From: Fibrobacterota bacterium
Lineage (GTDB): Bacteria > Fibrobacterota > Fibrobacteria > UBA11236
Reading direction: 5' to 3'
DNA: 64,000 nucleotides
NCBI GenBank assembly: GCA_019509785.1
Contig: JAEKLQ010000024.1
Coordinates: forward strand, 62,001 to 126,000
Of the stretch, positions 1 to 64,000 are shown one piece after another. How positions within the stretch are numbered: the first letter of the stretch is position 1; every line of letters starts with the position of its first letter. The position numbers and the translations under genes are program-made. A model generated the notes under the pieces. That model searched no databases, was not told where the DNA came from, and was given only the letters and a program-made list of their open reading frames with translations.

Positions 1-2
1 GG

Positions 3-1004
3 GCGACCTTGGTCCTGTACGATGGTGCGCCCGACTTCCCGGGCCCGGATCGATTGTGGGAGTTCTGCGCCCGGCATCGGGTCGGCATCCTCGGGATATC
101 CCCCTCCCTGATCCGCGCCTGCATGCATCGCGGCGGCGATTTACCCTCGCGCCACGACCTATCGGCCCTGCGCATCCTGGCTTCCACCGGCGAGCCCTGG
201 GATCCGGAGTCCTGGCAATGGTTTTTCGATAAGGTGGGCGGGAGCAAGCTCCCCATCATCAATTATTCCGGGGGGACGGAGATTTCCGGAGGCATCCTGA
301 TGGGCAATCCCCTGTTGCCCATCGCGCCCTGCGCTTTCTCCGCGCCCTGTCCCGGCATGGCCGCCGAGGTGTGGGGCGAGGCGGGAAAGCCGGTGGACTC
401 AGGGATGGTGGGCGAGCTGGTCATCCGCAAGCCCTGGATAGGCATGGCCCGGGGCTTTTGGCGCGATCCGGACCGTTACCTCGCGACCTATTGGTCCCGC
501 TGGCCGGGCACGTGGGTGCATGGGGATTGGGCCCGGCGCGATGTGGACGGGCAATGGTATATCCTGGGCCGCAGCGACGATACCTTGAAGGTGGCCGGCA
601 AGCGCGTGGGGCCCGCCGAGGTGGAATCCATCCTATGCGCCGATCCCCGCGTGGCCGAAGCGGCCGTGATCGGCGTGCCGGACCCGAAGAAGGGGCAGGC
701 CATGATCGCCTTCTGCGTGGGGGTAACGCCCGAGATACCCACGTCGTTGGAAGGGGAATTGCTGGAAAAGGTGGCCGCCGCCTTGGGGCGGCCCTTGCGG
801 CCCGAGCGGGCGCATTTCGTGCCGGCCCTGCCGCGCACCCGCAACGCCAAGGTGATGCGGCGCGTCCTGCGGGCCGCCTATCTCGGGGAAGATCCGGGCG
901 ACGTGAGCGCCCTGGAAAATCCGGGGGCCCTCGCGGCCATCGCCCGCGCGCGCGGGGATGGGACCGGGGAAAGGGCCCGCGCGGAAGGGGGAAAGCATGG
1001 CTGA
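3..1004 (+). CDS. AMP-dependent acyl-CoA synthetase, C-terminal part (5' end outside window)
   Basis: This is the C-terminal ~333 residues of an adenylate-forming acyl-CoA ligase of the acetyl-/acetoacetyl-CoA synthetase type. The frame is open to the left edge, so the true start lies outside the window. Visible motifs are the adenylation loop [10 protein letters not shown], the HGDWARRD aspartate region, the hinge segment [18 protein letters not shown], and a C-terminal [10 protein letters not shown] that carries the catalytic lysine of the family. The operon downstream yields fumarate and acetoacetate from tyrosine, so activation of acetoacetate to its CoA ester would be a logical job. That substrate is an inference from context. 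The 3' end overlaps the hpd start by 8 bases. Confidence 0.85.
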
Positions 1005-2118
1005 CGACATCCGCATCAAACGCGTCCATCACGTGGAGTTCTGGGTCGGCAACGCCAAGCAGGCCGAATACTTCTACCGGAACGCCTTCGGCTTTTCGCG
1101 GTCCGCCTACTCGGGCCTGGAAACGGGCGCGCGCGATCGCGCCGCCTACGCCTTGCGCGCGGGCCAAGCCGCCTTCGTGGTGGCCTGCCCCTACGGCGAC
1201 GAAGGCGAGGCCGGACGCATGGGGGAGCATCTCAAGAAGCACGGGGACGGCGTGCGCGATATCGCCCTGGAAGTGGAGGACGCCGCCCAGGCATTCGCGG
1301 CCGCGGTCGCCCGCGGCGCCGAGCCCGCCTTCCCGCCCATGACCTTGACCGATGAACATGGGACCGCCGTGCGCGCGGGCATCAAGGCCTATGGCGACAT
1401 CGTCCATTCCTTCATTTCGCTGAAGGATTACCGGGGCCCTTTCCTGCCGGGCTTCCAGGCCGCGCCTATGTCGGGGCCGGATGCGGCCCGGGCGAACGGG
1501 CGGGACGCCGGTCTCGTCGCCCTCGATCATTACGTGGCCAACGTGCGCCTGGGGGAAATGGCGAAGTGGGAGGCGTGGTACGAACGCGTCCTGGGCCTCC
1601 AGCGCTTCATGACTTTCGACGACAAGGACATCAGCACCGAATTCACGGCCTTGAACAGCGTGGTGATGGCCAACGCCTCCCGCAGCCTCAAGTTCCCCAT
1701 CAACGAGCCCGCGCCGGGCCGCAAAAAAAGCCAGGTGGAGGAATACAACGATTTCCATCACGGCCCCGGCGTGCAGCATATCGCCTTGCTCACCGCGGAT
1801 ATCCTGAAGACCGTCTCCGCGCTGCGCGCGAACGGCGTGGGCTTCCTGGCGGTGCCCGAATCCTATTACCAGGCCTTGCCCGGCCGGGTCGGCCCCATCG
1901 ACGAAGCCATTCCCGCCTTAAGGGAATTGGGCATTCTCGTCGATCGCGACGATCAGGGCTATCTGCTGCAGATCTTCACCCAGCCCTTGGAGGACAGGCC
2001 CACCTTGTTCTTCGAAATCATCCAGCGCAAGGGTTGCCAGGGATTCGGCAAGGGCAACTTCAAGGCCTTGTTCGAAGCCATCGAGCGCGAACAGGATCGG
2101 CGGGGGAACCTGGTATGA
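997..2118 (+). CDS. hpd: 4-hydroxyphenylpyruvate dioxygenase
   Basis: This 373-residue non-haem iron enzyme converts 4-hydroxyphenylpyruvate to homogentisate. It has two vicinal-oxygen-chelate halves. The iron ligands are visible in the C-terminal half: His178 (in LDHYVANV), His261 (in [10 protein letters not shown]) and Glu340 (in [10 protein letters not shown]), the normal 2-His-1-Glu set. The ATG at 997 is chosen over an in-frame upstream one because a purine-rich site (GGAAGGGGGAAAGC) precedes it and the protein then begins at the usual family N-terminus. It overlaps the ligase stop by 8 bases and the hmgA start by 4 (ATGA), which suggests translational coupling. Length is normal for the family. 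Confidence 0.97.
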
Positions 2119-3440
2119 GCCTAAGCTACCAGAGCGGGTTGGGGAATGCTTTCGCCAGCGAGGCCATGCCGGGCGCCTTGCCTGCCGGGCAAAACTCCCC
2201 GCAGCAAGCGCCCTATGGTTTATATGCCGAACAGTTCAGCGGCACATCCTTTACCGCTCCGCGGCATCTGAACCGGCGCACCTGGATGTACCGCATCCAT
2301 CCCTCCGCGAAGCAGGGCCCCTGGCAGCCCCTGCCGGCGGGCCTTTTGCGCAGCGCCCCCTTCTTCGGAAGGGCCCCCTTCCCCGGAAGGGCCCCCTTCG
2401 GGGAAGCCCCCGCTTCGCCCGATCCCCGGCGCTGGGATCCCATTCCCTTGCCTTCCGCGCCGACCGATTTCCTGGACGGCCTCGCCACTATGGCGGGCAA
2501 CGGCGATCCCGCGCGGCAGGACGGGGCGGCCATCCACATCTACGCCGCCAATGCCTCCATGGACGAAACCTTTTTCGTATGCTCCGACGGCGAATGGCTG
2601 ATCGTGCCGCAGCTCGGCCGCTTGATCCTGCGCACCGAGTTGGGTAACCTGGAGGTTTCCCCCGGCGAAATGGCCCTCATCCCGCGCGGACTGCGCTTCC
2701 AGGTCCTTCTGCCCGACGGCGCTTCCCGCGGTTACGTCTGCGAGAACCATGGCGCGCCCTTCCGCCTGCCCGAGCTCGGCCCCATCGGCGCCAACGGGCT
2801 GGCCAACCCGCATGACTTCCTTTCTCCCGTCGCCGCCTTCGAGGACAAGGCCGCGCGCTTCCGCCTGGTGGCCAAGTTCCAAGGCGCCCTATGGGAAAGC
2901 GAATTGGATCATTCCCCGCTCGACGTGGTCGCCTGGCGCGGCAACCTCGCGCCTTGCAAATACGATCTGCGCCGCTTCAACGCCATCGGGACGGTCTCAT
3001 TCGATCATCCCGATCCGTCCCTGTTCACGGTGCTGACCTCGCCTTCGGAAACGCCCGGGACCGCCAACGTCGATTTCGTCCTCTTCCCGCCGCGCTGGCA
3101 GGTGGCCGAACATACCTTCCGCCCGCCCTGGTTCCATCGTAACGTCATGAGCGAATGCATGGGGCTGATCGAAGGCGCCTACGATGCCAAGGCCGAAGGC
3201 TTCCTGGCGGGAGGCATGAGCTTGCACAACGCCCTGGCCGGGCATGGGCCGGACGCGGCCACTTTCGCCAAGGCTTCCTCCGCCGCGCTCGCGCCCCAGT
3301 ACCTGGGCGACACCCTCGCCTTCATGTTCGAGACGCGTTGGGTTTTGCAGCCCACCGCATACGCCCTGTCCTCGCCGGCCTTGCAAAAGGACTATGCCGC
3401 CTGCTGGCGCGATCTGCCCAAACGCTTTCCGGGGAGTTGA
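2115..3440 (+). CDS. hmgA: Homogentisate 1,2-dioxygenase
   Basis: This 441-residue iron dioxygenase opens the homogentisate ring to maleylacetoacetate. The N-terminus ([14 protein letters not shown]) is diagnostic. The iron ligands are His341 and Glu347 (in [13 protein letters not shown]) and His377 (in GHGPDA). Their 6- and 30-residue spacing equals that of the human enzyme. The start overlaps the hpd stop (ATGA). An oddity is a short Gly/Arg/Ala/Pro/Phe repeat near residues 84-96, encoded by two copies of an 18-bp unit (15 bases identical, 2367-2381 and 2385-2399), which looks like a recent local duplication in a surface loop. Only 1 bp separates the gene from the next start. Confidence 0.97.
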
Positions 3441-3441
3441 G

Positions 3442-4329
3442 ATGGATGCTTTGTCCGTACTACTCGAAGGCTTGATCGATTACGCCGGGCTCTATCCTCC
3501 CGCCTCCTTGCCCATGGAGGAGGCCGTCCGCGATTACGCCGCCTACCGTTCCGGCCCGCGCGCCGCCTGGCTGGGACGCTTCGTACTGCCGGCCGCGCGC
3601 CTCGATGCCTTTCTGGCGGCGCCCCTCCCTATGCCCGGGGCCGCGGGCCCTTGGCGCCTTTCCGCCTTGCTGGGCGAGACGCCCGAGGCCGATCTGGAAC
3701 GCGTCATCGCGTTCAATCGCGCGGCGCATGCCTCCGCTTCACCATCGGCCCTGGTCGATGCCATCGAGATGAAGGCGGGGACGCCGGAGGGCATCGAACG
3801 CCTCGAAGCGCTTACGCCCGCCGGCGTCACCGCCTTCTTCGAGATCCCCATCCGCGACCCCGGACCCTTCCTGGCGGCCCTGGCCAAAGGGAACGGCCGG
3901 GCCAAGCTCCGGACCGGCGGGGTGGTTCCGGAGGCGATTCCCGTCGCCGCCGATATCGCGCGCTTCCTGGCCGCCTGCGCCGCCGCGCGCGTCCCCTTCA
4001 AGGCCACGGCCGGGTTGCATCATCCTTTCCGATCGCTGCGGCCCCTGACCTATGCCGAGGATGCGCCCCAGGCGATGATGCACGGATTCGTCAACGTGTT
4101 CCTGGCCGCCGCCTTCGCCCTCCAAGGGATGGATGCCGTAACCCTCACCGCTTTGCTGAACGAGGAATCGCCGCGCGCCTTCGCTTTCGGGAAAACGAAT
4201 GCCGAATGGCGCGGCCATTCCCTCCATGCCGAACGCTTGCGCGCGGCCCGCCGGGACTTCGCCCTCGCCTTCGGTTCCTGTTCCTTCGATGAACCCCGGC
4301 AAGATCTGGAGGCGGCGGGATGGCTATAA
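3442..4329 (+). CDS. Uncharacterised protein of the homogentisate operon (possible TIM-barrel-like enzyme)
   Basis: I do not recognise an experimentally named family for this 295-residue protein. It has no signal peptide or membrane segment. Likely conserved stretches are LIDYAGLYPPASLPMEEAV near the N-terminus, KLRTGGVVPEAIP and FKATAGLHHPFR in the middle, and FGSCSFDEPRQDL at the end. The last of these looks like a fixed C-terminal signature. The alternation of short strands and helices, with a Lys-x-Arg-x-Gly-Gly and a Lys-Ala-Thr, could fit a barrel enzyme. It lies between hmgA and fahA, overlapping fahA by 10 bases, where a maleylacetoacetate isomerase gene would be expected. An isomerase or accessory role in the pathway is an inference only. 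Confidence 0.85.
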   Translation: MDALSVLLEGLIDYAGLYPPASLPMEEAVRDYAAYRSGPRAAWLGRFVLPAARLDAFLAAPLPMPGAAGPWRLSALLGETPEADLERVIAFNRAAHASASPSALVDAIEMKAGTPEGIERLEALTPAGVTAFFEIPIRDPGPFLAALAKGNGRAKLRTGGVVPEAIPVAADIARFLAACAAARVPFKATAGLHHPFRSLRPLTYAEDAPQAMMHGFVNVFLAAAFALQGMDAVTLTALLNEESPRAFAFGKTNAEWRGHSLHAERLRAARRDFALAFGSCSFDEPRQDLEAAGWL

Positions 4330-5759
4330 GAAACGGGCTCGACGGCACCCATGATCCCGCTTTGCGCAGTTGGGTGGCTTCGGCCAACGCGGCCGGAGCC
4401 GACTTCCCCATCCAGAACCTGCCCTTCGGGATCTTCCGCCGCCGGGGATCGGGGGAACGCCCCCATGTGGGCGTGGCCATCGGCGATCGCATCCTGGACG
4501 TGGCCGCTTGCCATGAGGCTGGATTGTTTTCGGGCGGAGCGGGCGGACCGGACGGATCTGCCGGGGCCGAGGCGGAGGCCGCCGCGGCGGTCTGTGGCGA
4601 TCCGACCTTGAATCGCTTGGCGGGCCTGGGACCGGTTTTCACGGGAGCCCTGAGGGCGGCCCTGAACGGGCTTTTGCGCGCCGGCGATGGCCGCATCGCC
4701 GCCGTTCCCGATTGGGAAACGCGCCTGTTACCCCCCGCCTCCGTTTGCGAGCTTTTCCTCCCCGTGGAAGCGGGCGACTACACCGACTTCTACGCCTCCA
4801 TCCACCATGCGACGAACGTAGGCCGCCAGTTCCGGCCCGAGCAACCTTTGCTTCCGAATTACAAATACCTGCCCATCGGCTATCACGGCCGGGCGTCTTC
4901 CCTGGTCGTGAGCGGGACGCCGGTGCGGCGGCCCTGGGGACAGACCGCGCCGCCTGCGGCCGTCGCGGCCGGAGCGGCGGGCGCCCAGGAAGCGGCCCCT
5001 TCGTCGAACGCCGGCGGAAGTCCCGCGCCCTCGTTCGGCCCCAGCCAGGTGCTCGATTACGAAGTGGAGGCCGGCCTGATCATCGGGCAGGGCAACGCCT
5101 TGGGCGAACCCATCCCCATCGACGCCGTCGAAGGGCATTTCTTCGGCGTATGCCTCCTGAACGATTGGTCGGCGCGAGACATCCAGAAATGGGAATACCA
5201 ACCCTTGGGCCCCTTCCTGGCCAAGAACTTCGCGACCTCCCTATCGCCTTGGATCGTCACCTGGGAAGCCCTGGCCCCCTTCCGCGCGCCCTCCGCGCCC
5301 CGTCCCGCGGGCGATCCCGCGCCGTTGGCCCATCTCGATCCCGGCCCCGACGCCGCGCGCGCCGCCCTCGACATCTTGTTCGAATTGTTCCTCTCCACGC
5401 CGGACATGCGCGCCCGCGGCCTCCCGCCCGCGCGCATCAGCCGGGCCCGCTCCCGCGATCTGTATTGGACCCCGGGGCAATTGCTCGCCCACCACGCCAG
5501 CAACGGTTGCAACTTAAGGCCCGGGGACGTGCTCGGGACCGGAACCATTTCCGGACCGGAGGAGGAGAACATGGGCTGTCTGCTGGAAAAGACCCGGGGA
5601 GGCAAGCAACCCATCGCGCTGCCGAACGGGGAAAGCCGGCGCTTCCTGCAAGACGGGGACGAAGTGATCCTGGCGGGCTATTGCGAGGCGCCCGGTTTCG
5701 TGCGGATCGGGTTGGGGGAGTGCCGCGGGGTGGTATTGCCGGCCAAGGCGGCAGGGTAA
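4320..5759 (+). CDS. fahA: Fumarylacetoacetase
   Basis: This 479-residue enzyme hydrolyses fumarylacetoacetate to fumarate and acetoacetate, the last step of tyrosine breakdown. Recognisable blocks are IQNLPFGIF at the N-terminus, DFYASIHHATNVG (metal Asp and catalytic His region), YHGRASSLVVSGTP, DYEVEAGLIIG (two metal-binding Glu), LLNDWSARDIQKWEY (metal Asp) and GTGTISGP near the end. It is longer than the usual 415-440 residues. Part of the excess is an Ala/Ser/Gly-rich insertion after the VRRPWGQ block (about residues 207-238), and another Ala-rich insert lies near residues 60-90. The start ATG overlaps the preceding gene by 10 bases. Confidence 0.96.
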   Translation: MAIRNGLDGTHDPALRSWVASANAAGADFPIQNLPFGIFRRRGSGERPHVGVAIGDRILDVAACHEAGLFSGGAGGPDGSAGAEAEAAAAVCGDPTLNRLAGLGPVFTGALRAALNGLLRAGDGRIAAVPDWETRLLPPASVCELFLPVEAGDYTDFYASIHHATNVGRQFRPEQPLLPNYKYLPIGYHGRASSLVVSGTPVRRPWGQTAPPAAVAAGAAGAQEAAPSSNAGGSPAPSFGPSQVLDYEVEAGLIIGQGNALGEPIPIDAVEGHFFGVCLLNDWSARDIQKWEYQPLGPFLAKNFATSLSPWIVTWEALAPFRAPSAPRPAGDPAPLAHLDPGPDAARAALDILFELFLSTPDMRARGLPPARISRARSRDLYWTPGQLLAHHASNGCNLRPGDVLGTGTISGPEEENMGCLLEKTRGGKQPIALPNGESRRFLQDGDEVILAGYCEAPGFVRIGLGECRGVVLPAKAAG

Positions 5760-5773
5760 CACGGAGGATACCT

Positions 5774-6616
5774 ATGGTCGCGCGCGCCGATTACACCATC
5801 GAACAACCGCTGGATAAGTATACCGCCGGCGATCATGCGCTCTGGCGCGCGCTCTTCGAACGCCAGGCCGGCCTGTTGGAAGGCCGCGCTTGTTCCGAAT
5901 ACCTGGAAGGCCTGCACCGCCTGGGCGTGGCGGCCGAGGGCATCCCCGATTTCCGCCGCCTCAACGAAACCCTGTCCGCCGCCACCGGTTGGAAGCTGGT
6001 GGCCGTGCCAGGCCTGGTCCCCGACCCGGTCTTCTTCGAGCACCTGGCCCACCGCCGCTTCCCCACCACCTGGTGGATCCGCAAGCCGGAGCAGATGGAT
6101 TACCTGCAAGAGCCCGACGTCTTCCATGATCTGTACGGGCACGTGCCGCTCTTGATGAACCCCGTCTTCGCCGATTACATGCAGGCCTACGGACGCGGGG
6201 GTATGAAGGCGGAACGCTTGGGCGAGATCGCCCACCTCGCCCGCCTGTACTGGTACACTGTGGAATTCGGCCTGATCCGAGATGCCTCCGCCAGAAGCGG
6301 GATGCGCATCTACGGCTCGGGCATCTTGTCCTCCAAGGCCGAGTCCATCTATTGCCTGGAAAGCCCCGCGCCCAACCGGGTGGCGTTCGATTTGCTCAGG
6401 GTGATGCGGACCAAATACCGCATCGATACCTTCCAGAAGACCTATTTCGTCATCGACGATTTCGAGCAATTATTCGCGGCCACGCGGGCCGATTTCCGGC
6501 CTTATTACGAAAAACTCCATGGGATGCCGGATTTGGGAGCAGGGGATTTGCTGGAAAGCGATTCGGTGATCACGCAAGGGTCCGGCGAGGGCTGGGCGAG
6601 CACCGAAGACACATAG
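5774..6616 (+). CDS. phhA: Phenylalanine 4-monooxygenase
   Basis: This 280-residue pterin-dependent hydroxylase converts phenylalanine to tyrosine, so it feeds the operon upstream. It is the short bacterial form, without the regulatory ACT domain of the animal enzyme. The iron ligands are His118 and His123 (in FHDLYGHVPLL) and Glu164 (in TVEFGLI). Their 5- and 41-residue spacing matches the Chromobacterium enzyme. An ACGGAGG ribosome site sits just before the ATG, 14 bp after the fahA stop. It is the last gene of the operon. No pterin carbinolamine dehydratase and no tyrosine aminotransferase are seen nearby, so these must be encoded elsewhere. Confidence 0.97.
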   Translation: MVARADYTIEQPLDKYTAGDHALWRALFERQAGLLEGRACSEYLEGLHRLGVAAEGIPDFRRLNETLSAATGWKLVAVPGLVPDPVFFEHLAHRRFPTTWWIRKPEQMDYLQEPDVFHDLYGHVPLLMNPVFADYMQAYGRGGMKAERLGEIAHLARLYWYTVEFGLIRDASARSGMRIYGSGILSSKAESIYCLESPAPNRVAFDLLRVMRTKYRIDTFQKTYFVIDDFEQLFAATRADFRPYYEKLHGMPDLGAGDLLESDSVITQGSGEGWASTEDT

Positions 6617-6789
6617 GGTCTCCATTTATCGGGATCCGAGGTTAACGGCCAGAACGGCCACTTCCATGTTATCCCGATATCGGTAGGCGCAAAGCGGACC
6701 TTCCAAGTATAGTCGGCGGGGACAAACTGTACCCAGGTTGGGGTGCATTTCCAACCGGTCCGCAGGAGTTTTGAAACTACCCTGATGTA
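6617..6789 (-). pseudogene. Possible relic of a DUF5060-type glycosidase N-terminal domain
   Basis: The gap between phhA and the next gene has no intact gene. Read on the minus strand it gives a coherent piece of protein. The centre reads FVPADYTWKVRFAPTDIG followed by ITWKW, which resembles the end of the DUF5060 beta-sandwich found in front of some glycosidases (a consensus of the form W-x-V-R-F-x-P-x-x-x-G-x-W). No start and no following catalytic domain are present. The base composition is lower in GC than the operon. I read it as the remains of a lost gene, not a functional feature; a chance match is possible. Confidence 0.4.
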
Positions 6790-7935
6790 ATGACCGTCAC
6801 GAAAATATCCGCCTTCTGGATCCTGCTTTTGACCCTGCCCGGATTCAGCCAGAATTTCTGGGTGCCGGTATTTACCGCATTGGACACCAACCATAACATC
6901 CGGAGGATTGATATCGCCCCGGATGGGACCATTTATGGCACCAAAAGGGCATATAGCGGGATCTATTGGTCCACGGACCGGGGACAGACCTGGGATTCTT
7001 CCAGCACCGGCCTCCCCACTGATACCGCCAGCACGGTAAAAGCGATCCATGTGCAGAAGACCACGGGGCATATCATCGTTGGAGTGGATAGTCCCGCCCG
7101 GCTCTACCGCTCCACCGACCGGGGCCGCACCTGGAACGAAGCTGCTTCGTACGGGGGCGCCGTCAATGGCACGATAACCGTGATCGCGGAAGGGATGGGC
7201 GGGGTCCTGTTCGCCAACGGTTTATTCGGCGGCTTCGTCTGGCGTTCCACCGACAATGGGGACACCTGGGTCCCCGGCTCCCTCGCCGGAGCGGGCGGCG
7301 GCACGGGAATCGGGATAAACCCGTACGTTCCAGGAGAGGTTTATTCGGGAACTGAGATTGCCGGCTTCGCGGTATGGCGTTCAGCGGACAATGGCTTAAA
7401 CTGGGCGATGGCCGCCCAGCACGGGTTGGGTGAAGGCGATGCCGCAAGTTTCGCCTTTACCCCGGGAGGGTCCATATTCATGACCACGGTCCATAATCCC
7501 TTCAAGTCGATGGATAAAGGCGAAACCTGGACTGCGATACCGGCTATTACCGGGGCCAACTCCTTTTTCGCCCTGAATACCGACGTCTATATGAGCGGAG
7601 GCAAGGTTTCGGGCGGTAGCGTATTCCGTTCCAGTGATGACGGAAATACGTGGACGGATATCGGTTCCGGGCTTCCAGTACCGACCAATCACGCCATCGC
7701 GGTTTCTTTTTCCCTCAGTCCGGACGGCTATCTATACGCCCTGGCCGGAAAACAAGGCCTGTATCGCAGCGCGAACAAGGTTGCCGGGACTACCCCCCTG
7801 GAAAAGGCGCCCCCCGAGGCCGGGCTGAAAGTATACCAGGACGGGGAAGCCAGCCTCGGTTTTTACGATATGACCGGAAAACGGGTACAGGTGGAAAATG
7901 TCCCGTGGACCAGGAAAATATTTCCGATGAAATAA
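6790..7935 (+). CDS. Secreted Asp-box (BNR/sialidase-like) beta-propeller protein
   Basis: The predicted protein has 381 residues and begins with a signal peptide (ISAFWILLLTLPGFSQ). It then carries at least six Asp-box repeats of the form S-x-D-x-G-x-T-W (STDRGQTW, STDRGRTW, STDNGDTW, SADNGLNW, SMDKGETW, SSDDGNTW), so it should fold as a beta-propeller like those of sialidases, Vps10 and xyloglucanases. No catalytic residues can be assigned. The C-terminus (LGFYDMTGKRV, then about 15 residues) looks like the first strand of a T9SS-type sorting domain that stops early. GC content and codon use are clearly lower than in the tyrosine operon, which suggests a separate origin. No strong ribosome site precedes the ATG. 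Confidence 0.75.
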   Translation: MTVTKISAFWILLLTLPGFSQNFWVPVFTALDTNHNIRRIDIAPDGTIYGTKRAYSGIYWSTDRGQTWDSSSTGLPTDTASTVKAIHVQKTTGHIIVGVDSPARLYRSTDRGRTWNEAASYGGAVNGTITVIAEGMGGVLFANGLFGGFVWRSTDNGDTWVPGSLAGAGGGTGIGINPYVPGEVYSGTEIAGFAVWRSADNGLNWAMAAQHGLGEGDAASFAFTPGGSIFMTTVHNPFKSMDKGETWTAIPAITGANSFFALNTDVYMSGGKVSGGSVFRSSDDGNTWTDIGSGLPVPTNHAIAVSFSLSPDGYLYALAGKQGLYRSANKVAGTTPLEKAPPEAGLKVYQDGEASLGFYDMTGKRVQVENVPWTRKIFPMK

Positions 7936-7968
7936 CCCTCTTTTTTGATTCGGGGAGAAATGAAATCG

Positions 7969-9177
7969 ATGCATCAAACTTCTGGCTTTCGGACTCTAGT
8001 TACCCTGGTATCCACGCTAGCAACCACTTCTTTTGGTTTAAATACTTGGCAACAGGTTACCGCCGATCCGCTCGTTTCCAATCTGCAGCGAATGCGGGAT
8101 CTGATATTCACGGCGAATGGGGATTTATACGTGGCGGCGGACACGTTTCAGATTTACCGTTCCCGGGATAAGGGTCAAAACTGGGAAAATCTGCGCGCCG
8201 GCCTGCCAACGGGGAGCGTCACCGCGAATTTAGGCGGGCATTTCGGATTGAATGCCAAGGGCGAGGTTTTATACTCCGCCGGCTCCAGTCCGGGCCATGT
8301 TTTCCACTTGGTCAATAATGGGTCCACGTGGCATGACGCAACCCATGACCAGCCCTGGAACCACGGCGACGCGGTCAACGGAACAGACTGCAATCCCGCC
8401 GGAGAGGTTCTGGCGATCGCGAATGGTAGCCAACTTTTCCGCTCCAAGGACGGTGGCGACAGTTTCAGCTTTGTCCGTGCCTTTAACGACACCAACACCC
8501 TCGCCGGACGCGTCCATACCAATCCGGTTACCGGCTACCTCTATCTTGGATTGGAACTCCAAGGCTATCCAGGCGGCAATGTCCAGGTGTCCAAGGACGG
8601 GGGAACGAGTTGGAGCGGCCTGGGCGGCTTCGACGGCAATGCAGCGATTTGGTTTGATTCCGCGGGGGAGGTTTTTTGCTCCGGCGTCCACGGCACCTTT
8701 ATGCGCTATTCCGGCAGCGGCACTACCTGGGTCAATTCCAACCAGGGCTTGCCCGCATACGCCGTGGTACGTTGCAGCGCCGTGGGGCCGAATAAAGAGA
8801 TGTACCTGACGGTTTTCCGCAGCGGCACGCCTAGCGTGGAGGACGTTTATGTTTCTACGGATGGTGGCGCCACCTGGCAGGTAGCGGGCGCGGGATACCC
8901 GGTAAACCTGGCCGGCGAAGGCAACATGGTCATGGGCAAAGACGGCTACCTCTATGCGGTAGCCCGCGGGGTAGGCGGGGTATGGCGCCTGCAGGTTTCC
9001 GCGACCACGGCCTTAACGGCCCCGGTTTTGCAGCCGGCAAGGGAGACTTTCCGGTTCCACAGCCAGACGGGAAGCATTCTAATCTCCATCCCTATGCCGC
9101 AGCCGGGCACCCTGGATGCTTTTGATTTGGAAGGAAAGCTCGTCAATCGGATAGCGAATCGGGAGTTACGCCACTGA
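7969..9177 (+). CDS. Secreted Asp-box beta-propeller protein, second copy type
   Basis: This 402-residue protein is related in plan to its upstream neighbour. It has a signal peptide (FRTLVTLVSTLATTSFG), then propeller blades with Asp-boxes SRDKGQNW, SKDGGDSF, SKDGGTSW and STDGGATW. The ATG at 7969 is preferred because GGGGAGAAA lies at a good distance; an ATG at 7960 and a TTG at 7945 are in frame. The C-terminus (LDAFDLEGKLVNRIANRELRH) again begins like a sorting domain and ends short. The substrate is unknown; carbohydrate or protein binding at the cell surface is a guess. It lies 33 bp after the previous gene and is probably co-transcribed with it. Confidence 0.75.
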   Translation: MHQTSGFRTLVTLVSTLATTSFGLNTWQQVTADPLVSNLQRMRDLIFTANGDLYVAADTFQIYRSRDKGQNWENLRAGLPTGSVTANLGGHFGLNAKGEVLYSAGSSPGHVFHLVNNGSTWHDATHDQPWNHGDAVNGTDCNPAGEVLAIANGSQLFRSKDGGDSFSFVRAFNDTNTLAGRVHTNPVTGYLYLGLELQGYPGGNVQVSKDGGTSWSGLGGFDGNAAIWFDSAGEVFCSGVHGTFMRYSGSGTTWVNSNQGLPAYAVVRCSAVGPNKEMYLTVFRSGTPSVEDVYVSTDGGATWQVAGAGYPVNLAGEGNMVMGKDGYLYAVARGVGGVWRLQVSATTALTAPVLQPARETFRFHSQTGSILISIPMPQPGTLDAFDLEGKLVNRIANRELRH

Positions 9178-9204
9178 AATATCGCCCGGAGCGGGAAACA
9201 GCCA

Positions 9205-9254
9205 TATTTTTACCCGGGTGATATTGACAAAATAATTTTACCAGGGTAATATTA
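9205..9254 (+). promoter_or_regulatory. Two operator-like palindromic repeats around the DUF2239 promoter
   Basis: Two 18-base copies, TTTTACCCGGGTGATATT (9208-9225) and TTTTACCAGGGTAATATT (9236-9253), lie 28 bp apart and differ at two positions. Each is centred on an imperfect palindrome. The 22 bases at 9233-9254 pair at 9 of 11 positions. The second copy covers the whole -10 box and the first abuts the -35, the layout expected for repression by a dimeric regulator. No regulator gene is adjacent. Confidence 0.6.
9224..9252 (+). promoter_or_regulatory. Strong sigma70-type promoter, apparently leaderless
   Basis: A consensus TTGACA (9224-9229) is followed after exactly 17 bp by TAATAT (9247-9252). 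Transcription would begin about 9258-9260, and the ATG of the DUF2239 gene is at 9259. The message would therefore have essentially no leader, and no Shine-Dalgarno sequence is visible. This is the best promoter match noticed in the window. Confidence 0.75.
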
Positions 9255-9258
9255 TGGC

Positions 9259-9876
9259 ATGCCAAACCCCGCCCATACCTATACCGCCTTCTCGGGATCC
9301 GACCGCGTCGCCCATGGCCCTTTGCAAGCGGTGGCCGAAACCGTAAAGCAGCGCATCGGCAAGGCCAGCCACGCCGACGCCCTCGTCTTCAGCGACCTCA
9401 CCGGCAAGCTCATGGAAATCGATTTCCATGGCTCGCTGAAGGACGTGCTCAAGCGCCTGGAAGTTTTCCAGCCTGAAACGGATGGCCCACGCGAGCCGGG
9501 CCTGCCGGCCGGGCCTGGGCGTCCGCGCCTGGGGGTGGTCTCGCGCGAGGTCTCGCTGCTGCCCACCCAATGGGAATGGCTGGCATCCCAACCCGGAGGG
9601 GCATCCGGCACCCTGCGCCGCCTCGTCGACGCGGCCAAGCGCAAGGCGGCGGATACGCCCACGCTGGCGCAATCGCAGGAACGGGTCTACCGCTTCCTCT
9701 CGGTGATGGCCGGCGATTGGCCCGGCTATGAGGATGTCCTGCGGGCCTTGTACCGGCGCGATGGGGTTAAATTTTCTTCCGGGATCGCCGCCTGGCCCGC
9801 GGACGTGCGTAAGCACGCCTGGCACCTGGCGCAATTCTTGTTCAAGGACCATCCCTCCCGGGAAGGAGAAGCATGA
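9259..9876 (+). CDS. DUF2239 family protein
   Basis: This 205-residue cytosolic protein matches what I recall of DUF2239. It has a short beta N-terminus (YTAFSGSDRVAHGPL), a central block RPRLGVVSREVSLLPTQW followed by EWLASQPGGAS, then a helical part (YRFLSVMAGDWPGYEDVLRAL). The family has no established function. It is the first gene of a four-gene set, each overlapping the next by 4 bases, that continues with an ABC exporter and a polysaccharide-lyase-like enzyme. Control is probably by the operator-like repeats directly upstream. The arrangement hints at a sensor or accessory role for the transporter, but that is inference. Confidence 0.8.
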   Translation: MPNPAHTYTAFSGSDRVAHGPLQAVAETVKQRIGKASHADALVFSDLTGKLMEIDFHGSLKDVLKRLEVFQPETDGPREPGLPAGPGRPRLGVVSREVSLLPTQWEWLASQPGGASGTLRRLVDAAKRKAADTPTLAQSQERVYRFLSVMAGDWPGYEDVLRALYRRDGVKFSSGIAAWPADVRKHAWHLAQFLFKDHPSREGEA

Positions 9877-10841
9877 ACCTCATCGAATGCCGCGATCTCA
9901 AACGCACCTACCGCAAGGGGAAACGCATCGTCGAAGCCGTAAAGGGGGTAACCTTTTCGGTCAAGGCCGGGGAAATCGTGGGCTTCCTGGGCCCCAACGG
10001 CGCGGGCAAGACCACCACCCAGCGCATGCTGGTCACCCTTCTCGATCCCACCGGGGGCGAAGCCGAAGTGGCCGGGCATGATCTGCGCCGCGAGCCGCAG
10101 GCAGTGCGCCGGAGCATCGGCTACGTGGCCCAGCGCGGGAGCGCCAACCCCAAGGCCACGGTCCTGGAGGATTTGGTTTTGCAGGGCCGCCTCTACGGCA
10201 TGGGCCCGGCGGATGCGGCGGCGCGCGCCGTCGACCTATGCCAGCGGCTCGACCTCAAGGGCCTGGGCGACCGCCATACGGAAACCTTGAGCGGGGGCCA
10301 GCGGCGCCGGCTCGACATCGCCATGGGGCTCATCCACTCGCCTAAGTTGGTTTTCCTGGACGAACCTTCGACCGGCCTCGATCCCCAGAGCCGGGCCAAT
10401 TTGTGGACGCATATCCGCGATCTGCGCCAACGCGAGGGCGCGACCCTCTTCCTCACCACCCATTATCTCGACGAGGCCGACGCCCTTTGCGATCGCATCC
10501 TCATCCTGGATGCCGGGCGCATCGTGGCGGAAGGCTCCCCCGCGGAACTCAAGGCCCGCATCGCCGGCGATCTCATCACCCTGCAATTGGGCGGCGCGGA
10601 AGATGCCGCGCGCGCGGCCGACCGCCTGCGCGGGCTGGAAGGCGTGCGCGAGGCGGCCGTATTCGAAAGCCAGGCGCGCATCACCGTCGATCGCGGCGAT
10701 CAACGCGTGCTTCCGCTGATGAAAGCCCTGGGGGAAGCGGGCATGGACGTCCAGTCCGTGCAGATCTCGCGGCCCTCCCTCGACGACGTCTTCCTCACCT
10801 TGACCGGGCACACCCTGCGCGACGCCCAGGAGGCCGCATGA
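9873..10841 (+). CDS. DrrA-type ABC transporter ATP-binding protein
   Basis: This 322-residue ABC ATPase has a Walker A GPNGAGKTT near residue 40, the signature LSGGQRRRLDIA near 140, a Walker B LVFLDEPSTGLDP near 160 and an H-loop TTHYLDEAD near 200. The C-terminal extension ends DDVFLTLTGHTLRD, as in the daunorubicin-resistance (DrrA) group, where it contacts the partner. It pairs with the permease encoded next. The start overlaps the DUF2239 stop (ATGA) and the stop overlaps the permease start. Export of a drug, lipid or glycan-related molecule is likely; the substrate cannot be read from the sequence. Confidence 0.95.
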   Translation: MNLIECRDLKRTYRKGKRIVEAVKGVTFSVKAGEIVGFLGPNGAGKTTTQRMLVTLLDPTGGEAEVAGHDLRREPQAVRRSIGYVAQRGSANPKATVLEDLVLQGRLYGMGPADAAARAVDLCQRLDLKGLGDRHTETLSGGQRRRLDIAMGLIHSPKLVFLDEPSTGLDPQSRANLWTHIRDLRQREGATLFLTTHYLDEADALCDRILILDAGRIVAEGSPAELKARIAGDLITLQLGGAEDAARAADRLRGLEGVREAAVFESQARITVDRGDQRVLPLMKALGEAGMDVQSVQISRPSLDDVFLTLTGHTLRDAQEAA

Positions 10842-11596
10842 TGCTTTCGCAAACTTGGCTCATCTTCCGGCAGCAATTGCGGCTTTCCCTGCGCGAGCCC
10901 GTATGGTACATCATCGGCCTGATCCAACCTTTGATCTACCTGAGCCTGTTCGCTCCCTTGCTGAGGCCCTTGGCGGGCGGGCCCGGTTTCCCGCCGGGGT
11001 CGGCCCTGCAGGTTTTCGTACCAGGATTAGTGGTTCAAATGGGCATGTTCGGAACCCTCTTCGTGGGCTTCGCGCTCATGGCCGACATGCGGGCCGGGGT
11101 CATCGAACGGCTTCGGGTCACTCCGGCGAGCCGCCTGGCGCTTCTGCTCGGCCGCGTGGGCAAGGACGTGCTCATGCTTACCTTGCAGTCGGCTCTGCTC
11201 CTTGCGGTGGCCACCGCCATGGGCCTGCGCGCTTCGCCCTTGGCCTGGGTCTTGTTGTTGGCCTTGGTCGCCCTGCTCGGGGTCTCCCTGGCTTCGCTGT
11301 CCTACGCCGCCGCCCTCACCTTGAAGAGCGAGGATGCGCTGGCGCAGATGCTCAATACCGTAAGCGTGCCGGCCATGCTGCTCTCCGGCATCCTTCTGCC
11401 GATGACCCTGGCGCCGAAATGGCTGCAAGGCCTTGCCAAAGCGAACCCCTTCAGCTACGTCGTCGACGCCGCGCGCGCGGCCATGGGGAACATGGTCATC
11501 GCCTCCACCTTGTGGATGGGAATCGGCGTGGCGCTGGGGTTGGCCGTGGTCGGGCTCTGGGCGGGTAAAAGGACGTTCGAACGAGAGTCGGCGTGA
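10838..11596 (+). CDS. ABC-2 type transporter permease (DrrB-like)
   Basis: This 252-residue integral membrane protein has about six hydrophobic segments. The conserved ABC-2 features are an N-terminal amphipathic stretch (REPVWYIIGLIQPLIYLSLF), a cytoplasmic RLRVTPASRLALLLGR loop, and a C-terminal segment with SGILLPMTLAPKWLQG then ANPFSYVVDAAR. It forms the membrane part of the exporter with the ATPase just upstream. Two consecutive ATG codons (10838, 10841) overlap the ATPase stop. The stop overlaps the GTG start of the next gene. Confidence 0.93.
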   Translation: MMLSQTWLIFRQQLRLSLREPVWYIIGLIQPLIYLSLFAPLLRPLAGGPGFPPGSALQVFVPGLVVQMGMFGTLFVGFALMADMRAGVIERLRVTPASRLALLLGRVGKDVLMLTLQSALLLAVATAMGLRASPLAWVLLLALVALLGVSLASLSYAAALTLKSEDALAQMLNTVSVPAMLLSGILLPMTLAPKWLQGLAKANPFSYVVDAARAAMGNMVIASTLWMGIGVALGLAVVGLWAGKRTFERESA

Positions 11597-12981
11597 ACCC
11601 GGCGGGCCGCTCACTAGCCATTTTGCTAGCCTGCCTCTTCGCCGCCGCCACGGCGCCCGGAGCCGCCTCTCCCTTCGCCCCAGCCCTGCTCAACAGCATC
11701 GCCGAACTGGATACCATCAAGGCCCGCATCGCCTCCGGCGCGGAACCGTGGAAGAGCGCTTACCAGAAGGCGCTCTCCAGCAAACTGGCCGCGGCCAGCT
11801 ACGTCGCAACGGCGCGGGACACGGTGGCCTGCGGTTCCTTCAGCAATCCCGATTACGGATGCAGCGATGAAAGCAACGATTCCAAGGCCGCCTACACCCA
11901 GGCGCTGCTGTGGCGGTTCACCGGCGACACCGCCTATGCGGCCCGGGCGTCGGCCATCCTGGACGCCTGGTCGGCCGTGCTCAAGGCCCATACCCTTTCG
12001 AACGCGCCCCTGCAGGCCGGATGGACCGCCTCCGTGTTCGTCCGCGCGGCGGTGATCCTGCGCGCGACCTATCCCGCTTGGGGCGCCGGGGCGCAAGCGC
12101 GCTTCGCCGCCATGCTGGACAGCGCCTTCCTGCCTTTGATCCGCAAGGGCAATCCCACCACCAACGGCAATTGGGAGCTGACCTACATCGAGGCCATGAT
12201 GGCCATCGGCGTTTTCAACGCCGACACCGCCGCTTTCAACAAAGGCGTTTTCCTCTGGCGCAAACGCGTGCCCGCTTATTTCTACCTCAAGGCGGACGGG
12301 CCCTTGCCGGCCAAGCCATACGGCGTTCCCGCCAGCTACAGCGATTCGCAATTGATCGTCCACTGGTACAATCCCCAAGTATGGCCCGACGGGCTCTGCC
12401 AGGAAACCTGCCGCGATTTCGGGCATACCCAGATGGGCCTGGCCGCGATGATCGACGCCGCGGAAATCGCCCTCCACCAAGGCCTCGATCTCTATTCGGA
12501 ATTCGCCGATCGCATCATCGCGGCCATGGAGTTCCATGCCGGCCTGCTCCTGGGCGGAACGCCGCCGCCCGGCTTGTGCGGCGACTCCTTGACCCTGTCG
12601 ATGGGGGCGACCTGGGAGATCGCCTATAACCATTTCCACAATCGCATGGGCCGGGCGCTGCCTTTGACCGACCGCTTGATCCGCGAGAAGATCCGGCCCA
12701 GCGGGACGGGCACGCATATGGCCTGGGAAAGCCTGACCCATGCGGAGCTGGGCGCCTTGCGGCCCGATGCCGTGCGGCCTAGGGCCCATCGGGCCCCCGC
12801 GCGCGGAGCCTTGTTGATCCTTCTCGGGACGAACCTGGCTTGGACGCGCGAGTTAAAGATTTACGGGTTGAACGGGAAGCGGATGCCGAGCGCCGGATCG
12901 CTCTCTGGCGCAGAGCCCGCTGCCAGCGCGGAACCCTTCGGCGGCGAAGGATCGCGGGCCATCACCACAGCCACGCCTTGA
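11593..12981 (+). CDS. Secreted alginate-lyase-like polysaccharide lyase
   Basis: The protein has 462 residues. It starts with GTG overlapping the permease stop (GTGA) and has a signal peptide (SLAILLACLFAAATAPGAAS). The body is an alpha/alpha-toroid of the alginate-lyase superfamily. Helical repeats lead to GNWELTYIEAMMAIGVF and then CQETCRDFGHTQMGLAAM, where the Asn, Glu, Arg, Asp and His look like the lyase active-site set. A weak strand ELKIYGLNGKRM near the end looks like the start of a sorting domain, followed by an unrelated Ala/Gly/Ser tail. The last 20 bases overlap moeA on the other strand. Coupling a lyase gene to an ABC exporter is unusual. Alginate itself is not proven as substrate. 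Confidence 0.8.
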   Translation: MNPAGRSLAILLACLFAAATAPGAASPFAPALLNSIAELDTIKARIASGAEPWKSAYQKALSSKLAAASYVATARDTVACGSFSNPDYGCSDESNDSKAAYTQALLWRFTGDTAYAARASAILDAWSAVLKAHTLSNAPLQAGWTASVFVRAAVILRATYPAWGAGAQARFAAMLDSAFLPLIRKGNPTTNGNWELTYIEAMMAIGVFNADTAAFNKGVFLWRKRVPAYFYLKADGPLPAKPYGVPASYSDSQLIVHWYNPQVWPDGLCQETCRDFGHTQMGLAAMIDAAEIALHQGLDLYSEFADRIIAAMEFHAGLLLGGTPPPGLCGDSLTLSMGATWEIAYNHFHNRMGRALPLTDRLIREKIRPSGTGTHMAWESLTHAELGALRPDAVRPRAHRAPARGALLILLGTNLAWTRELKIYGLNGKRMPSAGSLSGAEPAASAEPFGGEGSRAITTATP

Positions 12982-14176
12982 GCGGGGTCCCCGCCGGTAA
13001 CTTCGCTTCGGCCGATGGGATCTCCACGAAACCCTGGGACCGGCCCCAACCGGTGAAATCCCCCGAGCCCTGGTTCGCCACCCACGACGCCCGCATGCGC
13101 CCGTCCTCGCCGAAAGCGAAGGTGGCGGGTCGGAACTGGGTTAGCCGCCCGGGCGCCGGCAGCGCCTCCGCGGCCACGCAGGGGACGGGCGCGAACGCCT
13201 GTTCAGCCGCGCCCATGGCCCGCATCAGGGCGGGAATCACGTAGCGGTGCAGGCACACCAGCACCGAAGCGGGATTGCCCGGCAGCCCGAACACGGGACG
13301 ATCGCCCGCCGCGAGCCCGAACCAGAAGGGCTTCCCCGGCTTCTGCCGGATCTTGTGGAACACCGGCCGTACGCCCATCTCCTGCATCACCGCCGGAACA
13401 TGATCGGTATCCCCCATGGAAACCCCGCCGGTGAGGATCAGGACCTGGCATTTGCCGAGCACGCCCTCCACGGCCGCCTTGAGCCGGGAAGCGTCGTCGC
13501 GGCAATGCAATAAGGCCACGCGCTCGATGCGGTGCTTACGGAGCGCCGCCTCGACCGCATGGGGATTGGATCGCCTGATCTGATGCGGCGCGGGCACGCG
13601 CCCGGGATCGACCAATTCATCGCCGGTGGCGATCACCGCCACGCCGGGGGTTTCCGCGACGCGCAAGGAAGTCCTCCCGCAAGCCGCCGCCGTCCCCAGT
13701 TGGGGGGCTTCCAGCACGATACCCGCGGGCACCAGCGCCTCGCCGGCCGCGCAATCGGATCCGGCCCGGTGGATGAAACGGCCGGCTTGCGCCTGGAACC
13801 CGTCTCCGATCACGGCGTAGCCGTCCTCGAAGCGGACCTCTTCCACGGGCGCGATGCAATCGGCGCCAGCGGGCATTACCGCCCCCGTCATCGCCTTCAG
13901 GCAGCCGCCCTCCGCTTCCAGGCGCTTGGGTTTTTCGCCCGCCTTCTGCGCGCCCCGCAAGGCGAACCTCCGCACGCCCCTTTCCCAATCGGAAAAGGCG
14001 AAGGCGATCCCGTCCATGGCCACGCGGTCGAACGGGGGCTGCGGGCGATCGGAAACGATCTCCGCGCGCAGGATCCGGCCTTGGCAGCGCGCCAGGGGGA
14101 GGGTAACCTCCGGGGTACGGGGTAGGGCGGCCAGGAGGGCGTCGGCTTCGGCGGGGGAAATCATTTCGGATGGCAT
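12962..14176 (-). CDS. moeA: Molybdopterin molybdenumtransferase
   Basis: This 404-residue enzyme inserts molybdate into adenylylated molybdopterin. The domains are in the usual order: the N-terminal part with RVAMDGIAF, the central MoCF fold with VAVIATGDELVDPG and GGVSMGDTDHVP, and a C-terminal beta domain. The motif KPGKPFWFGL followed by FGLPGNPASVLVC is diagnostic. The ATG at 14176 gives a family-standard N-terminus; the frame stays open further upstream but without homology. No other molybdenum-cofactor genes are close by. The 3' end overlaps the lyase gene tail to tail. Confidence 0.95.
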   Translation of the reverse strand: MPSEMISPAEADALLAALPRTPEVTLPLARCQGRILRAEIVSDRPQPPFDRVAMDGIAFAFSDWERGVRRFALRGAQKAGEKPKRLEAEGGCLKAMTGAVMPAGADCIAPVEEVRFEDGYAVIGDGFQAQAGRFIHRAGSDCAAGEALVPAGIVLEAPQLGTAAACGRTSLRVAETPGVAVIATGDELVDPGRVPAPHQIRRSNPHAVEAALRKHRIERVALLHCRDDASRLKAAVEGVLGKCQVLILTGGVSMGDTDHVPAVMQEMGVRPVFHKIRQKPGKPFWFGLAAGDRPVFGLPGNPASVLVCLHRYVIPALMRAMGAAEQAFAPVPCVAAEALPAPGRLTQFRPATFAFGEDGRMRASWVANQGSGDFTGWGRSQGFVEIPSAEAKLPAGTPLKAWLW

Positions 14177-14300
14177 GACCGAAAGATAGCGCAGGGCGGG
14201 GCCGCGCGGGAAGACCCGATGCGCGATCGCGGGATTTGAGGCGGAAGCGGATCCGCTTGGGACGCTTGCGTCCTTCGGGGCCCGGAAAGGCTCTTCATAC

Positions 14301-14329
14301 TTGGTGCCTGGGACACCTGGCCGTACAAT
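14301..14329 (+). promoter_or_regulatory. Candidate sigma70 promoter for the receiver-like gene
   Basis: TTGGTG (14301-14306) and TACAAT (14324-14329) are separated by 17 bp, with the ATG 48 bases after the -10 box. It lies in the region between the divergent moeA and receiver-like genes. Confidence 0.5.
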
Positions 14330-14377
14330 GGTTGCGGGTCGAGAGCGCGAAGCGGTGCGCGGTCTCCCACGGGATTT

Positions 14378-14782
14378 ATGGCCAAGATCATCATTTGCGA
14401 ACCGGATGCGCGCTGCCGCGCCCTTCTGAGCTATATCCTGGAAGGCATCCATCACCGCGTGCTCGAAGCCGAGGATTACGACGCCCTTCCCGCCCTCATC
14501 GCCGCGGACCCGCCCGATCTTCTCATCCTAGGGGTGCATGCGGAGGACGAGTCGATTCCCGCGCCGCGTTCGGATTGGCGTCCCGCTTTGCCCGACTTGC
14601 CCGTGCTCCTACTCTTCGGGGGCTCATCGGAGCTCATGGAAGAATACTTGGCGGCCTGGGATGGGCCCAAGACCCTCAACGTGCTGCCCCAGCCCCTGGA
14701 GCCTTATCCCCTGCTGGCGATGGTGAAGTCCATGGTCACCGCGCCGGAAACCTGGCGCCGGGGCGGACAGCATATCGTTTAG
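14378..14782 (+). CDS. Degenerate response-regulator receiver protein
   Basis: This 134-residue single-domain protein has the fold pattern of a CheY-like receiver: strand KIIICEPD with acidic residues, then helix, then PPDLLILGVHAED, then a hydrophobic strand LPVLLLFGG, then QPLEPYPLL where the conserved Lys-Pro would be. The position of the phosphoacceptor Asp in the third strand (normally L-L-D-x-x-x-P) reads LILGVHAED, so Gly replaces Asp, and the Lys-Pro motif reads QPL. It is probably not phosphorylated in the usual way and may act as a protein-binding pseudo-receiver. It ends 3 bp from the end of the convergent fusion gene. Confidence 0.75.
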   Translation: MAKIIICEPDARCRALLSYILEGIHHRVLEAEDYDALPALIAADPPDLLILGVHAEDESIPAPRSDWRPALPDLPVLLLFGGSSELMEEYLAAWDGPKTLNVLPQPLEPYPLLAMVKSMVTAPETWRRGGQHIV

Positions 14783-14785
14783 CAT

Positions 14786-16900
14786 TCAAGCCGGCGTGAT
14801 GCGGATCGATCCCTGCGCGTCCCGCCTATCGCGGGCGTCCCGGGCTTCGCGATCCTCGCGCGCCTCGCGGAGCTCTTGTTCGCGGATGGCCGCGCGGGCG
14901 GCGTTATCGCGTTCGAGGCTTTCCTGCTCGCCCCATTCCGGCCCCATGTTGCTGGGAACGTAGACCGGGTCCCGGCCCAGCATCAGGCGGACGCGGCGCG
15001 TATCCATCACCTCGCTGATCGATCCGAACGCGAATTTCTGGAGCAGCCGGTTCAGCTTCCATTCCAGGGAATGCAGGTTCACGTAATGCTGGAACGTCTT
15101 TACCAGGCCCACGCTCACGCGCCGTTGATCCTGGTCCAGTTCCCAGGGATGGAAGTACACCATGGCCGGCTGGCCCTTGCGGTTGCAGCCGTCGATGAAG
15201 CTTTCGGTCACCGCATGCGGGAACAGCCGCAGGTATCCGCCTCCGGACATGGGGAGGAACTTGTTCCCGACCCCCAAGGTGGACATGGGGAACTCGGACA
15301 GGGTACGCCCGCTGTGCAGATGCAAGGTGTGGGGCATACGGTTCGGGTAATCGGGGATGCCGTAGCGATCGCGTTTGATGGGGAAGATGCTGGAGTCGTA
15401 CTCGATGCCGTGCTTGGCCATGATTTCCAGCGCCCAAAAGGTGCTGGGCACGATGGTGAAGTTGGAGGCGCGGTGCCCGAGGATCGGCCCCTTGGCGTGC
15501 TTGGAGATGGCCTCCAGCGATTTCAGCAGGTCCTCCTCGTAGCGGGCCGGGGTCATGTCGGTGATGAGGTTATGGTAGTAGCCGTGGGTCCCGATCTCGT
15601 GGCCCTCGGAGGCGATCATCCGCACCACGTCCGGGAAGCGATCGGCCACCCAGCCCAGTACGAAGAAGGTGGCCTTCGCTTCGTGGGAGCGGAACAGGCG
15701 CAGGATGCGCTCCATGTTGTCCACGATGCGCGTTTCCTGCAGATGCCACATCGCCGGGGTGATCTTTTCCTTCAGGTTGTAGGCGTGGAACCAGCATTCC
15801 ACGTCCACGGTCATGAAATTGCGCACGCGGGCGGCGCGCTCGACGTTGACCACCTTGTCCATGTGGATTTCGCGCAACATGCGGCGCACGCGGGCGCTGG
15901 GCTCGCGCACCGAGAGCCGGCCGCCGGCCTGATTCACGCGCTGGGCCAGCTCCACGAGGAAACCCATGTCCTCGAGATCGAATTCCCGGCGCGGCGTGTA
16001 GGAAACGTCCATGGTCTTGAGGCCGCGGGCCGACAGGCGCGAGAGGCGCGCCATGATGTCCTCCGGCGCCTTGCCTTCCAGCACCACGGAACGATCATCG
16101 TGATCCATCTTCACCCAGGCCGTGACCTTATGGCTTCCGTGCTTGAGGGGCGAATGGGCGAGCAGATTGAGGAACTTCACGCGCTTAAGCGCATCGAGCT
16201 CCCGGGTGTCGCCTTCCTTGCGCGGCTTGATGAGCAGGTAGCCGAGGGTATTGATCAGCACCCACCATTCCATGCGCCACCAGGTGGAGAAATGCGCGAA
16301 AGAGGCGCGGTAGGAATAATCGAAATAGGTCTTGCGGACCACGCTCTCATGGCCATCGTCGGGGCCGAGGTTGATCTGGGCCAGGCCGGTGAGGCCGGGT
16401 TTGACCCACAAGGTGCGGCTCAGGTAATGGGGGATGGTGCGTCCGAACTCGACGGTGAAATGGGCGCGTTCCGGGCGCGGCCCGATGAAGCTCATGTCGC
16501 CGATGAGGACGCTCCAGAATTGCGGCAGTTCGTCCAGGTGCAGGGCCCGCAGCCACCAGCCCACCTTGGTCACCCGCGGATCCACCCCTCCTTGCGCGAA
16601 CTGGGGCCCGTTCTTTTCCGCGTCGGCGCGCATGCTGCGGAACTTATAGACTTTGAACGGACGTCCTCCCACGTCGGACTTGCGGGAGGCGTGGCCGCCG
16701 CCTTCCTCCGACCCATCCGGGCGTCGCGAACGTTTGTTGATGCCAACCCTTTCCTGGCTATAAAGGGTAGGGCCGGGGCTTTCCAGCTTGATCAGGAGGG
16801 CCAGGACGGGATAGGAAACCAGAAAGGCGAAGGATCCGGCCGAGCCGATGGCAATATCGATCAGCCGCTTAGTCACGAGAACACTTGGGCTTGGGCGCAT
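14786..16900 (-). CDS. Trifunctional fusion: polyprenyl-phosphate sugar transferase, STAS-like domain, polysaccharide deacetylase
   Basis: This 704-residue protein joins three parts. Residues ~8-225 are a bacterial sugar transferase of the WcaJ/EpsE type, with an N-terminal membrane segment, YKFRSMRADAEKNGP, DELPQFWSVLIGDMSFIGPR and KPGLTGLAQIN; it would start a lipid-linked glycan. Residues ~235-355 resemble a STAS/anti-anti-sigma domain (VTAWVKM, then DVSYTPRREFDLEDMGFLV). Residues ~362-640 are a NodB-type deacetylase of the kind found in PEP-CTERM/exosortase loci (MTVDVECWFHAYN, HEIGTHGYYHN, VYFHPWELDQDQRR). The last ~60 residues are a charged Arg/Glu/Asp tail. The ATG at 16900 is used; an in-frame TTG lies 9 bases upstream. 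The combination is unusual and implies one protein that begins and deacetylates the same polymer. Confidence 0.88.
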   Translation of the reverse strand: MRPSPSVLVTKRLIDIAIGSAGSFAFLVSYPVLALLIKLESPGPTLYSQERVGINKRSRRPDGSEEGGGHASRKSDVGGRPFKVYKFRSMRADAEKNGPQFAQGGVDPRVTKVGWWLRALHLDELPQFWSVLIGDMSFIGPRPERAHFTVEFGRTIPHYLSRTLWVKPGLTGLAQINLGPDDGHESVVRKTYFDYSYRASFAHFSTWWRMEWWVLINTLGYLLIKPRKEGDTRELDALKRVKFLNLLAHSPLKHGSHKVTAWVKMDHDDRSVVLEGKAPEDIMARLSRLSARGLKTMDVSYTPRREFDLEDMGFLVELAQRVNQAGGRLSVREPSARVRRMLREIHMDKVVNVERAARVRNFMTVDVECWFHAYNLKEKITPAMWHLQETRIVDNMERILRLFRSHEAKATFFVLGWVADRFPDVVRMIASEGHEIGTHGYYHNLITDMTPARYEEDLLKSLEAISKHAKGPILGHRASNFTIVPSTFWALEIMAKHGIEYDSSIFPIKRDRYGIPDYPNRMPHTLHLHSGRTLSEFPMSTLGVGNKFLPMSGGGYLRLFPHAVTESFIDGCNRKGQPAMVYFHPWELDQDQRRVSVGLVKTFQHYVNLHSLEWKLNRLLQKFAFGSISEVMDTRRVRLMLGRDPVYVPSNMGPEWGEQESLERDNAARAAIREQELREAREDREARDARDRRDAQGSIRITPA

Positions 16901-17162
16901 CGGACACAATCATAGGCCCCGGTCCCCTATTTTTCCAAGTGGCCCCGCCCGTTCGCATCCGTTGAAGTCGGCGAAAGCCCCTTTTGCCCTGGATTTCGGG
17001 CGATTTTCCGCCTTTCCGCATTGGGATCCCAACGAAGACGCGCTTTCAGGATCGGCTTTCCCGACGGGAGCCGGAAAAACGTATTTCCCAATACGAGGAT
17101 CCGCGACCCCCTTCGGCGAAAAGAGAAAAAGGCGAACGTCCGCGGACGGACAGGGAAATAGC

Positions 17163-17813
17163 ATGCGCGAGTGGCTGATCGGGAACGGGGTTTGGGGCGT
17201 GGCCATCTTGATGTTCGTGCAGAACATCCTGCCGGTGCTGCCCTCGGAGATCATCATGCCCCTAGCCGGATTCTTGGCTTCCCGGGGCCATCTCGACATC
17301 AATTTCGTGGTCCTGGCCGGCCTGCTGGGCTCGGTGCTCGGGCACCTGCCCTGGTACTTCGTAGGCGCCGCCTTGGGCGAAGATCGTTTAGAGAGATTGC
17401 TCGCCCGGCATGGCCGCGCCTTCTTCATCCGCCCTTCGCACATCCACAAAGCCGGCGATTGGTTCGATCGCAATAGCATAAAAGCCGTGCTGCTGGGCCG
17501 CCTGGTGCCCGGCGTGCGTACCTGCGTGAACATCCCTGCGGGCGCCTCGCATATGGCTTTCCTTTCCTTCCTGGCCTTCACCCTGCTGGGCGACGGCATT
17601 TGGACGGCGGTGCTCGGCTACGGAGGCTTTCTGCTGGGCCGCGATTACGCGCTGATGGGGAAATACCTGCATATGGTCATATGGCCCGTGGTATTCCTGG
17701 CCTGCGCCTACGCGGTGTGGCAGGGATCGCGCAAGCATACCCGCCATCGGCGCCCCTCCCGGGAAGAGTCTGGGAGCGGTTCCGTCCGAGGGTCCGTCCG
17801 AGGGTCCGCCTGA
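17163..17813 (+). CDS. DedA family membrane protein
   Basis: This 216-residue inner-membrane protein of the DedA/SNARE-associated family has about five hydrophobic segments. The characteristic motifs are the re-entrant LPSEIIMPLAGF near the N-terminus and GRLVPGVRTCVNIPAGA in the second half, with the conserved Arg-x-x-Pro-x-x-Arg. Family members are implicated in flipping polyprenyl phosphates or phospholipids across the inner membrane. The ATG follows a GGGA site. The C-terminal tail is basic and ends in a GSVRGSVRGSA repeat encoded by a 12-bp tandem duplication. The 262 bp between the fusion gene and this gene show no further gene. Confidence 0.9.
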   Translation: MREWLIGNGVWGVAILMFVQNILPVLPSEIIMPLAGFLASRGHLDINFVVLAGLLGSVLGHLPWYFVGAALGEDRLERLLARHGRAFFIRPSHIHKAGDWFDRNSIKAVLLGRLVPGVRTCVNIPAGASHMAFLSFLAFTLLGDGIWTAVLGYGGFLLGRDYALMGKYLHMVIWPVVFLACAYAVWQGSRKHTRHRRPSREESGSGSVRGSVRGSA

Positions 17814-17831
17814 GCTTCCTCTAAGGCCCCT

Positions 17832-18491
17832 CTAAGGTTCCGTCCTGAAGATTCGCACGGGTTTAGGGGGCGCCGGCGGCTGGCCCTTGCGCGACACCGC
17901 ATGGGGAGCCGCCGCGACGCGCTTGCCGCGTTCCACCATAAAAGAAGGTCCTTCTCCCTCCGCCCGTTCGGCATAATACCCCATCACCAGACGCAGGTTC
18001 GTGAATTTCGGCCGCGCGGAGGCGTCGCCCAACACGCGATCGAGACGGCGCTGCCCCTGGAAGGTCTGCCCTCCCGCGATACGTTGTGGCGGGAAGGATT
18101 CGGGATCGACGACGGATGCTGACGCCGAAGCGGAGGGCGCCGAAGAGGAGGGCGCGGTGGCCGCCGGCGCGGGGGTTGCGGATGTCGGGATGGCGGGGGC
18201 CGAATCGCTGGGCGCGGGGCCGCCGGCCAAGGCGCCTTCGGACGCGGCGGCGGCGCGGGCGAAGATGAGGGTGAGGGTCCCCCCCGCGAGGGATGCCCGC
18301 GGCGGGACTTGGCAATCCAGGTACAAGACGGAATCGGTGGGGTTGGCGAAGGTGAAGGCGATATGGAGGACGCCGTTCCCGAGATCGTAGGCGGCGGCAT
18401 CGATGCGCAGCGAAGGCGCGCGCTCACGCGGCGTCGCAGCCGCGAGCATAGGCGCCAAGCCGACCAAAAGCGCGAGACGGAAATTTCTCAT
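17832..18491 (-). CDS. Secreted hypothetical protein with Ala/Ser/Pro-rich linker
   Basis: This 219-residue protein is unrecognised. A strong ribosome site (GAGGAGG) precedes the ATG, followed by a signal peptide (FRLALLVGLAPMLAAATP). Residues ~25-85 look like a small beta-sandwich (IAFTFANPTDSVLYLDCQVP). A low-complexity Ala/Ser/Pro segment of about 40 residues follows, then a second ordered part (FPPQRIAGGQTFQGQRRLD and NLRLVMGYYAERAEGEGPSF). It could be a periplasmic or surface structural protein. It lies downstream of the palindromic repeats. Confidence 0.7.
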   Translation of the reverse strand: MRNFRLALLVGLAPMLAAATPRERAPSLRIDAAAYDLGNGVLHIAFTFANPTDSVLYLDCQVPPRASLAGGTLTLIFARAAAASEGALAGGPAPSDSAPAIPTSATPAPAATAPSSSAPSASASASVVDPESFPPQRIAGGQTFQGQRRLDRVLGDASARPKFTNLRLVMGYYAERAEGEGPSFMVERGKRVAAAPHAVSRKGQPPAPPKPVRIFRTEP

Positions 18492-18588
18492 GCACTCCTC
18501 CTCTATATCAGGCGTCCGCCCATCAGGCATCCCCCGGAAGGCGGCTTGTCGTAGCGCCGGCTCCGCCATGGGATGCTTCCCGAACCGC

Positions 18589-18731
18589 GGAGCGCCAATG
18601 GCGCTTCTGTTGGCGCGCCATTGGAGCGCCCTCATTCAGTGCCTCACTAGGGCCATTGGGCCGAAATCAGCAATGTAGCTTCGTTATTCGGCGCTCCAAT
18701 GGCGCTCCCGATGGCGCGCCATTGGAGCGCC
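18589..18731. repeat. Pair of REP-like palindromic repeats
   Basis: Two 42-base units start 101 bp apart (18589-18630 and 18690-18731). The second has perfect 16-base arms GGCGCTCCAATGGCGC and GCGCCATTGGAGCGCC around a 10-base loop. The first has the same right arm and a left arm with two differences. They fill most of the 293-bp gap (18492-18784) between two genes on the minus strand, and no gene is visible there. The form resembles extragenic palindromic (REP/BIME) elements. Confidence 0.7.
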
Positions 18732-18784
18732 GGGGCCCGGGGACGGTCGCGACAGGACCCCCGTCGATCTTACCGCCGGGCGGA

Positions 18785-19768
18785 TTAGGATCCAGGCCCG
18801 CCTTCGGGCGCGATCGCCGCGCTCAGCGCTTGGCCCAGCCCGGGGTAACGGAAAAGATACCCCGACCGGAGCGCCTTCTCCGCCGTCGCCCGCTGGCCTT
18901 CCAATAGGGAAGCGGCCAATTCGCCCAGGGCCAAGCGCAACGCGAAGGCGGGGGCCCGGAACAGGACCGGACGATGCACGGCCCGGCCCAAAGCCCGGGC
19001 GAACTCGCGTTGGGGGACGGACCCGGCGACCGCATTCAAGGGCCCGCGCAGATTTTCGGATGCGAGGGCGTGGGCGAAAAGGCCGGCGGCATCTTCCAGA
19101 TGGATCCAACTCCACCATTGGCGGCCGTTACCCAGCGTAGCGCCCGCGCCCAGCCGGTACAATGGGGCCAACTTGGCCAAGACCCCGCCCTTCCCGAGCA
19201 CGATCCCCAAGCGGAGCGCCACCGTACGCACCCCCAAGGCCTCGGCCCGGAAGGCCTCCGCCTCCCAAGCCCGGCAGATCCCGGCCAAGAAGCCTTCGCC
19301 CGCGGGCGAATTCTCGTCGACGTGGCCGTTTCCGGAGTCCCCATAATAGCCGACCGCCGAGGCCGCCGCGAAGACCTTGGGCTTGACCGCCATGCGCCCG
19401 ATCGCATCCACCAAGGCGCGCGTACCGTCGACCCGCGAGGAACGGATGCGCTCCTTCCGGGCCGCCGTCCATCTTCCCGCCGCGAGGCTTTCCCCCGCCA
19501 AGTGGACCACCGCATCCGCTCCCTCCAAGGCTTCCGACGGAACGGGATCGCCCTCGCGCCAGGGGAAAAGCCGGCAACCGGGCGGGAATGGCGGCTGGGA
19601 GGAGGGGGCTCGGGACAGGGGCGCCAGGGGCCGCGACGCCTGGGGCCGGGGCTCTTGGTTAACTTGCGGGTTACGGGTGAGGGCGCGCAGGGTATGGCCC
19701 TGCCCGGCCAACCGGCCCGCCACGGCTCTTCCGATGAAGCCCGTCGCGCCGGTCAGCAGAACGATCAT
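18785..19768 (-). CDS. SDR family sugar-epimerase-like protein (TIGR01777 / YfcH type)
   Basis: This 327-residue NAD(P)-binding short-chain dehydrogenase has the N-terminal motif VLLTGATGFIGRAVAGRL, followed by DAVVHLAGESLAAGRWT, ASAVGYYGDSG (with the catalytic-type Tyr), LRLGIVLGKGGVL and WSWIHLEDAAGLF. These are diagnostic of the YfcH/SDR39U1 group, whose substrate is not established. A Pro/Ser/Arg-rich insertion at about residues 35-65 is not typical. The gene starts 4 bp after the RlmL-like gene ends, so the two form an operon. Confidence 0.9.
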   Translation of the reverse strand: MIVLLTGATGFIGRAVAGRLAGQGHTLRALTRNPQVNQEPRPQASRPLAPLSRAPSSQPPFPPGCRLFPWREGDPVPSEALEGADAVVHLAGESLAAGRWTAARKERIRSSRVDGTRALVDAIGRMAVKPKVFAAASAVGYYGDSGNGHVDENSPAGEGFLAGICRAWEAEAFRAEALGVRTVALRLGIVLGKGGVLAKLAPLYRLGAGATLGNGRQWWSWIHLEDAAGLFAHALASENLRGPLNAVAGSVPQREFARALGRAVHRPVLFRAPAFALRLALGELAASLLEGQRATAEKALRSGYLFRYPGLGQALSAAIAPEGGPGS

Positions 19769-19772
19769 GCCG

Positions 19773-21227
19773 TCAGGGGCTCTTAGGTTTACGGGCCTTG
19801 GAGGCGGAGGGTTTGCCGGCTTTGGGAACCAGCTTCTCGGCGGGGACGTTGCCGGCATCGGCTGCGGCATCCGACGCCGCTTTATCCACCGCTTGGGACC
19901 CGGACCCCGTTTCCGCCACGGCCCCGCCAAGCGGGGGGGCGGCCTCGCCCAAATGCGCCGGCTGGACAGCCTTGGCCGCCTCGTCCTTGAGGATACGGGC
20001 GGGCTTTGGCGTCTCCGGCGGCCGGGGGGGAAGGATGGCGTATTCGACGATGGCCACCGAAAGCGCGCCATTGTCGATGTCCAGGCGCCGCTCGGGCTTG
20101 AACCAGATTTCCTTGTGCAATTCGCCTTCGGGAATGAGTACGTAGGCCTTGGACCCGGCGCACTTCACCTTCAGGAACTGCCCCAGGGCTTTATAGAATT
20201 CCTGCAAGCCTTCCTGGGTATCTTCCAGGCGCACGCCGTAGGGCGGATTGGCGACGATGACGCGATCGGGATAGGGGCCTTCCAGCTTGGTGAAATCCTT
20301 CTGCACCAGCTTGATGGCATCGATCCAGGGCGTACGGGCGAGATTGGCGCGCGTGGCGGCCATGGCGCGCGCGGAAATGTCGATGCCGGTGACGAGGCCC
20401 TTGGGCAACGGCAGGACGCCTTTGTCGGCCTCGGCCTTCACCTTCTGCCACAGGCTGGCGGAGAAGTCCGGCAGGGGTTCGAAACCCTGCGATTCGCGGA
20501 AGAAGCCGGCCGGAGTATGCGTGGCGATCATGGCGCCTTCGATGAGGAAGGTCCCGCTGCCGCAGAACAAATCGACCAGCGGCTTCTCGCCTTTCCACTT
20601 CGCGAAGCGGAGAACGGCGGCGGCCAGGTTCTCCTTGAGCGGGGCGTCCACCGCTTGGATCCGGTAGCCGCGCCGATGCATGATGCCGTCGGAATAGTAG
20701 AGGCTGATGGTGGCCTGGTCATGCCGCAGGAACAGATCCAGGCGTACGTCCGGGGTTTCCCGATCGATGGAAGGCCGCGCGCCGGTATGTTCCCGCAGGC
20801 TGTCCACCACCGCGTCCTTGAGTTTCAGGGCGGCGTACTGGCTATGCGTGATGGCCGAATCGGAAACCGAAGCGGAGACCTTCAGGGTCTGGCCCGTGCG
20901 CAAGATCTTGGACCAGTTGAACTGGACCGCGTGCTCATAGAGCTCGTCGGGATTGCGGCACGGGAAGGTGGCCATGGGCCGCAGGACGCGCGAGCCCAAG
21001 CGCGAGCAATAAACGACCCGGTAAACCTCTTCCCGGGAAAGCTGGGCTTCGACCCCGAGGTAGACGGCCTTGGCGCCGGAGATGCCGAGCTCGCGCAACT
21101 CTTCGGCCAGCAGGGATTCCAGATTGCGCGGACAGCTGATGAAAAAAGGATGCCGCGCCACGCCCTTCCCGCCTTCGGAGGGGGCCGCGGATTCTTCCAA
21201 TACCGAAAGGGGATCTGCTGAAGTCAC
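19773..21227 (-). CDS. THUMP-domain rRNA/RNA guanine-N2 methyltransferase (RlmL N-terminal-half-like)
   Basis: This 484-residue protein has an N-terminal ferredoxin-like/THUMP part (HPFFISCPRNLESLLAEEL, residues ~25-170), then a class I SAM-dependent methyltransferase with DLFCGSGTFLIEGA, GIDISARAM and the catalytic IVANPPYGVR. The last is the Asn-Pro-Pro-Tyr motif of N2-guanine or N6-adenine methylation. This matches the RlmL/UPF0020 group acting on 23S rRNA. A 90-residue Ala/Lys/Pro-rich tail follows, probably disordered and RNA-binding. The first codon is GTG, without a clear ribosome site, so the start could be a few codons later. It is in an operon with the SDR gene. Confidence 0.9.
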   Translation of the reverse strand: MTSADPLSVLEESAAPSEGGKGVARHPFFISCPRNLESLLAEELRELGISGAKAVYLGVEAQLSREEVYRVVYCSRLGSRVLRPMATFPCRNPDELYEHAVQFNWSKILRTGQTLKVSASVSDSAITHSQYAALKLKDAVVDSLREHTGARPSIDRETPDVRLDLFLRHDQATISLYYSDGIMHRRGYRIQAVDAPLKENLAAAVLRFAKWKGEKPLVDLFCGSGTFLIEGAMIATHTPAGFFRESQGFEPLPDFSASLWQKVKAEADKGVLPLPKGLVTGIDISARAMAATRANLARTPWIDAIKLVQKDFTKLEGPYPDRVIVANPPYGVRLEDTQEGLQEFYKALGQFLKVKCAGSKAYVLIPEGELHKEIWFKPERRLDIDNGALSVAIVEYAILPPRPPETPKPARILKDEAAKAVQPAHLGEAAPPLGGAVAETGSGSQAVDKAASDAAADAGNVPAEKLVPKAGKPSASKARKPKSP

Positions 21228-21304
21228 CTAGGAAACATAAAAATTACGGGGGATCAGCGGCCATCTGGAACTTCATCGCATCCCGAAAAAATCCCGTAAA
21301 CCGC

Positions 21305-22378
21305 TTATTCCTGAACCGCGGCGGAGAACGGCGCATTGAAGGGCGCCCTCAAGTTCCGACGCCCGTCCGCCCGGAAGGTTCCGCGGCGACGGGATTGGAT
21401 CCCGCTCCGGATGGGTTTGCCGGCCAAGGCGGTCGAGGGGCCGGAATCCTCCTCCTTGCGGGCGATGAGGCCCTTCTCCCCGACCAGGATCAGTGCCCGT
21501 TCTCCCGAGGAGGCCAAATCCGTGATCTGAACGCTTCCCCACGTCCTCCGTTCGAACGAGGAGTCTTGCGCCCAGGTTTTCCCCCCATCCCCGGTCCGAT
21601 AGCACTTATTTCCCCCATTGGTGGCATACCCGATCTTCCGGTCGAGGAAATGGATGCGGTTGATTTGCGTCGGCATGAGGGTGCTATAGGACTCCATCCC
21701 GTCCGTGGTTCCCAGCAGGCCTCCGTAATTGGTGTCCGCGATGAAGCCGGTGTCCGGGCCGAAGAAGTAGGCTTCGTACACAAAAGCGCTTCCCGCACTG
21801 AAAGCGGTGGGACTCCAAGTAAGGCCGGCATCGCGGGTCCGGAATATGTTCGAGACGCCGATGAGATAACCGTCGCTGGCGGTCGGGAACGAAAGCGTAA
21901 ACCCGGGAGCGGGAAAGCCGGTCGGCATGGCCGGCATAGCCTGCGCGCTCCAGGTGGTTCCGCTGTCCCGGGAGACCAGCAGGGTATCGACCGTGCCCAC
22001 CGCGAAACCGGTTCCCGCCGAGGGAAAGGCGATATCGTTGAGCATAAAGCCGGTCGAGATCGGGACGGGAAGGCTGTCCCAGGTCCGTCCGGAATCGATA
22101 GAACGGAGGATAAGGCCTTGGCTTCCGCACAGGAATCCGGTCCGCGCATCGGTGAACCACGCTGACATCAGATTCTCCTGAAACGGCAGCTCACGTCGCG
22201 TCCAGGTTTTGCCGCTGTCCAAGGTCGATAAAAGGGTACCGTGATCTCCGGTGATGAAACCGATGCGAGGGTCCGTGAAAAAAACCTTGCGTAAGGTTTC
22301 CTGGGTCCCGGATGGGAGAACCTCCCATTCAGCGGCGATTTCGCGGCCGGGGAGGCATAGGAGGAGCGCGGCGGGCAA
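21305..22378 (-). CDS. Secreted Ycf48/BNR-type beta-propeller protein
   Basis: The protein has about 357 residues built from repeated blades with the pattern G-F-x-x-G-x-x-G-x-x-L-x-S-x-D-S-G-x-T-W (STLDSGKTW, SIDSGRTW, SRDSGTTW, RTRDAGLTW, RTGDGGKTW). This fits the photosystem-assembly-factor Ycf48-like/Asp-box family, common among secreted proteins of this kind of bacterium. A TTG at 22378 is the first usual start, but the frame continues upstream through RCLKSILPAALLLC, a good signal peptide. A strong GGGAGGGG site sits before a CTG/ATT pair at 22402/22399. The C-terminal ~50 residues are basic and unlike a propeller. Function unknown. Confidence 0.7.
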   Translation of the reverse strand: MPAALLLCLPGREIAAEWEVLPSGTQETLRKVFFTDPRIGFITGDHGTLLSTLDSGKTWTRRELPFQENLMSAWFTDARTGFLCGSQGLILRSIDSGRTWDSLPVPISTGFMLNDIAFPSAGTGFAVGTVDTLLVSRDSGTTWSAQAMPAMPTGFPAPGFTLSFPTASDGYLIGVSNIFRTRDAGLTWSPTAFSAGSAFVYEAYFFGPDTGFIADTNYGGLLGTTDGMESYSTLMPTQINRIHFLDRKIGYATNGGNKCYRTGDGGKTWAQDSSFERRTWGSVQITDLASSGERALILVGEKGLIARKEEDSGPSTALAGKPIRSGIQSRRRGTFRADGRRNLRAPFNAPFSAAVQE

Positions 22379-22461
22379 TATGGATTTTAAGCAGCGAATC
22401 AGTAACCCCTCCCTGCCGAAGGGGCGCGGGCGCGACCGGCTCCCGGCGCGTAAGGTAAAAT

Positions 22462-22485
22462 CGAAGCCGGCTTCACCCGGCTTCG
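22462..22485 (-). terminator. Intrinsic terminator after the RRM gene
   Basis: A perfect 9-bp stem (CGAAGCCGG, 22462-22470, with CCGGCTTCG, 22477-22485) and 6-base loop lie just after the RRM gene stop. In the minus direction it is followed by ATTTTA. Confidence 0.7.
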
Positions 22486-22487
22486 CG

Positions 22488-22799
22488 TCAGTAAGTGCCG
22501 CGGTTGGTGCTTTGCGTGTTCGGGCGGGGTCCGCCGCGGAAGCCGCCGGGGCTCTCTTCGCGGGGCCGGGCCTCGCGGGCGTTGATCTTCCGGCCGGTAA
22601 GCTCGGCGCCGTTCATCCCTTCGAGCGCGGCGCGGGCTTCGTCGTCGTTGCCCATCTCCACGAACCCGAAACCCCTGGACTTGCCCGTCAACTTGTCCTT
22701 GATGATACGGGCCGAGCTCACGTTGCCGAAGGAGGCGAAAGCATCGCGAAGCTCTTCTTCGGTAGTCTGATAAGGGATGTTGCTGACGTAGATATTCAT
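22488..22799 (-). CDS. RNA recognition motif (RRM) protein
   Basis: This 103-residue single-RRM protein of the bacterial/cyanobacterial Rbp type has RNP2 IYVSNI at the N-terminus and RNP1 KSRGFGFVEM near residues 44-53. Both have the aromatic residues that stack on RNA. A short Gly/Arg/Pro-rich tail of about 20 residues follows. An AGAAGGAA ribosome site precedes the ATG. These proteins are usually cold- or stress-induced RNA chaperones. It is flanked by a terminator and probably transcribed alone. Confidence 0.95.
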   Translation of the reverse strand: MNIYVSNIPYQTTEEELRDAFASFGNVSSARIIKDKLTGKSRGFGFVEMGNDDEARAALEGMNGAELTGRKINAREARPREESPGGFRGGPRPNTQSTNRGTY

Positions 22800-23217
22800 C
22801 TAAGATTCCTTCTGTAAGAACACATCAGCCACCCGGTAAGACCCGAAGCAAATCGTCGTTAAAGCGTTTGGTTTCCCTGTCCTACCCGAACGTCAAGTAA
22901 CTGATTGTGGCTAAATATAATACGGGTCCCAAAGCGGGGCCCGCGGATTTTAACCCCTCGGAATGACATTCAAGCCGCCCTAAGGTATACTCGCGGCCAT
23001 GATCCCGGATAAACGCGCCGCTTTTCGCCAACGTAATGCCTGTAGCGGTCCGGAGCCCATTTCTCTTCTTGCTACTCCGGGATGGCTAACGCCCGGGTTA
23101 CCCGCAATGGCGGCTGGCGGATTGGTTCCCCTCGGAACCAAAGGTCCCGGATTTCATGCGACCAAGGCGGGGTTCCGGAGCCATGCGCGCAAGAATCCGC
23201 TTGTTCCGCCTATCCCC
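22800..23217. other. Divergent intergenic region between RRM gene and giant lipoprotein gene
   Basis: This 418-bp stretch contains no convincing gene if the GTG at 23218 is the real start of the next gene. A perfect TATAAT lies at 22916-22921 on the plus strand without a good -35. The frame of the next gene stays open back to an ATG at 22999, but that part encodes no recognisable sequence and would push the signal peptide to residue ~75. Confidence 0.5.
22916..22921 (+). promoter_or_regulatory. Candidate -10 box for the exopolysaccharide operon
   Basis: A perfect TATAAT stands in an AT-rich pocket of the intergenic region. No close -35 match is 16-18 bp upstream, so this is a weak call or one needing an activator. 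Confidence 0.35.
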
Positions 23218-26200
23218 GTGACTAAATTAGCCTTCGCCTTGAAATTAGCCAGTGGACCGCTTCGTATAGCGCTCCTGGCCTGCGTCGTGTTCTCGTTCCT
23301 GGCTACGGGATGCACGCGCTCTAACGGGCCTGGGGCAGACTTTTCCGCCAATCGCATCCAAGGGGTGCGTTTGGACCCGTCGTATTATTACGGGTTGAAG
23401 CGCGCGCCCAAGGCCTATTTCGATTCCGCCATCGGCGAATGGCGCACCCACGGCATCAACTCCATCTTCTTCAAGGCCTACGATCCCGAATACGGCGCGG
23501 TGTACCATACGCGTTACCCCGGCAATAGCGAAACCGATTACGGCAAGGAGGATCTGCTGCGCATCGTCCTGGATGCGGCGCATAAGCGCGGCGTGCGGGT
23601 CATCGGATGGCTGCCGGCATTCGAGCATAAGGGCGCCTGGGAGGCCCATCCCGAGTGGCGCATCCAAGGGGCCGACGGCAAGGATTTCCTGCCCGCCCCC
23701 GATCGGCATTTCCTGTGCCCGCGCCAGCCGGGCTTCGCCGCCTGGTGGCGCGGCTTCGTATCCGATCTGCTGGAACGGTACCCCGATCTGGACGGCGTCG
23801 ATTTCGCCGAGCCCATGGCGGTTTGGGGCAGACAAGTCTGCCATTGCCCCTTATGCCTGAAGGAAACCGCCGCCGGCGCCGCCGACGCGCTTTCCCCGCT
23901 GCATGCCGCCCTGCGCGCCCAGGCCCCCACCGATTTGCTGCTGGCTTCGTCCAAGCTCGTGAAGGCGGCCGGGCGTAGCGCCTGCGTTACCTTCATCGGC
24001 ACCGCCGGCAAGGACGGGTCCCTGTTCCCGTTCTCCAAGCAGAAGGAATTGAGCGGCCTGGACGTGGATCGCCTTTTGGATTCGCCCGATCGGCCGCAAT
24101 GGGTTTCCGTCGAGCTGATGTGGCAGCAATGGGCGGACAGCTACGACAATCCCGCCACCTTCCGGCCGGATTGGACCCGGCACGCGACCGAGCAGGCCCT
24201 GGCCGACATCAACGCGCGCGCCCATCTCCTCGTCCACGTGGAAATCACCCCCCTGGGTCCCGTGGAGGTGAGCCCGGACGAACTGGCCGAAAGCATGGTG
24301 GCCGCGCGCCGCGGCGGCGCGCAAAGCATCGAGTTTTACGACACCCATCTGGTCGACAGCCTGGGGGCCTGGCCGGGCGTGGAGAAGGCCTGGCGGACCC
24401 AGAGCGAGCGCAAAGCCCTGGTGCTGCACGATCCCGGCGGCTTGGGGGTCGCCCGCCAGGTGGCCACCTTGTTCGGGCATTTCGGCCTCACCACCCGGGT
24501 GACCCTGGCGGAGAACTTCGCCGACTCGCTCGTGGGGCCCAACGATCTTGTCGCCTACGTGGGCAACAAGGACAATCATCCCTTGCCCGAAGCCTTCCTG
24601 CGCTTCGCCGCGAAGCCGGGGGCGAAGATCTTCTGGGCCGATTTCAACCTATGGCAGCTTGACCGCCCGTTGGTCCGGGGCCATGGGGATACGGCCACCT
24701 ATAAGGATACGGCTAAGGGAATCGCCAACGCGCCTTCCAACGGAACCCTGGCGCGCCTGGGGCTCAAGTGGGAATACCACGATAAGTCCGGCACCTACAA
24801 CACCGTCCTCTACCACGGCCAAGAGCTGTACAAGACCGACTCCATCCTAAACCACGTGGCCATCCTGGATTCGTCCAAGGCCAAAGTGCTGGCGAGCGTG
24901 AAATCCCAGGACGGCGGCCTCTATCCTTATATGATCCGATCGGGGAATTTCTGGTTCGTGGCCGATTGCCCCACGGACTATATCGTGGAAGGCGGCCGCG
25001 ACGCCGTCTTCGCCGATGCCTTGCACGATTTCGTGGGCGAGGATCATCCCGTCGCGCATACGGCCCTGGTACGCATCGAAGACGTTTGCCCGCTCACCGA
25101 TCCCGGCCAGATGAAAGCGATCGCCGATCTGCTCCACGGCGAAGGCGTGCCCTGGTCGATCGCCCTGGTGCCCTATTACGTGGACCCGGAAGAGAACGCC
25201 GTGGTCACCATGCAGGACAAGCCCGAATTCGTGAAGGCGATCCACTACTCGATGGAACACGGGGCCGCCATCGTCATGCACGGGTCCACGCATCAGTACC
25301 GCGGGCGTTCCACCCACGATTACGAATTCTGGGACGCCCTGCACGATACGCCCCTGTTCGAGGACTCGCGCGAGTACGTGCGCACCCGCATCCAGCGCGG
25401 CATCGACGTGATGCGCAAGGAAGGCATCTACCCCATCGCCTGGGAGACTCCGCACTACGCCGGCTCCCAGCTCGACTATTCCGTGGCCGACCAATTCTTC
25501 AGCGCCGAATATGGCCGCCGGCAGGTGATCGACAAGACCGGCTTCGACCAGTTGGTGCCCTACTTCATCGGGAGGCACCCGTCCGGCAATTCCATCATCC
25601 CCGAGAACCTGGGGTATATCCCCAACGATCGCCAGGAGTCGGCGCCATTGCTGCGCTGCGCGCAAAACAACCTGGCGGTCCGCGACGGCTTCGGCAGCTT
25701 CTTCTTCCATCCCTGGATCGATCGCAAGGTGCTGAAGGAACTGGTCCGCGGGCTCAAGGCCCAGGGCTACCGCTTCGCCGACATCCGCGCCATGCCCCTC
25801 AAGATGCAGGCCCAGGGCGTGGCCCAAGTAAGCGGCAGCCAGGAGATCGACCTCGACGGCCAAGGAAAGTGGTTACATGCCTTCTACCTCGATGACGCCG
25901 GCAAGCGCCACGAGGAATGGACCTCCCAGGGCCCGGTCAACCTCCCCTTCCGGAAAACCGTGCGCTGCCCGCCGGGTTGGACCTATGTGGTCGAGGCCAT
26001 CGATAAGCCCGCCGGATGGCTGTCCCGCATCACCCCGCCCGATGCGGGCCTGCTCGGGAAGGCCCGCAGCCGCTTGTTCGCGCCGCCGCCCCTCAAGCTC
26101 GCGAAGGGGGAACCGGCCCGGGCCCTGATCCTGTGGTCCCCGCCCGGCCAGGACCTTCCGGCCATGCCCAACGTTCCTGCCGATACCGCTGCCGCGGCCC

Positions 26201-28506
26201 ATCTGGCCGCCCATCTCGCCGGCCGCGCGCATGCGGTCGGCCATTTCCCGCCCAGCCAGGAGGCCTGGACCCAGGCGCTACAGGCCGCCGGCATCCAGCC
26301 CGATTCCTTACGCCTCGATCGCTTCCTGGAAGTACCCGAGGCCGTGAACCTGGTGGTGGTCCCCGCGCGCACCGCCGCCCTGTTGTCCACCCAACAGGCC
26401 CTGATGCTGGCCCAATGGGTGGCCAAAGGCAAGAACGTGATCCTGGAAGGGCCTTCCGAAACCGCCGAGCATATGGGCATCCATGCCACCGATTCCGGCC
26501 GCACCGTGAGCGAACTCAAGGACGATTACCTGCCGCAAGTGCCCATCAAATGGCCGCAGCCCTCGCCCTATTACGCCTTCGACGCCGACGTGGAATACGT
26601 GAACGAGTACAGCACCCCGGACGACAAGCCCCTGGTGGCGGGCGGGGAATACGGGGAAGGCAAGTACATCTTCTTCGCCGTGCCGTTCGCGGCGCCTGCG
26701 GCGGCCCCATCATCCGCTTCGGCCGCGGCTCCGGCCGCGCCCGCGCAGGGCCCCTACCGCTTCCCTTTCCTGCTCGACCTGATCGAACGCGAGTTCAACG
26801 TATCGCCGGCGTTACGGTCCCCGGAGTTGGAGGTCTATTTCGATCCCGGCAGCCGGGAGGACATCCCGTTGGAAGAGCTGGTGAAGAACTGGCATAAGAA
26901 CGGGGTGCGGGCCGTGTACGCGGCGGCCTGGCATGAATACGCCAAGTACACCTTCGAATACGGGTATCTCGCCGACCTGCTGCATAAGAACGGGATCATG
27001 GCCTACGCCTGGATGGATTTGCCCGAGGTATCGGACAAGTTCTGGCATGAGCATCCCGCCTGGCGCGAGAAGACGGCCGCCGGCACCGATGCGGAGATGG
27101 ATTCGGAAATCGGTTGGAAGCAGTACATGGATTTCGCCAACGACACCGCCCGCGCCGGCGCCTACAACGATCTGAAGCGGATCCTTTTGATGGCGCCCTG
27201 GGACGGGGCCGTACTCACCGGGCGCATGTTCGCGGGCACGAACCCGGGCGATTCGCTCCAGCATATCACCCCTTTCAATCCCGGCTTCCGCGCGCGTTAC
27301 CGCGCGGACAAGGGTTATGATCCCCTCGCCATTTTCGATTCCAAGTCGCCCCAATTCCACGGCAGGTCGATGAAGGCCTGGAACGAATTCTCCGCCTACC
27401 GCGACTCGGTCGAGATCGCCCTGCTCTCCGACGCCGTCGACTTCCTCAAGAAGCAGCGCCCCTTGCAGAAGCCGGGGGCGGAGATCGTGGTCACGCGGCC
27501 CTTCGCAGGCGCGAACGATCGGGAACTGGCCTGGCAGCAGGCTTTGATTACCGGCGACGCCCGCGTGCATCTGCAAGCCGCCTTGCCCAGCGCGGGCATG
27601 GACGCCGACGTCCTGGATCGCATGCTGGCGTCCTGGAGCGGCGCGCATCCGGGTTGGAAGCCGATGGTGGAGCTGCACTTCGACGTGCATAAGCCCGCCA
27701 GCGGCATCACCCCCCAGCTTTGCGGCGTGGAACTGATGGCCCTGGTGGCCCGGGCCGCGCGCGAAGGCACGCGCCTCACCCTGCGCACCGAAGACTACAT
27801 CTACGACACCGACTTCCGCGATCTGGCCTATGCCGCCGGCTCCCGCGCGACCGAAAGCTTCGCGCCCGGGGCCTGGGACCTGGATTCGCCCGGTCGCTCC
27901 ACCCTCGATCTCGACTTCGCCGCCAATCCCGAGGTCATGGTCGACGGGCAGCTCTGGCCCGCCTACGATCGCGGCCGCCTGCTGGTGCCCGAAGGGCGCC
28001 ATCGCATCGAAGCCTGTTCGCGCCTGACCGCTTGGCGCACCTTCCTGTTGGCCCCGGCCCGCATCACCGGTTTCAACGGCGGCATCGCCGACGCCCGCAC
28101 CACCCTGCAAGGCGTACGCCTGCGCTACGATTCCCCCGTGCCCGCCGCGTTGGCCATGAACATGGCGCCGGTCTCGGCCACCCTCGACGGCCTGCCCTTC
28201 CAATGGGGCCCGGCCGCCGCCGTGGACGCGGACAAGGGCAAGGGCGGCAAGCCCGCGACCGTCCCCACGGCCCTGGATCTCCCCGCGGGCAGCCACGATC
28301 TGGTCATCATCACGCGCCCGCTGGCCTCCTCGCTCATGCGCCAGGCCAGTTTCGGGATTTCCATCGTCATCATCGTCATCAGCGTCGGAACCGTGCTGGC
28401 CTTCCTGCTCCTGTACCTAGGGGGATGGCTCAAGCGGTTGTATTCCGGTGAAGAGGCGGCGCCCGGTTCGCATCCGGCGCCAAAAGCCCCTCCGACCCAA
28501 GCGTGA
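23218..28506 (+). CDS. Giant lipoprotein with two glycosidase-like barrels and a DUF2334 deacetylase domain
   Basis: The protein has about 1762 residues with the GTG at 23218; an ATG at 22999 is also in frame. An N-terminal lipoprotein signal ends LATGC (Cys32). Residues ~45-395 form a glycosidase-like TIM barrel (IQGVRLDPSYYYG, DGVDFAEPMAVWG). Residues ~400-485 resemble a flavodoxin/amidotransferase-like fold. Residues ~613-860 are a DUF2334 NodB-like deacetylase (VRIEDVCPLTDP, VMHGSTHQYRG, AWETPHYAGS, FFFHPWIDR). Another amidotransferase-like unit follows (~965-1160), then an Ala/Pro linker and a second barrel (~1200-1400: GVRAVYAAAWHEY, MAYAWMDLPEV). One membrane helix is near residue 1720. 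Hydrolase plus deacetylase recalls PelA and PgaB, the periplasmic trimming enzymes of exopolysaccharide systems. The synthase gene follows 8 bp downstream. Confidence 0.85.
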   Translation: MTKLAFALKLASGPLRIALLACVVFSFLATGCTRSNGPGADFSANRIQGVRLDPSYYYGLKRAPKAYFDSAIGEWRTHGINSIFFKAYDPEYGAVYHTRYPGNSETDYGKEDLLRIVLDAAHKRGVRVIGWLPAFEHKGAWEAHPEWRIQGADGKDFLPAPDRHFLCPRQPGFAAWWRGFVSDLLERYPDLDGVDFAEPMAVWGRQVCHCPLCLKETAAGAADALSPLHAALRAQAPTDLLLASSKLVKAAGRSACVTFIGTAGKDGSLFPFSKQKELSGLDVDRLLDSPDRPQWVSVELMWQQWADSYDNPATFRPDWTRHATEQALADINARAHLLVHVEITPLGPVEVSPDELAESMVAARRGGAQSIEFYDTHLVDSLGAWPGVEKAWRTQSERKALVLHDPGGLGVARQVATLFGHFGLTTRVTLAENFADSLVGPNDLVAYVGNKDNHPLPEAFLRFAAKPGAKIFWADFNLWQLDRPLVRGHGDTATYKDTAKGIANAPSNGTLARLGLKWEYHDKSGTYNTVLYHGQELYKTDSILNHVAILDSSKAKVLASVKSQDGGLYPYMIRSGNFWFVADCPTDYIVEGGRDAVFADALHDFVGEDHPVAHTALVRIEDVCPLTDPGQMKAIADLLHGEGVPWSIALVPYYVDPEENAVVTMQDKPEFVKAIHYSMEHGAAIVMHGSTHQYRGRSTHDYEFWDALHDTPLFEDSREYVRTRIQRGIDVMRKEGIYPIAWETPHYAGSQLDYSVADQFFSAEYGRRQVIDKTGFDQLVPYFIGRHPSGNSIIPENLGYIPNDRQESAPLLRCAQNNLAVRDGFGSFFFHPWIDRKVLKELVRGLKAQGYRFADIRAMPLKMQAQGVAQVSGSQEIDLDGQGKWLHAFYLDDAGKRHEEWTSQGPVNLPFRKTVRCPPGWTYVVEAIDKPAGWLSRITPPDAGLLGKARSRLFAPPPLKLAKGEPARALILWSPPGQDLPAMPNVPADTAAAAHLAAHLAGRAHAVGHFPPSQEAWTQALQAAGIQPDSLRLDRFLEVPEAVNLVVVPARTAALLSTQQALMLAQWVAKGKNVILEGPSETAEHMGIHATDSGRTVSELKDDYLPQVPIKWPQPSPYYAFDADVEYVNEYSTPDDKPLVAGGEYGEGKYIFFAVPFAAPAAAPSSASAAAPAAPAQGPYRFPFLLDLIEREFNVSPALRSPELEVYFDPGSREDIPLEELVKNWHKNGVRAVYAAAWHEYAKYTFEYGYLADLLHKNGIMAYAWMDLPEVSDKFWHEHPAWREKTAAGTDAEMDSEIGWKQYMDFANDTARAGAYNDLKRILLMAPWDGAVLTGRMFAGTNPGDSLQHITPFNPGFRARYRADKGYDPLAIFDSKSPQFHGRSMKAWNEFSAYRDSVEIALLSDAVDFLKKQRPLQKPGAEIVVTRPFAGANDRELAWQQALITGDARVHLQAALPSAGMDADVLDRMLASWSGAHPGWKPMVELHFDVHKPASGITPQLCGVELMALVARAAREGTRLTLRTEDYIYDTDFRDLAYAAGSRATESFAPGAWDLDSPGRSTLDLDFAANPEVMVDGQLWPAYDRGRLLVPEGRHRIEACSRLTAWRTFLLAPARITGFNGGIADARTTLQGVRLRYDSPVPAALAMNMAPVSATLDGLPFQWGPAAAVDADKGKGGKPATVPTALDLPAGSHDLVIITRPLASSLMRQASFGISIVIIVISVGTVLAFLLLYLGGWLKRLYSGEEAAPGSHPAPKAPPTQA

Positions 28507-28514
28507 GGTGAAAC

Positions 28515-29828
28515 GTGCCCTATTCCAGTCCCATTCTTGAATTCCTGTTCCTGTTCTCGGTCTTGATCATCTGGGGGATGATCCTCTTCAACCTGATCCT
28601 CACCTGGGGCGGCTACATCTACCGCCGCAAGTTCCTTAAGAACCCGGTCGCCATGGCCGCCGATACGGAACTGCCTTCGGTCTCCGCCATGATCCCGGCC
28701 CGCAACGAGGCCATGGTCATCGAGAATACGGTGCGGGCGCTTTTGGCGATGGATTATCCCAAGGACAAGTTCGAAGTCATCGTCATCAGCGATCATTCCA
28801 ACGACGGGACCACGGAGATCGTGGAACGGTTGGGCAAGGAAGATGCCCGGGTGCGCTGCCTGTCGTGGCCCGCACGGGAACGGGGCTCGGGCAAGCCGCG
28901 CGCCCTCAACGAGGGCCTGAAGATGTGCCGCTTCCCCGTCATCGCCATCTACGACGGCGATAACAATCCCCGGCCCGAGTCCCTGCGCATCCTGGCTTCG
29001 GCCATGGTGCATAACCCGAACCTGACCGCGGTGTTGGGCAAGTTCCGCTGCATCAACAAGGCCAAGAACATCCTCACCCGCATGGTCAACATCGAGACCT
29101 TGAGCTTCCAATGGATGATCCAGGCCGGCCGCTATTGGTTCTCCAAGTTCGCGATCTTGCCGGGCACCAATTACATCATCAAGAAGTCGGCCCTGGACGC
29201 CGTGGGCGGCTGGGACGAGAAGGCGATTACCGAAGACTCCGAACTCTCGGTGCGCCTGCAGATGATGGGCTACGAGGTGCAATTCGTCCCGACTTCGGTG
29301 ACCTGGGAACAGGAACCGGAAACGTTGAAAGTGTGGATCAAGCAGCGCACGCGCTGGGTGCGCGGCAACAATTACGTGCTCGGCAAGTTCGCGCGCCAGG
29401 CCCTCCGCTTCGAGAACCGGCATCTCACCACCGAGTTCCTCTATATGTTCGGCCTCTACTATCTGTTCCTCCTCTCCACCGTCCTCTCGCACGTCATCTT
29501 CATCTTGAGCTTGCTGGGCGTGATCCGCATCGATATCCCCGGCCCCTACACCGCGGTCTGGATCTCGGCCTATGCCATGTACCTGGCCGAAGTCTTCTTC
29601 GTGCTCTCCTACGAGAAAGAAGACACCTTCTCCAATCTGCTGGTCACCGCGCTCATGTACTTCACTTATTGCCAGCTGTGGATCTACGTGGTGTTCAAAT
29701 CGTTGTGGCTCGACTTCACGCGCACGCGCGTGGGCGTGTGGGACAAGACGGTGCGCTTCAAGACCGATGCCGCCATGCCTCCCGAGCCTTCCGGGCCCGG
29801 CTCCGCCGCGGAGAGCAAGGCCGCATGA
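28515..29828 (+). CDS. Processive family 2 glycosyltransferase (exopolysaccharide synthase-like)
   Basis: This 437-residue membrane protein starts at GTG with a GAGGTGA site. One N-terminal helix (FLFLFSVLIIWGMILFNLIL) precedes a GT-A domain with VSAMIPARNEAMVIENTV, ISDHSNDGTTEI, the metal-binding YDGDNNP, the acceptor Asp in ITEDSELSVRLQ and the processivity motif QRTRW. Three or four C-terminal membrane segments follow. This is the layout of PgaC/NodC/cellulose-synthase-type polymerases that make and export a polysaccharide. It lies between the trimming enzyme and a candidate outer-membrane protein, and its stop overlaps the next start (ATGA). The donor sugar is unknown. Confidence 0.92.
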   Translation: MPYSSPILEFLFLFSVLIIWGMILFNLILTWGGYIYRRKFLKNPVAMAADTELPSVSAMIPARNEAMVIENTVRALLAMDYPKDKFEVIVISDHSNDGTTEIVERLGKEDARVRCLSWPARERGSGKPRALNEGLKMCRFPVIAIYDGDNNPRPESLRILASAMVHNPNLTAVLGKFRCINKAKNILTRMVNIETLSFQWMIQAGRYWFSKFAILPGTNYIIKKSALDAVGGWDEKAITEDSELSVRLQMMGYEVQFVPTSVTWEQEPETLKVWIKQRTRWVRGNNYVLGKFARQALRFENRHLTTEFLYMFGLYYLFLLSTVLSHVIFILSLLGVIRIDIPGPYTAVWISAYAMYLAEVFFVLSYEKEDTFSNLLVTALMYFTYCQLWIYVVFKSLWLDFTRTRVGVWDKTVRFKTDAAMPPEPSGPGSAAESKAA

Positions 29829-31198
29829 ATCGGATCCCCTTGACATATGGGACGGTGACCGTCAGGAGCGTGAAGACCGCCTGGGCCATGGCGGCCCTTG
29901 CTTTGGCGTTGTCCACGGCGGCCCTCGGGAGCGTTCCCCGTTATGCGCCTCCGCCCCCGATCGCGCCCGAGAATGGCGCGCTGGCCATCGATTCGGCGGC
30001 CGATTCCGCCCAGCAGGCCGATTCCATCGTGGCCGAAGCCGATTCCGCCGCCCAAGCCGTTCTCGCCGAATCCGCCCAAGGCGGCGCCGAAACGGCGGGT
30101 CCCGAGGCCCAGGCCGCGCCTCCCCTCTGGTTGGAAACCTATGGCGAAGGCGTCTACTCGCGGCACGAGGACGACAATCTGGCCGGCTTCACCGATTGGA
30201 AGGTGGGCAAGCGCTTGCCGGGCCCGCTCCAGGCCGACTTGTACGCCAAGATCCGCGTATACCGCGACCAACGCGATTTCTATTGGAACAACCGCGCCGA
30301 CGGGGGAGTCGGCGCGCGCATCTCCTTGCTACGCAAGGTATCCCTCATCGCCTTCGCGGAAGGGACTTGGGGCCGCTACCTGAGCGTCTCTCGCGGGGCC
30401 GTGCCTTTGGATCGGATGCAGGGCCGCATCGGCCGCCTCGCCGACAGCGTGGACGCCATGCAGGTCTGGTTCCATGATCATATGTACGACTCCATCTTCA
30501 ACGCCAATAGCAACGCCCTGGGCGGGGGCAATCCCTCGCAGGATCGCAAGGCGCTGGAGCTGGCGGAACAGCAGGGCGATACCTTGGCGCGGGCCCTGCT
30601 CCGGTTGCACTTGCAAGCCGACAGCCTGGAAACCGCCAAGGACAGCTTGCGCCAGGCCATGGACAGCATCGCGCTGATCCCGGCCGGCGAGGCCTCCGAA
30701 TTCAAGGTCGGGCTGGTCTTCTGGCACGGCTGGGGCGCGCCGGACGAAGACGCCACGCCGGCGGCTTGGCTCTCCGCGCCCATGCGCTTCTGGGGCGATG
30801 TCTACGCCGATTGCATCTATTCCTCCTTGTCCAGGCACGTGCTTTCCCGCCGCGCCGATGGCGAATACCATGATAGTACGGCGCGCTTCCGCAACCTCAT
30901 CCTGTACGCCAACCCATCGCTGGGCTTCGTGGTGCTGGAGGGGAAATTGGGGAGCATGGTGGCGTATGCGGGCGGCTACGCCTGGTTCGATACGCATAAG
31001 GATTGGTGGAACAACCTGGCGATGGCAGGGCCGGGCCTGCGTTATATCCCTTTCCGCCGCATCGATTTGTCCGTGAAGGCGGAATGGATGTGGGGCGGCT
31101 ATTACGGGCGCGAGCGCGTTCAGGAACCGAATCCGTACGGGAAAACGTTTTCGGATACGCGCGTGACCGCGAGTTTTTGGCACGGGTTGGGATTGTGA
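29825..31198 (+). CDS. Candidate outer-membrane beta-barrel protein of the exopolysaccharide operon
   Basis: This 457-residue protein is not assigned to a named family. It has a signal peptide (AWAMAALALALSTAALGS) and an Ala/Asp/Ser-rich segment. Alternating amphipathic strands rich in Trp, Tyr and Phe follow (YGEGVYSRHEDDNLAGF, LYAKIRVYRDQRDFYW, VGLVFWHGWG) and end in VTASFWHGLGL. A helical Ala/Asp/Leu region (~residues 225-285) interrupts the strands. The pattern resembles the barrel ends of exopolysaccharide outer-membrane proteins such as PgaA or NfrA. With a synthase and a periplasmic hydrolase/deacetylase upstream, an export-pore or anchoring role is a reasonable inference. Confidence 0.65.
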   Translation: MNRIPLTYGTVTVRSVKTAWAMAALALALSTAALGSVPRYAPPPPIAPENGALAIDSAADSAQQADSIVAEADSAAQAVLAESAQGGAETAGPEAQAAPPLWLETYGEGVYSRHEDDNLAGFTDWKVGKRLPGPLQADLYAKIRVYRDQRDFYWNNRADGGVGARISLLRKVSLIAFAEGTWGRYLSVSRGAVPLDRMQGRIGRLADSVDAMQVWFHDHMYDSIFNANSNALGGGNPSQDRKALELAEQQGDTLARALLRLHLQADSLETAKDSLRQAMDSIALIPAGEASEFKVGLVFWHGWGAPDEDATPAAWLSAPMRFWGDVYADCIYSSLSRHVLSRRADGEYHDSTARFRNLILYANPSLGFVVLEGKLGSMVAYAGGYAWFDTHKDWWNNLAMAGPGLRYIPFRRIDLSVKAEWMWGGYYGRERVQEPNPYGKTFSDTRVTASFWHGLGL

Positions 31199-31226
31199 TT
31201 CCGGTTTCGCCGGGGAAGGGAGCATC

Positions 31227-32717
31227 ATGTTGACGCAAGGAACGGAAAAGCGCCGCGCGGGTTTCGGCTTAATCGTCGGATTGGCGGCCGCGGCGTTGGG
31301 CCGCTCCCCCGCGCTGGGGAGCGTCGGGGATTCCCTCTGGAAATTCTTCGCCGATTACAGCGTGACGACGGTCGAACCCATCGCCGATCTGAGCGGCAAC
31401 GGCGCCGAGGATCTCCTCGTCGGTTCGCAGGACGATACCCTCTACGCGGTGGAGGCGAAAGGGGCGGGCGCCGGCAAGCAGCTTTGGTCCTTTCCCTTCA
31501 AGAGCACGCTCTCCGCCGCCGCGGCCATGCCGGACCTGAACGGGGACGGCAAGCCGGAAGCCGCCGGCGGCGATCAATCGGGGATGGTGGCCGTGATCAA
31601 CGGCGCCGACGGCAAGTTGAAGTGGCGCTATCTCACCGGCCTGGGAACCGTGCTATCGCTGGCGGCCTTGCCCGACGTGAACGGGGACGGGGCGGGCGAC
31701 CTGGCGGTAGGCAGCGAATTGGATTCGGTTTATTGCCTCTCCGGCAATCCCGGCGGCGGCTCAGGAAAGGAATTGTGGTCCTTTGGCGTCCCCGCGAGCA
31801 AAACCCATGGGCCCCCCGGAGGTATGACCGGTCCCGGCGCCAAGATCATGGCGGGGCCGCCCGTGGATGTCCCTTCCGGCGCCAATTCCCTGGCGGTGAT
31901 CGGGGAGAAGAATAAGGCCCCCTCGTGCCTGGCGGTTGGGACCAATAACGATACCGTGTACTGCCTGGGCTTGGCGGATGGCGCGGTCAAATGGAAAAGC
32001 GGATTGCCCGGCGACATCTGGAAGGTTACCTCCTTCCCGGACATGACCGGCGACGGCGTGGAAGAAGTCCTGCTGGCTTGCGGCGCCGACTCGGGATACC
32101 TCTTGAACGGCGCCAATGGGGAAGTCCTCTGGTCGCATGCCGTTTCCCAAGGCGGAGTGAGCGTGGCCGCCACCGCGGATATGGACGGCGACGGCAAGGC
32201 CGACGCCTTGATCGGCGACGGCAACGGGACCGTCCATTGCGTATCCGGAGCCGCCAAGGGCACGGGAGTCAAGGCGGTATGGACGTACGATTTCGGGGAT
32301 GCCAGCACCATCCTGTCCATCGCCTCGCCCGGGGACATCGATAAGGATGGAAAGGCCGATTGCATCGTAGGCACATCCAACGACTCGGTGGCCCTCATCA
32401 GCGGGAAGGGAACGCGCCTGTGGGCGGCCGGCTTGGGCGGGCAGGTCCCGAACGTCGCCGCCTTGGGCGACATCGATGGCAACGGCAGCCCGGATTGGGT
32501 CGCCGGCACCGAAATGGGGTTCGCCGAAGCCTTCTCCGGGGAAGGAAACGTCTCCTTGTTGGCCCCGCGCCCGGCCGCTTTCGGCCGCGCCTCGCTGAGG
32601 CTCAATCCCAGTCTCCCGCTTTTCACCCGCCCCGGTTCCGGCGTATTCTACGATGGCCGCGGACGCGCCTATCCCCGATCCAATACCGGCGCCCGCCGCG
32701 AAGGGCAAGGCCGATGA
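31227..32717 (+). CDS. Secreted FG-GAP/PQQ-like beta-propeller protein
   Basis: This 496-residue protein has a GGGAAGGGAG ribosome site and a short signal-like N-terminus (GLIVGLAAAALGRSPALG). Six or seven propeller blades follow, each with a calcium-binding loop D-x-N/D-G-D/N-G (DLNGDGKPE, DVNGDGAGD, DMTGDGVEE, DMDGDGKAD, DIDKDGKAD, DIDGNGSPD) and a following V-G-x-x-D-x-V-Y-x-L strand. Such propellers bind carbohydrate or protein outside the cell. The C-terminal ~50 residues are basic and lack a clear sorting domain. Its stop overlaps the epimerase start (ATGA), so it belongs to the exopolysaccharide operon. It may bind the polymer. Confidence 0.82.
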   Translation: MLTQGTEKRRAGFGLIVGLAAAALGRSPALGSVGDSLWKFFADYSVTTVEPIADLSGNGAEDLLVGSQDDTLYAVEAKGAGAGKQLWSFPFKSTLSAAAAMPDLNGDGKPEAAGGDQSGMVAVINGADGKLKWRYLTGLGTVLSLAALPDVNGDGAGDLAVGSELDSVYCLSGNPGGGSGKELWSFGVPASKTHGPPGGMTGPGAKIMAGPPVDVPSGANSLAVIGEKNKAPSCLAVGTNNDTVYCLGLADGAVKWKSGLPGDIWKVTSFPDMTGDGVEEVLLACGADSGYLLNGANGEVLWSHAVSQGGVSVAATADMDGDGKADALIGDGNGTVHCVSGAAKGTGVKAVWTYDFGDASTILSIASPGDIDKDGKADCIVGTSNDSVALISGKGTRLWAAGLGGQVPNVAALGDIDGNGSPDWVAGTEMGFAEAFSGEGNVSLLAPRPAAFGRASLRLNPSLPLFTRPGSGVFYDGRGRAYPRSNTGARREGQGR

Positions 32718-33829
32718 GCAAGCCCGTCGTCGCCGTCGTCTTCGGCACGCGCCCGGAGGCCATCAAGATGGTCCCGGTCATCCGCGCCTTGCAGGCCCGG
32801 CCCGAGGTTTCCACCTTGGTCGTCTCCACCGGCCAGCATAAGCAGATGCTGGCCCAGATGCTGAAGCGATTCGAGGTCAAGGTCGATTGCGAGATGGACC
32901 TGATGGAACCCAACCAGAGCCTCTACCGCCTCTCGGCCAAGGCCATCGCCGCCTTCGAGCAAGTGCTGAAAGAACATCAGCCCCGCATGATGCTGGTGCA
33001 AGGCGACACCACCACCGCCTTCCTGGGGGCGCTATGCGCCTTCTACGGGAAGATCGCGGTGGGCCACGTGGAGGCGGGCCTGCGTACCGGCGACAAGTAC
33101 AACCCCTTCCCGGAAGAGGTCAACCGCCGCCTCATCACCGCAGTCGCCGATCTGAATTTCTGCCCCACCCCGGGCAACCGCGACAACCTTCTGCGCGAAG
33201 GCCTCGACCCCCGTACCCTCTCGGTTACCGGCAACACCGGCATCGATACCTTGCTGCTCGCCGCGGGCATGGATCATCCTTTCCCGCTCCCCGATTTGGA
33301 AAAGTCGGGCAAGCGCTTGATCCTCATCACCGTGCATCGCCGGGAAAGCTTCGGCGAACCCATGCGCCAGATCTTCGGCGCCATCCGCGAGTTGTCCTTG
33401 GCCTATCCCGATCACGAGATCGTCTATCCCGTCCACCTCAATCCCAACGTACAGGCCCCCGCGCGGGAAATCCTGGGAGGCCTCAAAAACGTGCGCCTCG
33501 TGGAGCCCATGGATTATTTCGACTTCGTGAAGATGATGGGCCGGGCCCATCTCATCCTCACCGATTCGGGCGGGGTGCAGGAGGAAGCGCCCACCTTGGG
33601 GGCGCCGGTATTGGTGCTTCGTAACGAGACCGAACGGCCGGAAGCGGTGCAGGCCGGCACGGTGCGGCTGGCCGGGACCCGCAAGGAGGACATCCTCCGG
33701 GAAGCGCGCCTCCTCCTCGACGACGAAGCCGAAAGGGCCAAGCTCAGCGCGGCTTCCAACCCTTACGGGGACGGGAAAGCCTCGCCCCGCATCGCCGCAG
33801 CGGTGGTGAAGCATCTTGGATTGGGTTGA
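32714..33829 (+). CDS. wecB: UDP-N-acetylglucosamine 2-epimerase, non-hydrolysing
   Basis: This 371-residue GT-B-fold epimerase of the WecB/WbpI family normally interconverts UDP-GlcNAc and UDP-ManNAc. Motifs are VFGTRPEAIKM at the N-terminus, VQGDTTTAFLGAL, GHVEAGLRTGD, FPEEVNRR, TVHRRESFG, DSGGVQEEAPTLG and RNETERPEAVQAGTVRL. All expected catalytic and UDP-binding blocks are present. As the last gene of the operon it suggests that the polymer contains ManNAc or a derivative. WbpI, which acts on the diacetamido uronic acid, is a close relative, and WbpB/E/D-like genes occur 15 kb away, so the exact substrate is open. Confidence 0.93.
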   Translation: MSKPVVAVVFGTRPEAIKMVPVIRALQARPEVSTLVVSTGQHKQMLAQMLKRFEVKVDCEMDLMEPNQSLYRLSAKAIAAFEQVLKEHQPRMMLVQGDTTTAFLGALCAFYGKIAVGHVEAGLRTGDKYNPFPEEVNRRLITAVADLNFCPTPGNRDNLLREGLDPRTLSVTGNTGIDTLLLAAGMDHPFPLPDLEKSGKRLILITVHRRESFGEPMRQIFGAIRELSLAYPDHEIVYPVHLNPNVQAPAREILGGLKNVRLVEPMDYFDFVKMMGRAHLILTDSGGVQEEAPTLGAPVLVLRNETERPEAVQAGTVRLAGTRKEDILREARLLLDDEAERAKLSAASNPYGDGKASPRIAAAVVKHLGLG

Positions 33830-33904
33830 GGCTTGAGCAGGCCCTGTCGCTTAAGGGCCCGAAGCCGAGGCGGGATTCGAGCCCCTGTCATAGTAGGGGC
33901 GATG

Positions 33905-36265
33905 TCAGGGCGAAAGGATCGGTTTGATCCAATCGGGCTGGGACGGGGGCGCGGTCGTCCGCAGTGAATCCTTCCAAACTTCGTCGGTCATGCGGTCCAG
34001 CGTACCGAGCCGCAGCACTTCATAGAAAGAAGAGACCGGCGCCGCATAGAGGGTCACGCAGGAGTCGGTCTGGATCGCCACCGCGGCCAGGCGGATGGGG
34101 CCGCTTCCCACGTGCAACACGCCCTTCTGCCCGATCTCGTCCGATTCGGGTTTGGTATGCACGTCGGCGATGACAGCATCATTGTTCCCGTCGATGCCGG
34201 TGCGCGCGGAAGCGTAAATAAGGTCCAGGAACCAGCCGTCGTAGACCTTCACCGAGGTGCAACCCAGCGGCTGCGCCCGATAGGTCAAGGCTGAGCGCAA
34301 CCATTCGGACTGGGACGAATCGGGACCCAGGCCTTGGGCCGAACGCGCCGCGATCGCTTGCAGGCGTCCGCTAATGTCCTTCAGGGAGGAGAAATACGCG
34401 CTGGCCCGGGCATCATTCCGGAACATGCCCGCGCCGCTGGCGGCATAGGCCGCGACGGCGGCGAAGAATTCGGGGTAGGGTTCCACGTAGGCCTTGGGGA
34501 AATCGCATAGGACGGTTCCCGTGTACGATTGCTTGGCGTACAGCAAGGTGTTGTGCCGCAACTGCGCCCAAGAAGTCAATTGGGTATTGCGCGTCTTGAG
34601 GCGCCAGGCCGGCGAGCGGAAGACCGGGGCCGCCTTGGGATTCGATTCCGCTCCGTTCAGCTTGCGCAGGAAGCCGAGCCAGCCCGTGTACAGATTGGTT
34701 TGCCATCCCCCTGCGCTGATGCCATCGTAGAGTACGCGTTGCGCCCCCAAGATCCCGTTCGCCGCCGCGCCCGTCTTGGCCAAATCCTTCAAAGCGGAAT
34801 TGTCCCCCAAGGCAAAAGCGATTTGCAGGGAGGAAGGCCAGGGCACGCGATCGGAAACGGGATGCACGAGCTGAGAGAAAGTGAATGCATCCAGGATGAA
34901 GCGCTGGGGCATAAAGGAGAAGATGGGGGAAAGATCCAGCGGGTCGCCGGGGTTGTACTTCTTGGCCTGGGAAAGGATGGCCTGCGCGCCGAAGTTGCCC
35001 GCCGCAATCGCCGAGTCGAAACGCGCCTCGGGGAAGGCCGCCACGAAGGCTTGCGCATCGGTCACGCCCAGGGACTGCATTACCAGTCCCATGCCCCGCG
35101 GGCTCAATCCATCGCTTTGGCCCACCATGTATCCGATAACCTTATCGATTTCCAGCCACGCCGGATAAGATCCCGAATTGATCAGGCAATCCCATAGGAT
35201 CACCGCGTCCTTTTTCATGCGCGTATAGGCGGGCTTGTTATCGGGAGGATTGGCGCGCAAATCGAAGGCGAGATCGGCCCGCGACAGCCACATCATGGCC
35301 TGGAAATAGGCCGTCAACCGCGCGCTGCGCGTATAATGCCCGCGCGGCTTGAACTGGGAGAAATCGATCAGGGTATCCCGGCCCCATAAGGAAACCGTCT
35401 TCTCCGTCAGCGCCTTGATGTCCGCCAGATGCGCGGCTATGCCCGGGGTGGACGCGAGGTCCGATCGTTGCGGATTGAGCAACATGCGCGCGGTCCCCAG
35501 CAGTTCGGCCACGTCCCGGCTGGAAGCATCCTCGGGATAATGCGACTCGACGTAGCCTTCGGCGCCAGCCAGGATGGAATCCAACGAAAGCGCGAAACGG
35601 TTTTCCTCCATCCCGGCCAGCAGGCTGTCATAGCTCAGGTAGAGGGTATGCAAGAGGGCATCGCTGGTGAACAGGAGCGGCAGATCCGCGTCATGGATCT
35701 GATCCAAGGCCTGGAAGAAGTTCGGGAAGGAGGGGCCTGCGGGGATGGCCATGCCCTGGGATCGCACCTTGGCCCGGAAGGCGGCGGTGTCGAACGTTAA
35801 GGAGAACTTCGCGAAGGCTTTGCCGACTTCGGACTCGAATTCGATGGGACCGGTTACGGGCGCGAAGGGCACGGTCCCGTCGGGATAGGCGGACTGCAAT
35901 TGCGGAAGGCCCCACGCCTGCTTCGCCTTGGCATCGTCCTGGTAGCGCGCGAAGGCGCCGGAGTCGGCCGGGTCCTGGAAATACAGGCTGCCCAAACCCG
36001 CGGCGGGCTTGCTGAACAACCCGTCGATCCAGCGGCCGTACAGGAGCGCGTCGGAGAGGCCGGTCTTACCGTCCCCGTCCAGGTCCAGGGCCGGCGCCGA
36101 CCCTTGCGCCACCGCATCGAGAAAAGCCTGGGCATCGTCCGCATCGATCTTGCCGTCCCCGTTGATATCGATGGCGCGGGGAACGGCCGCTCCGGCGAGG
36201 CCGGCGCAAAGGGACAAGAGGGCGCAATAGGGAAGGGCCGCGGGAAGGACGCGTAGGAACCTCAT
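33905..36265 (-). CDS. Secreted DUF3160 protein with N-terminal dockerin-like module
   Basis: The protein has 786 residues with a signal peptide (AALPYCALLSLCAGLAGA). Residues ~30-80 hold two calcium-loop/helix repeats (DINGDGKIDADDAQAFLDAV and DLDGDGKTGLSDALLYGRWI) arranged as in a type I dockerin. The rest matches DUF3160, with FFQALDQIHDADLPLLFTSD and ALLHTLYLSYDSLLAGMEE as the typical block. The large helical domain has no known function and occurs in secreted proteins. The start overlaps the stop of the upstream gene (ATGA). A dockerin at the N-terminus is less usual than at the C-terminus. The module may simply be a calcium-binding EF-hand pair. Confidence 0.85.
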   Translation of the reverse strand: MRFLRVLPAALPYCALLSLCAGLAGAAVPRAIDINGDGKIDADDAQAFLDAVAQGSAPALDLDGDGKTGLSDALLYGRWIDGLFSKPAAGLGSLYFQDPADSGAFARYQDDAKAKQAWGLPQLQSAYPDGTVPFAPVTGPIEFESEVGKAFAKFSLTFDTAAFRAKVRSQGMAIPAGPSFPNFFQALDQIHDADLPLLFTSDALLHTLYLSYDSLLAGMEENRFALSLDSILAGAEGYVESHYPEDASSRDVAELLGTARMLLNPQRSDLASTPGIAAHLADIKALTEKTVSLWGRDTLIDFSQFKPRGHYTRSARLTAYFQAMMWLSRADLAFDLRANPPDNKPAYTRMKKDAVILWDCLINSGSYPAWLEIDKVIGYMVGQSDGLSPRGMGLVMQSLGVTDAQAFVAAFPEARFDSAIAAGNFGAQAILSQAKKYNPGDPLDLSPIFSFMPQRFILDAFTFSQLVHPVSDRVPWPSSLQIAFALGDNSALKDLAKTGAAANGILGAQRVLYDGISAGGWQTNLYTGWLGFLRKLNGAESNPKAAPVFRSPAWRLKTRNTQLTSWAQLRHNTLLYAKQSYTGTVLCDFPKAYVEPYPEFFAAVAAYAASGAGMFRNDARASAYFSSLKDISGRLQAIAARSAQGLGPDSSQSEWLRSALTYRAQPLGCTSVKVYDGWFLDLIYASARTGIDGNNDAVIADVHTKPESDEIGQKGVLHVGSGPIRLAAVAIQTDSCVTLYAAPVSSFYEVLRLGTLDRMTDEVWKDSLRTTAPPSQPDWIKPILSP

Positions 36266-37008
36266 GGCGCCACCTCCAGTTTCCGGTCATAGCTGAAGGT
36301 GCCCGCTTCCAGATGGAACAGATAGGCCCCGGGGGCGGGAGGCCTGCCTCCCGGTCCGTTGCCGTTCCAAGTGGCTTCCTGGATGCCGGCGGGCAATTTG
36401 CGATCGAGCACGCTGGCGATGCGGCGGCCGCGCATGTCGCTCACCCAGGCCCGCACCCGCGCGGGCCGTCCCAGGTTGAAGGTCAAGGTACGCGCGTTGC
36501 CCCGCTGCCGGAAGCTGGCGCGCGGCGCGGGCGCGCGGCGGGCCAGGGAAGTGGTGAGGCTGGTCTGCAGGGTCAGCGGCTTGCCATCGGGACCGTACGC
36601 CTCCACGACGGCGACGCTGTCGATCAAATCGGCGGCGACGCTGCCCGGCGATGATAGGACGAGGTCGAAACGGGCGATCAGGCGGCCGGAAGAATCGCGG
36701 CCGATCCCGGTGGCGGGAGCCATCGCGAAGGCGGTGACGGCCTGCCCATCCAAGGCGGCGCGCGGGAGGAATTGCGCCCAGGGCCCGGTCTCCGGCTTGG
36801 CGACGGCCAGGGACTGGACACCCGCCGAAGGCTTAAGGCGCAAACGGAAGCGGAGGGCCGCCAAGGGTTCCCGGTCGGGCGTATGCAGCACCTGCACCTG
36901 GGCGTTTTTCCCCTCGGCGGAATAGGTGACCTGGATTTCCAGCGGATAAGCGGATGCGGCTAAAGCCAAAACGACGGGCATCAGTCTGAGCAATCGCGGG
37001 ATTTCCAT
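36262..37008 (-). CDS. Secreted protein with cohesin-like and FlgD-like Ig domains
   Basis: The protein has 248 residues with a GGAGAG ribosome site and a signal peptide (LLRLMPVVLALAASAYP). Residues ~22-135 form a beta-sandwich with the hydrophobic pattern of cohesin or related domains (LAALRFRLRLKPSAGVQSLAV, GRLIARFDLVLSSPGSV). Residues ~165-248 resemble the FlgD Ig-like fold (ARVRAWVSDMRGRRIASV, then WNGNGPGGRPPAPGAYLF). It is translationally coupled to the dockerin-like DUF3160 gene, so the two products may bind one another. The cohesin assignment rests on pattern only and is uncertain. Confidence 0.65.
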   Translation of the reverse strand: MEIPRLLRLMPVVLALAASAYPLEIQVTYSAEGKNAQVQVLHTPDREPLAALRFRLRLKPSAGVQSLAVAKPETGPWAQFLPRAALDGQAVTAFAMAPATGIGRDSSGRLIARFDLVLSSPGSVAADLIDSVAVVEAYGPDGKPLTLQTSLTTSLARRAPAPRASFRQRGNARTLTFNLGRPARVRAWVSDMRGRRIASVLDRKLPAGIQEATWNGNGPGGRPPAPGAYLFHLEAGTFSYDRKLEVAP

Positions 37009-37058
37009 GGTTTCTCTCCGGATCGGGTATGCGATGCCTAAAAATACTCCTAAACGGG

Positions 37059-37079
37059 CGCCGTACGCCGGCGTTTTTT
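37059..37079 (+). terminator. Terminator-like hairpin in the leader of the first PQQ-dehydrogenase-like gene
   Basis: A 5-bp stem (CGCCG and CGGCG, 5-base loop) is followed at once by six T (37074-37079). It lies on the plus strand between divergent genes, 210 bp before the ATG at 37290, with no plus-strand gene before it. It could be a leader attenuator or chance. Confidence 0.35.
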
Positions 37080-37289
37080 CGCGTCCGCACCAATTATTTT
37101 GGCCTAAATCCGCATCCCCCCGGGACTGCTCCTTTTTTGCGAGCGGAGGTTTACCTTGCGGTGAAAATCCGGTGGCCGTCCATGGCCCGTAGAAGTATCG
37201 TTATTCATCCCTCGACACCGTCCGCCCCTGGGTGCGGCTGTCGGAGAACGCGGCAATATCGGAAATCGGAATCGCTTTCGGGAGAAACC

Positions 37290-39089
37290 ATGACCAATAA
37301 ATTTTTTCCTTGGCTCGCTTTCTCCGCCGCGCTCCCCTTGCAAGCCCAAACGAATTGGACATCGCCGCTATGCCCTACCACCACGCTCAGCGCGAGCGAT
37401 TTCGAGGCCACCGAACTATTCAATAAAAAAGGCGGCACCGGGATCGCCAAGGATGCCGGCATCTCCGAGCCCGTAGGGATGGACGTGCACGCCGTATTCA
37501 CCGCCGGCAAATACGATCATACCGATATCATCTTCACGGAGCGGATGGGGAACCTGAAGTGGTACGACGGGGTGGCGAAGACGGTGAAGGTGATGGCCCA
37601 TTTCAGCGTCCATGCCGACGATCTCGCCCATCTGGAAGACGATAACGGTTTGATGGGCGTCGCCTTCGATCCCCATTTCGACACCAATAAATGGATTTAC
37701 GTGTGGTACAGCCCCAAGCAGACCTATCAACGGGACAACGTGACTCCGGGGGGCCCTCTCTCGAACCGGCAATTGCGCCTGGCCCGCCTCACCGTAAAGC
37801 CGGACAATACCGTGGACACCGCCAGCCAGAAGATCCTCATAAAAATCCTGGGCAACACCACCGATAAATGGCATAGCGGAGGCCCCATGCAATTCGACGC
37901 CTACGGCGATCTCTGGATTGCCATCGGCAACAACAGCCAGGATTTGACTGTAAGCGCCTGTGACTCGGGTCGCAGCGTACTGTCCCAGACCGATAGCTCC
38001 GCCAGCGCGGAATGGTCGTCATCCGATACGCACAGCATGCGCGGGGGTTTCATCCGTATCCACCCCGATGATTCCGCTCCCAAGGGGTACACCATCCCCA
38101 GCGGCAACTTCGGCCAATACTGGGCGGACAAATTCGAACAGCAGGGCAGGGCCGCCTCTCTGGTCGCCCAATACCGCGATACCTCCAAGGTACTGCCCGA
38201 AGTGTACGTGAAAGGGGAGAGGAGCAATTTCTCCTGCGCGGTGCATCCCACCAAACGTTGGCTGGCCTGGGGCACGGTGAATTACAATACCGTGCAAGAC
38301 GAATTCAACATCACCGATCATCCCATCTTCAGCGGTTTCCCCTACTTCATGGCCAAGAACGATCCCACCTGCAACCACGGAAAGAACCCGGACAGCGCGA
38401 CCAACACCTCGGCCCTTAACGGCGGCGTGAAGGTGCTGCCGCCCGCCGTCCCCGGCACCTTGAACAACCTGGTGAACGTCGCCATCGGCGGGCCGATCTA
38501 TAGTTTCGACCCTTCCGTGGATTACGCGGGGAAATTCCCCCCGCATTTCGACAACAAGTGGATCGTGACCGGGTTCTATGGCGGGGTCTGGGGCATTACG
38601 GTGGACGATACCAAGCAGCCTTTCCAATCCCTGGGAGGAACCCCGCCCAAGATGGACGCCACCGGCGGCTTGTTCAGCAATATCAAAGGTTCTTTCCGCA
38701 ATGCATCATGCATGAAGTACGGAAAAGACGGCGCCCTATACATCCTGAATTACGATGGAAACAGGTATACGACGGACACCTTCAATCCCGGCGTGGTGCG
38801 CGTCATTTACAAGGGAAGTTGCAATCCCGTTTCCCTGGCCCGGAAAATGGAAGCCCCCTATCAAAGCATCTGGATCGACCCGCTCGGCATCACCATCAAG
38901 GAAGCGGGCCCCCACGTGGTTGCCTTGTACGACCTCAACGGGCACCGGGTCTGGAACGATCAAGACATGGGACCGAAGGTATACCGGCTAAGCCTTATCC
39001 GCGCCCAAGCGTCCTTGCGGCCGGGATTGTATATGGCCCGGGTGAACACCCCGGCCGGGGAGGTCTCCCGGCGCATCTCGGTATTCTAA
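37290..39089 (+). CDS. Secreted PQQ-dependent sugar-dehydrogenase-like protein with sorting domain (copy 1)
   Basis: The 599-residue protein starts after a GGGAGAAA site and has a short signal peptide (FPWLAFSAALPLQAQ). The body is a six-bladed propeller of the glucose/sorbosone dehydrogenase type. Blocks are EDDNGLMGVAFDPHFD, WIYVWYSPKQ, KWHSGGPMQFDAYGDLWIAI (with the His expected at the active site) and GERSNFSCAVHPTKRW. The last ~70 residues form a T9SS-type sorting domain (VVALYDLNGHRVW, RPGLYMARVNTPAGEVSRR). Oxidation of a sugar outside the cell is the family activity; the substrate is not known. It is the first of three tandem paralogues. The 281-bp upstream region carries a hairpin at 37059. 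Confidence 0.85.
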   Translation: MTNKFFPWLAFSAALPLQAQTNWTSPLCPTTTLSASDFEATELFNKKGGTGIAKDAGISEPVGMDVHAVFTAGKYDHTDIIFTERMGNLKWYDGVAKTVKVMAHFSVHADDLAHLEDDNGLMGVAFDPHFDTNKWIYVWYSPKQTYQRDNVTPGGPLSNRQLRLARLTVKPDNTVDTASQKILIKILGNTTDKWHSGGPMQFDAYGDLWIAIGNNSQDLTVSACDSGRSVLSQTDSSASAEWSSSDTHSMRGGFIRIHPDDSAPKGYTIPSGNFGQYWADKFEQQGRAASLVAQYRDTSKVLPEVYVKGERSNFSCAVHPTKRWLAWGTVNYNTVQDEFNITDHPIFSGFPYFMAKNDPTCNHGKNPDSATNTSALNGGVKVLPPAVPGTLNNLVNVAIGGPIYSFDPSVDYAGKFPPHFDNKWIVTGFYGGVWGITVDDTKQPFQSLGGTPPKMDATGGLFSNIKGSFRNASCMKYGKDGALYILNYDGNRYTTDTFNPGVVRVIYKGSCNPVSLARKMEAPYQSIWIDPLGITIKEAGPHVVALYDLNGHRVWNDQDMGPKVYRLSLIRAQASLRPGLYMARVNTPAGEVSRRISVF

Positions 39090-39153
39090 GGGAGTTACAA
39101 CGCCTAAAGAGGGCCAAAGCCTCCATTTCACCTTCATTTTCTCCTAGGACCTG

Positions 39154-39182
39154 TTGCCTGGTGCGCAGAAGGGCCTTATAGT
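39154..39182 (+). promoter_or_regulatory. Candidate promoter for the second PQQ-dehydrogenase-like gene
   Basis: TTGCCT (39154-39159) and TATAGT (39177-39182) are spaced by 17 bp, 40 bases before the ATG. It suggests that the second paralogue can be transcribed on its own. Confidence 0.5.
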
Positions 39183-39221
39183 AATACAGGCGTTCCGCGC
39201 CTAAATACCTCGGGGGGGGTT

Positions 39222-40985
39222 ATGCACATCCGGATTAGTCCTAAATTCGCGTTGGCGGCCGCGTTCGCGCTGCCGGTAGGCGCGCAATTCACTTCTCCTC
39301 TCTGCACGGGGAATACCTTGTCCGCGACCGATTTTTCGGCCCAAGAGTTGTTCAATAAGAACGGCACCTCGGGCGCCGCGGCCAACGCCGACCTGTCCGA
39401 GCCCACCCATATGGACGTACGCGTGGTGAAAGGGGCGGACGGCAAATACGATCATAGCGACATCATCTTCGTCGAGCGGACCGGCAACGTGAAATGGTAC
39501 GACGGCGCAGCCAAGAAGGTGACCCTGATGGGGCATATCAGCGTCCATGCCATAGCCGGCTCGGAAGACGATAACGGCCTCATGGGCGTGGTCTTCCATC
39601 CGGACTTCGAGAAGAACCGGTGGGTCTATCTGTGGTACAGCCCCTTGGCGACCGTCGATCAGACCATGACCGGGACCGGTCAAAACCGCCAGCTCCGTTT
39701 GTCCCGCTTCGTGGTGAAATCGGATAACACCCTGGACCTGACCAGCGAAAAGATCCTCATCAAGATCCTGGGCAGCAAATCGGATCAATGGCATAGCGGC
39801 GGCCCCATGCAATTCGACGCTTACGGCGATTTGTGGGGGACCATGGGCAACAATAGCCCCGATCTCGATCCCACCGCGTGCAGCGCCGGCAACAACGTCA
39901 TGTCCAAAACCGACAGCACCACCAGCGCCGAATGGGGACCGTCCAACACCGCCAGCTTCCGCGGCGGCTTCTGGCGCATCCATCCCGATAGCTCGGCCAA
40001 AGGCTACTCCATTCCCAAGGGCAATTTCGGCGAGTACTGGGGCAACTACTTCGAACAGAAAGGGCATACGGCCCTGGCTGCCAAGTACCGCGATCCCGCC
40101 AAGGTCCTGCCGGAAGTCTACGTGAAAGGCGAGCGCAGCAATTTTTCCTGCGCGGTCCATCCGTATAAGCGGTGGCTGGCCTGGGGCACGGTCAATTACG
40201 CCAGCACCAATGATGAATTCAACATCACCGATCACCCCATCTTCTCCGGCTTCCCGTATTTCCATCGGGACAACCAGCCCACCTGCACCAATGGGAAGAA
40301 CGTGGATGCGCCCGTCAACAATTCGCCGTTCAACAGCGGCGTGGATACCTTGCCGCCGGCCATCGCGGGCTCCATCGTCGGCTTGACCAACGTGGCCATC
40401 GGCGGGCCGATCTACCATTTCGATAGGTCGATCGACTACGACGGCAAGATGCCCCCCCACCTGGACAACAAGTGGATCGTAACCGGGTTCAACGGGGGAA
40501 TGTGGATCGCCACCTTCGACACGACCACCATGAAGGTGAGCGGCACGCCGACCAAGGTGGATAACGGCATCTTCAGCGGCGTTCCCATCCGCAACCATAT
40601 CCAATCGATGTACGGCAAGGACGGGGCGCTCTACATCCTCAACTACGACGGCTACTACCACAGCGCCATCAATCCCGGCGTGGTACGGGTGACCTATAAG
40701 GGCGCATGCAAAATCCCGGTAGGGCCCGATCCCGCGGTCACCTCGGTGAAACCGTACCAGAAGATCTGGATCGATCCGCACGGGATCATGGTCGGCGAGG
40801 AAGGGCCGCATACCGTTTCGCTTTACGATTTGGCCGGGCATCGGGTTTGGAAGGACCAAGGCGTGGGCGCGCATGAATACCGCCTCAACGAGCTCCGCTC
40901 CCAAGCGTCCCTTAAACCGGGTCTCTACCTGGCTCGCGTACGCACTTCGGCAGGGGAATACTCGCGCCGACTCTCCCTGTTCTGA
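39222..40985 (+). CDS. Secreted PQQ-dependent sugar-dehydrogenase-like protein with sorting domain (copy 2)
   Basis: The 587-residue protein is the middle copy of the tandem trio. A run of eight G precedes the ATG and could serve as the ribosome site. It has a signal peptide (FALAAAFALPVGAQ) and a propeller with EDDNGLMGVVFHPDFE, QWHSGGPMQFDAYGDLWGTM, KGERSNFSCAVHPYKRWLAW and YGKDGALYILNYDG. It ends in an intact sorting domain (TVSLYDLAGHRVW, KPGLYLARVRTSAGEYSRRL). Compared with copy 1 the calcium/active-site His region is the same, while the loop after the third blade differs in length. Family function is oxidation of aldoses with PQQ. Confidence 0.85.
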   Translation: MHIRISPKFALAAAFALPVGAQFTSPLCTGNTLSATDFSAQELFNKNGTSGAAANADLSEPTHMDVRVVKGADGKYDHSDIIFVERTGNVKWYDGAAKKVTLMGHISVHAIAGSEDDNGLMGVVFHPDFEKNRWVYLWYSPLATVDQTMTGTGQNRQLRLSRFVVKSDNTLDLTSEKILIKILGSKSDQWHSGGPMQFDAYGDLWGTMGNNSPDLDPTACSAGNNVMSKTDSTTSAEWGPSNTASFRGGFWRIHPDSSAKGYSIPKGNFGEYWGNYFEQKGHTALAAKYRDPAKVLPEVYVKGERSNFSCAVHPYKRWLAWGTVNYASTNDEFNITDHPIFSGFPYFHRDNQPTCTNGKNVDAPVNNSPFNSGVDTLPPAIAGSIVGLTNVAIGGPIYHFDRSIDYDGKMPPHLDNKWIVTGFNGGMWIATFDTTTMKVSGTPTKVDNGIFSGVPIRNHIQSMYGKDGALYILNYDGYYHSAINPGVVRVTYKGACKIPVGPDPAVTSVKPYQKIWIDPHGIMVGEEGPHTVSLYDLAGHRVWKDQGVGAHEYRLNELRSQASLKPGLYLARVRTSAGEYSRRLSLF

Positions 40986-41204
40986 TGGAAGGGTCCCCTG
41001 GCTCCCCTCCGCGTAAGGGGGGCCTTGGCTTGGGGCGGCCAGGAATCACCGAAATACGCGCTACACAGAGGAATGCATATTCTTCCAGAGGGCACGAGTC
41101 AGTTTCGTCATTTTGCGATATTCTAGGGAATTAGACAGGGGTGGGGCGCCCGGGAATGCATAAACGAGTGCCCCTTTTCTCCATTTTTTCGTCAGGGGAT
41201 CGAA

Positions 41205-42977
41205 ATGCATCCAATTAGAACCGCTTGGCTGATGCTAGGCTGCGCCACCGCCTTTCCGCTTTGGGCGCAATTGACCTATCCGGGATGCTCCGCGCTTTCC
41301 GCCTCCGATTTCAAAGCCGAAGAGCTATTCAACCGGAAGGGGACCAATGGCGCCGCCGCCGATCCCACCCTTTCCGAACCCACCCGGGCCGATATCCGCG
41401 TGGTGAACAAGGCCGACGGCAGCTACGACCATTCCGACATCATCTTCGTGGAACGCACGGGCGCGGTGAAATGGTACGACGGGGTCGCGAAGAAGGTGAG
41501 CCTGATGGGCACCATCTCCGTCCACGCGGGGGAGGGTTCCCAGGACGATAACGGCCTGATGGGCGTCGTCTTCCACCCCGATTTCGAAAATAACCGTTGG
41601 GTCTACCTCTGGTATACCGCCAAGCAGCTCTATCAACGGGACAACGTGACGACGGGCGGCCAGAACCGGCAGATGCGCATGTCCCGTTTCACAGTGAAAT
41701 CGGACAACACCCTGGACATGTCCAGCGAGAAGAACATCATCAAGATCCTGGGCAGCAAGTCCGATATGTGGCATTGCGGCGGGCCGATGACTTTCGACTC
41801 TTATGGCGATATGTGGTTCGGGGTCGGCAACAACAGCCCCGATCTGGATCCGACCTCCTGCGATGCGGGCAACAACGTGCTTTCCAAGACCGACAGCACC
41901 GCCAGCGCGGAGTGGGGGCCTTCGGACACCCATAACATGCGCGGCAGCTTCCTCCGCATCCATCCCGACAGCTCCGATAAGGGATACTCCGTGCCCCGCG
42001 GCAATTTCGGGGAGTACTGGGCCGACAAGTTCGAGCAACAAGGCCGGACCGCCTTGGCCACCGTATACCGTGACCCGAACAAGGTATTGCCGGAAATCTA
42101 CGTCAAAGGCGAGCGCAGCAATTTTTCCATCACGGTGCATCCCACCAAACGGTGGCTGGGCTGGGGCACGGTGAACTACGCCAGCAACAACGATGAATTC
42201 AACATCACCAACCACCCCATCTTTTCCGGCTTCCCGTATTTCCATAACAACAACCTCGCGACTTGCAACCATGGGAAGAACGTGAACGCTCCGGTCAACA
42301 ACTCGCCCTTCCACGGCGGTGCCGACACCCTGCCGCCCGCCATCCCCGGCACCATCAACAACCTGATCAACGTGGCCATCGGCGGCCCCATCTACAGCTA
42401 CGATCCGACCATTAAGTACCCCAACAAGTTCCCGCCCCATTTCGACAACAAATGGATCATCGCCGGGTTCGGGCGCAGCGGGGCCCCCTGGGGCATCTGG
42501 GCGGTCACCGTGGATACCACCAAGGATCCCTTCAAGCCCCTCGGTACCCCCACCGATCTGAAGGCCGGGATTTTCGCCAATGTCCCGATCCGCAATTTCA
42601 TCGGGGCCAAATACGGGAAGGATGGAGCGCTGTACATCACCAATTACGATGGCGATTACGGTACGGCCACAAATCCGGGAGTGGTTCGGGTGACCTACAC
42701 CGGCAGTTGCGTGACCTCCATCGGTTCGCAAAAGCCGGTGAGCCCGTACCAGAAGATCTGGATCGATCCCCAGGCCATCACGGTGGGCGAAACCAACGAT
42801 CACGCGGTTTCCCTGTACAACATGGCCGGAAAACGGGTGTGGGTGCGGAACGGGCACGGCCCGCAGACCTATCGCATCTCCGCCATCCGCGCCGAAGCCG
42901 GCCTCCAGGCGGGCTTGTACTTGGCGAAAGTGGTTACGCCGGTGGGCGAGGTATCCCACACCCTCTCGCTCTTTTAA
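41205..42977 (+). CDS. Secreted PQQ-dependent sugar-dehydrogenase-like protein with sorting domain (copy 3)
   Basis: This is the third tandem copy, 590 residues, with a CAGGGGATCG ribosome site and a signal peptide (WLMLGCATAFPLWAQ). The propeller blocks match its neighbours: QDDNGLMGVVFHPDFE, KGERSNFSITVHPTKRW, FHNNNLATCNHGKN. The central motif reads MWHCGGPMTFDSYGDMW, so Cys replaces Ser next to the conserved His, which may alter activity. A sorting domain closes the protein (AVSLYNMAGKRVW, QAGLYLAKVVTPVGEVSHTL). The 219 bp before it contain no gene. A strong terminator follows the stop. Confidence 0.85.
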   Translation: MHPIRTAWLMLGCATAFPLWAQLTYPGCSALSASDFKAEELFNRKGTNGAAADPTLSEPTRADIRVVNKADGSYDHSDIIFVERTGAVKWYDGVAKKVSLMGTISVHAGEGSQDDNGLMGVVFHPDFENNRWVYLWYTAKQLYQRDNVTTGGQNRQMRMSRFTVKSDNTLDMSSEKNIIKILGSKSDMWHCGGPMTFDSYGDMWFGVGNNSPDLDPTSCDAGNNVLSKTDSTASAEWGPSDTHNMRGSFLRIHPDSSDKGYSVPRGNFGEYWADKFEQQGRTALATVYRDPNKVLPEIYVKGERSNFSITVHPTKRWLGWGTVNYASNNDEFNITNHPIFSGFPYFHNNNLATCNHGKNVNAPVNNSPFHGGADTLPPAIPGTINNLINVAIGGPIYSYDPTIKYPNKFPPHFDNKWIIAGFGRSGAPWGIWAVTVDTTKDPFKPLGTPTDLKAGIFANVPIRNFIGAKYGKDGALYITNYDGDYGTATNPGVVRVTYTGSCVTSIGSQKPVSPYQKIWIDPQAITVGETNDHAVSLYNMAGKRVWVRNGHGPQTYRISAIRAEAGLQAGLYLAKVVTPVGEVSHTLSLF

Positions 42978-43012
42978 GCGCCGATGCCGCGCCCGCGGCG
43001 CCCTGGAAACGA

Positions 43013-43049
43013 AGAAGGCCTGCTCCCTTGGGGCAGGCCTTCTGTTTTT
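43013..43049 (+). terminator. Strong intrinsic terminator after the PQQ-dehydrogenase-like trio
   Basis: A perfect 11-bp stem (AGAAGGCCTGC at 43013-43023, GCAGGCCTTCT at 43033-43043) with a 9-base loop is followed by GTTTTTC. It ends transcription of the three paralogues. Confidence 0.92.
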
Positions 43050-43122
43050 CAGCGCCCTAACTTAATGGGGGCTATTAGACCCTCGCGAACCGGCTGAACC
43101 CGGGTCTAGACTAGGCGCCGAT

Positions 43123-43704
43123 TCAAGCTAAGCGCTGGATCAAGTCGGCCAGGCTGGGGTTCCCCGTGGCCTTAACCTGTACCATGAAGCGTTGGCGAGG
43201 ATCCGCGATATGCTCGATGGCAAATGCGCCTTCGCCAAAGGCCCGCGCCAGCACCTTGGCCAGCTCCGGTTTCACCGCATCCAGCGTCTCCGCGCTGTTG
43301 GGCGCCACGGCCCGGCTATTCACGATGAAGCGCAGCTCCCCGGCCTTGAACTTCGGCTTCTTCCCGAAGCCGGACTCGTCTTCCAGGCGCTTGGCGGCAC
43401 GAAGCAGGCCCAAGAGGCCGGACTTCAGCTTCTCCTCGTTGCTTCCCTCCATGGGGTGCTTGTAGTCGTACAAGAGCCCCAGGCGCCGGCCGGTATGGTC
43501 CAGGGAGAGGTTCAGGTAATGGCCCACCAGGATCACCACCGGCCCGTCTTGCACGTGCTGGTAATCGGCCACGTCCACGAAGACTTCGGGGGAATCCGGG
43601 ATCCAACCGTTGAGGACCTTGAACCACTCGTGGGGCTCGGCCTCCGCGGGGTTCTCCAGGTAGACTTTCCAATTCAGGTATTGCAAATCCATCGCGTACG
43701 CCAT
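43123..43704 (-). CDS. Conserved-looking hypothetical protein downstream of sulfite/nitrite reductase
   Basis: This 193-residue soluble protein is not recognised. It contains an aromatic-rich N-terminus (DLQYLNWKVYLENPAEAEPH), a hydrophobic strand (GPVVILVGHYLNLSLDHTGR), the segment YDYKHPMEGSNEEKLKSGL and a C-terminal alpha/beta part (ELRFIVNSRAVAPNSAETL). There is no signal peptide. It starts 15 bp after the reductase stop and has an AGGGA site, so it is co-expressed with that enzyme. A role in sulfite or nitrite reduction, or in a later step of assimilation, is only suggested by position. A second in-frame ATG lies 12 bases later. Confidence 0.75.
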   Translation of the reverse strand: MAYAMDLQYLNWKVYLENPAEAEPHEWFKVLNGWIPDSPEVFVDVADYQHVQDGPVVILVGHYLNLSLDHTGRRLGLLYDYKHPMEGSNEEKLKSGLLGLLRAAKRLEDESGFGKKPKFKAGELRFIVNSRAVAPNSAETLDAVKPELAKVLARAFGEGAFAIEHIADPRQRFMVQVKATGNPSLADLIQRLA

Positions 43705-43719
43705 GTGCTTTCTTTTCCC

Positions 43720-46056
<2,337 letters not shown>

Positions 46057-46182
46057 AGAGGGGGAAATATAAAAACCCTCCTGGTAATTCCTAGTTCCGG
46101 ACTGGGTTTAAAGGGGTCAAATGCCAGTCTGATTGCGCTCGCCTCACAAAAATGCTCTATTTTCGCATTTCAGAGGGTATTA

Positions 46183-46212
46183 TTGAGTTCTAAAAACATA
46201 CTCCTCTAGTAT
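46183..46212 (+). promoter_or_regulatory. Candidate promoter for the GH8 gene
   Basis: TTGAGT (46183-46188) and TAGTAT (46207-46212) are 18 bp apart, 35 bases before the ATG. A GAAGGGAAA site follows at about 46228. The region between the two divergent genes (46057-46247) holds nothing else recognisable. Confidence 0.45.
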
Positions 46213-46247
46213 GGTTTCAGCAACCCCGAAGGGAAATCCTACTACCA

Positions 46248-47426
46248 ATGGGCATGGCCTCTACCCCTTGCAAGCGCCCCTTTCCGCAATCCCTTTCCTA
46301 TCCTGGCTGCGGCAAGCCGGAGGGCATTTCCCAAGCGGAGCTGAACGCGGATACCGAATCCTTCTATCGCTATTACCGGGAACGCTATTTCCGGGCTTCC
46401 AGCGGCGGCACGCCGGGGGGCGGATGGTATATCGACCGGCCCGATGGCTACCAAGGCGGCCAGTACAAGACCATTTCCGAAGCCCATGGGTACGGCATGA
46501 TCATCCTGGCCCTGATGGCCGGGCACGATCCGGAGGCGCGCGCGCGCTTCGATGGCTTCTGCAATTTTTTCGATCACCATCGCAGCCGCAGCAACGGCGA
46601 GCTCATGTCGTGGCTGGTTCCCGAAGATGAAGGCCCCCTCGCCAACGATTCCGCCACCGACGGCGATATGGATATCGCGTACGCCTTGCTCCTGGCCCAC
46701 GTCCAATGGGGCTCGGAGGGTTCGGCCGCGGCTCGCGGGGTTGACTATCTCGGCAAGGCGCGCACCCTCATCGATAAAGGCCTGAAGGCCAGCAATCTGG
46801 GTCCCGGGCATCGCACCCTGCTGGGGGATTGGGACAAGAACGGGTTGAACACCCGCCCTTCGGATTGGATGACCGGGCATTTCCAGGCCTTCCACCTCGC
46901 CACCGGGGACGATACGTGGCTCAAGGCCCGGTCCGTCGCTTACGCGCTCATCGCCGATCTCACGCGCAGTCACGCCCCGGCCACCGGTCTCATGCCCGAC
47001 TTCGTGGTCGGGGATCCGCCCCGGCCGGCACCCTCCAATTTCCTGGAGCGGCAGCACGACGGGGCCTATTCCTGGAACGCTTGCCGTGTGCCTTTACGCT
47101 TGGCCGCCGACCTCGCCCATACTGGATCGAAAGAAGCCGGCGCCGCCCTTTTAAAAACCTCCCGCTGGCTGCGCGCGGCCACCGGCGGCGACCCGGAGGC
47201 TATCCAGGCCGGCTATGCCTTGGACGGGACCCCTCTGGCGCAGAAGTCCTCCCCCGTCTTCACCGCGACCTTCCTGGCAGGCTGCATGGCCGATCCGGAG
47301 GCCGGGGAATACCTGGCCGCGGGATGGAAGTCGCTGGGCCGTCCTGCCAGCTACTACGGAGATGCCCTGACCATGCTTTCCATGTTGCTCTTGTCGGGCA
47401 ACTGGTGGGCGCCGGAACCCATGTAG
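46248..47426 (+). CDS. Glycoside hydrolase family 8 enzyme
   Basis: This 392-residue protein is an (alpha/alpha)6-barrel of family GH8, which includes endoglucanases, chitosanases and reducing-end xylanases. The general acid Glu is in TISEAHGYGMIILALMAG and the Asp of ATDGDMDIAYALLLA is the conserved second acidic residue. RPFPQSLSYPG and DGAYSWNACRVPLRLA are further family blocks. The protein begins almost at the catalytic domain, with no signal peptide and no sorting domain. Either it is cytoplasmic or the secretion signal has been lost. BcsZ of cellulose operons is a GH8 protein, but no cellulose synthase is adjacent. Confidence 0.93.
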   Translation: MGMASTPCKRPFPQSLSYPGCGKPEGISQAELNADTESFYRYYRERYFRASSGGTPGGGWYIDRPDGYQGGQYKTISEAHGYGMIILALMAGHDPEARARFDGFCNFFDHHRSRSNGELMSWLVPEDEGPLANDSATDGDMDIAYALLLAHVQWGSEGSAAARGVDYLGKARTLIDKGLKASNLGPGHRTLLGDWDKNGLNTRPSDWMTGHFQAFHLATGDDTWLKARSVAYALIADLTRSHAPATGLMPDFVVGDPPRPAPSNFLERQHDGAYSWNACRVPLRLAADLAHTGSKEAGAALLKTSRWLRAATGGDPEAIQAGYALDGTPLAQKSSPVFTATFLAGCMADPEAGEYLAAGWKSLGRPASYYGDALTMLSMLLLSGNWWAPEPM

Positions 47427-47558
47427 GTCCGCCGCCTGGAACATTCCGTCCCCCTGCCGGCGCCGCCGCGCAAGGCCTACACGGCGGATGGGGTTGGAGG
47501 TTTTCGGGGGGCTCGCGCAATTTGCGCCCGAACTTGCGATCATTTGACCTGCACCGAT

Positions 47559-47587
47559 TTGAAAGAAGCGGATTTCTCCCCTACAAT
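47559..47587 (+). promoter_or_regulatory. Candidate sigma70 promoter for the small membrane protein gene
   Basis: TTGAAA (47559-47564) and TACAAT (47582-47587) are separated by 17 bp. The ATG is at 47654, giving a leader of about 60 bases. The rest of the 227-bp gap after the GH8 gene shows no gene. Confidence 0.6.
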
Positions 47588-47653
47588 GGGTCAGCGCCTT
47601 TCCTTGGCATACGCGGACGGACGGTTCGCGGGGCGCGCAGGGAATCAAGGAAG

Positions 47654-47986
47654 ATGGACGAGATCGAAGAAGAAAGAATCATGACGGCGCGCCGCATGGC
47701 GCGCAAGCTGGCGCGCAACGCCTCCAGGAACCGCACGGTGCGCAGGCTTCCGCAATCGATGGTGATCGTACCCAAGCATCATGGCCGGGCTTCGCATATG
47801 CGGCGCGCCATCAATACCCACAAGCGCTTGACCTACATCCTGCTCCTGGGCGCCGTGCTGTGCGCTTACATGGTCGATTTGGATCAGGATACGCTGGAGT
47901 ACGTGATGCGCACGGTAGGCCGGGAGGCGCATCATCACCTTCCGGGCGTAGACATCAGCCTCTTGGATCTGCCCGGAGTGTCTTGA
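47654..47986 (+). CDS. Small basic single-span membrane protein
   Basis: The 110-residue protein is unrecognised. The first ~65 residues are strongly basic (ARRMARKLARNASRNRTVRR). One membrane helix follows (LTYILLLGAVLCAYMV), then a short acidic C-terminus with a His cluster (GREAHHHLPG). By the positive-inside rule the basic part should be cytoplasmic. The start at 47654 follows CAAGGAAG; an ATG at 47681 is also possible. Its own promoter suggests independent expression. No function can be proposed. Confidence 0.65.
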   Translation: MDEIEEERIMTARRMARKLARNASRNRTVRRLPQSMVIVPKHHGRASHMRRAINTHKRLTYILLLGAVLCAYMVDLDQDTLEYVMRTVGREAHHHLPGVDISLLDLPGVS

Positions 47987-48002
47987 GCGGGAACCCGGGC
48001 GC

Positions 48003-48515
48003 TTAGCCCGGCGCTCCGACGCGATTCCCCAGGCGATCGATCCGGCCGACGGGCCGGGCGGGATTGCCCCTGACCAAGGTATAGGGCGGCACGTCCTTGG
48101 TGACCACCGAGCCCGCCGCCACCATGCAAAATTCCCCCAGTTCGATACCACAAATGATGGTGGCGTTGGCCCCGATGCTGGCGCCTTCCTTGACCACGGT
48201 GGGCGTGATCTGCCAATCCTTGTTGAAAGCCCGCGGGACGCGGTCGTTGGTAAAGACGGCGTTGGGGCCCACGAACACGTCGTTCCCGAGGGTGACGCCG
48301 TGGTAGACGGCGACCCCGTTCTGGATTTTGCAGCGATCCCCGATGACGACGGAGTGATCGACGTAGACGTCCTTGGACAGGACGCAGTTCGCGCCGATGC
48401 GGGCGTGCTCCCGGATCTGGACGTTGATCCAAACCTTGGTGCCGTCACCGATTTCGGACTCGGGCGACACGTGGGCGGATGGATGGATGAAGACGCCGGG
48501 AAGGTGGGAGCTCAT
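48003..48515 (-). CDS. WbpD/WlbB-like N-acetyltransferase (left-handed beta-helix)
   Basis: This 170-residue hexapeptide-repeat acetyltransferase has the sequence course of WbpD/WlbB: VWINVQIREHARIG, LSKDVYVDHSVVIG, CKIQNGVAVYHGVTLG, VFVGPNAVFTNDRVPRAFN and VRGNPARPVGRID. In that pathway it acetylates the 3-amino group of UDP-2-acetamido-3-amino-2,3-dideoxyglucuronate. The gene starts inside the stop of the oxidoreductase (ATGA), as the last gene of a three-gene minus-strand operon whose other products fit the two preceding steps. Substrate identity is from the family and context. Confidence 0.9.
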   Translation of the reverse strand: MSSHLPGVFIHPSAHVSPESEIGDGTKVWINVQIREHARIGANCVLSKDVYVDHSVVIGDRCKIQNGVAVYHGVTLGNDVFVGPNAVFTNDRVPRAFNKDWQITPTVVKEGASIGANATIICGIELGEFCMVAAGSVVTKDVPPYTLVRGNPARPVGRIDRLGNRVGAPG

Positions 48516-49423
48516 GCTCGGCCTTTCGGATGATCCTGGATGATTTCCAAGGCGCGCAAACCGTCGGCGGCCAGGGCCAGTTCGCCCGCCTCGCCGGTAC
48601 GGACGTAATGGAAGAAGGCCGCGTCCTGGCTCAGCAGGGGTTCGGCCTTGGGCACGAAGCAATCGCGATGGATGAAGGCGTTGTTCAGCGTGTAGGCGGA
48701 ATACTCGACGAGCTCCTGCGTCATCAGGTTGGCCTCGTAATAGGCGTCGGCGGTGGCGACTTCGATCTTCCGCTTCTTGAACGGGGTGAGCCAATTGGTG
48801 GCGATGCCCGCTATCAGATCCCGTTCCAGGGAAAAGGAGAGGATGGCGTTGTCCTCGTGGTGGTCGTGGATCTTCTTGGATTTATGGATGGAGGCCGACA
48901 GGATTTCCCGCTTCGAGATGTAGCGGATGAGATCGATGTCGTGCACGGACAAGTCGGTCAGCACTCCCACGTCGGCGATGCGCGGAGGGAAGGGGCCCAC
49001 GCGCGTGATCTGGATGCTGAACAATTCCTTGCCGGCGAGCTCGCGGATCAGGGCGCCCACCACGGGATTGAAGCGTTCCGTATGGCCCACCGCGAGCTTG
49101 GCGCCCGGGGCCCGCGCGGCCGCGAGCAAGGCCTTGCCTTCCTCGGCGGTGGAGGCCAGGGGCTTTTCCACCAGCACGGCCAGGCCTTTATCCAGGCACT
49201 TGCGCGCGATGGATGCGTGCAGGAAAGACGGGACGGCCACGATGGCGGCATCCACTTGCGCCCCGGCGAGGAGCGCGTCCACGTCGCGGAACAAGGGTTC
49301 GGGATAGGCTTCCGCAGGCTGCGCGTCGCAGAGCGCGGCCACCTGCACCCCGGGGATCAGCTTCGCGACGCGGTAATGGTTCTTGCCCATCACCCCTAAT
49401 CCGATGATTGCGAGGCGGATCAT
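48512..49423 (-). CDS. Gfo/Idh/MocA oxidoreductase (WbpB/WlbA-like)
   Basis: This 303-residue NAD(P)-dependent oxidoreductase has an N-terminal Rossmann fold (IRLAIIGLGVMGKNHYRVA), the catalytic VLVEKPLASTAEEG and GHTERFNPVV, and a C-terminal domain with VLTDLSVHDIDLIRYI. In the WbpB/WlbA pathway the enzyme oxidises C3 of UDP-GlcNAc uronic acid, giving the ketone used by the aminotransferase encoded upstream. The ATG follows a GGAAGAGG site that is part of a small tandem duplication. The stop overlaps the acetyltransferase start. Confidence 0.9.
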   Translation of the reverse strand: MIRLAIIGLGVMGKNHYRVAKLIPGVQVAALCDAQPAEAYPEPLFRDVDALLAGAQVDAAIVAVPSFLHASIARKCLDKGLAVLVEKPLASTAEEGKALLAAARAPGAKLAVGHTERFNPVVGALIRELAGKELFSIQITRVGPFPPRIADVGVLTDLSVHDIDLIRYISKREILSASIHKSKKIHDHHEDNAILSFSLERDLIAGIATNWLTPFKKRKIEVATADAYYEANLMTQELVEYSAYTLNNAFIHRDCFVPKAEPLLSQDAAFFHYVRTGEAGELALAADGLRALEIIQDHPKGRA

Positions 49424-49460
49424 CGCAGTACCTCTTCCGGCATCATGGCAATACCTCTTC
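49418..49460 (-). repeat. Tandem duplication of a ribosome-site/start segment
   Basis: Two adjacent near-copies, GAAGAGGTATTGCCATGAT and GAAGAGGTACTGCGATGAT, span the end of the aminotransferase gene and the start of the oxidoreductase gene. The first supplies the last codons and stop; the second supplies the ribosome site and ATG of the next gene. They differ at two positions. Boundaries are approximate. Confidence 0.6.
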
Positions 49461-50534
49461 CAGCGCGAGGCAGACCGCGGCGATCTGGGACTCGGCCAAC
49501 ATGCCGTGCATGGGCAAGGATAACACTTCGCGCGCCGCTTGCGTCGCGACCGGGCAGGCGTCGTCGCCGATCTTGAGATGGGCGAAGGCGGGTTGGGCAT
49601 GCAGGGGAATGGGGTAATGGACGGCGGTGGGGATGCCTTTGGCCGCCAGGCGGGCCTGCACCCGATCGCGATCGGGCACGCGCAGGGTGTATTGGGCCCA
49701 GGCGGACGCGTGGCCTTCCCGCACCACGGGAACCCGCGCGCGATCGCGAAGGCGATCGGTGTAACGTGCCGCGGCGCGCTGCCGATGGCCCAACTCGGCA
49801 TCGAAATGGCGCAACTTCACGCGCAGCACCGCGGCCTGCAAGCTGTCCAGCCGGCTGTTCATCCCCACCGACTCGTGGCGGTAACGACGGAGCGAACCAT
49901 GGTTGAGCAAGGCCCGCAACCGCTCCGCCATCCCCGCGTCCCGGACGAAAAGGGCGCCGCCGTCCCCGTAGCAACCGAGAGGCTTGGAAGGGAAAAACGA
50001 GGTAGCGGCGATCTCCGTGAAGGATGCGGAGCGCTTGCCGCGAAAGCTGGCGCCGAAGGATTGGGCGGCATCCTCCATCACCCACAGGCCCCGCTGCCGC
50101 GCCAGGCTCTCGATCGCTTCCAGATCCGGCATCTGGCCGAATAGGGAAACGGGGATGATACCCCGGGTGCGGGCCGTGATCTTGTCGGCGAGGGTGGACG
50201 GGGTGACATTGTAGGTTTCGGGATCGATGTCGACGAAAACGGGGGTCGCCCCGGTCAGGGCGACCGCCTCCGCGGTCGCGAAAAAGGTGAAGTCGGGAAC
50301 GATGATTTCGTCCCCAGGCCCCGCTCCCAGGGCCAGGAGGGCGACGTGGAGGGCGTCGGTCCCGTTGGCGCAGGCCAGCACATGGGGAACCCCGGCATAG
50401 GTAGCGAGCTCCGTCTCCAAGGCCTTCACTTGCGGCCCGTTGATGAAGGCGGAGGAATCCAGCACGCCTTGGATGGCGGCGTCGATTTCCGCCTTATAGG
50501 CCTGGTATTGCGCCTTCAGATCGCAAAATTCCAT
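49443..50534 (-). CDS. DegT/DnrJ/EryC1 family aminotransferase (WbpE/WlbC-like)
   Basis: This 363-residue PLP-dependent sugar aminotransferase has the N-terminal FCDLKAQYQAYKAEIDAAI and ANGTDALHVALLALG. The PLP-binding lysine is in TSFFPSKPLGCYGDGG, and MNSRLDSLQAAVLRVKL follows. WbpE/WlbC enzymes transfer an amino group from glutamate to the 3-keto sugar made by the Gfo/Idh partner. The gene is first in the operon with the oxidoreductase and acetyltransferase. Together they would convert a UDP-GlcNAc uronic acid to its 3-acetamido form. The UDP-GlcNAc 6-dehydrogenase that would start the route is not in the window. Confidence 0.93.
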   Translation of the reverse strand: MEFCDLKAQYQAYKAEIDAAIQGVLDSSAFINGPQVKALETELATYAGVPHVLACANGTDALHVALLALGAGPGDEIIVPDFTFFATAEAVALTGATPVFVDIDPETYNVTPSTLADKITARTRGIIPVSLFGQMPDLEAIESLARQRGLWVMEDAAQSFGASFRGKRSASFTEIAATSFFPSKPLGCYGDGGALFVRDAGMAERLRALLNHGSLRRYRHESVGMNSRLDSLQAAVLRVKLRHFDAELGHRQRAAARYTDRLRDRARVPVVREGHASAWAQYTLRVPDRDRVQARLAAKGIPTAVHYPIPLHAQPAFAHLKIGDDACPVATQAAREVLSLPMHGMLAESQIAAVCLALEEVLP

Positions 50535-50607
50535 TACTTTCCCATCAGCTTCCGCCGCGACCCGCTAGCCGCGGGGCCCGCAAATAAGTACAAAAAATGG
50601 GACGGCC

Positions 50608-51747
50608 ATGGACCGCTTTCCGCTCAAGGATTCACATCGTCCGCGCCTGGCCGCTGCGGCATGGTCGTGCGCCCTGGTTTTGATCCTCTCGGCCCGGCCT
50701 AGCGCCTCCACGCCGCCCTTCGACGCCCTGCCCCGGCCCAATATCGATCTGGCCCGCGCCGCGATCTCCGATCTGAAGGTGTTCGTCGACTACGACGAGG
50801 ACACCGCCACCTTCGCGAGTTGGCCGGTGGATAAGTTCGGCCGCCGCTTAGCCGCAGGCGAAATCGCCCGCGCCATCCGCCTGGGGCTGCTGCTGTGGGC
50901 CAGCGTATTGCCGGATATGCGTTTCCGCCTGGTCCAGCGCGAATCCGAAGCCAACCTCATCGTGCGGTTCGGCCCCTACCGCATGTCGGGCTTTACCGAC
51001 GCGGGCGGCCGGGCCTTCACCCCCGACGAATGGGCGCTTCCCGACGGGGACTGCGGTCGCAAGGCGGAGAACCGACGGCCGAACGGGGCGCGTTGCGCGG
51101 AATGGGAGCATTGCATCATCTTGCTGGAGAACGGGCGCTGGGCGGTGAAGGGCATCGATTGGCGGGGAATGCGCATGGCATGGCTGGACTTCGCTTGGAT
51201 CTTCGACCCCGCCCTGCCCCATTTCGGCGCGGCCGGGAAGTGCCGCGACGGCCGGGATACGAGCGCGCCGTGGACGGAAGCCTGCGTGCCCTTTCGGCAA
51301 TCCCCTTACTTCGACTCCCTGGCCGGGGCGGATCTGGCCTCCGCCTTCGCGCATGAGCTGGGGCACACCTTGCTGGGAGCGCATACGCCCGCTCCCTACG
51401 CCTGCGCCGACCTGCATCGTCGCCCCATCCTGTCCCGGGACAGTTGCGTGCGCTTGACCTCCGACGGGTATTCGATCCTTTTCCCCGGCGACGGGTTGGA
51501 TTGCTGGTGGAACCGCCGCGGCGTGTTCGGCGCGGACGCGGCCCGGCTCAAGGCTCTGGGGTATCGTGTGAGTTACCCAATGGCGCGGGCCGTCCTCATC
51601 CTCACCGGCCCGGGAGGGCGAAGCTTACGGACGCGGGATTGGCGCGCGGCGCAAGCGGCCATGATATGGCCCTTGCGCAGCCGGGTGCTCAGCGCGGCGG
51701 AGGCGCGACGGGAATTGTTCCTGACGGAGATCCGGCTCGATGAGTGA
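50608..51747 (+). CDS. Secreted metzincin-like zinc metalloprotease
   Basis: The 379-residue protein has a hydrophobic signal region (AAAAWSCALVLILSARPSAS). Its zinc site AHELGHTLLGAHT provides H-E-x-x-H with a third His six residues later, the metzincin spacing. The usual Gly two residues before the third His pair is displaced by one position. The expected Met-turn reads DGYSILFPGDG, with Ile/Leu in place of Met. Several Cys (CGRKAENRRPNGARC, CRDGRDTSAPWTEAC) suggest disulfides. It could be a matrixin-like protease with a deviating active site. It stands alone between the sugar-enzyme operon and the glycan genes, on the opposite strand. Confidence 0.75.
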   Translation: MDRFPLKDSHRPRLAAAAWSCALVLILSARPSASTPPFDALPRPNIDLARAAISDLKVFVDYDEDTATFASWPVDKFGRRLAAGEIARAIRLGLLLWASVLPDMRFRLVQRESEANLIVRFGPYRMSGFTDAGGRAFTPDEWALPDGDCGRKAENRRPNGARCAEWEHCIILLENGRWAVKGIDWRGMRMAWLDFAWIFDPALPHFGAAGKCRDGRDTSAPWTEACVPFRQSPYFDSLAGADLASAFAHELGHTLLGAHTPAPYACADLHRRPILSRDSCVRLTSDGYSILFPGDGLDCWWNRRGVFGADAARLKALGYRVSYPMARAVLILTGPGGRSLRTRDWRAAQAAMIWPLRSRVLSAAEARRELFLTEIRLDE

Positions 51748-51775
51748 CCGATATCGAAGGCGCGAGGCCGCGGCT

Positions 51776-52762
51776 TCAGCGTATCAGGGCGCGCGCCCGC
51801 GCGTAGGCGCCCATGAGGGCCCTCGCTCCCGGGCCACTCCATTTTTCCAGGGCATGGCGCGCGACCAGTTCCTGGGAGAACTTTTCCTTGAACTCGGACA
51901 AGCTGCGATGGTCGGCGCCGCAGAGATCGAAAACGTCGAATTCAGCGCGGTAGCGCAGCATCAGTTCCCGGTAGAGGAAGTGCATCGCCCCCGCGTGATC
52001 GGCCTCTTCCAAGGAGCAGGAATACCAAAGGATGGCCGTGCTGTTGCGGCGATCCAGCGCCACGCTGGCGAAGGCGATCTCCTTGCCTTCCGGCGTGACG
52101 ACGGAAACGTTGTCCAATAGGCCGCTCCCGCTTAGCGCCTTGCGAAGGTCCGAGGCCCAGCGGGGTTGCCAGGCCATGTCCAGCCCCTTGCGGGCGAAGG
52201 TGCGCGTGAAGGCGGTTTCGAAACCGTCCCCGGGCCCGCTCTCTCCCAGGCGCAGGCCCAGCCGTTCCGCCTTGCGGATGTTCTTCATGGCCGCGCGGTT
52301 GAACTCCAGGCTATCCGGCGACTTCAGGCGGTTGAGCAGGGTATAGCGCGGGGTACAGGTCCAACCGCGATCCAGCGCCGGACGCGCGTCGTTCCCGTCG
52401 GGGAGCAGGAGGCAGTAGTGGAATTCCTTCTCCAGGAAAGCCAACATCTCCCGCAGGATCTCGTAACGCTGCTTGGTTTCTTCGCTGAAGAATTTGCGTC
52501 GCTCGCCTACGAAGTAGGGCCCGCCATAGAAGGTGAAGATGGGCACGAAAACCTTGCGCAGGAATCCGCGCGAGACCGATTGCAGCGGCAGGTAAGCCGC
52601 CAAGGTCTCGCCCTTATAGGCCTTCAGGATGTGCAGGGGGAAGGGAAGCGCTTGGGCGGTGGCTTCCAGCCAGCGGCGGGCGCCGAACACGGGCGCGTCC
52701 TCGGGCACTTCGGCCAGGGAAGAGTCCATCTGGACGCTTAGCTTTTCCGCATATTCGCTCAT
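51776..52762 (-). CDS. FemAB-like/GNAT acyltransferase
   Basis: The 328-residue protein has two GNAT-like halves, as in the FemAB-related family often seen in exopolysaccharide loci. Visible blocks are LAAYLPLQSVSRGFLRKVFV, RAAMKNIRKAERLGLRLGES, AFTRTFARKGLDM, IAFASVALDRRNSTAILWYS and FDVFDLCGADHRSLSEFKEKF. Members transfer aminoacyl or acyl groups, for example to peptidoglycan precursors or glycans. It lies 30 bp downstream of the flippase in the same operon, so modification of the exported glycan is plausible. Confidence 0.82.
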   Translation of the reverse strand: MSEYAEKLSVQMDSSLAEVPEDAPVFGARRWLEATAQALPFPLHILKAYKGETLAAYLPLQSVSRGFLRKVFVPIFTFYGGPYFVGERRKFFSEETKQRYEILREMLAFLEKEFHYCLLLPDGNDARPALDRGWTCTPRYTLLNRLKSPDSLEFNRAAMKNIRKAERLGLRLGESGPGDGFETAFTRTFARKGLDMAWQPRWASDLRKALSGSGLLDNVSVVTPEGKEIAFASVALDRRNSTAILWYSCSLEEADHAGAMHFLYRELMLRYRAEFDVFDLCGADHRSLSEFKEKFSQELVARHALEKWSGPGARALMGAYARARALIR

Positions 52763-52792
52763 TGCCGGCCCGGGCTAATCTAGCAAGATGAG

Positions 52793-54172
52793 TCAGGCCC
52801 AATGCCCGGCCCAAGCCAAGTAGGCCGCCGCGCCGGCCAGCAAGGCGGCCAAACGCAGCCAACGCCCCCGGCCCGGCCCGAAGAGGGAAAGCATCCATCC
52901 CCCCGTGAAGACCAGATCGGCCCCCAAGGCCCACGCCGGAAGATAGGCGGGAGGCCCCAAGCGGCTGCCCACGGCCACCGCCAGCGCATTGACCGCGCCC
53001 GCCGCCACCAGGCGCCGGCAGTACTCCCAGGTCCTTCCCGCGGCCATGGCCTGGGTGATGGGCGGCATGCGCAGGATATGCAAGTAGGTCGACAACCCCA
53101 TCACCGACAAGGCCCATGCCCCGTAGCCCAAGGTGGCTTCGTTCCAACCCGCATGCCGGAACAGGATCAACAACAGCGGCCGCGCCAGGAAGGGCGCCGC
53201 GGCCAGCGGCACGGCGCAGGCCAGGGCCATGCCGTCGAAAGCGCGCCGCAGGGAAGGCACGGCCGAGTCCGTCCGCGCCACCAAGCGCGGCAGGAGAACC
53301 ATCAACAGGGATGCTGCGAATTGGGAGATCCCGACGATGACGCGGTAGGCCGCGCCATAGGCTCCCAGGAACGGGCTATCGCCGCTGGCGGCGCGGAAAG
53401 CGTAGAAGCCGAGGGGCAGGAACAGGAATTCCAGGGAGTAGGCGAGGGTGAGCGGCAGGGATCTCTGCCAGAGAGCGCGCACGCGCGCCCCGCGCGGGCC
53501 GGGCCAGGGCCAGCGCAAGCCGCGGCCCCCGGAGGCGGCGCGGAACAGGAGGTAGGCGAATGCCGCCGCGGCCCCGCCCGCGAAGGCCCCGGCGGCGGCG
53601 ATCAAGGTGGGATGGCGCCGCACCAGGAACCAGGTAAGGGCCAAGGTGACCCCGCCCCCCAGGATGCGATGGACCACGAGGTCGTACCATTTGCCGCGCG
53701 CCACCGACCACCATTCCAATTGCGCGGCGCTGAAGAGCAGGGCCGGCGTCAGCGCCAGGGCCGTCAGGAGCATTCCCCGATCCCGGAAGGCCGCTTCGAA
53801 GGCCAGGTAGATCACCGCGGCGGCCACGGTCGCCCAGCCGCGCGCGCCCGCGATGAGGGCGAAGGCGCGATCCGAAAAACGCGCCCGCACGGCCAGGGAG
53901 ATGCCCGTGACCGGCGAGGCCAGATTGGCGACGTTGGAAAAGAGGGTGAAGTCCAACAGGCATACGCCGTAGCGGCCGAAACCTTCCAGCCCCAGGGCCG
54001 CCGAGCAGACGGAAATGGAGATCAGGTTCAGGGCCTGCCCGATCGCCAGGGAGGAGAACAGCAAAGCCGTCGGGCGCGCGGGCACCATTTCCGCAACGGC
54101 GGCGGCGCGGGACCGCATGCCGCCGGTGGATCCGCCGCCTTCACCCGGCATCGGCCCCCACGTAACGCGCAT
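52793..54172 (-). CDS. Wzx-like lipid-linked oligosaccharide flippase (MATE/MOP superfamily)
   Basis: The ~459-residue integral membrane protein has about twelve hydrophobic segments. The N-terminal SLAIGQALNLISISVCSAAL and GLEGFGRYGVCLLDFTLFSN pattern is typical of polysaccharide transporters of the MOP superfamily. It should flip an undecaprenyl-linked oligosaccharide to the periplasm. The start is uncertain. The ATG at 54172 overlaps the preceding deacetylase gene by 32 bp; in-frame ATGs at 54151 and 54118 would shorten the hydrophilic N-terminus. It is in an operon with the deacetylase and FemAB genes. Confidence 0.85.
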   Translation of the reverse strand: MRVTWGPMPGEGGGSTGGMRSRAAAVAEMVPARPTALLFSSLAIGQALNLISISVCSAALGLEGFGRYGVCLLDFTLFSNVANLASPVTGISLAVRARFSDRAFALIAGARGWATVAAAVIYLAFEAAFRDRGMLLTALALTPALLFSAAQLEWWSVARGKWYDLVVHRILGGGVTLALTWFLVRRHPTLIAAAGAFAGGAAAAFAYLLFRAASGGRGLRWPWPGPRGARVRALWQRSLPLTLAYSLEFLFLPLGFYAFRAASGDSPFLGAYGAAYRVIVGISQFAASLLMVLLPRLVARTDSAVPSLRRAFDGMALACAVPLAAAPFLARPLLLILFRHAGWNEATLGYGAWALSVMGLSTYLHILRMPPITQAMAAGRTWEYCRRLVAAGAVNALAVAVGSRLGPPAYLPAWALGADLVFTGGWMLSLFGPGRGRWLRLAALLAGAAAYLAWAGHWA

Positions 54173-55571
54173 GCGTCCCCAGGGGATCGAAGTCCGGCAG
54201 GCCGCGCCCGTCCGCCCGGGCGATCAGATCGGCGTAGACTTCGGCGTTGCCGGGGAATTCGTCCGCATGGAAGTAGTCGTTATGGAACAGCACGGTGAAG
54301 ACCCCGCCTTGGCGGCAGGCCGCCTCCAGATAGCGTCCCGCCAGGGCCCGCGCAGGCTCGACCTCGCAGGTGCGCGGATCGTAGGCTTGGAACTCGGCGA
54401 AGATAAGCGGGACTTCCATAAGCCGGGTAGGGCGATCGGCGGCGCAATCGAACCAGAGGAAAGGCCAGGACGTGCCGCAGCGGAAGCCGGGAGTATCGTT
54501 GTAGCCTAGGGTGGAATCGACGCGTATCCCCGCGGCCGCGAGATGGGAAAAGGTCGAAGCCGCGTCCCAGCGCAGGTAATGTTGACGGTTGAGGAAGACG
54601 GGCGCGTCCGCCAAACGCGAGATTTTTTCGCGCTCCGCGCGGATGCCCGCGGCATCGTCGATCACGTGCACCTGCCCATGCAAGCCCACGTCCTTGCCCG
54701 CGTCCTGGCATTGGCGCAGCACCTTAAGGTAGCGCGGCCGCGACAGTTCATAACGATGGATGAGATGGTCCCGCCCGTTGGCCAGGAAAAAGCTGGCCGA
54801 GCGCCGGCGGCCCTCCATTGCATGCACGCGTTCCATGCAATCGTACGGATCGCGGCCCGTGAAGGCGCGCGTCCCGATTTCGCCCCAGGCGCGCTTCAGC
54901 GCGCCCCAACGGCCCCGGGCCAACTGCAGCGGCGAGCGGGCGATCTGCCCCGCCACCGATCGCATGCGCCATTTGGAAAGGTTGTCGAGATCATGGGTGA
55001 GCCACAGGCGCGCGCGGCCGGGAAGTGCGTCGATGGAAGGCGTGAAGCGCGGGAGCAGCCCCAGGAGTCGGAACATCCAGCGATCCACCCAAGGCTCGGC
55101 ATCCAGGCCGAAGGCGGGGTCCGGCAATTCGCGGAAGACCGCTTCCCGGGAGGCGGATGCGAAGGCGGGCAAGCGCTCGGCGCGGCGGAAGAGGATGTCG
55201 GCGCAGAAGGAAAGCAGATCCCAATCGGAACGGATGATCGCGCCCGAACGGGTCAAGGCGAGGTTCCCGCATGCGTCCAGGACATCGCCTCGGGCCGCGG
55301 CCTGACCGGACCCGGCCGCCGTGCGCGGGACCGGAAAACCGCCGCGGCTGCGCGCGCAGACGGGCGCGCTATCGCCGGCGGCCCGGCCCGGGATCACCAG
55401 GCAGGCGGCCTCGCCGACGGGCTCGCGATCCCAATGGATATCGGCTTCCGCATCCGTTTCGACCAGCCCCAGTCCCAGATGCGCCGCGTAGGTGCGCACC
55501 AAGTGGAGGACGGCGTTGTGGTCGGGATGGGATCGGTTGCCGCGGAACCGCAAGGGATCGGGCGAAGCCAT
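54141..55571 (-). CDS. Polysaccharide deacetylase family protein
   Basis: The 476-residue protein has an N-terminal alpha/beta region (~1-190) of unknown role, as seen in DUF7033-type deacetylases. A NodB-like domain follows with LWLTHDLDNLSKW (metal Asp), DVGLHGQVHVIDD (His pair) and LGYNDTPGFRCGTSWPF (substrate-side Arg), ending with VLFHNDYFHADEF. Deacetylation of an N-acetylated glycan is the family activity. No signal peptide is apparent, so it may act in the cytoplasm on lipid-linked or nucleotide sugars. The ATG at 55571 is preferred to one 18 bases upstream. It is the first gene of the operon leading into the flippase. Confidence 0.85.
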   Translation of the reverse strand: MASPDPLRFRGNRSHPDHNAVLHLVRTYAAHLGLGLVETDAEADIHWDREPVGEAACLVIPGRAAGDSAPVCARSRGGFPVPRTAAGSGQAAARGDVLDACGNLALTRSGAIIRSDWDLLSFCADILFRRAERLPAFASASREAVFRELPDPAFGLDAEPWVDRWMFRLLGLLPRFTPSIDALPGRARLWLTHDLDNLSKWRMRSVAGQIARSPLQLARGRWGALKRAWGEIGTRAFTGRDPYDCMERVHAMEGRRRSASFFLANGRDHLIHRYELSRPRYLKVLRQCQDAGKDVGLHGQVHVIDDAAGIRAEREKISRLADAPVFLNRQHYLRWDAASTFSHLAAAGIRVDSTLGYNDTPGFRCGTSWPFLWFDCAADRPTRLMEVPLIFAEFQAYDPRTCEVEPARALAGRYLEAACRQGGVFTVLFHNDYFHADEFPGNAEVYADLIARADGRGLPDFDPLGTHARYVGADAG

Positions 55572-55624
55572 GCGCCGGGAATATAGCAAGTCGGACCCGA
55601 TGCCCCGCCAGGGGCCCCCGCGCG

Positions 55625-55653
55625 TTGACTTTTCCGGAGGCCCATCCTAGTTT
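55625..55653 (+). promoter_or_regulatory. Candidate promoter for the GT4-GT2 pair, possibly leaderless
   Basis: TTGACT (55625-55630) and TAGTTT (55648-55653) are 17 bp apart. The predicted transcription start coincides with the GTG at 55660, where no ribosome site is visible. The -10 is a weak match. Confidence 0.45.
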
Positions 55654-55659
55654 GGGCCC

Positions 55660-56856
55660 GTGGCAAACCGGGGCGCAAAGGGATCGGCGGCGCGGGAAAT
55701 CACCCTGGTGTCGGCCCAATCGCCGCGCTATTACCCCCATGTCGCCCGCCATCTCGGCAGCCTTCGGAAAGCCTTTCCGCGGGTACGTCTGCTTTATTGG
55801 GAGAAGGACCCGAACGAGCCCATGTACGCCTTTCCCGGGGTGGAGGCCGTGCGAGTGGTCCTGCCCTTCAGCTCGGGCGGCCCGCGCTTCTTCCTGAAGC
55901 TCATGTTCGCCTTCTGGCGCCGCCTGCGGATGATGCGGCCGGAGAATATCGAAGCCATCGATCCGTACGCTCTGATTCCCGCGCGCGCCTATGCGCTCTT
56001 CGCCCGGCCGGGAGGACGGCCGCCGCGCATCGTGTATTTCTCCATGGAATACTTCGCCGAAATGCCCAGTCTGCGAGGTAAGCCATGGAAAAGGGGGGTC
56101 TGGCTTTTCCTCGAGCGTTGGGGCGCCTCCGGGGCTGCGGCGGCGGCCACGGTTTGCGACAGCATCGCGGAACGGTTGAGCGCCGGATTCGGCCTGCCGG
56201 TGGCCACGGTACGCAACGTACCCGCCCGTTCCGGCGGCGGCCCGGCCCCGGACGATTCCCTAGGTAACTTGGATGATACCTCGTATCCCGGCCTGCATGC
56301 CCGCTGCGGGGTGGCTCCGGAAATCCCCTTGCTCATTTACCAGGGCGCCCTGCAAATGGGACGCGGCCTCGAAGCCTCCATCCGGGCCTTGGGGATCGTT
56401 CCCGGATTGCATCTGGCCATCGTCGGCGGAGGCGGCCTGCGACCGGCCTTGGAAGCCCTGGCGCGGGAGTCGGGCTGCGAAAGCCGGGTCCATTTCCTGG
56501 GGGAAGTCGATTTCCGCGAACTCGTTCCGCTCACGCGCGAGGCGGTGGCGGGCTTGGCCCTGATCGAACCCTTATCCGCCAGTTATCGTTTCGCCCTGCC
56601 CGGCAAGCTGTTCGAATATATCCAGACGGGCGTGCCGGTGATCGCCACCGCCCTACCCGAGATGCGCAAGATCATCGAAGGCTACGGCGTCGGCGTGTGC
56701 CTGGAAGATTACGGCCCCGTCCCCCTGGCCTCCGTCCTGCGGCGCCTGGCCGAGGATCCGGCCTGGCGCGCCGGCTTCGCGGCCAACTTGGAGCGTGCCG
56801 CCGCGGATCTCTGCTGGGAAGCCGAAGAAGCGCGTTACCTCGCTTTGTTCCGATGA
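55660..56856 (+). CDS. Family 4-type glycosyltransferase
   Basis: This 398-residue GT-B glycosyltransferase starts at GTG. The N-terminal half has ITLVSAQSPRYYPHVARHL and a DPYALIPARAYALF segment. The C-terminal half has the GT4 pattern IPLLIYQGALQMGRGLEASI, LAIVGGGGLRPALEALA and VHFLGEVDFRELVPL. The nucleotide-sugar site follows at ALPGKLFEYIQTGVPVIAT, where the family E-x7-E motif is degenerate. It would add a sugar during repeat-unit assembly for the flippase encoded on the opposite strand. The stop overlaps the following GT2 start by 4 bases. Confidence 0.9.
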   Translation: MANRGAKGSAAREITLVSAQSPRYYPHVARHLGSLRKAFPRVRLLYWEKDPNEPMYAFPGVEAVRVVLPFSSGGPRFFLKLMFAFWRRLRMMRPENIEAIDPYALIPARAYALFARPGGRPPRIVYFSMEYFAEMPSLRGKPWKRGVWLFLERWGASGAAAAATVCDSIAERLSAGFGLPVATVRNVPARSGGGPAPDDSLGNLDDTSYPGLHARCGVAPEIPLLIYQGALQMGRGLEASIRALGIVPGLHLAIVGGGGLRPALEALARESGCESRVHFLGEVDFRELVPLTREAVAGLALIEPLSASYRFALPGKLFEYIQTGVPVIATALPEMRKIIEGYGVGVCLEDYGPVPLASVLRRLAEDPAWRAGFAANLERAAADLCWEAEEARYLALFR

Positions 56857-57773
56857 GACCGCCCGTTATGGCCCAACCCGAATACAGCCTGCTCATCCCG
56901 GTCCGCAACGAAGCCGCCCGCATCGAGGGCGTGGTCCGCGCCGTCTTTTCCGAGCTGCGGGGGAACCCCGTCTGGGAAGTTTGCATCGCCGACGACGTCT
57001 CCGATGACGGCACTTACGAGCGCTTGCGGGAATTGTCGCAGGCGTTCCCGTTCCGCCTTTTACGTCCGCCCGCGAACCTGGGACGCGGCGGCGTCCGCAA
57101 CTTCCTGGCGACAGAGGCCCGCGGCGCGATCCTGGTTTTCCTGGACGGGGACAGCCGGCCGCAGCCCGGATTCATCCGGGCCTGGGAAGGGCTTGATCCC
57201 GCCGTTGCCTGGATGGGCAGGATCTCTTACGAGGCCTCCCCGCCCAGCGGCTTCAGCCGGTTCCTGGCCCGGGGTTCGGGCATGGGTAAGATCCGCCGGC
57301 CGGGCCCGGTACCGACGGCCTACTTCGTCTCGCAAAACTTCCGGATCTCCAAGGACGTTTTCCTGAGGGCCGGCGGTTTCCGTACCGATCTGAAGGGTTG
57401 GGGCGGCGAGGACGTGGATTTGGCGTACAAGCTCGCCCGTCTGGGCGTGCCCTTGAGGATCCAGCCCGACTCCGAGGCCCGTCACCCGTCGGTTACGGGT
57501 CTGGCGGGTTATTTCAAGCGCTTGGAGGACTTCGGCCGGATCAACCTGCCGACGCTCGTCGCCGAGCACCCCGACCTGGCGGCCCAGTTCAAGCTCGGCC
57601 TGGCGCGGCCTCCCTGGAGCCTGCTCTTCCTCAATCCGATCCTGGACGCCCTATGCCGCGCATTAGTCGTGGGCATCCCCGCCTGGCCTTGGCCTTACGC
57701 CCTTTACCGGTATGCGGTTTTCAATCGCTATGCGCGCGGGTACCGTCGATCCCTAAGACCGCCGCGGGCCTGA
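56853..57773 (+). CDS. Family 2 glycosyltransferase
   Basis: The 306-residue GT-A enzyme has YSLLIPVRNEAARIEGVV at the N-terminus, IADDVSDDGTYERL, NLGRGGVRNFL, the metal-binding VFLDGDSRPQPG and the catalytic-region GWGGEDVDLAYKLARLG. One hydrophobic C-terminal segment (LCRALVVGIPAWPWPYALY) may attach it to the membrane. It adds a single sugar, not a polymer, since no QxxRW motif is seen. It is co-transcribed with the GT4 gene and ends 41 bp from the convergent PorZ-like gene. Confidence 0.9.
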   Translation: MRPPVMAQPEYSLLIPVRNEAARIEGVVRAVFSELRGNPVWEVCIADDVSDDGTYERLRELSQAFPFRLLRPPANLGRGGVRNFLATEARGAILVFLDGDSRPQPGFIRAWEGLDPAVAWMGRISYEASPPSGFSRFLARGSGMGKIRRPGPVPTAYFVSQNFRISKDVFLRAGGFRTDLKGWGGEDVDLAYKLARLGVPLRIQPDSEARHPSVTGLAGYFKRLEDFGRINLPTLVAEHPDLAAQFKLGLARPPWSLLFLNPILDALCRALVVGIPAWPWPYALYRYAVFNRYARGYRRSLRPPRA

Positions 57774-57814
57774 GGGTTTATCGTTTTACGATGGGATCGC
57801 GCGGCAATGAGGGC

Positions 57815-60067
57815 TCATCGCGCGACGATCAGCTTGCCGTGCTTGGTTTCCTTGGAGGTTTTCACGACGTAGAAGTAGACGCCCTCGGTGACCCGTTTGC
57901 CCGACGGGTTGCGCCCATCCCATTGGATTTGGTCTCCCGCGCCGCCCTTGGACAGGGTACGCCGGAAAACCACCTCGCCCGCTTGCGTCAGTACCTGGAC
58001 TTCGCTTCCCGCCGCGAGGTTGTCGAAGACGACGACGCGATGCTTGGGCAGGAAGGGATTGGGATAGGCCTTAACATCGGAAAGATTGGGGCGCAGGGGA
58101 CGCGAAAAGCTTTCGTAACGCGCGATGCCTTTGTCCGTGGAAACCCAAACGTCCCCGTTATCCGGATTGACGGAGAGGTTGAATATGGTCTCGGAAAGCA
58201 GGCCATCGTTGAGCCCGTATTTGCGGAAGGTATGCAGCGATGAATCCTTCCCGGGGATCACCTCGAAGACGCCGCCTTCCGTGCACCCCGACCACAGATG
58301 CCCGCTGGGATCGCGCTCCAGGTTCTTGCAGGACACGCCGGAAAACCCATCGAGGGTATGGTAGGTTTTCACGCTGTCGGGGTGATTCGCCAAGTCGTTC
58401 ACGTAGAGCAAATCCGAGCCTTCCGTCGTGATCCAGAAATTCCCGTAGGCATCGGCGCTGCCCGCCAAGGTGGGAGAGGGAGAGGTAAGCAAATGGGGAA
58501 GCCTATTACCCGGCTCCACGGAAACCTTGCCGCCTTGATCACGGATGCGGTAGGCTTCCAATCCCCGATCGGTAACCACCACCAGCATGGTGTCCCCGAC
58601 CACCTGGAGGCCGCGCCCCTGCTGGGTGCCCTGTTCATCGGTCTGCGGGCAGGTCAGCTGCCGGGTCGCCCGATCGAAGTAGACTAACTGGTATTTCGTA
58701 TTGGTCCTTAGGATGGTGAAGAAATACCCCTTATCCCGATAGGCCGCCATGGCCTCGATGGCCGGATAATTCGGATCCTTGTCGACCGATGAAACCATGC
58801 ACGAGTTGGTGGCGTCCAGGGAGAGGGTCACGTTGCCCCGGCGGTAGCGGATGCCGGATCCCCAAGTTCCCAGGACTACTTCGTCCGGCCCGGGTATGTC
58901 GAAGTTATGCAGGCCGCGACCGGTCCATTCCGAATTATCATCCAGGATCTGGAAAGCCCCGCCGGCCGTATCCCATTCCTGGCCCCGTAGCTTGAACATC
59001 TGGGGGTTGGCATAGCCATATACCCCGTAACGGTTGGCCTTCGTGGCGGTGATCTGCTGGTAGGGCAGGCCCAACGGGTTGACGAGAGCAACGTAGGCGG
59101 CCGTATCCCGGGGAAAGAATTCATACATGAAGTCGAAGCGGCCTACGTACCAATGATCGCCGACCTTGCCGATGGTCCCCATATTGAGGGTATCGGGGAA
59201 AACCTTGCCGTCCACTTCGAAGGTGGAGCGATTGCGGGAAATGCGCGCGGGGGGGTCGGTCAGGACCACGCCGTCGTAGTCGCTCGCGATGCCCTTGGGC
59301 CCGTAATACAGGACGCCATGGGCATGGTCCTGGTTCGCGTCGGGCGGAAGATGGAGGCCGGTGTCCGCCGCGACCGTATTGGAATCCTGCGGAGCGTCCG
59401 CCAGGGTCGGGTCGAAATAGAGGCCCCCCGTCACGACCTTGGTCCAGATCGCGGGATTGAAGATGTTGACTTGCGGATCGGTGAGCAGGCGATCGAAATG
59501 CAGCACGGCGCGGAAAATGCCCAAGCTGGTGCCCGTGAAAAGCGTATCCCCCACGAAGAGGAGGGAGTTCACCGACATGCCCGACACCGTTTCCAGCTTG
59601 GTGACGTTCGCCTCGGCGACCCGCTTCTTCACGTTGTAGAAGCTTAAGCCCTTATCGCTTCCCACCACCAGGTAGCCGGAGCGGTACAACAAGGCCCGCT
59701 TGTTCAAATGCCATCCCGCCCCCTTGTAGCCGGCTTCCAAGACTTCCCAGGAATCGGATCCCCAGTTGTACTGGTATAGGAAGCCGAGTTCCGAAGCCGC
59801 GAACACGTCCCCCTCGGGACTCGTCGCCAAGGCGTTGATGCCCACGTCCCGCAGCCCCTCATGGTTGCGGTAGGCGGACTCGGCCCGGGTGGAGGGATTG
59901 AGTTTGCGGATGCCGCCGGCCGTAGCCGTGAACAGGAAGCCTTTCGCGGAGGCGAAGGCGCGGATGTCCCTGAAAGCGGTGTAGGTGGTCCAGTCGCCAA
60001 CATAGGCCCGGGCCGCGGAAACGATCGTCAAGGCGATCAGCATCGCGTTGCGCATATTCCCTTTCAT
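57815..60067 (-). CDS. PorZ-like secreted double-propeller protein with T9SS-type C-terminal domain
   Basis: The 750-residue protein has a signal peptide (NAMLIALTIVSAARA). The N-terminal propeller starts VGDWTTYTAFRDIRAFASAK, then LFTATAGGIRKL, with GLRDVGINALATSPEGDVFA. This order resembles PorZ, the surface component of the type IX secretion attachment complex. A second set of two-component-regulator-type blades is at ~580-665 (NLERDPSGHLWSGCTEGGVF, DNGDVWVSTDKGIARYE). The end (~670-750) has KAYPNPFLPKHRVVVFDN, then WDGRNPSGKRVTEGVYFYVV, an FlgD/sorting-domain pattern. The gene follows lpxK by 16 bp. PorZ binds anionic LPS in Porphyromonas; that role here is inferred. An ATG at 60055 is an alternative start. 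Confidence 0.72.
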   Translation of the reverse strand: MKGNMRNAMLIALTIVSAARAYVGDWTTYTAFRDIRAFASAKGFLFTATAGGIRKLNPSTRAESAYRNHEGLRDVGINALATSPEGDVFAASELGFLYQYNWGSDSWEVLEAGYKGAGWHLNKRALLYRSGYLVVGSDKGLSFYNVKKRVAEANVTKLETVSGMSVNSLLFVGDTLFTGTSLGIFRAVLHFDRLLTDPQVNIFNPAIWTKVVTGGLYFDPTLADAPQDSNTVAADTGLHLPPDANQDHAHGVLYYGPKGIASDYDGVVLTDPPARISRNRSTFEVDGKVFPDTLNMGTIGKVGDHWYVGRFDFMYEFFPRDTAAYVALVNPLGLPYQQITATKANRYGVYGYANPQMFKLRGQEWDTAGGAFQILDDNSEWTGRGLHNFDIPGPDEVVLGTWGSGIRYRRGNVTLSLDATNSCMVSSVDKDPNYPAIEAMAAYRDKGYFFTILRTNTKYQLVYFDRATRQLTCPQTDEQGTQQGRGLQVVGDTMLVVVTDRGLEAYRIRDQGGKVSVEPGNRLPHLLTSPSPTLAGSADAYGNFWITTEGSDLLYVNDLANHPDSVKTYHTLDGFSGVSCKNLERDPSGHLWSGCTEGGVFEVIPGKDSSLHTFRKYGLNDGLLSETIFNLSVNPDNGDVWVSTDKGIARYESFSRPLRPNLSDVKAYPNPFLPKHRVVVFDNLAAGSEVQVLTQAGEVVFRRTLSKGGAGDQIQWDGRNPSGKRVTEGVYFYVVKTSKETKHGKLIVAR

Positions 60068-60083
60068 GGCACGGCCATCGGGG

Positions 60084-61241
60084 CTAGATTCGGCATCGCG
60101 GGTAATCTACCAAATAAGGATTCCGCCCGGCGAGGGCGGCCAGCGCGTCCGGCACTTCCGCATCCAACTCGATTTCCTGGTCGACGGCCGCCCAGGGCAG
60201 TCCCGAGCCCTCCAATTTCACCGCGTCCTTGCGCGTGCAAAGGATGGGCGCGCCCGGGAAACGGGCGACGACGGCCCGCAAGCGCGCGAGCGGAGGCTCA
60301 CCATGGTTGCGCCCCAAAACGATCCCCAAGGGCCGGATTCCCTCCCGCTCCAAATCGGACAAGAAGGGGGCGGGATCCCCCAAGGAACAATGGACCAGGC
60401 AAGGCCGGGAGCGATCCCACCCGGCGGGAAGGATCAACCGGCGACGGAAGCAGGGCCCGTCCGGCCGATCCGCGGTTCCCCTAGGTAACATGCCCGTTAC
60501 CCCATCCTGCAAGGTCGTCCCCGTGTCTTCCGCCCCGATCCGCCAAGCCCAGGGGCCGGTCACGACCCGATCGGCGCGCGCCGCCGCGGAAGCCGCTTCC
60601 CGGAACGGTCCCGCGGGAAGCAGATCCCTGCGACGGGGCTTCTCGCCTGGGCGCGCCAGTAGGATGCGGAATGCGCCGAAGAGGCGCGGGTCCTGGAATC
60701 CGTCGTCGGCGATGAAGACGTCGAAAGGGCCGCCGGCTTCCCCGCCCGCGAGCCGGCGCCATGCGCGCGCGCGGTCGCGCGTGGCGAACACGCGCGCTCC
60801 CGATTCCCTTCGCAGCAGCACCGCTTCCTCCGAACTGGCCCGCCAATCCGAATCCGGCCCCACTTCCAAAAGGCCTCCGGCTTCGCCTTCCAGGCCCGCG
60901 GATCCGCGCGCTTCCCCCGGCCCGATCCGATAGGCCAACAGCGCCGGCCTCAGGCCGCGCCGGGCTAATTCCCTGGCGAATGCCAGGGCCATGCTGGTCT
61001 TGCCCGCGCCGCCGGCGCGCAAGGATCCGATCACGATGAGGGGCCGGTCCGGAGGCGGGCCGAGAACGGCGCATTCGCGCATCAGCCAGGCCTGATGCGC
61101 CCGGAAACCGAGACGGTACAAGGGGGTCAAGGGGAGAAGCCACGCATGCGGCCGCCAGAGCCGCGAGCCCCAACTTTCCCAAACCGGCAGGGCCCGTTGC
61201 CAGGCCTGCGGTCCCGGGGAAATTGAGTTTCTGGCGGCCAC
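60084..61241 (-). CDS. lpxK: Tetraacyldisaccharide 4'-kinase
   Basis: The 385-residue P-loop kinase phosphorylates the lipid A precursor at the inner membrane, which marks the host as an LPS-containing Gram-negative. Family features are an N-terminal amphipathic segment (WLLPLTPLYRLGFRAHQAWL), the P-loop SLRAGGAGKTSMALAFA, the second motif VFIADDGFQDPRLFGAFRIL, and a C-terminal lobe with GIVLGRNHGEPP and ILCTRKDAVKLEG. Some positions deviate from the usual VGNxTxGGTGKTP form. The start is GTG at 61241. The divergent promoter of the next gene overlaps this start. It is in an operon with the PorZ-like gene. Confidence 0.88.
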   Translation of the reverse strand: MAARNSISPGPQAWQRALPVWESWGSRLWRPHAWLLPLTPLYRLGFRAHQAWLMRECAVLGPPPDRPLIVIGSLRAGGAGKTSMALAFARELARRGLRPALLAYRIGPGEARGSAGLEGEAGGLLEVGPDSDWRASSEEAVLLRRESGARVFATRDRARAWRRLAGGEAGGPFDVFIADDGFQDPRLFGAFRILLARPGEKPRRRDLLPAGPFREAASAAARADRVVTGPWAWRIGAEDTGTTLQDGVTGMLPRGTADRPDGPCFRRRLILPAGWDRSRPCLVHCSLGDPAPFLSDLEREGIRPLGIVLGRNHGEPPLARLRAVVARFPGAPILCTRKDAVKLEGSGLPWAAVDQEIELDAEVPDALAALAGRNPYLVDYPRCRI

Positions 61242-61251
61242 GTGTGATAAT
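61223..61251 (+). promoter_or_regulatory. Sigma70-type promoter for the DUF2225 gene
   Basis: TTGAGT (61223-61228) and GATAAT (61246-61251) are separated by 17 bp. The -10 is preceded by TGT, close to an extended -10. The ATG at 61334 is about 75 bases after the expected transcription start. The promoter overlaps the first codons of the divergent lpxK. Confidence 0.6.
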
Positions 61252-61333
61252 GGTTGGGATTGTTCCGACGGTCTCCGCGTGGCCGGGAAATCTAGCTATT
61301 CCCGTCTCCCGGCCACCCAAAAGCGAGGATGCC

Positions 61334-62308
61334 ATGGGGTTCGACGATAAATTGGTCCGCAAGAAACTGGAAGTGCTCCTGAAGGACGATACCTTGGTGG
61401 AGAAGTACTTGCGCGTCTTCGGGCCCCGCTTGGATATGGGGAACGTCGCCAAGCTCAAGCAGGAGCAAATCCGATCCACCGCTTCCGAAGGCGTGGCGGG
61501 GGATAAGGACGATCCCACCTACCGGATCATGCTGAAATGCCCCATCTGCAACCAGGCGGATATCACCTGCTTCGAGCTCAAGGCCAAGAGCCTGACCAGC
61601 GCTCTCGACCGGTTCCAGGTCCCCCGCTATACCGGGGTGAAGCCGTTCCGCAGCGTCAACTACAGCCTTTTCGCCGTTACCGTTTGCCCGTCCTGCCTTT
61701 TCGCCTCGCCCGACAAGCGCGATTTCGTGACCTTCTCCGTGCAGGCCAGGGCCGAGAACAAGTCCCAGCTCAGCCCTTTCGTCCTCGACGAGCTGCGCAA
61801 GCGCATCGATGACCGCAAGAAGATCGTACCCGCGCCCGACCTGGCCGCGTTCTTCTCCCATCCGCGCTCGCCCGAAGCCGGCATCGCGAGCTATCGGCTC
61901 GCCATCCACCGCGCCCTGGCGGAGGCCTCGTTGGAGACGCCGCTGGCTTGGTACAAGGCGGGAATGTACGGGCTCAAGATCGCCTTGCTGCAGCGCGACA
62001 CCGGCAAAGACGATACCGATATCCTGAAGGAATCGGCCAAGTACCTGGCCAACAGCTTCCGCGCCAGCGAACTGAAGCTTCCCGACCTGGAGTGCCAATT
62101 GGTCTACGTCCTAGCGGCGCTTTTCCTGCGCCTGGGCGAACAGACGCAATGCCAAAGCTACTTGGGCGTACTGGAAAAATGGAAAGGCGAAGTCGCCAAG
62201 GGGCAAAGCCAGAACCCGGATCTGACCGCCGCCCACGTCGATCGTTGGCTCGACAAGGCCAAGGAGCTGTGGACCGATCGCGAGCTTCCGGATTTGTGGA
62301 CGCATTAA
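61334..62308 (+). CDS. DUF2225 family protein
   Basis: The 324-residue cytosolic protein has a zinc-ribbon-like part with LKCPICNQADITCFELKA and AVTVCPSCLFASPDKRDF, the two Cys pairs of DUF2225. A helical region (~residues 165-320) with a TPR-like pattern follows. In other bacteria DUF2225 proteins are uncharacterised. The start follows GCGAGGATGCC; an in-frame frame extension upstream has no homology. Only 9 bp separate it from the PorV-like fusion gene, so the two are probably co-transcribed. Confidence 0.85.
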   Translation: MGFDDKLVRKKLEVLLKDDTLVEKYLRVFGPRLDMGNVAKLKQEQIRSTASEGVAGDKDDPTYRIMLKCPICNQADITCFELKAKSLTSALDRFQVPRYTGVKPFRSVNYSLFAVTVCPSCLFASPDKRDFVTFSVQARAENKSQLSPFVLDELRKRIDDRKKIVPAPDLAAFFSHPRSPEAGIASYRLAIHRALAEASLETPLAWYKAGMYGLKIALLQRDTGKDDTDILKESAKYLANSFRASELKLPDLECQLVYVLAALFLRLGEQTQCQSYLGVLEKWKGEVAKGQSQNPDLTAAHVDRWLDKAKELWTDRELPDLWTH

Positions 62309-62317
62309 CGGATCCCG

Positions 62318-64000
62318 ATGGCCAACGATTCCGGCGCGCCCCGTAACCGGCGCGTGACCCTCATCCGAATCCCCGCCAGTAAGTCCCGGGGTAAAACCGG
62401 GACGCTCTTCGCGGGCCTCCTCTTATGCGCCGCGGCCGCTCAGGCGCAAAACCTGAACCTGGGCGGCTTCGGGGATTACGCCGGCGGAAGCGCGGGCATG
62501 CCGGTGCTGGGATTCCTCAAGCTACCCGTTTCGGCCCGCGGGGTGGGCATGGGCGCGGCCAGCCGCACCACCGACGAAGAGGCCACCTCGGTGCTGGGCA
62601 ACCCCGCCTTGTTGGGCCTGGTGGGGGATTACTATTACGCCGTCTCGCACACCGAGGTATTGGGCGAGTTCCGCCACGAGAACCTGGCTTTCACCTATCC
62701 GACCGCCAGCTTCGGCAATTTCGCGGGCTCGGCCAACATCCTGGCCGCCACCGAGTTCGAGGACGCCCGCGACATCGACGAGAACCGATCGCATCCTTCC
62801 GCCTACGACGCCGCCTTCGGCCTTTCCTACGCGAGGAGCCTGTGGCAGGACCGCGTAAGCGCGGGAGCGCGCCTGGACCTGATCCACAGCGAGGTGGCGG
62901 GCGCCGGGGCCAACGGGTACGCGGTATCGACGGGCGCCCTTTTCATGCTGGTCCATGACTTAAGGCTGGCATTTACCTTGGATAACCTTTCCCACGGGAT
63001 TCGTTACGATCAGCACGCCGACGCCCCCATCGAACCCCTGCCGCTCGCCCTCGGAATGGAACTGGGCAAGCCTTTGCTTAACGATCGCTGGTCGGCCCAG
63101 GTGGGCGCCGCCCAGGGTAACGACGGCGTTACCCGGTTCTACGGCGGCGCGGAATGGCGCGCGCTCAAATACCTGGTGGTGCGCGCGGGCTACGACGGCA
63201 GCGCTCAGGACCGCCGCCTGGGCCCATGGCCCGGCATCGCCGCCGGCTTGGGCATCAAATACGATCGCATCACCTTGGACTACGGCTACCAGTCCATGGG
63301 GCCCCTGGGCGATTACCATGCCTTCTCGCTCAGCTACTCCCGCAAATCCGAATTCCTGCCGCGCGACGATATCTACCTGGAAAGGGCGCAGGGGAAATTC
63401 CGGAAGGGGGATTACCGCGCCGCGCTTGCCTTGGCCCGCGCCGCCATCGCGGTCAACCCTTACAACCTCAAGGCCCAGGCGCTGGCCCAAAAGGCGGCCT
63501 TGGAAATCGATCGCCTGGACGAGATGGCGGTAACCCTGGCTTACACCGGCAACACCGATGGCCGCTTGGCGTCGGAGTGGCGCGACGGAAAGCCCATGGG
63601 CGGCCTGCCCCGGCGCAAGACCAAGCTATTGGAAATGAGGGGATCGGACGGCAAGATGCTCATCCTGGACGCGGGGGATCTCACCGCTCCCGGGGCCGGC
63701 CTGGACAAGTCCCAGTACGTATACGGGGCCTACGCGCAAATGCCCTACGATGCGGTGAACGTGGGAGCGGCCGAGGCGCGCCTGGGGGCGGAACGCTTGG
63801 ACGCGCGCCTGCCTTTCCTGGCATCGCAAAAGCCCCTCGACGGAATGCGGCCCTTGGTATCCGAGAAGAGCCTGATGCTTAAGCATGGGACGGAAGTCCG
63901 CGTGCTGGGCGCCGCCTCGCCGGCCGGCGTACGGGCGGAAGCCTTGGGCGGCAAGGAGTTGGAAAGCGTGGCGGCTGCCGTCCGCCGGCATGCGGGCGGA
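62318..64000 (+). CDS. PorV/PorQ-like outer-membrane barrel fused to TPR and 5'-nucleotidase-like domain (3' end outside window)
   Basis: The frame is open from the ATG at 62318 to the right edge (561 residues, no stop), so the protein is incomplete. A signal peptide (TLFAGLLLCAAAAQAQ, ~28-44) leads into a FadL-like barrel of the PorV/PorQ family (~60-350). It begins FLKLPVSARGVGMGAA, then EEATSVLGNPALLGLV and YYYAVSHTEVLGEFRHENLA. PorV shuttles type IX cargo in other bacteria. Residues ~355-400 form one TPR-like unit (GKFRKGDYRAALALARAAI). From ~404 the sequence follows metallophosphoesterases of the UshA/5'-nucleotidase kind: VTLAYTGNTDGRL, GGLPRRKTKLLEM, MLILDAGDL, YDAVNVGAAE. The first metal motif lacks its usual His. 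Such a fusion is new to me. Confidence 0.8.
   Translation, partial: MANDSGAPRNRRVTLIRIPASKSRGKTGTLFAGLLLCAAAAQAQNLNLGGFGDYAGGSAGMPVLGFLKLPVSARGVGMGAASRTTDEEATSVLGNPALLGLVGDYYYAVSHTEVLGEFRHENLAFTYPTASFGNFAGSANILAATEFEDARDIDENRSHPSAYDAAFGLSYARSLWQDRVSAGARLDLIHSEVAGAGANGYAVSTGALFMLVHDLRLAFTLDNLSHGIRYDQHADAPIEPLPLALGMELGKPLLNDRWSAQVGAAQGNDGVTRFYGGAEWRALKYLVVRAGYDGSAQDRRLGPWPGIAAGLGIKYDRITLDYGYQSMGPLGDYHAFSLSYSRKSEFLPRDDIYLERAQGKFRKGDYRAALALARAAIAVNPYNLKAQALAQKAALEIDRLDEMAVTLAYTGNTDGRLASEWRDGKPMGGLPRRKTKLLEMRGSDGKMLILDAGDLTAPGAGLDKSQYVYGAYAQMPYDAVNVGAAEARLGAERLDARLPFLASQKPLDGMRPLVSEKSLMLKHGTEVRVLGAASPAGVRAEALGGKELESVAAAVRRHAGG

Follow-up and report, generated by a model that had tools for sequence, protein, structure and literature searches.

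The window analyzed here is a stretch of 64,000 nucleotides from a Fibrobacterota bacterium. In it, five adjacent plus-strand genes appear to encode a synthase-dependent exopolysaccharide system of the Pss/YdaJ-N/PGR class, in a diderm and without BcsB, which would make a partly deacetylated ManNAc polymer. We give this reading a probability of about 0.7. The kind of system is already known. As far as the literature searched goes, the variant is new in that it has a giant fused protein, lacks BcsB and brings these parts together in a diderm. The locus links two groups of systems: the Pss/Yda systems of Firmicutes, with a polymer known from Listeria, and the ManNAc-type systems of diderms, so far mainly known as phage receptors; the link runs through a common GT2, a linked WecB and a common outer-membrane (OM) protein. 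The features of the locus are the following.

22488-22799, minus strand: RRM gene, the divergent flank of the block
23218-28506, plus strand: gene for the giant protein (1762 aa)
23218-23313, plus strand: signal sequence of the giant, with a lipobox-like ATGC motif at its end (Cys = residue 32)
23341-24381, plus strand: GHL barrel 1, from Pfam-type matches, profile comparison and conserved residues
24382-25044, plus strand: Rossmann-like domain, for which profile comparison shows homology with the N-terminal region of PssB/YdaL-type proteins
25045-25806, plus strand: DUF2334 deacetylase-like domain, with its RIED, HGSTH, ETPHY and FFFHPW motifs intact
26065-26826, plus strand: second Rossmann-like region, with a weak DUF4350 match
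26827-27783, plus strand: GHL barrel 2, degenerate, its first conserved Glu lost (profile comparison, conserved residues)
28357-28413, plus strand: C-terminal transmembrane helix of the giant (residues about 1714-1732)
28515-29828, plus strand: GT2 gene (437 aa)
29825-31198, plus strand: OM protein gene (457 aa)
30407-30667, plus strand: helical insertion (residues 195-281) in the AlphaFold model of the OM protein, separating predicted strand 5 from strand 6
31227-32717, plus strand: propeller gene
32714-33829, plus strand: WecB gene
33905-36265, minus strand: DUF3160 gene, the convergent flank of the block

The five open reading frames that a first-pass annotation of this DNA had reported are all present, and the gaps between them, from the giant to WecB, are +8, -4, +28 and -4 bases. 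That annotation had three genes coupled by 4-base overlaps; there are only two such overlaps, GT2/OM and propeller/WecB. Two minus-strand genes bound the block, RRM (divergent) and DUF3160 (convergent), which gives it the appearance of a self-contained transcription unit. No promoter-like or terminator-like site at the block exceeds what is found in shuffled sequence.

The five genes form a discrete cassette that is present or absent as a unit at a fixed site. Among 168 Fibrobacterota genomes, this GT2 (threshold E 1e-40, or 1e-45 when a profile was used) and the giant (E <= 1e-10) are found in only 4, all in one genus. The grouping of the genes is beyond chance, because the order giant-GT2-OM-propeller-WecB is kept in the three other genomes (in one of them, G155, the giant is incomplete because the contig end cuts its gene). 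In G156 and G157, the two members of the genus that lack the GT2, the giant, the OM protein and the high-scoring WecB described below are missing as well. In G157 the RRM and DUF3160 genes adjoin each other, and in G156 two open reading frames without a Pfam match lie between them. In the window genome and in G159, the cassette sits between these identical flanks. In G158 it lies beside the RRM gene and DUF3160 is missing, and in G155 it sits elsewhere, the RRM-DUF3160 interval holding only a paralogue of the OM protein. Outside the genus, subsets of the genes occur together: GHL, PssB-like and GT2 in Armatimonadota; GT2, WecB and OM protein in Acinetobacter.

A processive GT2 with DGD and QRTRW motifs had been proposed, and we confirm both, together with the D and TED motifs. 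The best curated match is the PgaC/IcaA model, at 163 bits versus a cut-off of 422, and the BcsA model gives 94 bits versus a cut-off of 699. Pairwise, the GT2 is 43% identical to Listeria PssC over 94% of its length (E about 1e-98), 36% identical to Acinetobacter PgrC, and 22-27% identical to PgaC, BcsA and NfrB. A scan of 84,980 genomes with two peptide patterns (AMDYPKD and SFQWMIQ) found four full-length relatives outside the genus, with identities of 41-43%, the rest being at <= 31%; relatives in other phyla are under-sampled because only these two patterns were used. A sequence search of the PDB returned BcsA-like and other GT2s only, and PF03142, used as a GT2 bait in the genome itself, gave no match.

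In a maximum-likelihood tree, the GT2 falls in a clade of 18 members (support 95/94) that includes Listeria PssC, Bacillota (YdaM-type) proteins, Acinetobacter PgrC and two Armatimonadota groups. This clade stands apart from PgaC, BcsA and NfrB, and within it the tree has no resolved branch that would identify the sister of the window's GT2. Experiments have implicated synthases of this clade, or the loci that encode them, in polymer synthesis (PMC4125290, PMC12507263), so the GT2 groups with polymerizing PssC/PgrC-type synthases and not with single-sugar transferases.

The giant protein runs from a signal sequence with lipobox through GHL barrel 1, a Rossmann-like domain, DUF2334, a second Rossmann-like region, GHL barrel 2 and a beta region to a C-terminal transmembrane helix. 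Its start codon is uncertain, the reading frame being open back to 22999. In the three genomes read, the lipobox Cys is followed by T, Q or G and in none by D. Family matches are to GHL6 (E 1.5e-9), GHL10 (1.3e-6) and DUF2334 (3e-48), and the DUF4350 match is below its cut-off. Membership in DUF2334 (PF10096) is indicated both by the profile match and by the conserved D/H residues.

Profile comparison shows two GHL barrels enclosing the core of the giant, a unit of PssB/YdaL type made up of a Rossmann domain and DUF2334. Barrel 1 matches gene 1 and gene 3 of the Armatimonadota loci discussed below (both prob 100, E 4e-68 and 5e-60). The first Rossmann-like domain matches gene 2 (prob 98.6) and the PssB set (93.9), as does DUF2334 (99.4 and 99.9). 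For barrel 2 the match to gene 1 (93.7) and gene 3 (91.9) covers the N-terminal part of the barrel only. The giant is thus a fusion in which a PssB/YdaL unit follows a GHL barrel, arranged as the separate genes are in Armatimonadota, plus a degenerate second barrel. A complete three-gene fusion does not follow: the giant is clearly a fusion for its first half only, because the second Rossmann-like region matched nothing in the related systems compared.

The giant had been described as a double-barrel hydrolase/deacetylase lipoprotein. The two related barrels (barrel 2 vs. barrel 1, prob 79.5, E 1.5e-5 over 87 columns), the DUF2334 and the lipobox-like Cys all stand. Two active hydrolases do not follow, because barrel 2 retains one of the two conserved acidic positions and has lost the other; it probably binds the polymer. 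In barrel 1, the Glu of LDGVDFAEP and the Glu of HVEIT are common to all aligned GHL relatives and are possibly the active-site residues. The four DUF2334 motifs are intact in the giant and in Bacillota, and lost in Listeria PssB and Armatimonadota. Deacetylation is thus not class-wide, since the latter two lack the putative metal ligands. The C-terminal hydrophobic helix is also found in Listeria PssB, in one Bacillota DUF2334 protein and in one Armatimonadota gene-2 protein. The AlphaFold model of the C-terminal two thirds of the giant (pLDDT 39) was left out of the fold search, and PDB sequence searches with the giant and with a Bacillota DUF2334 protein returned nothing useful. We found no description of the giant fusion in a literature search covering few subscription journals.

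The candidate outer-membrane barrel has no Pfam match. Its AlphaFold model of about 13 long strands (pLDDT 58) and the Foldseek matches to beta-barrels (autotransporter, porin; best E 6.6e-7) agree in predicting one. Searched against Acinetobacter, the family profile recovers PgrG in one record (1.1e-8) and, in a second, PgrG in two collinear pieces (1.2e-5 and 4.4e-4). The same profile finds nothing in the Armatimonadota and Bacillota genomes searched. Pairwise profile probabilities are 92.7 for PgrG, 9.7 for NfrA, 0.3 for PgaA and 0.1 for BcsC, and the similarity to PgrG is mainly in the C-terminal 84 residues. No TPR is recognized in the protein. A tblastn search found no plasmid-borne relatives; the profile search did find them.

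The calcium-loop propeller is borne out by FG-GAP/PQQ-type repeats with DxDGDG-like loops, and has a probable signal peptide. The last gene is, as annotated, a non-hydrolyzing UDP-GlcNAc 2-epimerase, at 454 bits against WecB/TIGR00236 (cut-off 210). WecB is a common protein (10/14 control genomes), and a second one is encoded elsewhere in the window genome. The WecBs of the operon score 454-474 bits, and every other WecB in the genus is at <= 343; the high-scoring form is in 4/4 genomes with the operon and 0/2 without. It is 39% identical to the WecB linked to the Acinetobacter PGR locus. In the Armatimonadota and Bacillota genomes, WecB is unlinked.

Two lines of evidence suggest a ManNAc polymer, by analogy: the linked WecB and the chemistry of Listeria, where the Pss polymer is a beta-1,4-ManNAc chain with alpha-1,6-Gal (PMC5422440). 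The NGR system of E. coli and the PGR system of A. baumannii each require WecB (PMC8669472, PMC8669469, PMC12507263). The earlier guess of ManNAc with partial deacetylation gains in plausibility from the linked WecB, the PssC-type GT2 and the intact DUF2334 motifs.

One alternative is a PNAG-like system, in which the GT2 would use UDP-GlcNAc, DUF2334 and barrel 1 would act as the two halves of PgaB, and WecB would serve another pathway. PgaC/IcaA being the best curated model speaks for it, as does a weak profile match (prob 44.8, E 2e-4) between barrel 1 and the C-terminal half of PgaB. However, the PgaC score is far under its cut-off, the tree sets PgaC outside the PssC/PgrC clade, DUF2334 has no match to the deacetylase half of PgaB, and an operon-specific WecB tracks the operon even though the genome has another one. 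We consider this alternative unlikely, and with no PgaA match either, the locus is not a member of the Pga (PNAG) family. Nor is it a cellulose (Bcs) locus, having no BcsA-level GT2, no BcsB and no BcsC match, or a Pel locus, judged on the polymerase (a GT2 here vs. the GT4 PelF).

Alternatively, the product could be a mixed polymer or a modified surface glycan, with the UDP-ManNAc from WecB going into a copolymer or into a further sugar whose synthesis uses enzymes encoded elsewhere. Side groups of alpha-Gal do occur on Listeria Pss (PMC5422440), lectin data on Bacillus ydaJ-N suggest Gal or GalNAc residues (PMC13274460), and the propeller has no assigned role. But the cassette has one polymerase, no other transferase and no ManNAcA dehydrogenase, and we regard a mixed polymer as improbable too. 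A system that secretes no polymer, with a GT2 transferring single sugars onto a lipid or protein and unrelated envelope genes as its neighbors, is very improbable: several single-sugar models match weakly (HpnI, HpnB), but against it stand the motifs of the GT2 (QRTRW, TED), its place in the PssC/PgrC clade, the export or modification genes of two independent neighborhoods, and the behavior of the cassette.

For the BcsB-free ManNAc system that we favor, the proposed pathway is as follows. Gene content, homologies and the joint inheritance of the block are observed; substrate, linkage, deacetylation, the location of the proteins and the sequence of steps are inferred from them. WecB would convert UDP-GlcNAc to UDP-ManNAc, and an inner-membrane GT2 would polymerize it, probably to beta-1,4-ManNAc like its homolog PssC in Listeria, and move the chain into the periplasm. 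There the giant would be anchored through the helix at its C-terminus, possibly with a lipid at its N-terminus as a second anchor, and receive the chain; its DUF2334 may strip some N-acetyl groups, while barrel 1 would cut or edit the chain and the degenerate barrel 2 bind it. The giant may substitute for BcsB. The polymer would then exit via the PgrG-related beta-barrel, and the propeller may be a periplasmic or surface scaffold. A bolder version, which we hold as doubtful, is that the giant is a trans-periplasmic conveyor, with its lipidated N-terminus in the outer membrane, as the lack of D after the lipobox Cys would fit, and the helix at its other end next to the GT2 in the inner membrane. 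One protein would then span the envelope, deacetylating and editing the chain and passing it to a barrel without TPRs, and BcsB would be dispensable. The giant is a naturally fused set of modification domains with a deacetylase-like domain that keeps its active-site motifs, which makes the claim of partly deacetylated ManNAc polymers testable.

The first-pass annotation had taken the system for a candidate undescribed one, with an order, a giant enzyme and an epimerase that match none of Pga, Pel or cellulose. To call it undescribed goes too far: the DUF2334-GT2 core is the PssB-PssC/YdaL-YdaM pair, the set of GT2, OM protein and WecB parallels the A. baumannii PGR locus (PMC12507263), and a similar operon was proposed earlier for C. 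difficile (PMC7710045). The claim of a synthase-dependent exopolysaccharide operon is itself supported, by the clade of the GT2 and by the co-occurrence of the genes. The operon shares with the class a GT2 of the PssC/YdaM/PgrC clade with processive motifs, an adjacent PssB/YdaL-type DUF2334 (within the giant) and, as in the PGR locus, linkage of the GT2 with WecB and with an OM protein of PgrG type. Yet BcsB, the defining part, is absent from the operon and from the six genomes of the genus searched, and for that reason we call the operon a variant of the class and not Pss, Yda or PGR proper; it shows a class member without BcsB. Profile comparison found no counterpart of BcsB, PssA, PssE, PgrA, PgrB or PgrE in the giant or the propeller (as positive controls, Bacillota BcsB gave 94.0 with Acinetobacter BcsB and 97.8 with E. 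coli BcsB). There is no GGDEF, PilZ or MshEN match in the five proteins, and no c-di-GMP module was identified among them, in contrast to Pss (PssE), Yda (YdaK) and Nfr; in PGR the receptor, PgrA, is degenerate.

The Listeria locus (pssA-E, PssZ; PMC4125290) reads DUF2334-GT2-BcsB-diguanylate cyclase. The GT2 similarity is orthologous-grade, and a DUF2334 protein with a C-terminal transmembrane segment lies directly upstream of the GT2, as in Bacillota. Unlike the operon here, Pss has the BcsB-like PssD, the GGDEF protein PssE and the membrane protein PssA, and has no GHL fusion, OM protein or linked WecB. The Bacillota loci (L018-L020) carry GH8-type hydrolase, DUF2334, GT2 and BcsB-like genes, with a GGDEF-type gene as well in L019 and L020, in an order that matches ydaJKLMN (PMC13274460). 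Their GT2 (41-43%) comes after a DUF2334 gene in which the motifs seen in the giant are preserved, whereas the GH8-type hydrolase, GGDEF receptor and BcsB-like protein take the place of giant, OM protein and WecB. This comparison rests on loci from Bacillota MAGs, with the B. subtilis proteins set beside them by description.

In Acinetobacter, a GT2-BcsB locus with WecB and a TPR-containing protein is the PGR locus (pgrA-G, PMC12507263), in which PgrG adjoins WecB and the PssC-type GT2. It is also from a diderm, with a shared OM C-terminal region and a proposed ManNAc polymer. It differs in having BcsB (PgrD), PgrA/B/E and TPRs in PgrG, and in having no DUF2334 giant or propeller. The C. difficile 630 BcsA/B-like operon, which we compare by description only, was predicted from its GT2, BcsB, hydrolase (GH113), WecB and deacetylase to make a partly deacetylated ManNAc-rich polymer (PMC7710045); unlike ours, it has BcsB, belongs to a monoderm, and has no giant and no OM protein. 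E. coli NGR (NfrA, NfrB, WecB) likewise combines a GT2, an OM barrel and a WecB-derived precursor (PMC8669472, PMC8669469), but NfrB, at 22% over 76 residues, lies well away from the clade and contains MshEN, and the profile match of NfrA is only the 9.7 given above.

Finally, the Armatimonadota loci (L086-L090, L093) have a barrel and Rossmann-DUF2334 units homologous to those of the giant, and these precede a GT2 (41-42% identity) in the order that they have in the giant. They differ in that the genes are separate and the DUF2334 ligands lost; no linked WecB or OM homolog was found in them. A GHL-containing protein lies directly upstream of the GT2 in 6/8 Armatimonadota matches. The only three fully readable loci (L086, L088 and L089) run from a GHL protein through a Rossmann-DUF2334 protein and a Rossmann-degenerate-DUF2334-GHL protein to the GT2. 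After the GT2 comes a HEAT-repeat gene, recognized by Pfam in L093.

At the G155 locus L131 (contig C169), in a genome of the same genus, a paralogue of the cassette outer-membrane protein is the sole gene separating the RRM and DUF3160 genes, whereas in the window the same interval holds the entire cassette.

L131 3483-4682, minus strand: paralogue of the cassette outer-membrane protein

This paralogue is without the long helical insertion.

The GT2s of two Armatimonadota loci, L091 and L092, fall in the clade of the window GT2 and match it at 44%; among their neighbours, no DUF2334, GHL or BcsB-like gene was recognised. The Listeria locus L067 carries a DUF2334 domain in PssB.

L067 6482-7978: Listeria PssB

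The putative metal ligands of this domain are gone, which suggests a non-catalytic role there.

Two further features were observed in the window.

14786-16909, minus strand: 707-aa ORF, a fusion of bacterial sugar transferase (PF02397), polysaccharide deacetylase and DUF3473 domains
37029-42977, plus strand: three consecutive, related GSDH (glucose/sorbosone dehydrogenase) domain genes, tandem duplicates

Conservation of the fusion ORF is high genus-wide (about 70-79%), and other genus members likewise have relatives of the GSDH genes near the corresponding position.
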